Source: a virus. Taken from it: a stretch of DNA of 31,264 nt. Every line of letters starts with the position of its first letter. Positions within the stretch are counted from its first letter, which is position 1. Positions 1 through 31,264 of the stretch are shown piece by piece. The translations under genes were made by a program, and so were the position numbers. The notes beneath the pieces are model-generated. The model ran no database searches. It saw only the letters and a program-made list of their open reading frames with translations, and had not been told where the DNA came from. The DNA lies in IMG/VR virus record IMGVR_UViG_3300010399_000069, positions 1 to 31,264 of that record. One strand, given 5' to 3'.

Positions 1-4
1 AATT

Positions 5-178
5 ATGATACCGACAGAACTCCAGGACGCGATTGACCGTGATATCAGAGAGATTGACGAAATTATTTCCACAAATGAGCGGAGATCGAATAGCTTCCGC
101 TTATGGCGCCGTGAAAAGGTCACTTTGGTACCCGATCGGCCTATTAGTGGGGACGCTGGTTTGGTGGATCTGCAATGA
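5..178 (+). CDS. Possible small ORF starting at an ATGA junction
   Basis: The ATG at base 5 overlaps a TGA at 6-8 in another frame, the stop-start geometry used throughout this phage, so an upstream gene may end at base 8. The reading frame gives 57 residues with a helical, charged start (DAIDRDIREIDEI). It overlaps most of the 5' half of the membrane-protein frame that starts at 33, so both are unlikely to be full independent genes. It could be the true N-terminus of that protein joined through a frameshift, or a short coupled ORF. No family is recognised. Confidence 0.3.
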   Translation: MIPTELQDAIDRDIREIDEIISTNERRSNSFRLWRREKVTLVPDRPISGDAGLVDLQ

Positions 179-359
179 AGTTTTTCACTTTGATCCAGGC
201 CTCGTTAATCTATTAACCATCCTTTCAATAGAAGCCACGTTCGCTACTTCTTTAGTCCAGAGAGATCAGGCTCACCAGGAAGAGCTGATAATGAAGCAGC
301 TTAAATATATCCGCGACATCTTAGATGCCCTCAGAGAAGCCAATAAAACTAATCAGTAG
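33..359 (+). CDS. Small membrane protein, DUF1003-like
   Basis: This frame encodes 108 residues from a TTG, or 94 from the ATG at 75. Residues about 32-50 (WYPIGLLVGTLVWWICNEVF) form one hydrophobic segment. A second, FDPGLVNLLTILSIEATFATS, is followed by a charged helix rich in Q, E, K and R. The layout W..N...FDP....L..lS resembles DUF1003 and low-affinity iron permease-like membrane proteins; that resemblance is from memory and not tested. The start is uncertain: an AGGA lies upstream of the TTG, but the ATGA at 5 points to the other frame. It ends inside the dioxygenase gene (35-base overlap). Function unknown; a virion-associated or superinfection role would be a guess. Confidence 0.6.
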   Translation: MTVISERLTKLFPQMSGDRIASAYGAVKRSLWYPIGLLVGTLVWWICNEVFHFDPGLVNLLTILSIEATFATSLVQRDQAHQEELIMKQLKYIRDILDALREANKTNQ

Positions 360-897
360 TGGTTGGAACGTCGAAAGGTTAACGGTTAACCTTTTAGAGC
401 ATCCTGAATATTGGAACCGGCACGGATGGCGGAAACAAGCATACGCCCACACGGATATGAGCGACATATGGGTTCGGTATAACGACATAAAGAACCTAGG
501 TCCGCATTTCAACGATGAACACGAATCCGTGTGGTACCCAATTGCTTCCGAAGTACCGAGACTCGTGGATCTAAGCCACGAAGTCCTGGACTATGTACGA
601 GGAGAAAAACTTGGCGGTGTTCTCATTACACGCATTCCACCAGGCGGCTCTGTTAAGCCTCATATTGACTACGGGTGGCATGCACGATTTTACGATAAGT
701 TTGCAGTGCAGCTTCGCGCTGATGTAGGTCAGGCGTTCTGTTTCGAGGACGAGATCCTGCAGCCAGAGACCGGCGATCTGTACACCTTTGATAATTCCAA
801 GCTCCATTGGGTAGTAAACGACTCTCCGGTGGATCGCGTAACGATGATTATTTGCATCAGGAATCCTAATAATGCCCTATGTAAACTTGCAGCCTAG
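325..897 (+). CDS. Aspartyl/asparaginyl beta-hydroxylase-like 2OG-Fe(II) dioxygenase
   Basis: A 190-residue protein with a double-stranded beta-helix dioxygenase pattern. H113 and D115 form the HxD iron motif in VKPHIDYGWH, H161 is the distal iron ligand in KLHWVVN, and R171 in DRVTMII sits where 2-oxoglutarate is usually bound. The family hydroxylates Asp or Asn side chains or related substrates; which substrate a phage copy uses is unknown. The start overlaps the previous gene by 35 bases and has no clear Shine-Dalgarno, so a later start is possible. A 21-base perfect palindrome (374-394) lies in its first codons. It sits between a membrane protein and the virion-protein genes, so modification of a virion or host protein is plausible but not shown. 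Confidence 0.8.
   Translation: MPSEKPIKLISSGWNVERLTVNLLEHPEYWNRHGWRKQAYAHTDMSDIWVRYNDIKNLGPHFNDEHESVWYPIASEVPRLVDLSHEVLDYVRGEKLGGVLITRIPPGGSVKPHIDYGWHARFYDKFAVQLRADVGQAFCFEDEILQPETGDLYTFDNSKLHWVVNDSPVDRVTMIICIRNPNNALCKLAA
374..394. repeat. Dispersed palindrome, copy 1 (GGTTAAC-G-GTTAACC core)
   Basis: Arms of 10 bases (374-383 and 385-394) are perfect inverted copies around one central base. The core matches the GTTAAC-type half-sites found elsewhere in the window. It lies just after the stop of the membrane protein and within the start of the dioxygenase gene. It could be an operator. Confidence 0.6.
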
Positions 898-1063
898 CGA
901 GTACATTACGTTCGATCTGTACTTCGCTTCGCTGACATCTATGCAGTTTCATCCAGGGGCAGGTACCAAAGAACACAAGGCACTGTCCCTAGAAGAGTGT
1001 AGAGCAAAGGCCCTAGAAATGATTAAACTAAGACGGGAGGTCACATGCCTTGGGGTGCAGTAA
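872..1063 (+). CDS. Small conserved-type phage protein, function unknown
   Basis: A 63-residue protein that starts inside the dioxygenase gene (26-base overlap) with an AGGA about ten bases upstream, and ends 19 bases inside the next gene. The overlaps on both sides fit the tight coupling of this operon. The sequence has an aromatic N-terminal half (YITFDLYFAS) and a basic helical C-terminal half (ALEMIKLRRE). No family is recognised. Its place directly before the internal virion proteins suggests expression with them. Confidence 0.6.
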   Translation: MPYVNLQPSEYITFDLYFASLTSMQFHPGAGTKEHKALSLEECRAKALEMIKLRREVTCLGVQ

Positions 1064-2196
1064 TCGGAGCAGTAGGCGCCGTAGCTAGCGGAGCCATGAG
1101 TTCCAACGCCGCAGGGCAGAATGCCCAGGCGGCCCAAAATATAGCCAACCAAGATTTGGCTTACACAGCCCCGTACGGCATGAATACGGGGATCGGTAAT
1201 ACCTCGTTCTCGTCTACCGGGAATGGCAACCAGGCTTACTCTAGTCTCAGCGCCCCGTACCAAGGGCTAGAACAAGGGATGCTCGGTAGTGCTGGTGGGT
1301 TCCTTGGTAGCCTAGATCAGATGGGGGCAAACGGCGGATTCTCCCCGTTCCTCCAGAATGCATATTCACAGTATCAAAACTCACTGCCAGGCGCCGGAGG
1401 CGCGGGATTCAATAGTCTATATGGGCAAGCTTTCGGAAACAATCTTGGGACAGCTAATGCCTTCGGAGGAGCGGCTAACGGACTCCTCGGAGCCCTTGGA
1501 AACTTTAATCCCACCCAAGCTGGCGCAAACTACACCAATCTCCTTGCCCAGCAAACAGCCCCAGCTAACGCTCTCGCCGCTCAAAACCTCACTCAAAGCT
1601 TATTTAACTCCGGAGGTCTTGGCTCAACTGGAGGCGCTAACGCACTCCAAGCCCTAGGGAACATGCAGAGCCAGCAGTACGTTGGCCAGCAAGTCGCGGG
1701 GCAGCAGCTCGGTCTCCAGCAGCAAGGGCTCTTGGGTAGCTTGGCTGGCCAGTACGGTGGTCTAAGCAATTCGATGAATAGCACCAATTTCGGCATGGGG
1801 GCCAATCTCAACGATCTGCTTTACGGACGGCAGCTCGGACAGGCCCAGCAAGGCTTCCAGAACGCCCTCGGACTCAATCAGAGTGCTCTCCAGAATATGG
1901 GGGCGTACTCCGGGCTGGCTTCCGGTCTCCTAGGTGGCGGCATGAACATCGACAATGCTCTGCTCAATCAGATGCAGGTTGCTGCGAACATGGGCGCTCA
2001 GCGTACTGGAGCGGCTACCACGGCAGGAGGCATCAATCTGGCAGGACAGCTTGCTCAGAACAACACCAACGCGGCCATCGGCAACGGTCTCATAAACGGT
2101 CTTGCGGGGGCCAATTGGGCGGGGTTATTCGGTGGTGGTGGTAACGGGAACACGCCGTACAACAATGCCATAGCGGCAGCCGGGATGATGAGTTAA
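1045..2196 (+). CDS. Gly/Ala/Asn/Gln-rich internal virion (DNA ejection) protein
   Basis: A 383-residue protein preceded by a strong Shine-Dalgarno (GGGAGGT, about five bases before the ATG). The N-terminus (WGAVIGAVGAVASGAMSSNA) is a small-residue hydrophobic stretch, followed by an Asn/Gln-rich helix (AAGQNAQAAQNIANQD). This pattern is typical of phage ejection proteins like T7 gp14 that enter the host envelope. The rest is low-complexity, rich in G, N, Q, A and L, with repeated LGSLAGQ- and LLG-type segments. As first of three consecutive structural genes before the lysozyme it matches the gp14-gp15-gp16 order of T7-like phages. The role is inferred from composition and position. Confidence 0.65.
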   Translation: MPWGAVIGAVGAVASGAMSSNAAGQNAQAAQNIANQDLAYTAPYGMNTGIGNTSFSSTGNGNQAYSSLSAPYQGLEQGMLGSAGGFLGSLDQMGANGGFSPFLQNAYSQYQNSLPGAGGAGFNSLYGQAFGNNLGTANAFGGAANGLLGALGNFNPTQAGANYTNLLAQQTAPANALAAQNLTQSLFNSGGLGSTGGANALQALGNMQSQQYVGQQVAGQQLGLQQQGLLGSLAGQYGGLSNSMNSTNFGMGANLNDLLYGRQLGQAQQGFQNALGLNQSALQNMGAYSGLASGLLGGGMNIDNALLNQMQVAANMGAQRTGAATTAGGINLAGQLAQNNTNAAIGNGLINGLAGANWAGLFGGGGNGNTPYNNAIAAAGMMS

Positions 2197-2200
2197 AATT

Positions 2201-3652
2201 ATGTTCGACGAACTATTTCCGGGAATGGGTATGATGAGCGGTATGGGTATGGACCCCTACGGCATGATGGGTCTCGGCTCGATACCGCAGTACAAGACTC
2301 CGGGAGCTGATGTATTCTCCAATCTAGGCATCTCCAGTCCTCAGCAGCAGGAGCTTAAAGGTATCCAGATGCAGAACATGCTCCAGCAATCTCAGATCAT
2401 GAGACAGCGCGAGATAATGCAGATGCAGATGATGGGGAACAATATGGGGGTCAGTTCCGCGGGGCTTGCTTCCGGCTTCAATGCCCCTATGCTTATGGCT
2501 ATGGGCGGTATGCAGTCCCCCATCGGTCCACAGCTCTCCCAAGGCATCAACTCTCTTATTGCCATGAGACAAGGGCAGGGACAGGGTGGCATGGTTCCCA
2601 TGGGTCCGCAAGCGATGGCTTCCCAGAATGTAGATCCTAGCCAGATTATCGCTCAAGCCGTTCAGCAGAACGGGGGCGATCTAGGAAAGGGATATAAGGC
2701 CGCTGCCGATCAGTTGTCGAAGATTGCAGATGCAAAGAACGACGACAATATGCGGATGATGGCTACACGCCTCTACCAGCAGGCCCAAGAGGCTCAGCAG
2801 AAAGAGGACACTGTGGCGGCGAATAATGCCAAGAGTAATGCCCAAGCCAACGAGGCCAATACTAGAGCGAACAGCATCAATGCACAGCTTACCAAGCCTG
2901 TTCCGATGGGAACGGGGCACGATGCTAGCGGTAACGAAGGACTTGTGCAGTCGGTGTATAATCCCAAGACTAAGAACTGGAGCTACACTTCCGGGTTTTG
3001 GGGACCCTCTTTGGCCTACGCTATCCCCAATTCCCCTGGTGGAGCAGACAAGAATCTGGATAGCTTCCAGAACCTTGCCGAAACATCCTCTAAGACTACT
3101 GCCAGAATTGGACAACTTCAGGACATGGTTCGTAATGGCGCACCCATTGGGTGGGCTCAGGACGGAGCTAGTTTCTTTAATGACGTCCTAGGTACCTTGA
3201 AGCAGGTAATGCCGGGCAATCCGGATGTACCGTCTGACGTCAAGAACTACATGAAGCAAAACTTCGGTCAGACCTTCCAAGGATGGGCCAACAAAGGAGA
3301 ACTAGGAGAATCTACGGCCCAGGATCTGGTTATGACCGTGGCTTCCGGATATGCCGGAGGCCGCCAAGTATCTAAAAACGATGTACAGAGAGCTGAGGCC
3401 GTTGTAGGACTTGCTACAAGCAACCCCGAAACCCTCATCCCGTTGCTGGATAACGTAAAGCAACGTATATCCCAAGATACGGATAGGGCATACCAGTTCT
3501 ACAAGGCTCGTGGAGTAGGTATGGGACCTATGGCCAGTAGGTATGGGCAATCACTAGACTCAGTGTATGGCACGTACAAGCAGCAGATTGCGACGCCACA
3601 GGGCGGCGGAACTGCCCGTAGACCTATCTCCGACTTCTACCATCCACAATAA
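2201..3652 (+). CDS. Internal virion-type structural protein, Met/Gly/Gln-rich N-terminus
   Basis: A 483-residue protein starting four bases after the previous stop. The first 140 residues are unusually rich in Met, Gly and Gln (GMGMMSGMGMDPYGMMG). The middle is an Ala/Asn/Gln-rich helical region that looks like coiled coil. The C-terminal half from about residue 270 is ordinary globular sequence ending in a basic, proline-containing tail. Its stop overlaps the next start (TAATG). By position it corresponds to the second internal core protein of a T7-like virion (gp15 slot). No catalytic motif is seen. Confidence 0.55.
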   Translation: MFDELFPGMGMMSGMGMDPYGMMGLGSIPQYKTPGADVFSNLGISSPQQQELKGIQMQNMLQQSQIMRQREIMQMQMMGNNMGVSSAGLASGFNAPMLMAMGGMQSPIGPQLSQGINSLIAMRQGQGQGGMVPMGPQAMASQNVDPSQIIAQAVQQNGGDLGKGYKAAADQLSKIADAKNDDNMRMMATRLYQQAQEAQQKEDTVAANNAKSNAQANEANTRANSINAQLTKPVPMGTGHDASGNEGLVQSVYNPKTKNWSYTSGFWGPSLAYAIPNSPGGADKNLDSFQNLAETSSKTTARIGQLQDMVRNGAPIGWAQDGASFFNDVLGTLKQVMPGNPDVPSDVKNYMKQNFGQTFQGWANKGELGESTAQDLVMTVASGYAGGRQVSKNDVQRAEAVVGLATSNPETLIPLLDNVKQRISQDTDRAYQFYKARGVGMGPMASRYGQSLDSVYGTYKQQIATPQGGGTARRPISDFYHPQ

Positions 3653-6597
3653 TGGCTACTTTCGATCTACAAGGCGCACTCCAGGCCGGGCATTCGATGT
3701 CCGACGTGGCCCAATATCTTTCGCAGCAGAATAAGTTCGATTACGTCGGTGCAAGGAAAGAGGGTTATAGCGACCAGGACATTGTAAATGAAATGATGGG
3801 GCGAATGAATCCCCAAGCAGCGGCTAAAGTCGCACCTAGTCCGCAGGTTCCGTTCCAGTCTACTCCTACCCCGGCATATCAGCCCATTAAACCTACCGGG
3901 GATTATGGTGGCGTAGCCGTAGGTCCTTTTGGCGCTGGCTCGATGCCCAATATGTACACTCCGGGGCAGCTACAGGCTGCTCAGCAAGGCGTCAATGTGG
4001 ATGCCAATGCAGGGGTGGATACGGCTAGGGCTAATTTCCAGGCTACCCAAGATAAGCGAGATGCTATTGTAGCCCAAGAGATTAAGGCTAAATACGGTCC
4101 TAATACACCCACCAGAAGCGGTACGGACGGCCTAGAGTTCTACAACGCCAAGGCTGATGGAGGCAGGGGCCAGTGGCAGAGTGCGGGAGACTCGTTTGGT
4201 GGTAAGGCTGTAAACGCCATTCCGGCCACCACGGAAGCTATCGGGTCGACTGCTGGTGGACTGGTGCCGTGGGAGACCGTAGGTATGGCTGGCGGAGCGG
4301 CGGCCGGCAGACTTACAGGGGACCTGCTCAAGAACGCCGTAGGTACGGCGCTGTACCCCCAGGATGTCAAAGACTTCCCTAGCTTGGCTCAAATGAGTAA
4401 GGATGCCTTAAGCCAGGGAGCAATGACCTTGACTGGAGGCTTGGCTATGTCCGCCGTGCCTGCCGGCTTCAGGATGGCGTTCCGGGGGCAAGATATACTC
4501 AAGAATCCGGCAGCGATTAGATCGGTCCTTCAGAGCTATTGGACTAATTTACCCAAGGTTCAGCAAATGAACGCGGCTCTTACGGCTGCGGGCAAAGACC
4601 CGTTGAATATGTCCGTATTCCGTATTGCGTCTATGTCGGATAGCCCGACGGAGGCGCAGAACTCTGTAGCTCTCAATGCGGTGGACAAGGAGCAGGTACT
4701 GGCTGCTCGTAGCGAGGACGCCTCTGCTCGACTCCAGCAGAAACAGCAGTACAACCAGCATGCTGTGGAAGACTACTGGATGACGCAGCAAAAAGATCCG
4801 TACAACTACAACAACATCACTCAGCAGAATTGGCAGTCCAATCTTAACCGCATCTTCCAGAACTTCAAGGATCGGATGCTTGGCCCAGCTCAGCAGGACG
4901 CGGACAACGCTGTTCAGCAAGCCATGCAGGCGGCTCAGCAGAGCAAGTCCCCTGGACAACTACCGCTGTCTACTATGGGGCAGACGGTTCGGGATGCTAT
5001 TGTAAAGCACTACGATACCTCACGAGCCCAAGTCACCGGCGACTACGCAGCCTATGAGGATCTCGCTAAGTACCAACCTAATGGCGTCTCTTCTAGCATT
5101 AAAATCCCGCTTACGGATGATGCTATGAGTATGCAACGGGCGTTCGGGCATCTATCCGAGAACGGTCTTACAGCAGCCCAGCGGGCCCAAGGTGCCAGAT
5201 ATCTACTTAATCTCCAGCCCGGCGTAAACTTCGCGGATCAGACCTTGGACCTAGCCTTGGTAGATCGTACCATCAAGGATATGAGAGAAGAGTCCCGGAA
5301 CGCTGCCAGCGGCTCGGTGTCCGACGGAATGAGTTCAGCTAACCGCAATAGGCTCCTCGGAACCTTCGTAGATATGCGCCGGCAGTTCATGGAGCAACCC
5401 GGCAACGAGGCTCTATATGCAGCTCTCACAAAAGCAGAAGCCTCACAGTCCCGGCATTCGGCCGAGTTTCAACGAGGCTTCGTAGGTGACTTCCTTACTA
5501 GGGATGACAATAAGAATTATACGATTTCAGATCCTACTATGCTCCACTACTTCTTGACTAGTGGACGGAGAGGTACCCCGGACGTGGAAGGTGCTAGGCA
5601 GCTAGCGGCTCTTGTCAATGGTGATGCCCCTTCGCATAGCGCCATACTGGATTACGCCCACGCGCTGTATCAAAGTGATTACACCGATGTCCTTGGGGAA
5701 AGCGCAGGCAAATACGCGGGCAGCCGTATTTTATCTCCTACCAAGAATACCCTCTGGAATGAGGAAGTAATGCCTGCCTTGGACCCGTTCTTGACTACGC
5801 AGGAAAGAGCACAATTTAGGCAACTAGGCGGTCTGTCCAAGGGCGTTGCTATTAGTAAAGAGAAGCTGGCTAATGCCCAGGAAGCGTGGACTTCCAGTGA
5901 TCCTGGTTCACTCGAAGATAGACTCAGTAATGAGACCTTCATCGGTCAGTTCTTTAACAAGAACACAGGATTTGCTGATCAGAATCTCGGGTTCATTAAG
6001 AACCGACTAGACGGTATAGGTACCGGCAACACAGATGCCATAGATTTGACCAGAGCGGGCATCGTCAACGCCCTGAACGACAAGGCAAGGAAGAACGGCA
6101 TTCTCGATCCGAACAAGCTCTTTAATATCTATTCTCCGCTACGAGATCGCTTCCAAGCCTATTTCGGTAAGCAGTACGTGAAGAATATGGATACGCTGCT
6201 GCCGGTAATGAAAGGCCTAGAGACCAATCCTAGGTGGGGTGGTAAGAGTAGCTTTACGGCTGATCCGTACTCTGGTCAGTCAAAGCTAGGGTATTGGGTT
6301 CGATATGGACTACTCGGCCCTCTCAGCAGCGACAATCGCAAGCTTACCATCATGGAGAACATACGGGCACAGTCGTACTACAGCAGGCTAGAAAGAGCTA
6401 TGTACGATCCGGAGGAGCTACAGAAGCTGGCAAGCGATATGTCTAAGTTCGGTTTCCGGGCCAATCGAGCCAGAGCGGCATCAGGGGCTGGGACTGCGGC
6501 AGGCATTTATAATAGCCCCACGGATCGCGCTCCGAAGGGCAGCTCCTTGCCGCAAGATAAGCAGCAGGGCCAGGGATTGAATACTAGTAGCTACTAA
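3652..6597 (+). CDS. Large internal virion protein (gp16-position ejection protein)
   Basis: A 981-residue protein, the largest in the window, coupled to the previous gene by TAATG. The N-terminus has a short helical motif (FDYVGARKEGYSDQDIVNEM) of the GYSDxEI type common at the start of phage injection and tape-measure-like proteins. Residues about 180-270 are Gly/Ala-rich and hydrophobic (GSTAGGLVPWETVGMAGGAAAG), compatible with membrane insertion. The rest is mostly helical. No lysozyme or transglycosylase motif was seen, although T7 gp16 has one. The assignment rests on size, order and the lysis genes that follow. Confidence 0.6.
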   Translation: MATFDLQGALQAGHSMSDVAQYLSQQNKFDYVGARKEGYSDQDIVNEMMGRMNPQAAAKVAPSPQVPFQSTPTPAYQPIKPTGDYGGVAVGPFGAGSMPNMYTPGQLQAAQQGVNVDANAGVDTARANFQATQDKRDAIVAQEIKAKYGPNTPTRSGTDGLEFYNAKADGGRGQWQSAGDSFGGKAVNAIPATTEAIGSTAGGLVPWETVGMAGGAAAGRLTGDLLKNAVGTALYPQDVKDFPSLAQMSKDALSQGAMTLTGGLAMSAVPAGFRMAFRGQDILKNPAAIRSVLQSYWTNLPKVQQMNAALTAAGKDPLNMSVFRIASMSDSPTEAQNSVALNAVDKEQVLAARSEDASARLQQKQQYNQHAVEDYWMTQQKDPYNYNNITQQNWQSNLNRIFQNFKDRMLGPAQQDADNAVQQAMQAAQQSKSPGQLPLSTMGQTVRDAIVKHYDTSRAQVTGDYAAYEDLAKYQPNGVSSSIKIPLTDDAMSMQRAFGHLSENGLTAAQRAQGARYLLNLQPGVNFADQTLDLALVDRTIKDMREESRNAASGSVSDGMSSANRNRLLGTFVDMRRQFMEQPGNEALYAALTKAEASQSRHSAEFQRGFVGDFLTRDDNKNYTISDPTMLHYFLTSGRRGTPDVEGARQLAALVNGDAPSHSAILDYAHALYQSDYTDVLGESAGKYAGSRILSPTKNTLWNEEVMPALDPFLTTQERAQFRQLGGLSKGVAISKEKLANAQEAWTSSDPGSLEDRLSNETFIGQFFNKNTGFADQNLGFIKNRLDGIGTGNTDAIDLTRAGIVNALNDKARKNGILDPNKLFNIYSPLRDRFQAYFGKQYVKNMDTLLPVMKGLETNPRWGGKSSFTADPYSGQSKLGYWVRYGLLGPLSSDNRKLTIMENIRAQSYYSRLERAMYDPEELQKLASDMSKFGFRANRARAASGAGTAAGIYNSPTDRAPKGSSLPQDKQQGQGLNTSSY

Positions 6598-6615
6598 AGT
6601 TTAACATGTTAAACT
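6598..6615. repeat. Dispersed palindrome, copy 2, centred on the lysozyme start codon
   Basis: An 18-base perfect palindrome with core GTTTAACATGTTAAAC. The CATG centre contains the ATG of the lysozyme gene, so its first codons are ATG TTA AAC. It fills the gap after the virion-protein stop and replaces any recognisable Shine-Dalgarno. It could bind a repressor as DNA or fold as an RNA hairpin with AUG in the loop. Confidence 0.7.
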
Positions 6616-7031
6616 CAGACCAAGAAGCAATCCTAGTCGCTAGGCTCAACCGAACCGAGGGACGGCGAAATAAACCGTATATAGATACTGTAGGGAAGAT
6701 CACGATAGGGGTAGGGCACAATCTCACGGCTAAAGGGCTCCCAGGTCCAATGATCGACGAACTCCTTAGCGGGGACATTGCCGATGCAACGCAGGAAGCC
6801 GAGAGTCTCCCCGTCTACACTTACCTCGATCCCATAAGGCAGACCGTGCTGGTAGATATGGTCTTTAATATGGGCGTCAATGACGTCAAAGAGTTCGTCA
6901 ATATGCTTTCCGCCATCAAGCGACGGGATTACGCCACTGCGGCATCTTGTATGCTTCAAAGTAAATGGGCCGACCAAGTGGGTAGTCGGGCAATCGAGCT
7001 GGCTAGAATTATGAGTACGGGGCAATTATGA
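6606..7031 (+). CDS. Endolysin: T4-type lysozyme (GH24 muramidase)
   Basis: A 141-residue protein. E18, D27 and T33 in NRTEGRRNKPYIDTVGKI-T reproduce the E-8-D-5-T spacing of the T4 lysozyme catalytic triad (E11, D20, T26). The flanking TIGVGHN is the standard GH24 motif, and QTVLVDMVFNMG matches the second conserved helix. It cleaves the N-acetylmuramic acid to N-acetylglucosamine bond of peptidoglycan at lysis. No signal peptide or SAR segment is evident, so release by a holin is expected. The length is normal for the family, and the start lies in the palindrome at 6598-6615. Confidence 0.95.
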   Translation: MLNSDQEAILVARLNRTEGRRNKPYIDTVGKITIGVGHNLTAKGLPGPMIDELLSGDIADATQEAESLPVYTYLDPIRQTVLVDMVFNMGVNDVKEFVNMLSAIKRRDYATAASCMLQSKWADQVGSRAIELARIMSTGQL

Positions 7032-7285
7032 GTCGCCTAGGTAATGTTCTTATTGGATTGGATCTGTTTGCGTCTACGCTTACCGGGGGGCTTCCAGGTA
7101 CCACTCTCAGCGGCCGAACAGGCTCTAATTATCTTAAAGGTAACCTGCGTGGCAAAGTCTTTTGTCCAATCATAGATGTGTTTATGCACTTGGTGAGGGC
7201 TTACCCGACGTGGCACGGGCATTGTGTTCACGCTATTCAAGGGGACAAGGATAGGGCGGAGGCTATAATCAAAGATGGAGCCTAG
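7028..7285 (+). CDS. Small conserved phage protein of the lysis region
   Basis: An 85-residue protein coupled to the lysozyme by ATGA. The N-terminus (NVLIGLDLFASTLTGGLPGTTLSGRTG) and the later GHCVHAI resemble a family of short proteins often found beside lysis genes in phages and prophages and never assigned a clear function. One Cys and several His occur in the C-terminal half (FCPIIDVFMH, WHGHCVHAI), so metal binding is possible. No membrane segment is convincing. Confidence 0.65.
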   Translation: MSRLGNVLIGLDLFASTLTGGLPGTTLSGRTGSNYLKGNLRGKVFCPIIDVFMHLVRAYPTWHGHCVHAIQGDKDRAEAIIKDGA

Positions 7286-7287
7286 AC

Positions 7288-7632
7288 TTGAAACAGAGTA
7301 CGCTAGAGAGGATGTGGAAGGAGCTAAACGACACTTTCTTCGGTGGCTGTCTCAACGAGATTCCTATACGCCTGACGAGATCGAAGCAGCTCTACGGGTA
7401 TTTCACGCATACTACGAACAGCGGCAAGCCCGTTATTCGCATAAGCGGGCATCTTAATAGCACGGAAGAAGAGTTCCGGGATACGCTTCTTCACGAGATG
7501 GTCCATCAAGCTATCCACCAATTCGGACTCAGGGATGATGAGGACCATGGCACGATATTCCACCAAATAGCAGAGCGTATAGGGGTCAAACGAGATTACC
7601 ATGGTTTATACGACTTTGAAACTTATAGCTGA
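7288..7632 (+). CDS. SprT-like zinc metalloprotein
   Basis: A 114-residue protein. It has the HExxH zinc site (H69-E70-M-V-H73 in LHEMVHQAI) and a third ligand candidate at H87 in EDHGTIFHQIAERI, the SprT-like arrangement. SprT/Spartan-type domains are metal-dependent proteases, best known for DNA-protein crosslink repair in eukaryotes; phage copies are small and uncharacterised. The start is a TTG at 7288; an ATG at 7312 (MWKELND) is an alternative that keeps the whole domain. It sits between the lysis-region protein and the holin candidate, so its role may be late rather than in replication. Confidence 0.8.
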   Translation: MKQSTLERMWKELNDTFFGGCLNEIPIRLTRSKQLYGYFTHTTNSGKPVIRISGHLNSTEEEFRDTLLHEMVHQAIHQFGLRDDEDHGTIFHQIAERIGVKRDYHGLYDFETYS

Positions 7633-7643
7633 GGTATAAAGCT

Positions 7644-8042
7644 GTGGGTGCTACAATTTCGAGTCTAGTTAGTGGGCTGATTAGTCCAGTAGTTAGCTAT
7701 TTCCAGAACAAGGCTACACTGGCTGCTCAGGCCAAGGCGCAGCAGCTTGCATTAAACGACGCCATTAACCAGAGACAGTGCGACCTTGTAAAGCAAGGGC
7801 TAGCTGCGGATGCGGCGTGGGAGATGGCTTCCATTGCTGCTGGGCAGAGCAGCCGAAACTTCGAACTATATGTAGTCTCGGTTCCTCTTGTCCTGTGCTT
7901 CACTAAATGGGCGTACTTAGTTAAGAACGGGTTTGATGCTATCTCCCACACACCGGAGTGGTTTCAGCTAGTCTTTATTACCATCTTCCTTGCAAATTAT
8001 GGCGTCCGATTCTGGCGCCGCAATATAGCATCGGACACTTAA
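7644..8042 (+). CDS. Holin-like membrane protein
   Basis: A 132-residue protein with a GTG start and GAGGT eight bases upstream. The N-terminal part is a Gln/Ala-rich helix (KATLAAQAKAQQLALNDAIN). Two hydrophobic segments follow: about residues 75-92 (LYVVSVPLVLCFTKWAYL) and 108-123 (FQLVFITIFLANYGVRF), ending in a basic tail. The arrangement AADxxWE, a Pro-containing membrane segment, tPeWfq, a second segment and a basic end is familiar from small phage proteins annotated as holins. Position after the endolysin supports this. Its last 75 bases overlap the convergent SLOG gene. Confidence 0.65.
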   Translation: MGATISSLVSGLISPVVSYFQNKATLAAQAKAQQLALNDAINQRQCDLVKQGLAADAAWEMASIAAGQSSRNFELYVVSVPLVLCFTKWAYLVKNGFDAISHTPEWFQLVFITIFLANYGVRFWRRNIASDT

Positions 8043-8357
8043 ACCGGCCTCTCTGGCCAATTGGATCATATTAGCTGTCCCTTTTCCTCCTGGAAATGCG
8101 ACCACTAAATCGGGTTGATAAGTAAGCATATGCTTGTTTCGATAGAAGCCCGCCGCTCTGCCTATAGTCCAATCTGCTGGTACCCGTAGACACGGTATAT
8201 CGTAGGACTCGGCGAATTCACCGGCTATCGAGTCCACTCCCCGAGCCCCTCCATGGATTATCATGTCCTGGAGGGGTTTTAATTTTAGCTTCTCCAATTC
8301 TGCATAGATAAACTCTGGACAACCCCAATCTCGGCCTCCACATACGATTACTTTCAT
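7968..8357 (-). CDS. YspA/DUF2493-type SLOG family nucleotide-binding protein
   Basis: A 129-residue protein, the only complete minus-strand gene left of the terminator. The start was moved from TTG 8363 to ATG 8357, giving MKVIVCGGRDW. The Rossmann-like SLOG motifs are clear: VCGGRDW (5-11), IIHGGARGVDSIAGE (33-47), ADWTIGRAAGFYRNK (61-75) and VVAFPGGKGTANM (85-97). SLOG proteins bind nucleotides or nucleotide-derived ligands, and this subfamily is common in phages with unknown activity. The gene is antisense to late readthrough transcription, and a terminator hairpin lies directly upstream, so it may be weakly expressed or need a promoter not seen here. No good Shine-Dalgarno is visible. 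Confidence 0.85.
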   Translation of the reverse strand: MKVIVCGGRDWGCPEFIYAELEKLKLKPLQDMIIHGGARGVDSIAGEFAESYDIPCLRVPADWTIGRAAGFYRNKHMLTYQPDLVVAFPGGKGTANMIQLAREAGLSVRCYIAAPESDAIICKEDGNKD

Positions 8358-8364
8358 AAGCAAG

Positions 8365-8389
8365 AAGGCCCCGGAAACGGGGCCTTTTT
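8365..8389 (+). terminator. Rho-independent terminator with GAAA tetraloop
   Basis: A nine-base-pair stem (AAGGCCCCG / CGGGGCCTT) closed by a GAAA loop runs into TTTTTCGTTTT on the plus strand. It would end rightward late transcription after the lysis genes. On the minus strand the same hairpin is followed by the weaker TTCTTG, so it may also reduce leftward transcription entering the SLOG gene. Confidence 0.9.
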
Positions 8390-8421
8390 CGTTTTAGTAG
8401 GTATAAGTATTCGGGAAGTAA

Positions 8422-9216
8422 TTAAAGCCGTTTTGCATCGCGTTTTGCTGCTGCTGCTGCGGGTTTGGATAATACGTGCCCGACAGATGCTGCGGGTAAT
8501 ATTGGTTTACCCTGGAACCAGCTTCCGCAGACCTGGCACTGGTATCGAACCGAGCGCCTAGATTTCGCAATACGGTATCCTCGGGAGTGTACTCGATCCG
8601 AACTGCATACAGGGCACAGAACATCGACCGCTCGTCCAGGTCCGGTATGTTCGACGAGATTGATATTGGGGTGGTTACGGATAACAGGTCTAATGAGATC
8701 GTATACTTGCCCGAGTACAAGTACATCCTTTTGATTATGCTCGACAATGTATTCGAGAGCTTCGTTGTGACCTGCTCCGGCTCTAACCCATTGCCATCCG
8801 ACCACAGGAGTCTTACGCTCAACGTTAAGGAATTCGCTGATATTTGCAAGTCGGTTTGATGAGAGCTTAAGGTGGTTGCGAGCTGCACGCCATCCGTCCA
8901 CTGATGGGATAGGAGGCATGACATCAAGTCCGTGCCAAAGTAATCGAGTGTTGATGTAAGGGATGTCGAAGCGGTCTCCGTACCAAGTGACCCAGACGTC
9001 TGCGTTGCCAAGTTCATCTGCGAGTCTTGCGACGAGTTCTTTATCATTAGTTCGGTCTTTCTTATAACCTTTAAACTGGTCAATGCGAAGGGTATGCATC
9101 TTCCTATCCGACATATCCATCCAGCAAGCCGATAGAATATAGCCAAAATCTGCATTTAGATTGGTCGTCTCGATGTCGAACGCGACTACTCGCGCCTTAT
9201 TATTCTTGTTCTGCAA
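8422..9216 (-). CDS. DnaQ/RNase H-fold 3'-5' exonuclease with C-terminal zinc ribbon
   Basis: A 264-residue protein. VVAFDIETTNL (residues 10-20) is the Exo I motif with the DxE metal ligands. VWVTWYGDRFDIPYI is Exo II, and EYIVEHNQKDVLVLGQVYDL supplies the last acidic ligand. This matches YprB-like and PolB-exonuclease-like RNase H-fold proteins. The C-terminus has a transposase-like zinc ribbon (CPVC ... CQVCG, 26 residues between the pairs). The start is a TTG that overlaps the end of the upstream small gene by 17 bases. A second frame carries a Gln- and Tyr-rich tail at the 3' end (see findings). It probably acts in DNA processing or recombination with the neighbouring replication genes. 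Confidence 0.85.
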   Translation of the reverse strand: MQNKNNKARVVAFDIETTNLNADFGYILSACWMDMSDRKMHTLRIDQFKGYKKDRTNDKELVARLADELGNADVWVTWYGDRFDIPYINTRLLWHGLDVMPPIPSVDGWRAARNHLKLSSNRLANISEFLNVERKTPVVGWQWVRAGAGHNEALEYIVEHNQKDVLVLGQVYDLIRPVIRNHPNINLVEHTGPGRAVDVLCPVCSSDRVHSRGYRIAKSRRSVRYQCQVCGSWFQGKPILPAASVGHVLSKPAAAAAKRDAKRL

Positions 9217-9361
9217 GGGCCTTAATTTCCTCTTCAGTCATACCGATCTCGGCGGCCGCTCTCAAGGCAGGCTCAATTAGATCGTAGGTGACGCCAGTAT
9301 CGTCGGCGCGGCAAGTGGTCAAAACCTCCACTACCAGATCACGAATCACTCGTAATTCCAT
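9200..9361 (-). CDS. Small helical protein between the DUF3310 and exonuclease genes
   Basis: A 53-residue ORF read directly from the minus strand: ATG at 9361, TAA at 9200-9202. It fills the space between the exonuclease and the DUF3310 gene, overlapping them by 17 and 23 bases. A GGAATGGGA purine stretch precedes the start. The sequence is strongly acidic and helical (DLVVEVLTT, ALRAAAEIGMTEEEIKALAEQE). No family is recognised. Confidence 0.65.
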   Translation of the reverse strand: MELRVIRDLVVEVLTTCRADDTGVTYDLIEPALRAAAEIGMTEEEIKALAEQE

Positions 9362-9647
9362 ATTCCCATTCCATCAATAGTTTAAGGTAATGCATAGCTT
9401 TTTCTAGGTCTTGGGTACCGCCTTTAGTGGCGTGCCGACATACGTACTTAATGATGTTCCCCTCTAGGAATCCGAGCTTGTTCTTGTGGACGAACTCAGC
9501 CGGCTGGATCACCATCGTCTTGTAGTGGTTCCCCCCTACTTGCTTTTGACTTGGCTTTTGCCCATCTACGGAACCAGCTTCCGGGGATTTTGCGGATGCA
9601 AAATAGGAACCCGTGATCATTACACCATTCAGAGTATCTTTTATCAT
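9339..9647 (-). CDS. DUF3310 protein (SaV-like nucleotide-kinase-associated family)
   Basis: A frame of up to 102 residues. The core from residue 37, VGGNHYKTMVIQPAEFVHKN, with GNIIKYVCRHATKGGTQDLEKAMHYLKLL, is the DUF3310 signature found in many phages, often annotated as nucleotide kinase without proof. The first 36 residues lie in the 3' end of the endonuclease gene. Starts are possible at ATG 9647 or ATG 9617; both overlap by more than 120 bases, which is longer than other junctions here, so the N-terminus is uncertain. Confidence 0.85.
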   Translation of the reverse strand: MIKDTLNGVMITGSYFASAKSPEAGSVDGQKPSQKQVGGNHYKTMVIQPAEFVHKNKLGFLEGNIIKYVCRHATKGGTQDLEKAMHYLKLLMEWEYGITSDS

Positions 9648-9969
9648 TCTTTTTACTTAGTTTATTGTCTGCTCCGAAGATGAAAGCGATTCGTATATCG
9701 GGATTAGCTTCTCGTACAGCCAGCATCTTAGCCCTATCGGAAGCATGGAAGTATCCTTTTGCTTCCACAATGTCACCATTATGTATCGTAAAGTCGGCAA
9801 GATAATTTTTATTTTGGCTGACCTTACGATGTCCACAAGAGTCACACTCCCCACTCTTTACTCTCTTCTTGTACTTGAACTTGGAGATTTCGTAGCCATA
9901 CTTTACGCCGTGTGCGTCTAGCTGGGCTGCCACACCCGCTTCAAGGCTGCTTCTAAATTCTGTATCCAG
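9496..9969 (-). CDS. T7 endonuclease I-like Holliday junction resolvase
   Basis: A 157-residue protein in the coordinates given. The core matches T7 endonuclease I: YLADFTIHNGDIVEAKGYF supplies the Asp, Glu and Lys of the PD-(D/E)xK site, followed by SDRAKMLAVREANPDIRIAF and IPGSWFRRW. T7 also needs a Glu in its N-terminal FRSGLED helix. Here the matching EFRSSLEAGVAAQLDAHG lies upstream of the first canonical start (GTG 9933), and no ATG, GTG or TTG occurs between it and the preceding in-frame stop. A CTG at 9969 with GGAG eight bases upstream is the best candidate start. A Cys-x-x-Cys (CDSCG) between core strands is an added feature. It resolves branched DNA and may help degrade host DNA. 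Confidence 0.85.
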   Translation of the reverse strand: MDTEFRSSLEAGVAAQLDAHGVKYGYEISKFKYKKRVKSGECDSCGHRKVSQNKNYLADFTIHNGDIVEAKGYFHASDRAKMLAVREANPDIRIAFIFGADNKLSKKNDKRYSEWCNDHGFLFCIRKIPGSWFRRWAKAKSKASRGEPLQDDGDPAG

Positions 9970-10748
9970 GGGTCGTTCTCCGTTCTTAGTATATAAAGAA
10001 GTTGCGCTTGCTCTAAGAGATACTCTACAGACTTACCTCTATCTCTATACGCAGCCGCGGTACGTTCTCGTAGTTCTCCAGAATCCTTACTACCTTCCAA
10101 GATTCGTCCAGCAGCGGCAGGGCCGACACCTTCCAGGCCCGGTACGTTGTCCGTAGTGTCTCCAGTAAGGATTTGTCGATACAGCGCATAATCTCCTTTC
10201 TTCCTAGACACCCCAAAGAGTTCACTGTCAACCCAATTGTAGTGCCATCCAGGAACTTGCAAGAGGTCTTTGTCGATGCTAGCCGCCACTGCTCTATCTC
10301 CATTCTTGCTAAGAGCGATTCCAATAGCGTCGTCAGCTTCGATTCCTCGAACAGACTCAGCTCCCCATTGGGTCCTGAGATATTCTCCGACTGCGTTGAA
10401 GTGCCGGGGCTTAGCTTCGAGTCTGTTACCTTTGTATGGCTTCGTGACGGCAACGAGGTCGCGAAAGTTTCCGGGTCCACTAAGGAAGATTTTGACATCT
10501 TTGGGCTTAAACCTCTCTATTAAAGAATCCAAGGTAGTCTTGGCTGCCTGGAGAGCGAATTCCACGGGCTGGACTTCCTTCCTGGACCACACATAATTAG
10601 CTCCTGCATTCTCTTTTGCTTCCTTGGCCGTGTCGTAATACTCCAGCATCCCGTCATTGGTCACCAGATAGTAGGTCTTCTCAGCGGCGAACGCACACCG
10701 ATATCGGATTATATCGCCGTCTACTAGGAGAGTTGGATTGTCGATCAT
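9918..10748 (-). CDS. 5'-3' exonuclease of the FEN family (T7 gp6-like)
   Basis: A 276-residue protein from ATG 10748, chosen because ATGA overlaps the previous stop and GGGTGGTG lies upstream; the longer frame to 10820 runs into that gene. LLVDGDIIRYR (7-17) holds the first metal-binding Asp. RGIEADDAIGIAL and SIDKDLLQVPGW supply further acidic ligands. LTGDTTDNVPGLEGVGPAAAGRIL is the helix-3-turn-helix that binds DNA. In T7-like phages this enzyme removes RNA primers and degrades DNA ends. It overlaps the resolvase gene by 52 bases, as expected for a joint recombination and degradation module. Confidence 0.93.
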   Translation of the reverse strand: MIDNPTLLVDGDIIRYRCAFAAEKTYYLVTNDGMLEYYDTAKEAKENAGANYVWSRKEVQPVEFALQAAKTTLDSLIERFKPKDVKIFLSGPGNFRDLVAVTKPYKGNRLEAKPRHFNAVGEYLRTQWGAESVRGIEADDAIGIALSKNGDRAVAASIDKDLLQVPGWHYNWVDSELFGVSRKKGDYALYRQILTGDTTDNVPGLEGVGPAAAGRILEGSKDSGELRERTAAAYRDRGKSVEYLLEQAQLLYILRTENDPWIQNLEAALKRVWQPS

Positions 10749-11125
10749 TTCACCACCCTGCGCCCATGCGCAAGCGTCAGGTCCCCATCCTTGGATATAT
10801 CCCTCCACATAGCGCGCCAAGGGCCTCTAAAGGTCAGAGCCCAGTTCGTCATATAGGTACCACGAACCTGATGAGTGGTAGCCCTCGATGTGCAAATAGG
10901 CTTCCAGGACGGGGTGTGAGTTCTCGTAGAACCATCAAGGAATATTTCAACCAGTATGCCATTCAAGACCCAGGACAGAGCATTAAAGGCGTGGGAATGA
11001 AACGCCTCCCTACTGCCCTCGTCGAACCTCAGCATAAGCACCGAGAACAGACTCTTTATTTCTAGGCCGTAGGCCCGGGATTTAGATTCCGGGCCTCCGT
11101 CCTTATCTCCCCAAAGGAGCTTCAT
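10745..11125 (-). CDS. Cupin-like small phage protein
   Basis: A 126-residue protein. AFHSHAFNALSWVLNGILVE has the HxH plus hydrophobic-Gly pattern of a cupin metal site. A later His in RATTHQVRG and the strand-rich WALTFRGPWRA fit a small beta barrel, and the end (LTLAHGRRVV) is typical of a family of phage proteins placed near replication genes. Substrate and activity are unknown. It lies one base after the previous stop and ends in ATGA with the exonuclease gene. Confidence 0.6.
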   Translation of the reverse strand: MKLLWGDKDGGPESKSRAYGLEIKSLFSVLMLRFDEGSREAFHSHAFNALSWVLNGILVEIFLDGSTRTHTPSWKPICTSRATTHQVRGTYMTNWALTFRGPWRAMWRDISKDGDLTLAHGRRVVK

Positions 11126-11126
11126 C

Positions 11127-11411
11127 TTAGTTAAAATTAATCGCGTCGGGAGCCGTCACAGGCTCGTCCGGGTTCTTGCCCTGGTCAAGAGCATCCAGCC
11201 GAGCCTGGAAGTGATTGATCCACTCCCGAGCGAAGCTCAGGACCTCGTGATTGAACTCCACTACCCCCGTCTCCAGATTACGAACAATATACTGCGGAAG
11301 CTCCCCGTTCTTTACGTAGCCAATTAGCAGCTCGTAGTTCTTAGACTTATACCGCGTAATAGCCGTGATGGTGGGCTCCGCCATCTTGATCTCAGTTCCA
11401 GTTGTCGTCAT
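11127..11411 (-). CDS. Hypothetical protein next to the SSB-like gene
   Basis: A 94-residue protein that starts 20 bases inside the SSB-like gene (ATG 11411; ATG 11384 is an alternative). It has a strand-rich N-terminal half (NYELLIGYVKNGELPQYIVRN), then a helix (EVLSFAREWINHFQARLDAL) and a polar tail. No family is recognised. Its position between the SSB candidate and the exonuclease suggests a role with the replication machinery. Confidence 0.6.
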   Translation of the reverse strand: MTTTGTEIKMAEPTITAITRYKSKNYELLIGYVKNGELPQYIVRNLETGVVEFNHEVLSFAREWINHFQARLDALDQGKNPDEPVTAPDAINFN

Positions 11412-11961
11412 TATTCTTATTCTCTTCTGTTACAGGCGCTACTGCGACTTCCGGGACTACCTCGATGGCTTCCTTCCCGGCGTTCTCATCAATGAAATAT
11501 TTCGTATAGTGTTTAACCAATTCCTCCACTACCGGAACCTTGTCCGCCTGTTTAGCAGGCAGCTTGAGAGCTTCGGTAGAAACTAGAAGCTTAACTAGCT
11601 CTAGGGCTGAATTGCGACACGATTGAAGCTCGATTCGCTTCTGAGTCTCTACGTCTCTCTGCTCCTTGCGTCTCCAGAAATCGTCCGCCGTCCTGGGCGA
11701 CGCCGCAGCCACAGCAGCCGCTGGTTGTGCTTGGCTCACTTCTCCTCCGGTCCACGGCGTCGCATTCCTTGCATACGCATTCGCACCTTTCATCTCTACA
11801 TCAAATTGGATTGAATCCCCCTCTGAGAAATGGGGCTTCTTAGATCCGAGCCTATAGAAAGCTCTGTCCCCTCTTAGCGTGAAAGACCACGCCGTATTAC
11901 CGTCCTGGAACTCTTTCGAGTAAATCCGTCCAACTACGCCTTTCAAATCGAATCTCCACAA
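11392..11961 (-). CDS. Putative single-stranded DNA-binding protein (OB-fold type)
   Basis: A 189-residue protein. The N-terminal 60 residues (FDLKGVVGRIYSKEF..TAWSFTLRGDRAFYRLG..F.EGDSIQFDVE) have the alternating strand pattern of an OB fold. An Ala/Pro linker follows, then a helical segment from about residue 95 (RIELQSCRNSALELVKLLVS) and a polar C-terminal tail (EENKNNDDNWN) that, as in phage SSBs, could contact partners. It occupies the place of T7 gp2.5 beside the polymerase. The start is a TTG directly after an in-frame stop, with no clear Shine-Dalgarno. Function is inferred. Confidence 0.6.
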   Translation of the reverse strand: MWRFDLKGVVGRIYSKEFQDGNTAWSFTLRGDRAFYRLGSKKPHFSEGDSIQFDVEMKGANAYARNATPWTGGEVSQAQPAAAVAAASPRTADDFWRRKEQRDVETQKRIELQSCRNSALELVKLLVSTEALKLPAKQADKVPVVEELVKHYTKYFIDENAGKEAIEVVPEVAVAPVTEENKNNDDNWN

Positions 11962-11980
11962 TTATTGCTTTTGTATATAC

Positions 11981-13840
11981 TTAGACAACCGCGGAGTGAA
12001 AAAGTTCCGCGTCTACATCAAATTTTTCATCATTGGCGCTAGAATCCCCCCAGTGAGTTCCTACCTTGATCTCCGCTCCTAGCGGAACTGTGTACTTTAT
12101 ACCGTATACGGAGTCAAGATACCGCAAGGTGTCGACCGTCATGGATTCCTTTACAATATCTGAGAACAGCCTTACTTCTTCTGGATGAACCTCCGCGATA
12201 ATAGAGTCGTGTACGGTATTGACGATAAAAGTCTGAGCACCCCTAGCACGAAGCCGGTGCCAAGCGTACACGAGCCCAATAGGAATGATATCAGCAGTAG
12301 CCAGGGATGAGACCGGATAATTGTAGATAGAGGTGGTATTTTTTATGTACCCATAGTCTGAGATTGTCGTATCTGGCCAGTAAAAGATGAGTCCGGATTC
12401 TGTTCGTAGCTGCTTATCTCGCAGAACACGTAGCGTCCACTCGCGCTGCGTTCTAGCGATATCAGGCCACCTTTCAGCAAAAGCTCTTGCGTACCGTTTG
12501 GTCCGGTCACTATTACCTTTGCTTCCGTAAAGCGGTCGAAATGTCTCCGGTTTTGCATCTTGGCGTTGCTCCTTGGTTACAGCATCGAAATCAATTTCGT
12601 ACAGATTGCTAGCAGTCCCGCGATGCACATCATAATCAGCGCGGATATCAGCCAGAGCCCGAACATCCCGCCCAAGATGAGCAGCAACCCGAAACTCCAA
12701 CTGCCTTCCGTCTGCCTCACCCACCAGCCACGCATCCGACCGGGCCTTGAACAGTCGCTTGAATGCTCGGGGGAAGTTCTGGAACTGCAGCTTAAACTTC
12801 CGTCCAGATGACGATAACCTGTGATTACGCGTAACTGCTTGGTTGTATTGAGCATATAGTATTCCTCCGTCGTCTACGGCAGCTTGTAACTTCCCCAAAA
12901 TCTCAAGCTGTTTGTCGAGGACTCGAAACTGTCCGTATACTGCCTGGAACTCTCTTTGGGCGGCAGTCGTCGCACGAAGTCCCGCAATTGCGTCAGCGTC
13001 GGTGCGCCGACCGCCGCCCTCTGCACGGCTGAGTTTCCCGTGGAAATCGACAGGTTCTCTAAATCCGAGCTTATCGTAGAGCAGTCCGGCCACCTGCTTC
13101 GCACTTCGGAGATTGATGCCTCCATGGAGCTCAGTAAGTGTTCGAGTGAGCCGCCCATGCTCCTCGCGCGTTGTCTCGATGGCCTCCTTAACTCGGGATG
13201 GGTCGGGGGCAACTCCGTTAGCTTCAATGTCGGCAAGCACCGGAGTGGCGAGGCATCGAGTGTATAAGACAGGGAGTAAACCAAGCCCTTTGAGTTCTTC
13301 ACGTTGCTTGAGAAATGCATAGTATGTAGCCTCTGTGTCCCAAGAACCATAGTCAATTAACCAAGAGCGGGGGATTTCGCTTGGGCAGATTCCTCCTCCA
13401 ATAAGAGCTGATACAAGGCCTTTCTTTCGAGGGATTCCGTATCGTCCAAGAAGTCCATCAAGTGCTTTAGAGCCAGTTCGATTTCCCAACCTAACGTACT
13501 CTCCGAGCATCGTATCCCATATGACCAGACGTGAGACGTCGAACCCATAGCGAATGAGCCACTGAAGCTCAAATTTTGCGTTATGAGCAACAACGAAGTC
13601 AGCCGACTCAAGAGCCGTGGCAAGTTTCGCGAACCCTTTAAGATCTCCGGAGCAAACGTGAACTCGGTCTGGCCTGCCGCCACGTGCCAAACGCCCGTAG
13701 ATCCAAGTGCCAAGAAGGAGTCGATTATCTCTTTCGAGAGCGCTTCCGTGGTCGAGATTAGTAGTTTCAAAGTCAAAGACGACGAAGTTGTCACTTAGAT
13801 AAATCTCCGGGTTCGGGTTCTGTATATGTCTTGGCAGCAT
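11981..13840 (-). CDS. Family A DNA polymerase with 3'-5' exonuclease
   Basis: A 619-residue replicative polymerase. The proofreading domain has Exo I D23 and E25 (FDFETTN), Exo II around N87 (VVAHNAKFE) and Exo III D168 (YGSWDTEATY). The polymerase domain has motif A around D377 in EADGRQLEFRVAAHLG, motif B R426, K430, F434, Y438 and G439 in KPETFRPLYGSKG, and motif C H544 and D545 in VNTVHDSI. Motif A has DGRQLEFR instead of the DYSQIELR of E. coli Pol I, a variant I associate with phage polymerases. There is no 5'-3' exonuclease domain; that activity is encoded at 9918. The start overlaps the upstream gene by 50 bases. Confidence 0.97.
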   Translation of the reverse strand: MLPRHIQNPNPEIYLSDNFVVFDFETTNLDHGSALERDNRLLLGTWIYGRLARGGRPDRVHVCSGDLKGFAKLATALESADFVVAHNAKFELQWLIRYGFDVSRLVIWDTMLGEYVRLGNRTGSKALDGLLGRYGIPRKKGLVSALIGGGICPSEIPRSWLIDYGSWDTEATYYAFLKQREELKGLGLLPVLYTRCLATPVLADIEANGVAPDPSRVKEAIETTREEHGRLTRTLTELHGGINLRSAKQVAGLLYDKLGFREPVDFHGKLSRAEGGGRRTDADAIAGLRATTAAQREFQAVYGQFRVLDKQLEILGKLQAAVDDGGILYAQYNQAVTRNHRLSSSGRKFKLQFQNFPRAFKRLFKARSDAWLVGEADGRQLEFRVAAHLGRDVRALADIRADYDVHRGTASNLYEIDFDAVTKEQRQDAKPETFRPLYGSKGNSDRTKRYARAFAERWPDIARTQREWTLRVLRDKQLRTESGLIFYWPDTTISDYGYIKNTTSIYNYPVSSLATADIIPIGLVYAWHRLRARGAQTFIVNTVHDSIIAEVHPEEVRLFSDIVKESMTVDTLRYLDSVYGIKYTVPLGAEIKVGTHWGDSSANDEKFDVDAELFHSAVV

Positions 13841-14009
13841 GCTGTGCGTCGATTATTGCTTTTATTCTTCCACGTCTATCCTTGACTTGCTTACATATCG
13901 GGCACTCTACCTTCATTCCGCGCACCCAATCTTCTCTCGAATTTGCCAATTGAGAGCCGTCTCCATACCCCAGGGCGTAAGCATCCCCCAAGCTAAGCGG
14001 CTTTGGCAT
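13791..14009 (-). CDS. Small hypothetical protein upstream of the polymerase
   Basis: A 72-residue protein with GGAG seven bases before its ATG. It overlaps its upstream neighbour by 17 bases and the polymerase start by 50. A Gly-rich N-terminus (LGDAYALGYGDGSQLA) is followed by one CPIC motif and a basic stretch (KDRRGRIKA). A single Cys pair is not enough for a normal zinc ribbon. No family is recognised. Confidence 0.6.
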   Translation of the reverse strand: MPKPLSLGDAYALGYGDGSQLANSREDWVRGMKVECPICKQVKDRRGRIKAIIDAQHAAKTYTEPEPGDLSK

Positions 14010-14319
14010 TTAGCCACTCCAAGGCTTCCTTTTCTTTAAGTAGCCTTATTGCTGAGCTTTGTGCAACAAATCCTTCTACTACGCCACCAGTATACCCTGT
14101 AGTGCCGTAGTTCGATTCACGAATCTGGTACTCGCTCCCGCTGTAGCCCTCTACGGCGAAACCTTTGTTCTTAGTCCTGTGGACCCGCGTGATCCCGGAA
14201 TTCAGTCTCCAGGATTCCCCATCGACGTAGCCACCAAACCAGGTGCCGAACACCTTATGTGTGACGTGTCCGTCGTTGCTGATCTCTAGTAGCACCCACC
14301 TATCTGGAATGTACTGCAT
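13993..14319 (-). CDS. Conserved-type phage protein, beta-rich, function unknown
   Basis: A 108-residue protein starting one base after the stop of the zinc-binding small protein. The opening DRWVLLEISNDGHVTHKVFGTWFGGYVDGESWRLNSGI is aromatic and strand-rich, and I associate it with unassigned phage proteins from replication regions. A Gly/Thr-rich middle precedes a helical C-terminus (AIRLLKEKEALEWLN). No catalytic motif is visible. Confidence 0.6.
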   Translation of the reverse strand: MQYIPDRWVLLEISNDGHVTHKVFGTWFGGYVDGESWRLNSGITRVHRTKNKGFAVEGYSGSEYQIRESNYGTTGYTGGVVEGFVAQSSAIRLLKEKEALEWLNAKAA

Positions 14320-14320
14320 T

Positions 14321-14509
14321 TTACTCGTACTCGAACAAAGTTATTACGTGATCCTTCGGGTCACCTCCAGGCCACCCGTATCTGGTATACTCCAAGCCTC
14401 CATCAACAAAAATCGCTCCACACTTACAATGTTTAAAATCGTGCCCATAGAGGGACTCTATCACGTCTTCACACTTCTTACACTGAATGCGGTTTCTCTT
14501 TAGTTTCAT
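14321..14509 (-). CDS. Small zinc-ribbon protein (CxxC/CxC)
   Basis: A 62-residue protein coupled to the helicase by ATGA. CKKC (residues 10-13) and HCKCG (27-31) form a compact zinc-binding pair. The following GGLEYTRYGWPGGDPKDHVITL is a conserved-looking module of a widespread family of small phage proteins without known function. A nucleic-acid or protein adaptor role is possible. Confidence 0.7.
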   Translation of the reverse strand: MKLKRNRIQCKKCEDVIESLYGHDFKHCKCGAIFVDGGLEYTRYGWPGGDPKDHVITLFEYE

Positions 14510-15711
14510 TCGACCACCTTCGAGAGTAAAGGATCAATAAGAATCGGAATAGGCTCGTGCTTACCGGAGAGCTTATTCTTGGGGAAGCTCAGTACCCGCT
14601 GATTCATACGTTCCATTTCCTCCGTAGCTCCTATGCCAATCATGAGGTCTATTTGTCCCGGAATTCCAACATTACTTCCGTCAACGTCGCCGCGATTAAG
14701 GATAGTTTTTCCTGAAGCAGAATCCGCCGCCTGGGTGACTGAAATGACCACCAAATCTCGTCGTTTACCGAGATTCCTGCCCTCTGTAGCGGCTTTTTCA
14801 AGTGCCTGAGTGCGGTTCTCAGAATCCACGTCCAGATTACGTAACTGGTCCAATATGACCACACGGGGGCTAAATCTTTCCACGAGTCCGTTGATCTGGC
14901 GGAAGTTCCCGGGGGCCAAAGGCGCCATGATAAGTTTTTCATAGTTTCGTTTATCCAGAATTGCTTGAGCCCTGTCCGGATTATCTTGTACCTCTTGACG
15001 GTTTAACCCTGTTAACCTGTTTATCACCCGCATCAGTAGATCCGGAGCCGGGTCCTCGTTCCCTACATATAGCGTTGTCAATCCTTGCTTGAGGAACCCT
15101 GCCACCGCATTCACTACAAACAAGGTCTTGCCCATCTCTGTCGGGGCAAACACAAGCACATGATGGCCCGGACGACACCCCCCTCCGACGTGGTCGTTCA
15201 GAGCCTTCGGCCATAGCTGTATAAGTCCTTCTTTACTAAAGGATTTCTGGACTAGATCTCCGACTTTGGGCGCAACAAGAACTTCCGGCTCATCTGCGCC
15301 TGAAGCGGACTCTCCTGTTCCAGCCTTCTGGTACTCTTCGATAAGGCCGCTAACTTCGCTGCCCGTCTTTCCTGCTGCAAGAAGTGACGCAAGTCGTTTA
15401 CCAATCGAATCTTTGCGGAGTGATGACATCTCCCGAGCGACGTTGATCGCGGAGACATCTTCAGGAAGTCTGCGAAGCGCCGCGACCACAGCTTGTGCCA
15501 GTTTATTAGACTGAACCGTCCTCTCAACTCGGGAGGCAAGGATATCCACGTCGCATCTATTAGCTTCTCGATCTGCATCATAGTATTCACCTATTAGGTC
15601 TAGGACTAAAGCCCCGGTAGGGCTAAATTGATCTTTCTTTACCAGATCCCTCGCCTGCTCCCAGGCTCGTCGATCCCTTACGAACGCCGCTATGATCTTC
15701 TGCTCGTTCAC
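14506..15711 (-). CDS. Replicative DNA helicase (DnaB/T7 gp4 helicase-like)
   Basis: A 401-residue protein with a GTG start and a strong upstream GGAGGT at 11-base spacing. The RecA-fold ATPase has Walker A at 189-196 (APTEMGKT, with Ala in the first Gly position), the catalytic Glu at E219 (GNED), Walker B at 284-288 (VVILD) and the H4-type sensor in VISVTQ (Q327). The N-terminal 150 residues are helical and DnaB-like. Primase activity is encoded separately at 16021-16899, unlike the fused T7 gp4. A palindrome copy lies in the gene at 15000-15017. Confidence 0.93.
   Translation of the reverse strand: MNEQKIIAAFVRDRRAWEQARDLVKKDQFSPTGALVLDLIGEYYDADREANRCDVDILASRVERTVQSNKLAQAVVAALRRLPEDVSAINVAREMSSLRKDSIGKRLASLLAAGKTGSEVSGLIEEYQKAGTGESASGADEPEVLVAPKVGDLVQKSFSKEGLIQLWPKALNDHVGGGCRPGHHVLVFAPTEMGKTLFVVNAVAGFLKQGLTTLYVGNEDPAPDLLMRVINRLTGLNRQEVQDNPDRAQAILDKRNYEKLIMAPLAPGNFRQINGLVERFSPRVVILDQLRNLDVDSENRTQALEKAATEGRNLGKRRDLVVISVTQAADSASGKTILNRGDVDGSNVGIPGQIDLMIGIGATEEMERMNQRVLSFPKNKLSGKHEPIPILIDPLLSKVVE
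15000..15017. repeat. Dispersed palindrome, copy 3 (GTTTAAC-CCT-GTTAACC)
   Basis: Imperfect inverted half-sites with a three-base spacer, inside the helicase gene. Weaker than the intergenic copies. Confidence 0.4.
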
Positions 15712-15758
15712 TTACTTGTTTACCTCCAGAAGATCGAAGTTCACGATCTTGTTCTCGT

Positions 15759-16040
15759 TCAAATCAAATCATCCAAGCTTCGCGGAAGGTAGACTCCGTT
15801 CTTGTGTTTCGGCTCCAAGCCTCGTTCCCGCATAAGTACCAATCGGCTAAGCAGTTTACGAACCTCGCCGTATTCCGGTCTGTCTCGAAATTCTCGGTCG
15901 AGTTTAACTGTTAACCTAAAGATGTCCAGGCGAGTACGAGGAGAAAGCTTCAATCCAAGCATATTTAGCAGCATGATAGCCGCCTCATGTGTCTCCCGAT
16001 AATTGGTTAAAGTCGGTGCACTATACCTTAACAACGTCAT
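15759..16040 (-). CDS. Hypothetical protein between primase and helicase
   Basis: A 93-residue protein that starts 20 bases inside the end of the primase gene. It is basic and helical (LDIFRLTVKLDREFRDRPEYGEVRKLLSRLVLMRERG). Its place between primase and helicase suggests a helicase-loader or adaptor role by analogy with other systems, but no motif shows that. A palindrome copy lies within it at 15904-15918. Confidence 0.6.
   Translation of the reverse strand: MTLLRYSAPTLTNYRETHEAAIMLLNMLGLKLSPRTRLDIFRLTVKLDREFRDRPEYGEVRKLLSRLVLMRERGLEPKHKNGVYLPRSLDDLI
15904..15918. repeat. Dispersed palindrome, copy 4 (GTTTAAC-T-GTTAACC)
   Basis: Half-sites with a one-base spacer, inside the gene at 15759-16040. 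On the coding strand they encode part of LTVKL, a peptide similar to the ones encoded at copies 1 and 5. Confidence 0.4.
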
Positions 16041-16899
16041 TTACCATCGCTTGTATTTCTTCTATATCGTGGTACTTCAAGTCTTTAGACAGCAGAAGTG
16101 GTATTAAGTTCCCTCCGGATAGGAAGCTGTATTTGGATACAAGTTCAATAGCTTTTGTCGTTGCATCTCGGTCAAGAGCCAAGACAACGACTTGTCCTTG
16201 GGCCGCGGCTTGGGCTTCAGCCAATTTATCCAGGCTAAGATCACACCCCATAAGGCTCGCCGTCTTATAGCCGGCCATTGCGACTTTCGCTGCAGAAAGT
16301 ACGTCTTCCACCAGGACAACCGCGGGTGCTGCCAGTCCTCCACCCACCCCCCTGTACCAGCCCATCCAAGTCTCATTGCCCAGTCGATAGTCTCTTGACT
16401 TGGGATACGCCCCAGGTTTACCTCGCGTATGAACACCGCGTGCCTTGCCATCGGGGTCGCAGATGCGAACCACGAGCCGGCCGCTATCAACTTCTTGAGT
16501 CCACCCGAAGTGAGAGACAGCTTCCGTGGTAAATCCGTACGTACACTGCAGTGCGGACAACCAGAATTCATCCAATCCTCTAGTCTCACAAGAGAAAGAT
16601 CTTCGGGTGTTTCGTTCCATCTGAAGATATACGTCGGCAAGATCACCAACGGTTCCTCCGATATAGCCGTGAGAACCACAAGTGGCTCGGTGACAGCAGT
16701 AGGCCAGTCTAGTGGCGTCCACCCTTGTAAGCGAAAAAGATTTCTCGGAAGAGCTTCCGCCTCGACAGGCGGGGCAGATTCCACCATTGGTGGAAGCCCC
16801 AACTGGCAATTCTGCTCCTCGCATCCGCAGTTCGGATAGCACATAGGGGTCAAGCCTCTTCCGCTGCATCGGTGTCGATCGTCTCTTTCTCCGGCTCAC
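16021..16899 (-). CDS. DNA primase with zinc-binding and TOPRIM domains
   Basis: A 292-residue protein. The N-terminal zinc-binding element uses C42 and C45 (CPAC) and C69/H70/C74 (YCCHRATCG). The TOPRIM catalytic domain has E198 in VVLVEDVLSAAKVA and D243/D245 in VLALDRDAT. This is the T7 gp4A-like primase layout without the helicase half. It makes RNA primers for lagging-strand synthesis and probably works with the helicase at 14506. The start is a GTG at 16899 with GAGG just upstream; ATG 16869 is an alternative that keeps both domains. It overlaps the upstream gene by 50 bases. Confidence 0.92.
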   Translation of the reverse strand: MSRRKRRSTPMQRKRLDPYVLSELRMRGAELPVGASTNGGICPACRGGSSSEKSFSLTRVDATRLAYCCHRATCGSHGYIGGTVGDLADVYLQMERNTRRSFSCETRGLDEFWLSALQCTYGFTTEAVSHFGWTQEVDSGRLVVRICDPDGKARGVHTRGKPGAYPKSRDYRLGNETWMGWYRGVGGGLAAPAVVLVEDVLSAAKVAMAGYKTASLMGCDLSLDKLAEAQAAAQGQVVVLALDRDATTKAIELVSKYSFLSGGNLIPLLLSKDLKYHDIEEIQAMVNDVVKV

Positions 16900-17194
16900 A
16901 AGCCTCGGACGGAAACACCGTGTAATCCCCGATGATTACGTCCTCGTCGTCCTCATCGTCCGCACTCGCATCCGGCTCTCCGAGTAAGAACACGCACCCG
17001 TGCTTGGGCCACGCCGTGGCCTCCGTCATGATGTAGGGGTCATAGTCCGGCCCGAAGCACATGCACACGTCTAGCTCCGGATCGAGGGTCTGTAGAGCTT
17101 CTATAAGCTCCCCTACTTTAACTGGTTCTCCTCCCGGCTTCTCGGATATAAGCATAGCATGTGCTGGAATAGCGCCATCTTTAGTGTCAGCCAT
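16850..17194 (-). CDS. Hypothetical protein with acidic C-terminus
   Basis: A 114-residue protein from ATG 17194, chosen over TTG 17206 because GGGGA lies at a good distance. Residues about 20-60 (VKVGELIEALQTLDPELDVCM) follow the pattern of a short domain common in phages (helix, then LDPELxV). The last 35 residues are very acidic (ASADDEDDEDVI, EKETIDTDAAEEA). Function unknown. Confidence 0.65.
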   Translation of the reverse strand: MADTKDGAIPAHAMLISEKPGGEPVKVGELIEALQTLDPELDVCMCFGPDYDPYIMTEATAWPKHGCVFLLGEPDASADDEDDEDVIIGDYTVFPSEACEPEKETIDTDAAEEA

Positions 17195-17206
17195 AAAAAT
17201 CCCCAA

Positions 17207-17482
17207 CTAAGTATTAGTGAGACCTGCATAGAAGCTTTCAGGAAGCTCCGCTTCAAATTCTATCAGTCCCTCATAATCGTCGTCTGGTTCGGGCTCCTCT
17301 TCCTCCGGCAGTTCTGCCTCTATGGATTCGTAGATTTTACCTCCCTCGTGCTCCCCTTGGAAGTCTTCTGAGAAGTCCAATTCCAAGTCCTGGATGTCGG
17401 CGTTATCCATCATCTCGATGATCTCGTCCATGGCGGGTTCGTCTAAAGATTCGTCAGAATCGAAACTCTCGTCTCGTTCCAT
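17207..17482 (-). CDS. Extremely acidic small protein
   Basis: A 91-residue protein whose ATG overlaps the previous stop (TAATG), which favours this start over ATG 17494. Thirty-six of 91 residues are Asp or Glu, against one Arg, one Lys and one His. No domain is recognised. Such composition occurs in DNA-mimic anti-restriction proteins such as T7 Ocr and in regulators of host nucleoid proteins. Its position as the second gene of an apparently early leftward operon fits such a role, but this is inference only. Confidence 0.7.
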   Translation of the reverse strand: MERDESFDSDESLDEPAMDEIIEMMDNADIQDLELDFSEDFQGEHEGGKIYESIEAELPEEEEPEPDDDYEGLIEFEAELPESFYAGLTNT

Positions 17483-17871
17483 TATGGATACCATCCCTCT
17501 TGCCTAAGACGATCAGCCTTCCACCCAACCGTCTTCGCTATCTTCTTGATATTACTCATATTCCATACCCAAGTCTTGATTCGGTTACCTGAGTTACGGT
17601 TAACGATACCCCTAGTCTCCGTGATTGCGCCTAAGTCGTTGTTCCGTATGTATTTGGCTAATTTGACACCAGGGCTGACGTATCTACGCCATTTACCACT
17701 GCCGGTGGGAGCCGGGTAGTGCGTGTAATCCGAGAAACACACCTGGGAGTAAGACTCTCCGTCGTTGTAAAAATCATCCAAGACGTGAAGGATCAATTCC
17801 TTTGGATCGCTATAATTTAGATCACTAAGCTGTCTTACTCCACAAGATATGTCTGAATAAGTTATACTCAT
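17482..17871 (-). CDS. Conserved-type phage protein, first gene of the leftward replication operon
   Basis: A 129-residue protein with AGAG upstream of its ATG, downstream of the AT-rich leader at 17872-18016. The central GVKLAKYIRNNDLGAITETRGIVNRNSGNRIKTWVWNM looks like a small phage family of unknown function seen near replication genes. It is mixed alpha/beta with many aromatic residues. No catalytic motif was found. Confidence 0.7.
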   Translation of the reverse strand: MSITYSDISCGVRQLSDLNYSDPKELILHVLDDFYNDGESYSQVCFSDYTHYPAPTGSGKWRRYVSPGVKLAKYIRNNDLGAITETRGIVNRNSGNRIKTWVWNMSNIKKIAKTVGWKADRLRQEGWYP

Positions 17872-18016
17872 TTCTCTTTACTTCCTCTTCTCTCTCTCTC
17901 TCTAATCTTCTCTATATTACGTTACACTAAAAAGAACAATTAAAGAAAGAATATTAGACAACTCAAATTCAATTTAGTTCCCGATTTTTTTGTAAGTTAT
18001 TGATTTTATTAAGAAT
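17872..18016 (-). promoter_or_regulatory. AT-rich leader and promoter region of the replication operon
   Basis: A 145-base stretch without a gene, between the amidoligase operon and the replication operon. It carries the 29-bp element at 17954-17982, a run of seven T (plus strand), and a purine tract on the minus strand (AGAGAGAGAGAG and GAAGAGGAAG) just before the first start codon. No consensus sigma70 promoter pair was found, which favours a phage-specific promoter. Confidence 0.6.
17954..17982 (-). promoter_or_regulatory. 29-bp phage promoter-like element, copy A
   Basis: On the minus strand it reads GGGAACTA, seven variable bases, TTTGAGTTGTCTAA. It is 83 bases upstream of the first gene of the replication operon. 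The only other copy, with identical spacing and 25 of 29 matching bases, lies at 28676-28704 upstream of a rightward operon. The match and placement suggest a promoter read by a phage factor. Confidence 0.6.
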
Positions 18017-18703
18017 TTAACCGTATAGGTCCTCTATTTGGAAATCATTTAATTGCCCTGTGTCTGTAGACTTCCACCTGTAAAGGGGCCATTCTTTGTG
18101 AAATTTTCTGTAATGTTTTTTCCACTCCTCGAACGGCAACCCGGTCGCCATCTTGCCAGACACGTATTCCGTTCCTTCGATATGCCGCACATTCTGGTTA
18201 CTGTGGTTCGGCACCCAAATCCACGCACGCAGCAACGAAAAATTCGATGTCTGGTGGTTCTGATTTGTCACCAACGGAGACGCCACAAGGAACTCCCCTT
18301 TCTTTCTTAGCCAAGTAGCGAACCCGGCTACGGACAAGGCGCCGTGGTTATTATTAGTCTTTGCCGGTAGTTCCGTCTCGGTGTTGCACGGGCAAGACAT
18401 CAAGACAAGGCTGTATACACGAAACCCATTTTTGAACTCATCGAAAAGCTTGTCTCTGGCGTCTTCATTCTCCGCGATGTATTTCTTGAGAGCTGCGCTG
18501 GGCTCGCCGATAAGAGTCGTCGTACCTAAGTAATTGTCTGCGAGCACATATTTTTTTTCTACATTGCCTAGTGATACAACCGCAGGCGCACTTAGAGTAA
18601 GTGCGGCCAGACAATTCGAATGACATCCAAGAAATTGGTTAGTCGTAGCAGTCAACGAGACTTGGACTTTTGATCCCGGATAACCGGGTACCTCAATTTC
18701 CAC
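18017..18703 (-). CDS. Unrecognised protein, last gene of the amidoligase operon
   Basis: A 228-residue protein with a GTG start and a strong GGAGG about seven bases upstream, overlapping the ATP-grasp gene by 11 bases. It has several Cys (LGCHSNCLA, LMSCPCNTE), strand-rich segments and a basic aromatic C-terminus (FEEWKKHYRKFHKEWPLYRW). I do not recognise the family. Tight coupling to the ligase genes suggests it acts in the same pathway, perhaps as acceptor protein or accessory enzyme; this is inference from position. Confidence 0.75.
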   Translation of the reverse strand: MEIEVPGYPGSKVQVSLTATTNQFLGCHSNCLAALTLSAPAVVSLGNVEKKYVLADNYLGTTTLIGEPSAALKKYIAENEDARDKLFDEFKNGFRVYSLVLMSCPCNTETELPAKTNNNHGALSVAGFATWLRKKGEFLVASPLVTNQNHQTSNFSLLRAWIWVPNHSNQNVRHIEGTEYVSGKMATGLPFEEWKKHYRKFHKEWPLYRWKSTDTGQLNDFQIEDLYG

Positions 18704-19604
18704 GTATCACCCTCCTGTTCTTGATGGAGTGATAATGCTTGTCTACGGCGTCCGCGTAGGCTGCTATGGTCGCCGAGTTCTCCAAACCAGGCCCCGTATT
18801 AACCTCACAGACCCTAAAATGGAGCGCCCGGCGGCGGCCGTTTGCAAGTCGTGTCGGTCTGCCGAAGACTGCAAGGATGTCAGCCGCTCCGAAATCGAGA
18901 TTAAGAGCTTGGATTGCAGCGACTGCTCCTCTCTTAATTTCTTCAATTCCTCCAGTATCAAGTTCTCCGTCGATTGTGTGGGCGTGGACCCACCCGTTGG
19001 CGTGGCTCCGTACCAGCCTTTCTGTTCGTTCACTATTAACGAGTTCTGGCCTGAGCCGTTTTTGGGTAAAGTCGATGACTTCTCCTTTGAAGACGTGGAC
19101 TCTAAATTCGTGAGTCTTTGGATAATACCGTGTATACAGCGGCGCAGGGCTATGTGGCACGGCTCCTCCCAAGGTTGCAACGAGTCGAAGACCCGATCCA
19201 GCAGAACCATCAAGTCTTGTGCGGGCGATGTATCTCCCGTCTTCGTTGAGCCAGCCATTTAGAGTCTCCTGATAGTTTGGGGTCTGTGGTAGGACAAAAT
19301 CGAGGCACGGAACTTGGGCGGCTCGAAGGGCTTCCAGTGTCGCGATTTTATTGATAGCCCGGGATACAGCCTCCGTAGAATTGAGTAAGTGATACTTGCG
19401 TCCGTTGGGCCACGGCCACAGCTCCGGTTTAATCCAGTTAGGAGCATCTGAGGCTCCCCAATTGATGATGACCGGGACAACGGGGGCGGTCTTCCGGCCG
19501 GGAGTAGAGTCTTCATACCACCTCCGGCAGCCAAGTACCTTGGCGATTGCCCGTGCACTGTGTGATGCTCGGTCACAGTAAATGATTAGGTCTCTATTCT
19601 CCAT
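18693..19604 (-). CDS. ATP-grasp carboxylate-amine ligase
   Basis: A 303-residue protein with GGAGG eight bases before the ATG. ATP-grasp features are the glycine-rich ARTRLDGSAGSGLRLV (127-142), the strand EFRVHVFKGEVIDF with K182 shortly after, and the metal-binding CEVNTGPGLEN (266-276). It resembles the YheC/D-like ATP-grasp ligases of phage amidoligase clusters. The family activates a carboxylate as acyl phosphate and joins it to an amine. Here it lies beside two other COOH-NH2 ligases, so a multi-step peptide or amide product is likely. The substrate is unknown. Confidence 0.88.
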   Translation of the reverse strand: MENRDLIIYCDRASHSARAIAKVLGCRRWYEDSTPGRKTAPVVPVIINWGASDAPNWIKPELWPWPNGRKYHLLNSTEAVSRAINKIATLEALRAAQVPCLDFVLPQTPNYQETLNGWLNEDGRYIARTRLDGSAGSGLRLVATLGGAVPHSPAPLYTRYYPKTHEFRVHVFKGEVIDFTQKRLRPELVNSERTERLVRSHANGWVHAHTIDGELDTGGIEEIKRGAVAAIQALNLDFGAADILAVFGRPTRLANGRRRALHFRVCEVNTGPGLENSATIAAYADAVDKHYHSIKNRRVIRGN

Positions 19605-20207
19605 TTACGCTTCCTCCCATCCCGGTCCTACAACGGGACCCGTCGGCCGAGGGCGCGGTTCCGAACCCGGCAGCGCCAATGGCTGGCTCGGCAAGGCCGG
19701 AAGAGAACTCAGGGCAGGTTTCAGCGATATACCGATGTATCCATTCAAGGCTTCTTCCATGTTCGGGTCCCAAGCATGAGAGGACGTGTTCTGCCCGGCC
19801 CACCGTCCGTGAGCAATGAACTTCGTACCTTTCTTCAGATACCTATCCGCTGGAAGTGCGTATATCCACGCCTTCCCGTGGATGTCCAGGTCGATGATAT
19901 CCCGATGATAGAACTCTGGGTACCCCTCCAGATGATCCACCATCTCGAAGGCTTTGTCGTCGATATCCCACACTTCTCCATAGACGTGCCATCCCCCGCT
20001 TTTGACTTTGACGGCTCCAGGAAACCCGCCCAAGTGCACCATCACGTATCCCGGCGCTCGGGTGTACCCATTGAGAATCCTGTTGCTGCCAAGGATTGCG
20101 TGATTTGGCCCCTCGTGCTTGAGGGTGCCATACACAAAGACTTGGTGACGGCCTCCGGCGCTAGCTTCCTGCGCCTTTCTTGCATCGAATATTGACGGTC
20201 TTGGCAT
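19605..20207 (-). CDS. Gamma-glutamylcyclotransferase-like (GGCT/AIG2) protein
   Basis: A 200-residue protein coupled to the amidotransferase by TAATG. The signature VFVYGTLKHEG (23-33) binds the gamma-glutamyl part. E94 in MVDHLEGYPEFYHRD is in the position of the catalytic Glu, and WIYALP follows. Residues after about 150 form a Pro/Gly-rich tail not needed for the fold (PALPSQPLALPGSEPRPRP). GGCT enzymes release 5-oxoproline from gamma-glutamyl amines. In a ligase cassette this suggests that gamma-glutamyl conjugates are made and trimmed. Confidence 0.88.
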   Translation of the reverse strand: MPRPSIFDARKAQEASAGGRHQVFVYGTLKHEGPNHAILGSNRILNGYTRAPGYVMVHLGGFPGAVKVKSGGWHVYGEVWDIDDKAFEMVDHLEGYPEFYHRDIIDLDIHGKAWIYALPADRYLKKGTKFIAHGRWAGQNTSSHAWDPNMEEALNGYIGISLKPALSSLPALPSQPLALPGSEPRPRPTGPVVGPGWEEA

Positions 20208-21715
20208 TAGTGCAAAATCTCCACATCTTTCGTTTGTTGATTAGACAGTCCCAATGTAACTCGTACTTCCTTGCTTCCGCTGCAAGTCTCGCATATAGGG
20301 CTCTGCTCGCTCGGTCCTACCCATAGTATCGTTTCTTGATCCTCGGTAGATAGGTCTCGTGAGCAGTATCCACACCCATATTTAACCAGCTCGTTAAACT
20401 CCTTTTCAGTAATTCGCCTACCGCCAGGACCCAGGAAAGAAAAGGGTTTGTCTGCGCGCACGACCTCCGACGTGGCGCGAGGCTTGAATATGAATCTGTC
20501 CATCAAGTCTGGTGCGTAGTCCGCCACCAAGATGAAGTCTCCTGGGTTGGTGCGAGATTTCTTGACGTTTACAATCCTCCCGTAGATGTTCCGATGATCC
20601 GAGGCGGCGTCCCAAATGTCCTGGGTCACGTTACCGATCTGGAAGAACTGCCTCTTGACTCGGTCGTGCCCTTGTATCATTCCGCGGACAGGCCGCTGAT
20701 TTTTGTACGGAATCCAGTATTCCGGAAAGAAACAAATCGGTTGATCTATTTTTCTCCCAAGGCTCAAAAGGCGTTCCTTGACTGTGCGAAGCTTCTTCCG
20801 ACTGATGGGTCTTACTGACCCTTTGATTCTTGCTACGCTACCACTCCCTTCCTCCTCGTCTTCCGAAGGCTTGCCAAGCTGCGTATTCGTCGTCGAAGTC
20901 GTCTCCGTAGGGCGAACCGGCAGCCGCCTTTGCTCTTCTGTCCAAGGAGCGCCTAACGGATTCTGCTGGATAGCCCCCGGCGCATGGAAGGGGCGGTTTG
21001 CGAAAGGGAGACGTGTGTACTCCCGTAGGTTATCCAGTTTGAACTTGAAGTGCTGGAACGCGGTGCAATGCCGGAACTTGCCGTCCATCTTGATCTCGTG
21101 GCGCACCAAGACGGCATAGATGGATTCCAGTTCCGACCCCCAATACATCGTGTTCTCGCCTTCGGCGTAGCACCAGAACAGCGGCTTGTCTTGGTTCCTG
21201 GCGAAGTTCAAGGACCCGTCCCTGGCGTCGTGCCAGACCAAGGCGAAAGGGCCAATAAGCTTCTCCAATACTTCCCTGGTATCGTACAATTCCAACGCTG
21301 CGGCTACGTGAGCCGAGTCTACCGGGTGGTCGATGCACGAATCCAGGAGCTTGGCATTACGGATTGTTCCGTTATGCGTCAGTGTGATAGCTCCTGACTG
21401 GAACGGATGTGCGTTCGCATCAGCCATGTTCCATCCATCTGATGTAGAGGAACGAGCATGCCCGATCACGAATCCATAGTCATCGAAATGCGTCTCCATC
21501 TTGCGATAGTGATGCAAATCAATGAAATCCGCCGCTTTCATAGCCTTTTTGTAGACCAAAGCCGGCTTCTCGATGTCCGCTATCTTGACAACTGCCACGC
21601 CTGTGGCGTCCTTACCTCGGAACGATGCTACTTCCAGCAATTGCCGGAAAGCTGACTTTCGTTCCATTTCTTTCTTGCGTCGCTCCGTAGAAGCGACTCC
21701 AGCCAGTCCACACAT
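20207..21715 (-). CDS. Class II glutamine amidotransferase with C-terminal zinc ribbon
   Basis: A 502-residue protein from ATG 21715. This start makes Cys2 the N-terminal nucleophile of an Ntn hydrolase (MCGLAGVAS) and has AAGGG eight bases upstream; the longer GTG frame would bury it. SFRGKDATGVAV (31-42), GHARSSTSDGWN (85-96) and NAHPFQSGAITLTHNGTI (101-118) are the usual GATase II motifs, as in GlmS and PurF. It should release ammonia from glutamine. The C-terminal 200 residues are not a known synthetase domain and end in a zinc ribbon (C448, C451, C475, C478). Ammonia may feed the amidoligases encoded on either side. Confidence 0.92.
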   Translation of the reverse strand: MCGLAGVASTERRKKEMERKSAFRQLLEVASFRGKDATGVAVVKIADIEKPALVYKKAMKAADFIDLHHYRKMETHFDDYGFVIGHARSSTSDGWNMADANAHPFQSGAITLTHNGTIRNAKLLDSCIDHPVDSAHVAAALELYDTREVLEKLIGPFALVWHDARDGSLNFARNQDKPLFWCYAEGENTMYWGSELESIYAVLVRHEIKMDGKFRHCTAFQHFKFKLDNLREYTRLPFANRPFHAPGAIQQNPLGAPWTEEQRRLPVRPTETTSTTNTQLGKPSEDEEEGSGSVARIKGSVRPISRKKLRTVKERLLSLGRKIDQPICFFPEYWIPYKNQRPVRGMIQGHDRVKRQFFQIGNVTQDIWDAASDHRNIYGRIVNVKKSRTNPGDFILVADYAPDLMDRFIFKPRATSEVVRADKPFSFLGPGGRRITEKEFNELVKYGCGYCSRDLSTEDQETILWVGPSEQSPICETCSGSKEVRVTLGLSNQQTKDVEILH

Positions 21716-21756
21716 TATGCGAACCCTTTCATACACATTTTAGCGTAATAACACAT
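21715..21756 (-). CDS. Possible 13-residue mini-ORF between amidoligase and amidotransferase
   Basis: Directly after the amidoligase stop (TAAATG) an ATG opens 13 codons, MCYYAKMCMKGFA, whose TAA overlaps the amidotransferase ATG (TAATG). A GGAG lies about ten bases upstream of the start. It fills the gap exactly and uses the same junction types as the rest of the operon. It could be a coupling leader peptide, a substrate of the ligases, or chance. Confidence 0.35.
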   Translation of the reverse strand: MCYYAKMCMKGFA

Positions 21757-22944
21757 TTATCGAGGTCTCCTAACGAGAGGGGGGACCTGTGCTTGCTGCA
21801 TTAACGCGTTCATCTCTCGACGTATTCGCTCCCTCTCCTCATCGACGAACGGGTCTTGTTGCCATGCCGGTTGAATGCCCACACCTAAACCTTCCCCAAG
21901 TATCGGCGCGAGCTCGTCCATGAACATCTGTGCTTCCAGCCCTGCCGGCTGCGGCTCCTGCGCAACTTGAGGCGGAGGCGCCACTGCAGGAGCCACGTCT
22001 CTCTCTAAGAATCGGCGGAAGCCGTCGTTCATTCCTCGGGGTCGCGCCATAAAAGCATCCCAAAGGTTAACTGTTAAACCCTCCCGTATAAGTTCGTTGG
22101 CCGTCGGGATTCCTCTTTCGATGATATCCGCCTCCATGTCTCGGTAGTTCAGGAACGAGAACTCCGGCCCAAGGATGTTCTGGATGGATCTCAACCCACC
22201 CTCGTGCTCTACTGTGCGTACAATGGCAGTATCCGATTGTGGCAAGCGGGCAGTAGCCCGCTTAATCGCCATCAACAGATTGATCCATCGCAAGATGCGC
22301 GTCACGTCCGTAGTAGTCTTCATATGACGTGCTTCGATGCTACCGAACTTCATTAGGGCATTGAGATTCAGAGCTGCGTACCTCTGGTATCTCTCGGAAC
22401 TACCAAGCAACTCTTGGTTTGCCCCTTCCGACGGTTTGTTCGCGCTCCGTAGAATAGCCCCGGCCTCCATGATGGAGCCTTCCGCCTTGTACCAAGGCAC
22501 GCAGAAGTGGGAATTCTCTCTGTTGTCTCCGATCCAATTGTAGATTACAGGTTCGTACAGAGCGTACAGAACGCAAAATCCGACCAATTGAGGCACTTCC
22601 AAGTCTCGCACATCGAGATGTACGTGCAGCCCCGTGCGTAGCGTGGAACGCCATCCATTTTCATCGGCGTATCGACACAATCCTTCGATAGCCAGGATTG
22701 CGTCACGGCCGAATAATGGCTCGACAAAGGCAAATTCGGAACCTCCGTCTCGGATGCTACCCTCCTCATGCCATTGCCAGTAATGGGACCACGCCGTGAC
22801 CGGCAATTGCCTATTCCTTGCCACGATCCCGGTATGCTCAAACTCAAATTCCACCCCGATCCGAGCATCCGGAAGGATGAATCGGTTATCGGGAGTGAAA
22901 AATCGAGTAGCCTCCGGCTTATCCAAAAGCTTGGCTAGTTTCAC
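21757..22944 (-). CDS. Amidoligase (Amidoligase_2 family, glutamine synthetase-like fold)
   Basis: A 395-residue protein from GTG 22944, chosen because GGAGGT precedes it and GTGA overlaps the previous stop; the frame upstream is a shadow. GVEFEFE (30-36), RDGGSEF (65-71), GLHVHLD (105-111) and the later ALMKFGSIEARHM are the metal and ATP-binding motifs of the glutamine synthetase-like amidoligase fold. A Pro/Gln-rich linker at about residues 300-330 precedes a polar C-terminus (DEERERIRREMNALMQQAQ). The family is predicted to form amide bonds between amino acids or onto proteins. A palindrome copy lies in the gene at 22064-22080. Confidence 0.88.
   Translation of the reverse strand: MKLAKLLDKPEATRFFTPDNRFILPDARIGVEFEFEHTGIVARNRQLPVTAWSHYWQWHEEGSIRDGGSEFAFVEPLFGRDAILAIEGLCRYADENGWRSTLRTGLHVHLDVRDLEVPQLVGFCVLYALYEPVIYNWIGDNRENSHFCVPWYKAEGSIMEAGAILRSANKPSEGANQELLGSSERYQRYAALNLNALMKFGSIEARHMKTTTDVTRILRWINLLMAIKRATARLPQSDTAIVRTVEHEGGLRSIQNILGPEFSFLNYRDMEADIIERGIPTANELIREGLTVNLWDAFMARPRGMNDGFRRFLERDVAPAVAPPPQVAQEPQPAGLEAQMFMDELAPILGEGLGVGIQPAWQQDPFVDEERERIRREMNALMQQAQVPPLVRRPR
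22064..22080. repeat. Dispersed palindrome, copy 5 (GGTTAAC-T-GTTAAAC)
   Basis: Half-sites with a one-base spacer, inside the Amidoligase_2 gene. It encodes part of GLTVNL, similar to the peptide encoded at copy 1. Confidence 0.4.
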
Positions 22945-23594
22945 AGAAGAACTACCTCCAAGTTCAGCTTTTTCTTCATGTTCATCGCGGCATCTGCGTA
23001 CAGACGCGCGACGTGTGCCACGCCGTCTCGCATATGCCCGATTGTGTTTCGCCTGTAAGCGATCATCGGATATTTGTCCGTAGCAGTGGTATATAGCCCC
23101 ATTTTGTTGCTCAAGGCGCACCCCACGCGTTCCCCGGACTCAAGAGATTTCAATGCCTCCTCGACCGTATAATAGGTCGGTAGAAATAGATTTTTGATGA
23201 CCGTGATGTTGCTTGGATCAGGACTTTTTCCATTTTTCCTAAGATCCCAGGCATTGAACACGGCGTACTGCACTCCATTTGGCCTGAATCCTTTCTGCGC
23301 AACTCTCGGCGCCGTTTGCCACATATAGAGAATGGAGTGATCTCCGTTCACCATCCCCAGTTCAGGCATACCGAAACTACACCGATTCATCAAGTCCCGC
23401 CATCGAACGTGGTCCGTCATCCCTGACTGTCGTGTAAGAAACACAATCTGGTTTTCTGGGTCCGTCTGTTGAACCATCCTGGGCTCTGGCTCGAGTTCGC
23501 CATACCACGCCAGCCACGCGTATCTGTAATATCTGTGGAAATCTCCTATGCTCTCGCAGTCACACGGGCGCATTGCGGGGACTAACTTAATCAT
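22941..23594 (-). CDS. Unrecognised protein between the two amidoligases
   Basis: A 217-residue protein from ATG 23594, set by the ATGA overlap with the type 2 ligase and by the GTGA overlap with the next gene. The N-terminus has MRPCDCESIG and an aromatic stretch (FHRYYRYAWLAWYGELEPEPRM). Later parts include MPELGMVNGDHSILYMWQ, YYTVEEALKSLESGERVGCAL and a basic C-terminus (MNMKKKLNLEVVLL). I do not recognise it. Overlaps with an amidoligase gene on each side argue that it belongs to the pathway. Confidence 0.75.
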   Translation of the reverse strand: MIKLVPAMRPCDCESIGDFHRYYRYAWLAWYGELEPEPRMVQQTDPENQIVFLTRQSGMTDHVRWRDLMNRCSFGMPELGMVNGDHSILYMWQTAPRVAQKGFRPNGVQYAVFNAWDLRKNGKSPDPSNITVIKNLFLPTYYTVEEALKSLESGERVGCALSNKMGLYTTATDKYPMIAYRRNTIGHMRDGVAHVARLYADAAMNMKKKLNLEVVLL

Positions 23595-24505
23595 CGTGGC
23601 GCCTTCTTGGTAATGTTCGCATCGAGACTCATGCTCCACAGATCGTGAGAATACCGAGCAGGAAGCTTGGCCACGTTTGAGGCGTAGCGAAATATCTCCA
23701 GACCCAAATCCACGTTTTCCGTTGTGATCGCATCACGTACATCGTCCCACGGGATCATTTTGTACGCGTTCGCAAGCACTTCGGGGCGATTCTGCGCCGT
23801 AATGCCGAGATCAAAGAAAGCTCCGCTCAGATAGTGGATGTAATTGCTCTTTCCTCCGGCTCCTTTCAGCCAATAGTTGCTCAAGGAGCGGTATTCCACT
23901 CCGTAAGGCTTGTCGCGGTACAACCCTGGTAGCCCGTAGTACATCCTTCGAGCCCCTTGCTTGTCGTGCACCAGCGAGGGCAGCCCCACAAGCACATCAA
24001 GGAATTTCACAATGACGTGAGGGGGTACTTTCTTGTTATACCCAAGATGGATGTGACCGCCGGCAAACCGGCGAGTGCCAAATTCTCCTATATTCAACGG
24101 CTTACGCACGACCGGACCATCTTCCCCGTATGCGCTCATGTCCGGGCTGCACCCGATTGTGCAAGCCCTTTGATCGTACAAATCCTTTTCCTTGAAATTG
24201 TACTCAGCCCTGATCTGAGGATCGAGCCCGCTTTTGTGTAACCGATCTCTGATCCACCCCCACGCGACTTCGATGTTGGATGAAAACCGTTGCCCGCTTG
24301 TGGTTGCGGGAATGTTGAACTCGTAAGCACACCCGTCCTCTTGATATGCGTAGCCCCCCTCCTCTTCATCCCGCTTCATCAAACCTTCCATTTCTTTCGG
24401 CTCTTCCTTTGTTCCTCCGATCAATCCGCACACCGGAATGATCGCCCGAGACGCCAAATGCTTGACGAACACTTCCGGGTCAGCTCCGACTTTGACGACG
24501 CTCAT
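23591..24505 (-). CDS. phiEco32-like COOH-NH2 ligase type 2
   Basis: A 304-residue protein. VGADPEVFV (6-14), GLIGGTKEEP (27-36), QEDGCAYEFNIP (55-66), FAGGHIHLGY (147-156) and YGVEYRSLSNYWL (201-213) are the motifs of the amidoligase family first noted in coliphage phiEco32. This is a glutamine synthetase-like fold that binds ATP and divalent metals through the Glu and His residues listed. It is the first of the ligase genes in transcription order. A palindrome copy (24508-24523) lies immediately upstream of its ATG, so expression of the cassette may be controlled here. Confidence 0.93.
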   Translation of the reverse strand: MSVVKVGADPEVFVKHLASRAIIPVCGLIGGTKEEPKEMEGLMKRDEEEGGYAYQEDGCAYEFNIPATTSGQRFSSNIEVAWGWIRDRLHKSGLDPQIRAEYNFKEKDLYDQRACTIGCSPDMSAYGEDGPVVRKPLNIGEFGTRRFAGGHIHLGYNKKVPPHVIVKFLDVLVGLPSLVHDKQGARRMYYGLPGLYRDKPYGVEYRSLSNYWLKGAGGKSNYIHYLSGAFFDLGITAQNRPEVLANAYKMIPWDDVRDAITTENVDLGLEIFRYASNVAKLPARYSHDLWSMSLDANITKKAPR

Positions 24506-24507
24506 GG

Positions 24508-24523
24508 TTTAATTTGTTAACCT
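24508..24523. repeat. Dispersed palindrome, copy 6, just upstream of the type 2 ligase start
   Basis: GTTTAAT-TT-GTTAACC, an imperfect inverted pair with a two-base spacer, between the preceding gene and the ATG at 24505. It covers the expected ribosome-binding region. Confidence 0.6.
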
Positions 24524-24891
24524 CTTACCGTTTGTAGAACTCTTACAGACGCCGCACAATACGCATTCAAAGCAGCACAATAAGATGCTGCCTCACTAGC
24601 ATCAACGAATGATGCAAAATTAGGAATCGAATAAACGATTTGGGGATTTGGCCGTATTAGTTGTCCGGGTGGATAGCTCCACTCCGTTGTTTCGGCCTTC
24701 GGATTACCGCGGGAAAGGTAATAACGTCGTAAACAAGCTACAAACGGGCGTGTAGCAGATGAAAAACGACGAATCCGCTTATGCGGGTATTGTTTATTGA
24801 ATTTTATCCTGTCTAGACCTCCCAAAACCAGACAATACGAGGATTCACCAAATTCGGGCAAAGAGGCGCCCGGCCACGCCTTACGGCGCAC
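24517..24891 (-). CDS. Hypothetical basic protein upstream of the ligase cassette
   Basis: A 124-residue protein with a GTG start and no strong Shine-Dalgarno. It is basic in the first half (KFNKQYPHKRIRRF, FVACLRRYYLSRG). The C-terminus is Ala/Cys-rich (ASEAASYCAALNAYCAASVRVLQTV). No family is recognised, and the start is uncertain. It ends 11 bases before the type 2 ligase start. Confidence 0.5.
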   Translation of the reverse strand: MRRKAWPGASLPEFGESSYCLVLGGLDRIKFNKQYPHKRIRRFSSATRPFVACLRRYYLSRGNPKAETTEWSYPPGQLIRPNPQIVYSIPNFASFVDASEAASYCAALNAYCAASVRVLQTVRG

Positions 24892-24915
24892 AGTAGTCAG
24901 CTCAAATAGCCGGAA

Positions 24916-25185
24916 TTAGAACTCTTGAGATGCTCGCTCGAAGACGGCGCCTAGCCGCATCTCTTCGGGCGTGAGCTTATGAGGATTGGCATGATCCGTG
25001 CCTGCGTGGAAACCTTCTTGGTATGCATTTATCAGTGCGCCCCTGTGGGCATCTAGCATGAACGCTATGCGCCGCACCAATGCGCGTACTGTGGCGTTTG
25101 GGTGCTTTGAATACCACGCCAAAAGCTGTTCATCAGACAACGCCCCAACGCTATCTGCCGTAAAAGTTACAGGCTTGTTTAACAT
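24916..25185 (-). CDS. Small hypothetical protein starting inside a palindrome
   Basis: An 89-residue protein whose first codons, ATG TTA AAC, are part of the palindrome at 25177-25192, as at the lysozyme gene. It is mostly helical (DSVGALSDEQLLAWYSKHPNATVRALVRRIAFML). A His-rich middle (EGFHAGTDHANPHKLTPEE) resembles an unassigned type of small phage protein. It begins just after the stop of the glycosylase-like gene. Function unknown. Confidence 0.6.
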   Translation of the reverse strand: MLNKPVTFTADSVGALSDEQLLAWYSKHPNATVRALVRRIAFMLDAHRGALINAYQEGFHAGTDHANPHKLTPEEMRLGAVFERASQEF

Positions 25186-25192
25186 GTTAACC
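25177..25192. repeat. Dispersed palindrome, copy 7, centred on a start codon
   Basis: GTTTAAC-AT-GTTAACC (plus strand). On the minus strand it contains the stop of the glycosylase-like gene and the ATG of the next gene. Fifteen of 16 bases match the palindromes at 6598 and 26620. Confidence 0.65.
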
Positions 25193-25681
25193 CACCGTGA
25201 ATTTATTTAGGAAGTGCGAAAAATTAAAATCCACCACTGGCTTGTATTTTAGATTCCCTAAATCGTCTCTCTCGTGCATATCCGGATAGAACGGCTTAAT
25301 CGTCTCCGGCACTTTCCACGCATACCTTTTGTAGAAATCAGGACGGCGCGAAACAAGCGTAGCGCGGTGAAATGTGTGCACACGCTCGTCTCCCACCCAC
25401 GGCGGTAGCTTCGTCGAGTACCGCAAATCGAGTCCGGTATATATTTTTCTTTCTTGCTTGAATCCACGTTGTCCCCACAAAATCACGCAAAGATTGTAAT
25501 AGGCTTTGAGCGCATCTATGTGCCCATACCATTGCATCGCAGCCGGTTCTTTGTACCAGCCTGCCGGAGCATCCACCAATAGGTGCACCAGTTCGCCGGC
25601 TTCGTAAATCTGTACCCCCAAATCCGCGTTGGACAAAAGCCCAATGGAATTAAGCGATGGAAACGGCAAAAGAGTGTTCAT
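25187..25681 (-). CDS. Pyrimidine dimer DNA glycosylase (T4 endonuclease V)-like family protein
   Basis: A 164-residue protein. The start MNTLLPFPSL, the following LGVQIYEAGELVHLL, the WYGHIDALKAYYNLCVILWGQRGFKQ segment and the late PPWVGDERVHTFHRATLVSRRPDFYKRYAW match a family related to T4 endonuclease V that usually begins MNTFLP. In T4 DenV the N-terminal Thr and a Glu near residue 23 are catalytic; here Thr3 and E27/E30 are the nearby candidates, so activity is not certain. The gene is the first after a terminator-like hairpin (25686-25709), and no clear Shine-Dalgarno precedes its ATG. Confidence 0.65.
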   Translation of the reverse strand: MNTLLPFPSLNSIGLLSNADLGVQIYEAGELVHLLVDAPAGWYKEPAAMQWYGHIDALKAYYNLCVILWGQRGFKQERKIYTGLDLRYSTKLPPWVGDERVHTFHRATLVSRRPDFYKRYAWKVPETIKPFYPDMHERDDLGNLKYKPVVDFNFSHFLNKFTVG

Positions 25682-25685
25682 AACG

Positions 25686-25709
25686 TAAAAATAGGGCCAT
25701 CCGTGGCCC
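25686..25709 (-). terminator. Rho-independent terminator or attenuator
   Basis: On the minus strand GGGCCA-CGGA-TGGCCC, a perfect six-pair stem with a four-base loop, runs into TATTTTTACG. It separates the short genes after the sigma70 promoter from the amidoligase cassette, so only readthrough or another promoter would express the latter. Confidence 0.8.
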
Positions 25710-25726
25710 GCGTTGAGTATGGCCGA

Positions 25727-25966
25727 TTAGGCCGGACGAACAATTACTCTGTCACGCAAGCGAGCATTATTTGCAATGATGCGCGCCGCCGTGCTGACGG
25801 CCGTTTCCTCAATGTCGAAGTCCTTCGCCAGTTCCCGGAATGCTGTCCAATAAATACGACCTCCGGAAATGGTGTAATACTTTTTGATGTCTCGCCGGCC
25901 CTCCGGCTCCAGCATGATGCGAAACGATCCGCGCGTTACACGCGGAATGCGCTTGTATTTTTGCAT
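25727..25966 (-). CDS. Small hypothetical basic protein
   Basis: A 79-residue protein from ATG 25966, one base after the stop of the small membrane protein, which favours this start over 25987. It is basic with a strand-rich start (YKRIPRVTRGSFRIML) and a helical second half (FRELAKDFDIEETAVSTAARIIANNARLRDRV) that could be a small DNA-binding domain. No family is recognised. Confidence 0.6.
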   Translation of the reverse strand: MQKYKRIPRVTRGSFRIMLEPEGRRDIKKYYTISGGRIYWTAFRELAKDFDIEETAVSTAARIIANNARLRDRVIVRPA

Positions 25967-25967
25967 C

Positions 25968-26111
25968 TCAATTACCCCCGAGTCCACCGTTGGCGGCAGC
26001 TAAGAAAACGATAAGTAATCCCAAGGCCGTGAATATACCCAAAAGCAAAAGAAGCCTGGGCTCCCAAATCGCGAGCAGTATGAAGACGATGAGACACACA
26101 ATGAAAAGCAT
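25968..26111 (-). CDS. Small two-segment membrane protein
   Basis: A 47-residue ORF read from the minus strand, with a GGGGGG stretch nine bases before the ATG. Residues 1-16 (MLFIVCLIVFILLAIW) and 20-40 (LLLLLGIFTALGLLIVFLAA) are hydrophobic and separated by EPR, giving a hairpin-like membrane protein, with a GGLGGN tail. Its stop is one base before the next start. It could be an early membrane effector; function unknown. Confidence 0.65.
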   Translation of the reverse strand: MLFIVCLIVFILLAIWEPRLLLLLGIFTALGLLIVFLAAANGGLGGN

Positions 26112-26132
26112 TTGAAAAGACCCCCCGTCGCT

Positions 26133-26149
26133 TAGGATATTTTATCCTA
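26133..26149. repeat. Short perfect inverted repeat
   Basis: TAGGATA-TTT-TATCCTA spans the 3' end of the gene at 26142 and the gap after it. AT-rich and without a T run, so a weak RNA stem or a protein site. Confidence 0.4.
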
Positions 26150-26339
26150 CGACTTCGTTGGACCTACCAAGCAAACGCCGTAATTCCACTATAGACATGA
26201 CCGAGCATGTGTGTGCAGTCTCGATCGAGTTCGCCTCGGCCGTGCCCAATGCGTGGCGTTGCACTTCTTCCAGTTCCGTCGATGCCATACGGAATCCGTC
26301 AATAGCCTTTTCGATGCTGCTGCGGATTACGGCGTTCAT
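26142..26339 (-). CDS. Small helical hypothetical protein
   Basis: A 65-residue protein joined to the previous gene by ATGA. It is helical (SSIEKAIDGFRMASTELEEVQRHALG) with a single Cys and a basic C-terminal helix (IVELRRLLGRSN). No family is recognised. It is the second gene after the consensus promoter at 26706-26734, so probably expressed early. Confidence 0.6.
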   Translation of the reverse strand: MNAVIRSSIEKAIDGFRMASTELEEVQRHALGTAEANSIETAHTCSVMSIVELRRLLGRSNEVVG

Positions 26340-26605
26340 ATGCCTAACCTCCTCCGCTTTGGTGTTTCCTCACTCACAACCCTGCTCCCGAGCATCACGT
26401 GTGTATCTGTCCTGAGTTTATCCGCCAGTAACTGCGACGTGAGCACCGCCGCATATGGTTGCCGTGTGAACAGCTCCAGCCCCGTATCAGTCGTGACCTT
26501 GTATTCCAAGCCTTCTGATACTGGCGGGGTGGCTTGAGCGCCTAATAGCGCGTTGTCGCGTAGTTTTCTACGAGTTACGTATTTCCTCTTTTGTCGTCGA
26601 ATCAT
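26336..26605 (-). CDS. Basic small protein, first gene after the sigma70 promoter
   Basis: An 89-residue protein with GGAG eight bases before the ATG. It is very basic at both ends (MIRRQKRKYVTRRKLRD and PKRRRLGI), with a middle segment rich in Thr and Leu. The composition suggests nucleic-acid or membrane contact. No family is recognised. The leader in front of it carries a palindrome copy at 26620-26635. Confidence 0.6.
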   Translation of the reverse strand: MIRRQKRKYVTRRKLRDNALLGAQATPPVSEGLEYKVTTDTGLELFTRQPYAAVLTSQLLADKLRTDTHVMLGSRVVSEETPKRRRLGI

Positions 26606-26705
26606 AAAAATCTCCGTCGGTTTAACATGTTAAACTTTTGACCGATTAGACAATCAATTTTTCATTCGTCACCTCGCGTTGGGCATTCTTTCACTTTACC
26701 CTACT
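26606..26705 (-). promoter_or_regulatory. Leader of the amidoligase-side operon
   Basis: About 100 bases between the sigma70 promoter and the first gene. It contains a four-codon mini-cistron (ATG AAA AAT TGA) behind GAGGTGA, the palindrome at 26620-26635, and an ATG TTA AAC mini-ORF whose stop overlaps the ATG at 26605. A translational or repressor control point is likely but unproven. Confidence 0.45.
26620..26635. repeat. Dispersed palindrome, copy 8, between promoter and first gene
   Basis: Perfect 16-base palindrome GTTTAACATGTTAAAC, identical to the core at 6599-6614. It lies about 70 bases downstream of the -10 box and 15 bases before the first start codon. Confidence 0.75.
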
Positions 26706-26734
26706 ATTATAGCATATTGTCTAGCTTATGTCAA
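26706..26734 (-). promoter_or_regulatory. Consensus sigma70 promoter, leftward
   Basis: On the minus strand TTGACA, exactly 17 bases, TATAAT: a perfect match to the vegetative consensus. It lies just downstream of the terminator at 26756-26790 and drives the operon from 26605 leftward. Recognition by the host polymerase implies early expression. Confidence 0.9.
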
Positions 26735-26755
26735 ATAGGCGTATATTTCACGGAC

Positions 26756-26790
26756 AAAAAAATACCCCCGGAACGTCCATGCTCCGGGGG
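26756..26790 (-). terminator. Rho-independent terminator of the gene at 26810
   Basis: Minus strand: CCCCCGGA, a ten-base loop, TCCGGGGG, then TATTTTTTTG. An eight-pair GC-rich stem with a run of seven T. It ends transcription 20 bases after the stop codon. Confidence 0.93.
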
Positions 26791-26809
26791 ATATCTTCGC
26801 TTGATTGCT

Positions 26810-27520
26810 TTACGCGGCTTGCGCGGCCTTGTCGTCGACTTTCTCGGACGGCTGGACCTTATTTCCGTACTTGGCAATCAGCATTGCCAATTCCTCGGCG
26901 AAAGCGTCCTGCGTATCCTGCTCCATCCCGGTAATCGCTCCCTGGAGGACCGTGAGGCACGCAGCCAGCTTGGCCGTTACCGTGGTCTTGCCTGCTCCGA
27001 GCGCTGGAGCGATGTTCGTACCGCTCTGCTCCGCTCCCTCCGTTCCCGCTGCTCTCTCGCCCGTACGCATCTCCGTGGATTCGCGAGATGCGCGGGACTG
27101 CTCCATGCGCGCGGACTTCAGTGCTCCGTAATTATCAAAGTCCGCCGGAGACAGCCCGTCATTGATCGCCCGAAGTATTTCGGACTTGAATACTGGCCAG
27201 CACGGCAGAGCTTCTTTGATGTTCTCCACGTCCGCGTGTGTTTCCTTGAACTCAGTTTCTGCGGCCTTGCAGATTGCCTTGAAGTAGGCTTCGGTCCATG
27301 ACAGCTTTTTGTCTCCGAGCCGCGCGGCCGTCACCGCAAGCTCGAAAATCCCTTGGGCTAGTCCCGACCGCTTCTGCTCCAGTTTGGCTTCCATTTCCGC
27401 CACTCCGCCCTTGGCGTGGTAGGCTCGAAACATTGTCTCCATCGTCTTGGCGGCGGTGTGCTTCAGGGTATCCGCAATGGTCACGGACAACGGCTTGGTT
27501 CCTGTCTGATTCTTGCTCAT
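26810..27520 (-). CDS. Hypothetical helical protein with its own transcription unit
   Basis: A 236-residue protein from ATG 27520, taken in preference to 27586 because upstream residues are basic and promoter-proximal; the Shine-Dalgarno is weak either way. It is mostly helical (TIADTLKHTAAKTMETMFRAYHAKG, ELAVTAARLGDKKLSWTEAYFKAI), with an Ala/Glu-rich middle and a short APALGAGKTT stretch that looks like a P-loop but lacks a matching Walker B. The C-terminus is Lys/Ala-rich. No family is recognised. Tandem promoters upstream and a strong terminator downstream suggest high early expression, perhaps as an abundant binding protein. Confidence 0.75.
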   Translation of the reverse strand: MSKNQTGTKPLSVTIADTLKHTAAKTMETMFRAYHAKGGVAEMEAKLEQKRSGLAQGIFELAVTAARLGDKKLSWTEAYFKAICKAAETEFKETHADVENIKEALPCWPVFKSEILRAINDGLSPADFDNYGALKSARMEQSRASRESTEMRTGERAAGTEGAEQSGTNIAPALGAGKTTVTAKLAACLTVLQGAITGMEQDTQDAFAEELAMLIAKYGNKVQPSEKVDDKAAQAA

Positions 27521-27689
27521 GTGTGCATACTCATATGTGTGTACTGTGCGGGAATGCACAGCGCTACGCGCTCTCTTAAGAATCAAAAGAACGCATAACG
27601 CTGCACACGCCAGCGCAAGCGCACACGTAAAGCGTCTAATTGTTAAAGAGCATCCTAGACGTAAAGCCTAGGTAACCCTAGTCCGTTTA

Positions 27690-27705
27690 GGTTAACAAGT
27701 TAAAC
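27690..27705. repeat. Dispersed palindrome, copy 9, downstream of the early promoter
   Basis: GGTTAAC-AA-GTTAAAC, two-base spacer, 17 bases downstream of the -10 box at 27722-27727, so it would cover the initial transcribed region of the gene at 26810-27520. Confidence 0.65.
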
Positions 27706-27721
27706 TACTCCATTAGCGTGC

Positions 27722-27750
27722 ATTGTCTCACAGACCCAAGCTTGTGTCAA
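27722..27750 (-). promoter_or_regulatory. Sigma70-type promoter, leftward
   Basis: TTGACA, 17 bases, GACAAT on the minus strand. The -35 is perfect and the -10 matches four of six. The -35 context TTTGACAcAAGCT is nearly the same as in the promoter at 26706-26734. Confidence 0.7.
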
Positions 27751-27777
27751 ATATAGTAATTTTTCTATATATTTCAA
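27750..27777 (-). promoter_or_regulatory. Second sigma70-type promoter, leftward
   Basis: TTGAAA, 16 bases, TATATT on the minus strand, directly upstream of the promoter at 27722-27750 and overlapping its -35 by one base. Confidence 0.5.
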
Positions 27778-27862
27778 TAACTTACGTGCTAAATCACAAT
27801 TCTAGCCTTTTGTCAACATAGTAATATTATATGCCCAAGCGATTGCCTGAGCTTAATTGGAC

Positions 27863-27890
27863 TTGCAATGTTCAACCATGAGCGTATAAC
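27863..27890 (+). promoter_or_regulatory. Candidate rightward promoter
   Basis: TTGCAA, 16 bases, TATAAC on the plus strand, about 115 bases before the gene at 28005. It would make this region a divergent promoter pair. Confidence 0.5.
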
Positions 27891-28004
27891 GGTCCATGGA
27901 CGCCAAGACCCTGGGTAAGCAGGCGAGCCGTTCCAGTCTGACCAAGCAGGTAGTCAATCCTGGCAGGCACAGACGAAACCGACGCAACGATATGAGGTAT
28001 AATC

Positions 28005-28280
28005 ATGCTAAGCGTAATTCTGATGATCTCTGTAATTGCCCTGATGCTTGGAGTCGCCTTGCGGGATCATTACCGCAGACCCAAGTACTACGACGATCGA
28101 CGACGTGGCGCCAGCCACATAGCGCGCCCCTATGCGATTGTGGAAGCGTATAGCCCGACCGGTGCAAAGGTATTGCCTACGGTTGTGTACTCACAGGAAG
28201 ACGCTGAGATAGCTGAGCAACGCTACTTGGCGCTTGGATGCAGCACTACGGTACGGACGCCTATTGAACTGGTGCATTAG
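28005..28280 (+). CDS. Small membrane-anchored hypothetical protein
   Basis: A 91-residue protein with GAGGT seven bases upstream. Residues 1-19 (MLSVILMISVIALMLGVAL) form one membrane segment, followed by a basic stretch (RDHYRRPKYYDDRRRG) that would stay inside. A soluble domain follows with Val/Tyr strands and an Asp/Glu helix (YSQEDAEIAEQRYLALG). It is isolated from other genes, with promoter-like sequence upstream and a non-coding region after it. Function unknown. Confidence 0.75.
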   Translation: MLSVILMISVIALMLGVALRDHYRRPKYYDDRRRGASHIARPYAIVEAYSPTGAKVLPTVVYSQEDAEIAEQRYLALGCSTTVRTPIELVH

Positions 28281-28656
28281 TCTAGATTGTTGACCATCTC
28301 TAGCCCACACACTGCACACACGTAGCGCGCGCATGGATGCGCGTTGCTGCGCAGCGTAGCGATTACGGCTGTAATCGATAGCCCCCGGGGGGGTCTGTAT
28401 GGCCGGTTAAATGTGCATTGGTGCCGGACAAGTCTACGGTGGGAGGAAAAACGAAGGTTTCCTGTGTGGGGGGACCTCTGACGAGGGTAGGGAACCCGAG
28501 GAAGAGGGTACCCGAATCTGGAGGGGGAAGGTACCCGGTACAGGGAGGTCTTGAGGGTACCTAGGAGCTTCGGGGACGAAGCGATAAAGAACAAGAAGAG
28601 TTCAATTTACGGAGAATTTGGTATAAACTAAATTCGTAGTAAATTCAAGGACTTAA

Positions 28657-28687
28657 GAAATAGTTCAACTTTTAGGGGAACTATTTC
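28657..28687. repeat. Perfect 10-bp inverted repeat overlapping the promoter-like element
   Basis: GAAATAGTTC at 28657-28666 and GAACTATTTC at 28678-28687, 11 bases apart, followed by GATTTT. It overlaps the first 12 bases of the 29-bp element. Confidence 0.7.
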
Positions 28688-28704
28688 GATTTTGAGTTGT
28701 CTAA
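28676..28704 (+). promoter_or_regulatory. 29-bp phage promoter-like element, copy B
   Basis: Plus strand GGGAACTA, seven variable bases, TTTGAGTTGTCTAA, then an AT-rich ATTATAAATTAAT. It matches copy A (17954-17982, opposite strand) in 25 of 29 bases with the same spacing. It lies 132 bases before the first gene of the rightward operon. Confidence 0.6.
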
Positions 28705-28835
28705 GGGATTATAAATTAATAGTTTAACTTAGGTAATTTACAGCTTTGGGTAAATTAGCTTAGTTTAAACTTTAACTATTTATAGCTAATCTAGGCTTCA
28801 AGATTAGTTTATAAGACCTTAAGGGGAACTTTATC

Positions 28836-29090
28836 TTGAGTAAACGTACTAATCGTAAATTAGTAATAGTTAAATGGCTAGACGCTTGGAGCGCAGCGGC
28901 CTGGGCACACCAGGACGAGATAGATAATAAACCAGCCCCGGCTACCTCCGTAGGGTGGCTGATTAAGCAAGACAAGAACGGGGTATATCTGGCAGGTACT
29001 ATCGAAGGAACGGACTTAGAAGGACCTAATCTGGGGAACCGTAAGTTCGTACCAAAAGGAATGATTGAGTCTATCAAGGTAATACGCTAG
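28836..29090 (+). CDS. Small hypothetical protein, first gene of the rightward operon
   Basis: An 84-residue protein with a TTG start (TTGAGTAAACG) and AAGGGG ten bases upstream. It contains VKWLDAWSAAAWAHQDEID and SVGWLIKQDKNGVYLAG, resembling small phage proteins with a short barrel-like fold. It ends in TAGTG, coupling it to the next gene. Function unknown. Confidence 0.7.
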   Translation: MSKRTNRKLVIVKWLDAWSAAAWAHQDEIDNKPAPATSVGWLIKQDKNGVYLAGTIEGTDLEGPNLGNRKFVPKGMIESIKVIR

Positions 29091-29494
29091 TGGTATCTGG
29101 TATTTCTGATATAATTCAATCCCTTAGTGATGATCTAAAGAATAGAGTCGAAGCAGTAGTCCAGCTTACTGAGGAAGCCGAGGTCCTTCAGGACCGATTA
29201 GCGACAGCTAGAAAAGACCTCAAACGAATAAAGATAGCCCTGGAAGCTCTTACCGGAAACGACATCCCGATAAATGTTCCTGACGAATCCTTTACCGAAA
29301 CCAGTCCCGATGTTCGTCCACCTGAGCCTCCTGGAAAGCCTACGGGCCAAGTTCCGGTACGGAACGAAAGAACCCGCCAGGGTCCGGAGTGCAATAGCTG
29401 CGGAGGAGAGATGTTCTATGTCTCCCGAACCCTCAATAACGGCAAAGTAGTCACTCTTTGGCAGTGCTCCGAGTGCAGTAATGAACGCTTCTAA
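29090..29494 (+). CDS. Coiled-coil protein with C-terminal zinc ribbon
   Basis: A 134-residue protein with a GTG start overlapping the previous stop. Residues about 10-52 are a heptad-like helix (LTEEAEVLQDRLATARKDLKRIKIALEAL). A Pro-rich linker (VRPPEPPGKPTGQVPVR) leads to a zinc ribbon, CNSCGG ... CSEC, with 21 residues between the pairs. An oligomeric nucleic-acid or protein adaptor is likely. No named family is recognised. Confidence 0.75.
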   Translation: MVSGISDIIQSLSDDLKNRVEAVVQLTEEAEVLQDRLATARKDLKRIKIALEALTGNDIPINVPDESFTETSPDVRPPEPPGKPTGQVPVRNERTRQGPECNSCGGEMFYVSRTLNNGKVVTLWQCSECSNERF

Positions 29495-29657
29495 ATCCCC
29501 GCTTCTTCCGGTTCAACCCGTAGCCGAGGGCCAGCCTCTTGCTCAGGCGACACCTCCCCTCTCGCCTCTTGGGGCTCCTCGGCGGCGGTCCAATCATACC
29601 AGGCACCCCGGAACTGGTAAGTTTATCAAGGGCTCGCGAGGCCGCTTCGGTTCCTAA
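29481..29657 (+). CDS. Small Pro-rich, basic protein
   Basis: A 58-residue ORF found by its junctions: the ATG at 29481 is 14 bases inside the zinc-ribbon gene and the TAA overlaps the next ATG (TAATG). The N-terminal half is rich in Pro, Leu and Gln (SPLLPVQPVAEGQPLAQATP). The C-terminal half is basic (PRRRSNHTRHPGTGKFIKGS). No family is recognised; a scaffold-like or nucleic-acid-binding role is possible. Confidence 0.65.
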   Translation: MNASKSPLLPVQPVAEGQPLAQATPPLSPLGAPRRRSNHTRHPGTGKFIKGSRGRFGS

Positions 29658-30820
29658 TGAAGATTGCCGGTATCCAGATAGGCGGGGCAATGGACTTCAA
29701 TAGTCCTACGTACCAAGCCGCCCTAGCCAAGCAATCTGTGATGGTCCTCGGATTCTACCCCGGGTTCGCCCCCGGCAAGGTATACATGGAAGACTGTGTC
29801 AAGGCCATCAAAGCTCTTAATCCGGCAGCCAAGGTCTTTATCTACGTCAATTCCGATGGACAGAAAGACCCCCCTTCCAAGCCCTTTGCAGCCTATGTAG
29901 CCGCTATCCGGGCTAATGGGTGGTTCTTGACAAATGCCACTTTATCCGAGGTACCGTCCTTCTTCCCCGGGGAGGTGACGATCAATAATACACAGAATAC
30001 GCCCCCGGACATCCTTGGTAATACGTCCATAGATTGGATTACCCGGTTTTGGGACTGGAATGTAGACGTACCTTCCGCGGATGGTCTCTACATGGACAAC
30101 GTATTTGCTCAGCCTCGCGTGGACGGAGATTGGTGCTGCACAGGCAATGTATTAAAGGCGTCCGATCCAGCGGCGGCGGCGTCATTACAAGCCGGGTACG
30201 CCCGGTATTTCTCTCTTATACGAGAGTTACAGCCCGGAAAGCTCCAGATAGGCAATATAGGGAGCTGGACGGCTAATGGCGCCTCGGTTCCACCGGCCTA
30301 CGTAGGGATGACAGATGGCGGGGTCCTAGAAGCTCTCCTGGGTAAGTCGTGGTCAGTAGAGACTTGGGGTGGCTGGACCAAGATGATGGCCCAATATACG
30401 GCCACCATGCAAGCTGTAAATGATCCAAAACTGGTAATCTTTAACCAACACGGATCTTCCACGGATTACCAATCAATGAGATACGGCCTAGGTTCGTGTC
30501 TATTGAATGATGGATACTACAGCTTCACAGATGACTCGGTAGGGTACTACGGAGTGGTCTGGTTCGATGAGTATAACGTCGATCTTGGAGAGCCTATTTG
30601 GGCTCCTCCTACAAAGGCTTGGGCCAACGGCGTCTGGAGACGGGATTACACAAACGGAATTGTTCTGGTAAACCCGAAGACTAATGGCCCGCAGACTTTA
30701 GCACTAGAGACGCCTTATACTCACTTCTCCGGGTCTCAGGCTCCAGATATTAATACCGGATTGCCGGTTAACACAGTTTCACTAAAAGATCGAGATGGCT
30801 TGATCTTACTAAGAAGGTAA
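29657..30820 (+). CDS. Putative glycoside hydrolase (GHL15-like TIM barrel)
   Basis: A 387-residue protein without a signal peptide. The alternating barrel strands (IAGIQIGGAMDF, VMVLGFYPGF, KVFIYVNSD), a DGLYMDNVF motif near 142-150 with D147 as a candidate catalytic acid, and a C-terminal cap (NGIVLVNPKTNGPQTLALE ... DGLILLRR) fit the hypothetical glycosyl hydrolase family 15 group. It could be a virion-associated depolymerase that degrades host capsule or lipopolysaccharide, or a tail component. It is coupled to the small basic gene and followed six bases later by another small gene. Confidence 0.7.
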   Translation: MKIAGIQIGGAMDFNSPTYQAALAKQSVMVLGFYPGFAPGKVYMEDCVKAIKALNPAAKVFIYVNSDGQKDPPSKPFAAYVAAIRANGWFLTNATLSEVPSFFPGEVTINNTQNTPPDILGNTSIDWITRFWDWNVDVPSADGLYMDNVFAQPRVDGDWCCTGNVLKASDPAAAASLQAGYARYFSLIRELQPGKLQIGNIGSWTANGASVPPAYVGMTDGGVLEALLGKSWSVETWGGWTKMMAQYTATMQAVNDPKLVIFNQHGSSTDYQSMRYGLGSCLLNDGYYSFTDDSVGYYGVVWFDEYNVDLGEPIWAPPTKAWANGVWRRDYTNGIVLVNPKTNGPQTLALETPYTHFSGSQAPDINTGLPVNTVSLKDRDGLILLRR

Positions 30821-30825
30821 TAAAG

Positions 30826-31011
30826 ATGGCTTGGGTTAATACCACTACCGACAGCAACGGTAATTCTACGATTGGCCAGAAGGCTGCGCAAGGGCAGGCT
30901 AGCTTGGGCGACCGAGACTCCAAGAGAGTAGTCCTAAAGATGCAGAACGCCCCGGCTAAGCTCGATCTAGGCTCTAAAGCAACTAAGTCCGGCCGTCAGG
31001 GCCGCGGTTAA
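30826..31011 (+). CDS. Small polar protein after the glycoside hydrolase
   Basis: A 61-residue protein with AAGG about nine bases upstream. It is rich in Gly, Ser, Asn and Lys (TTTDSNGNSTIGQKAAQGQASLGDR) with a basic end (LGSKATKSGRQGRG), and is probably disordered. It may be a small virion or decoration component, but this is not shown. Confidence 0.6.
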   Translation: MAWVNTTTDSNGNSTIGQKAAQGQASLGDRDSKRVVLKMQNAPAKLDLGSKATKSGRQGRG

Positions 31012-31126
31012 TTTGAAATCGACGGGTTTGGGAGTTCTCCTAGGTAAACGTCGTCACGGAACGGTGCGGTGAATAGGCTACGGCTTCTGTACTCGACAAC
31101 CGTCTCGAAAAACTCCCACCAATATT
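31012..31126. other. Gap with a long-range inverted repeat
   Basis: TGGGAGTT at 31029-31036 and AACTCCCA at 31111-31118 could pair across about 90 bases, and the latter is followed by CCA. A cloverleaf does not fold (see rejected items). No gene is supported here; a GTG frame from about 31068 is possible but runs into shadow sequence. Confidence 0.4.
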
Positions 31127-31264
31127 ATGAACAAGAATGGCTACATTGCAGCACTCCGACTCATCGGAAAGCTTGTCCTCCGGTACGGAATCCGACCAGA
31201 GGATTACGTCGGATTCGACCGAGAACTCCTTGAGCAAGCAATCCGAGACAACGCATTCTACGCA
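31127..31264 (+). CDS. Partial hypothetical gene running off the right edge
   Basis: An ATG at 31127 opens 46 codons without a stop to the window end: MNKNGYIAALRLIGKLVLRY ... The start is helical and basic (IRPEDYVGFDRELLEQAIRDNAFYA). No Shine-Dalgarno is clear. It cannot be assigned from this fragment. Confidence 0.55.
   Translation, partial: MNKNGYIAALRLIGKLVLRYGIRPEDYVGFDRELLEQAIRDNAFYA

Follow-up and report, generated by a model that had tools for sequence, protein, structure and literature searches.

Between positions 18017 and 24505 of the window (the whole 31,264-nucleotide stretch analyzed here, IMG/VR virus record IMGVR_UViG_3300010399_000069, to which all coordinates refer), the minus strand carries an intact set of seven genes predicted to form and cleave amide bonds at glutamate. 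All seven open reading frames are present in place on that strand, and the starts of three of them (X, Amidoligase_2 and the glutamine amidotransferase, GATase) were refined from gene overlaps. From high to low coordinate, the cassette (the COOH-NH2 ligase through Y), the gene next to it and the replication genes beyond are:

23591..24505, minus strand: COOH-NH2 ligase type 2, a glutamine-synthetase/GCS-like amide ligase (PF14395 / phrog_3815)
22941..23594, minus strand: protein X, a conserved cassette component; start at 23594, overlapping the end of the COOH-NH2 ligase gene
21757..22944, minus strand: Amidoligase_2 (PF12224), a second GS/GCS-like amide ligase; GTG start at 22944, overlapping the end of X
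20207..21715, minus strand: class II glutamine amidotransferase, Ntn-type, Cys2; ATG start at 21715, giving Met-Cys-Gly
19605..20207, minus strand: gamma-glutamyl cyclotransferase (GGCT) / gamma-glutamylamine cyclotransferase (GGACT) family protein (PF06094)
18693..19604, minus strand: RimK-like ATP-grasp ligase (phrog_2599, 6.8e-45)
18017..18703, minus strand: protein Y, with a GCH...NxxH motif, tentatively GNAT-like from its structural neighbours
17482..17871, minus strand: protein Z, a short relative of Y, with ISCG and NxNSGNxIKxWVW motifs in the alignment
16021-16899, same strand: primase-like
14506-15711, same strand: helicase
11981-13840, same strand: DNA polymerase A (pol A)

A reading made from the sequence alone had described one overlapping minus-strand run; strand and run hold, but 41 bases separate Amidoligase_2 from the GATase, which breaks the overlap.

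Matches to COOH-NH2_lig, Amidoligase_2, GATase_6 and GGACT all exceed the curated Pfam cut-offs. The first ligase matches COOH-NH2_lig at 3.6e-8 (33.4 bits, gathering cut-off 25) and its PHROG at 3e-45, and D9, E11, Q55, D57, E62, H151, H153, R186, R197, E204 and R206 are kept in 87-88 of its 88 relatives; compared with PDB, its profile gave only weak matches to the proteasome subunit SEM1, probably by chance. Amidoligase_2 matches its Pfam family at 3.6e-9 (37.3 bits, cut-off 22), with E34, E70, H107, H109, Y189, E204 and R206 invariant among relatives. The third ligase has no Pfam match; its family profile matched RimK-type alpha-L-glutamate ligases, cyanophycin synthetase and D-Ala-D-Ala ligase (Ddl) in PDB, and K86, G138, E166, R168, D242 and E267 are invariant in the relatives aligned, so that kinship by profile and the residues for metal and ATP (D, E, N; R, K) both point to a RimK-like ATP-grasp enzyme.

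The GATase (GATase_6, 7e-16 in Pfam; phrog_4736, 5e-56) has the glutamine site of class II enzymes: Cys2 is present in 81 of 82 relatives, and R88, N115, G116 and D133 are invariant. The N-terminal cysteine of the sequence-only reading is borne out by the refined start, and where that reading put a C-terminal zinc ribbon there are zinc-ribbon-like CxxC pairs (GCGYC and CETC), which follow a long middle region with no assigned domain. Only GATase_6/7 matched, over residues 87-207, and PDB matches are confined to the glutaminase part; GlmS/PurF, a name used for this protein in phage annotation, was rejected because neither a SIS nor a phosphoribosyltransferase domain follows the glutaminase. The GGCT matches the GGACT profile PF06094 at 5e-22 (79.2 bits, cut-off 22.8), its YG-x-L motif and the Glu94 at the catalytic position are invariant in 60-61 relatives, and its kin in PDB are YtfP, YkqA and the human AIG2-like domain protein 1. 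Pfam and PHROG matches thus support the families named beforehand, and none of the three ligases, nor the GATase or the GGCT, has lost its catalytic residues, which are kept both in the window and, with few exceptions, across the relatives aligned.

With COOH-NH2_lig, Amidoligase_2, ATP-grasp, class II GATase and GGCT genes in one same-strand run beside primase, helicase and DNA polymerase A genes, as in isolates, the locus agrees with the earlier designation as a phiEco32-type cassette. We place it, as a divergent member, with the phage amidoligase cassettes known from phiEco32, LUZ24/PaP3, PA11 and RIO-1: its ligase is 26-35% identical to those of isolates, and a near-identity DNA search of the window against phages returned no match.

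The cassette is common, not rare, among phages. In a phage collection, 313 records match its GATase and 307 its COOH-NH2 ligase, and a profile scan found relatives of this ligase encoded by at least 544 IMG/VR stretches, where single-protein scans with Y, X and the ligase had returned none. The same kind of pattern search across 84,980 species genomes of bacteria and archaea found only 8 loci, all on contigs of metagenome-assembled genomes (MAGs), in favor of a cassette restricted to phages. Our comparison sample holds about 90 cassette copies. Among the 45 loci flanked by more than 6 kb in both directions, ATP-grasp, GATase and Amidoligase_2 are each found in 44, GGCT in 33 and X in 29.

X, one of two partners that the sequence-only reading had left unrecognized, is a core component of the cassette, a status newly described here: it lies between two ligases in 62 of the 88 loci tallied. 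It matches phrog_11055 (2e-7), its profile found no relative in PDB by sequence, and it has no enzyme match. Its AlphaFold2 model, from an alignment of IMG/VR loci and the window only, is confident, with a pLDDT of 94.9. The N-terminal domain appears Tudor/SH3-like, with residues 7-77 matching Tudor-like domains at Z of about 5-6 over 51-70 residues, scores not clearly above those of other SH3-like barrels. Among its structural neighbours in BFVD are proteins from the cassette phages CW02 and RIO-1, the RIO-1 protein (R4JGU0) being a weaker match. The structure list also contains a faint papain/C39-like resemblance.

For the other partner, Y, we tentatively propose a divergent GNAT-like identity. 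It has no Pfam match and a best PHROGs E-value of 0.06, and G26-C27-H28, N147, H150 and W163 are invariant in 6 of 6 aligned sequences. Although the pLDDT of its AlphaFold2 model is low (55.5), the 50 structural neighbours listed are all GNAT-type acyl/acetyltransferases (Z 5.5-7.0). GNAT proteins usually carry an acetyl-CoA loop, Q/R-x-x-G-x-G/A, which inspection of the Y sequence did not reveal. Y evolves fast, and Y-type neighbours diverge quickly across the cassette loci compared. Profile-profile comparison of the two families (P 1.6e-6, probability 90% over 65 columns) identifies the adjacent Z as a relative of Y, and Z probably belongs to the same gene set. Upstream CFG/DFCGG proteins of other cassettes have similar motifs (NxNSGN, C-G), but we claim only the kinship of Y and Z, because profile comparisons of Y with those proteins were not significant and a single superfamily was rejected. 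A C[FHY][GASN] motif occurs in 40 of 217 operon proteins and 61 of 399 other ORFs, with no clear enrichment.

Cassettes that carry X alternate between GGCT and a gamma-glutamyl-hydrolase-type Peptidase_C26 (C26), the latter confirmed by Pfam at 1e-14 to 7e-18. Of the complete neighbourhoods bearing X, 19 have GGCT only, 11 have C26 only and none has both; of the 18 lacking X, 17 have both and one has neither. Zobellviridae relatives split likewise (C26 in CVT22 and PA11, GGCT in T2S2), and four further loci agree: L089, L090 and L093 carry X and C26 but no GGCT, while L096 has both and no X. With only 2-3 independent switches, and 2 usable pairs in an independent-pairs test, there are too few events for the alternation to reach significance. 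It nevertheless suggests that removal of a gamma-glutamyl group is a shared, fixed step of the cassette. Because both GGCT-family proteins and class I/C26 enzymes act on varied substrates, we infer, rather than observe, that the two share a gamma-glutamyl substrate. The idea that the genes make and trim a gamma-glutamyl conjugate, put forward from the sequence, thereby gains partial support.

We favor, with a little less than even confidence, an intact phage-specific pathway for gamma-glutamyl/amino-acyl amides, in which units are added to an amine, amidated and relieved of gamma-glutamyl. What we observe are the genes, their intact catalytic residues, their conserved co-occurrence and, in our sample, the alternation; the order of steps, the gamma-glutamyl intermediate, the acceptor and the roles of X, Y and Z we infer. 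COOH-NH2_lig and Amidoligase_2 would spend ATP to couple a glutamate-type carboxylate with an amine, and the RimK-like ATP-grasp enzyme would attach another amino acid or amine. Glutamine hydrolysis by the class II amidotransferase would supply ammonia to amidate a carboxylate; GGCT, or the Peptidase_C26 hydrolase in other phages, would then take off a gamma-glutamyl unit, in the manner of protect-extend-deprotect routes. X may be a non-enzymatic protein that serves as a scaffold or holds the substrate, and Y and Z could act as GNAT-like transferases passing the product to an acceptor, for which, following the published proposal discussed below, an envelope peptide or glycan is favored. A bolder and rather unlikely version would make this a viral gamma-glutamyl protecting-group pathway with the unrelated GGCT and C26 as interchangeable deprotectors, its product, of an undescribed kind, being placed on the acceptor by fast-diverging GNAT-like proteins, namely Y/Z here and the DFCGG/CFG proteins next to cassettes elsewhere.

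GS/GCS-like folds usually act on small molecules, and the Puu pathway pairs a GS-like ligase with a C26 hydrolase. RimK-like tagging is exemplified on ribosomal protein S6. Modification of the peptidoglycan or envelope to prevent superinfection or adsorption, with ligases linking stem peptides unusually and GGCT and GATase trimming or amidating them, is possible, if on the unlikely side. ATP-grasp enzymes like RimK, Ddl and cyanophycin synthetase suit peptide ligation. PMC10580990 and PMC11318856 credit Iyer et al. 2009 with proposing such a role for the cassette, and it is carried on, by prediction only, in the name "peptidoglycan modification cassette" (PMC5498523, PMC11945000). Against it, the literature searched yields no experiment, and the cassette adjoins primase and helicase rather than lysis or surface genes, a location that is neutral at best. 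The envelope is also one possible destination of the gamma-glutamyl pathway proposed above.

A route that tags a protein of the host or phage with peptides or glutamate, with GGCT/C26 as eraser and the fast-evolving Y/Z as target or transferase, seems doubtful: the ATP-grasp enzyme is nearest to S6 glutamate ligases, Y-type neighbours diverge fast and modification of host proteins has been suggested for phage ATP-grasp peptide ligases (PMC4431377), but the usual small-molecule substrates of the other two ligases argue against it and nothing points toward a target protein. Equally doubtful is a route in which polyamines or amino acids are gamma-glutamylated, as by PuuA/PuuD, to feed replication or packaging; the pairing of a GS-like ligase with a C26 hydrolase and the replication-side position fit, yet three ligases and a glutaminase exceed the need, and no Puu oxidase or dehydrogenase is found among the window ORFs scanned. 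DNA hypermodification by amino-acid conjugates is very improbable: amide-forming enzymes on the replication side could build base side chains, but the ORFs scanned include no thymidylate-hydroxymethylase-type or base-kinase gene, an absence that weighs little because the record is a fragment.

The cassette is present in hundreds of phages, laboratory phages of E. coli and Pseudomonas among them, and the literature searched offers its product only by prediction since 2009; in line with the sequence-only reading, we found there no experiment on cassette phages showing a product, an activity or an envelope role. Comparison narrows the question, placing X in the core and giving the removal of gamma-glutamyl, through one or the other of two unrelated enzymes, the look of a fixed step.

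Among known systems, the Pseudoalteromonas phages RIO-1 and PSA-HP1 carry a seven-gene cassette with amidoligases, ATP-grasp, GATase and GGCT, whose "peptidoglycan modification" function comes from prediction only (PMC5498523). Zobellviridae (Citrobacter CVT22, Pseudomonas PA11 and phage T2S2) have the gene set of the window, X included, but GATase comes first, and CVT22 and PA11 carry Peptidase_C26 in place of GGCT. The phiEco32-like E. coli BASEL phage Bas91 shares COOH-NH2_lig, X, Amidoligase_2, GATase, ATP-grasp, GGCT and primase/helicase with the window, but its GATase (676 aa) and ATP-grasp (400 aa) are larger, several small genes are inserted and GGCT follows ATP-grasp. In the Bruynoghevirus group (LUZ24, PaP3, tf, UFV-P2 and Ab22), COOH-NH2_lig, an X homologue, Amidoligase_2, GATase, ATP-grasp and GGCT lie on the same strand, followed, as in the window, by primase/helicase; aligned Ab22 proteins are 22-31% identical to those of the window. 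There, ATP-grasp precedes GGCT, unlike in the window, and two CFG-motif proteins of ~320 aa lie upstream, where the window has Y downstream instead. An environmental contig, IMGVR_UViG_3300037466_000713 (L009), whose ligase is 66% identical to that of the window, keeps the gene order of the window, with GGCT ahead of ATP-grasp and then relatives of Y and Z, and differs in carrying two Z-type genes.

The window spans an entire virus record of 31,264 bases. Its cassette comprises seven genes on the minus strand, running from 24505 down to 18017: a COOH-NH2 ligase type 2, X, Amidoligase_2, a class II glutamine amidotransferase (GATase), a GGCT-family protein, an ATP-grasp protein and Y. X, Y and the neighbouring Z are working names for unnamed genes:

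22941-23594 (-), X
18017-18703 (-), Y
17482-17871 (-), gene Z, next after Y

Most true starts were settled by stop/start overlaps between neighbours: X starts at 23594, within the end of the COOH-NH2 ligase gene, and Amidoligase_2 at GTG 22944, within the end of X. The GATase start, ATG 21715, places Cys directly after Met. Four of the seven proteins match Pfam above curated cut-offs, and the ATP-grasp protein has a PHROGs match (6.8e-45), its family profile matching RimK-type glutamate ligases, cyanophycin synthetase and D-Ala-D-Ala ligase.

Comparison of up to 88 relatives showed conservation of acidic, His and Arg residues in both GS/GCS-like ligases (COOH-NH2 ligase and Amidoligase_2), of K, E, R, D and E in the ATP-grasp proteins (N269 in 75/77), of Cys2/Arg/Asn-Gly/Asp in the GATases and of Glu in the GGCT proteins; all are present in the window copies. 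Judged by these residues the enzymes are intact, which bears out the sequence-only reading of a phiEco32-type cassette with three ligases. The phage annotation "L-glutamine-D-fructose-6-phosphate aminotransferase" is misleading for the GATase, in which searches found neither a sugar-isomerase nor a phosphoribosyltransferase domain.

An IMG/VR profile scan, in which at least 544 stretches were confirmed, supplied 80 loci. When per-component profiles were scored on the 45 loci flanked on either side by over 6 kb, ATP-grasp, GATase and Amidoligase_2 were each present in 44, GGCT in 33 and X in 29. Two architectures emerge: one, represented by the window, places X between the two GS/GCS-like ligases; the other lacks X, has the GATase right behind the COOH-NH2 ligase or separated from it by ATP-grasp and GGCT, and often encodes a longer GATase and Amidoligase_2. 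X-less loci among L029-L088 (e.g., L035, L041, L069 and L073) carry GGCT together with Peptidase_C26 (C26) and sometimes an additional GATase. A C26/class I amidotransferase-like gene, identified by Pfam (1e-14 to 7e-18), lies upstream of the ligase in 44/88 loci.

Among loci with complete neighbourhoods, those bearing X encode GGCT only (19) or C26 only (11) and never both, while 17 of the 18 without X encode the two together. All 82 classified loci, near-identical contigs included, divide into X with GGCT (37), X with C26 (21), no X with both (23) and neither (1); four loci added afterwards fit the pattern. The ligase tree contains only 2-3 independent switches, too few to reach significance. 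Both families are known to cleave gamma-glutamyl bonds: GGCT/GGACT releases 5-oxoproline, and C26 includes PuuD as well as gamma-glutamyl hydrolases. The alternation is most naturally read as a requirement for one gamma-glutamyl-removing step, which either family can provide.

The AlphaFold2 model of X, built on 45 sequences, is confident (pLDDT 94.9). Twelve viral predicted structures match it at E < 0.001, including proteins of the cassette phages CW02 and RIO-1; a sequence search of the PDB found no relative. In the predicted structure, residues 1-77 resemble Tudor/SH3-like barrels (Z about 5-6), followed by a conserved Arg and an RQ-[WY]-[KR]-[KR]-G-like stretch, suggesting a binding or scaffold role.

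Relatives of Y were found only in L009, L011, L012, L013 and L021; a GCH motif is invariant among them, and they share an N..H..W stretch. Its weak model (pLDDT 55.5) has 50 listed structural neighbours, all GNAT-type acyltransferases, at Z 5.5-7.0. We regard Y as only tentatively GNAT-like: a common arrangement can give such values, and Y lacks the usual acetyl-CoA loop. The short gene Z, with ISCG and NxNSGNxIKxWVW motifs, is kin of Y (P 1.6e-6); L009 has two such genes in tandem. In many other cassettes, proteins encoded upstream of the ligase have look-alike motifs (DFCGG, CFGA; NxNSGN). Fast-evolving proteins of 200-400 aa next to the cassette in L014-L028, L037, L048, L051, L068 and isolates L006-L008 share the C-G type motifs (DFCGG, CFGA) and often NxNSGN, but no overall similarity is detectable. 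Uniting them with Y and gene Z was unsupported by statistics.

Other genes in the window include:

325-897 (+), near the record start, Aspartyl/asparaginyl beta-hydroxylase family protein (PF05118, 9e-7)
10745-11125 (-), small protein matching phrog_4786 "cysteine dioxygenase" (3e-12)
25187-25681 (-), slightly upstream of the cassette, pyrimidine dimer DNA glycosylase of T4 endonuclease V type (Pyr_excise, Pfam 5e-10)
29657-30820 (+), near the record end, Hypothetical glycosyl hydrolase family 15 (GHL15, 5e-17), possibly a tail-associated enzyme

We observe the genes, their intact residues, their co-conservation and, within the sample, the GGCT/C26 alternation; the steps and roles that follow are our inference. 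The two GS/GCS-like ligases would form gamma-glutamyl or similar amides, ATP-grasp would extend the product, the glutaminase would supply ammonia for amidation, and GGCT or C26 would take off a gamma-glutamyl unit; X would hold substrate or partners, and Y and Z may transfer the product. An envelope acceptor, as the literature proposes, is plausible. An 11 kb contig binned as Aenigmatarchaeota (L096; binning is not proof) carries an X-less set of COOH-NH2 ligase, C26 and GGCT, and if it is truly archaeal, peptidoglycan would be excluded as the target there. Protein tagging and a small-molecule route remain as alternatives; DNA modification is the least likely.

The same gene set lies shortly before the primase/helicase gene in Bruynoghevirus (LUZ24, PaP3, tf, UFV-P2, Ab22), phiEco32-like E. 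coli phages, Zobellviridae (CVT22, PA11, T2S2), Pseudomonas phage Lyrsu01 and Poriferisphaera phage ZRK32. In the Lyrsu01 deposit (L005), the place of the X homologue is annotated as an opposite-strand gene (6986-7474 (-) vs 7022-7618 (+)). By the same kind of pattern search, some 85,000 species genomes of bacteria and archaea yielded only 8 loci, all on MAG contigs, so the COOH-NH2 ligase family looks phage-restricted. The window's COOH-NH2 ligase shares about 26-35% identity with isolate proteins and 66% with that of an environmental contig (L009, IMGVR_UViG_3300037466_000713). Published work already names this set the "peptidoglycan modification cassette" (PMC5498523; PMC11945000) and proposes superinfection exclusion, after Iyer et al. 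2009 (cited in PMC10580990; PMC11318856), and our literature search found no experiments on it. By sequence comparison, the window cassette is therefore a divergent representative of an already known type.
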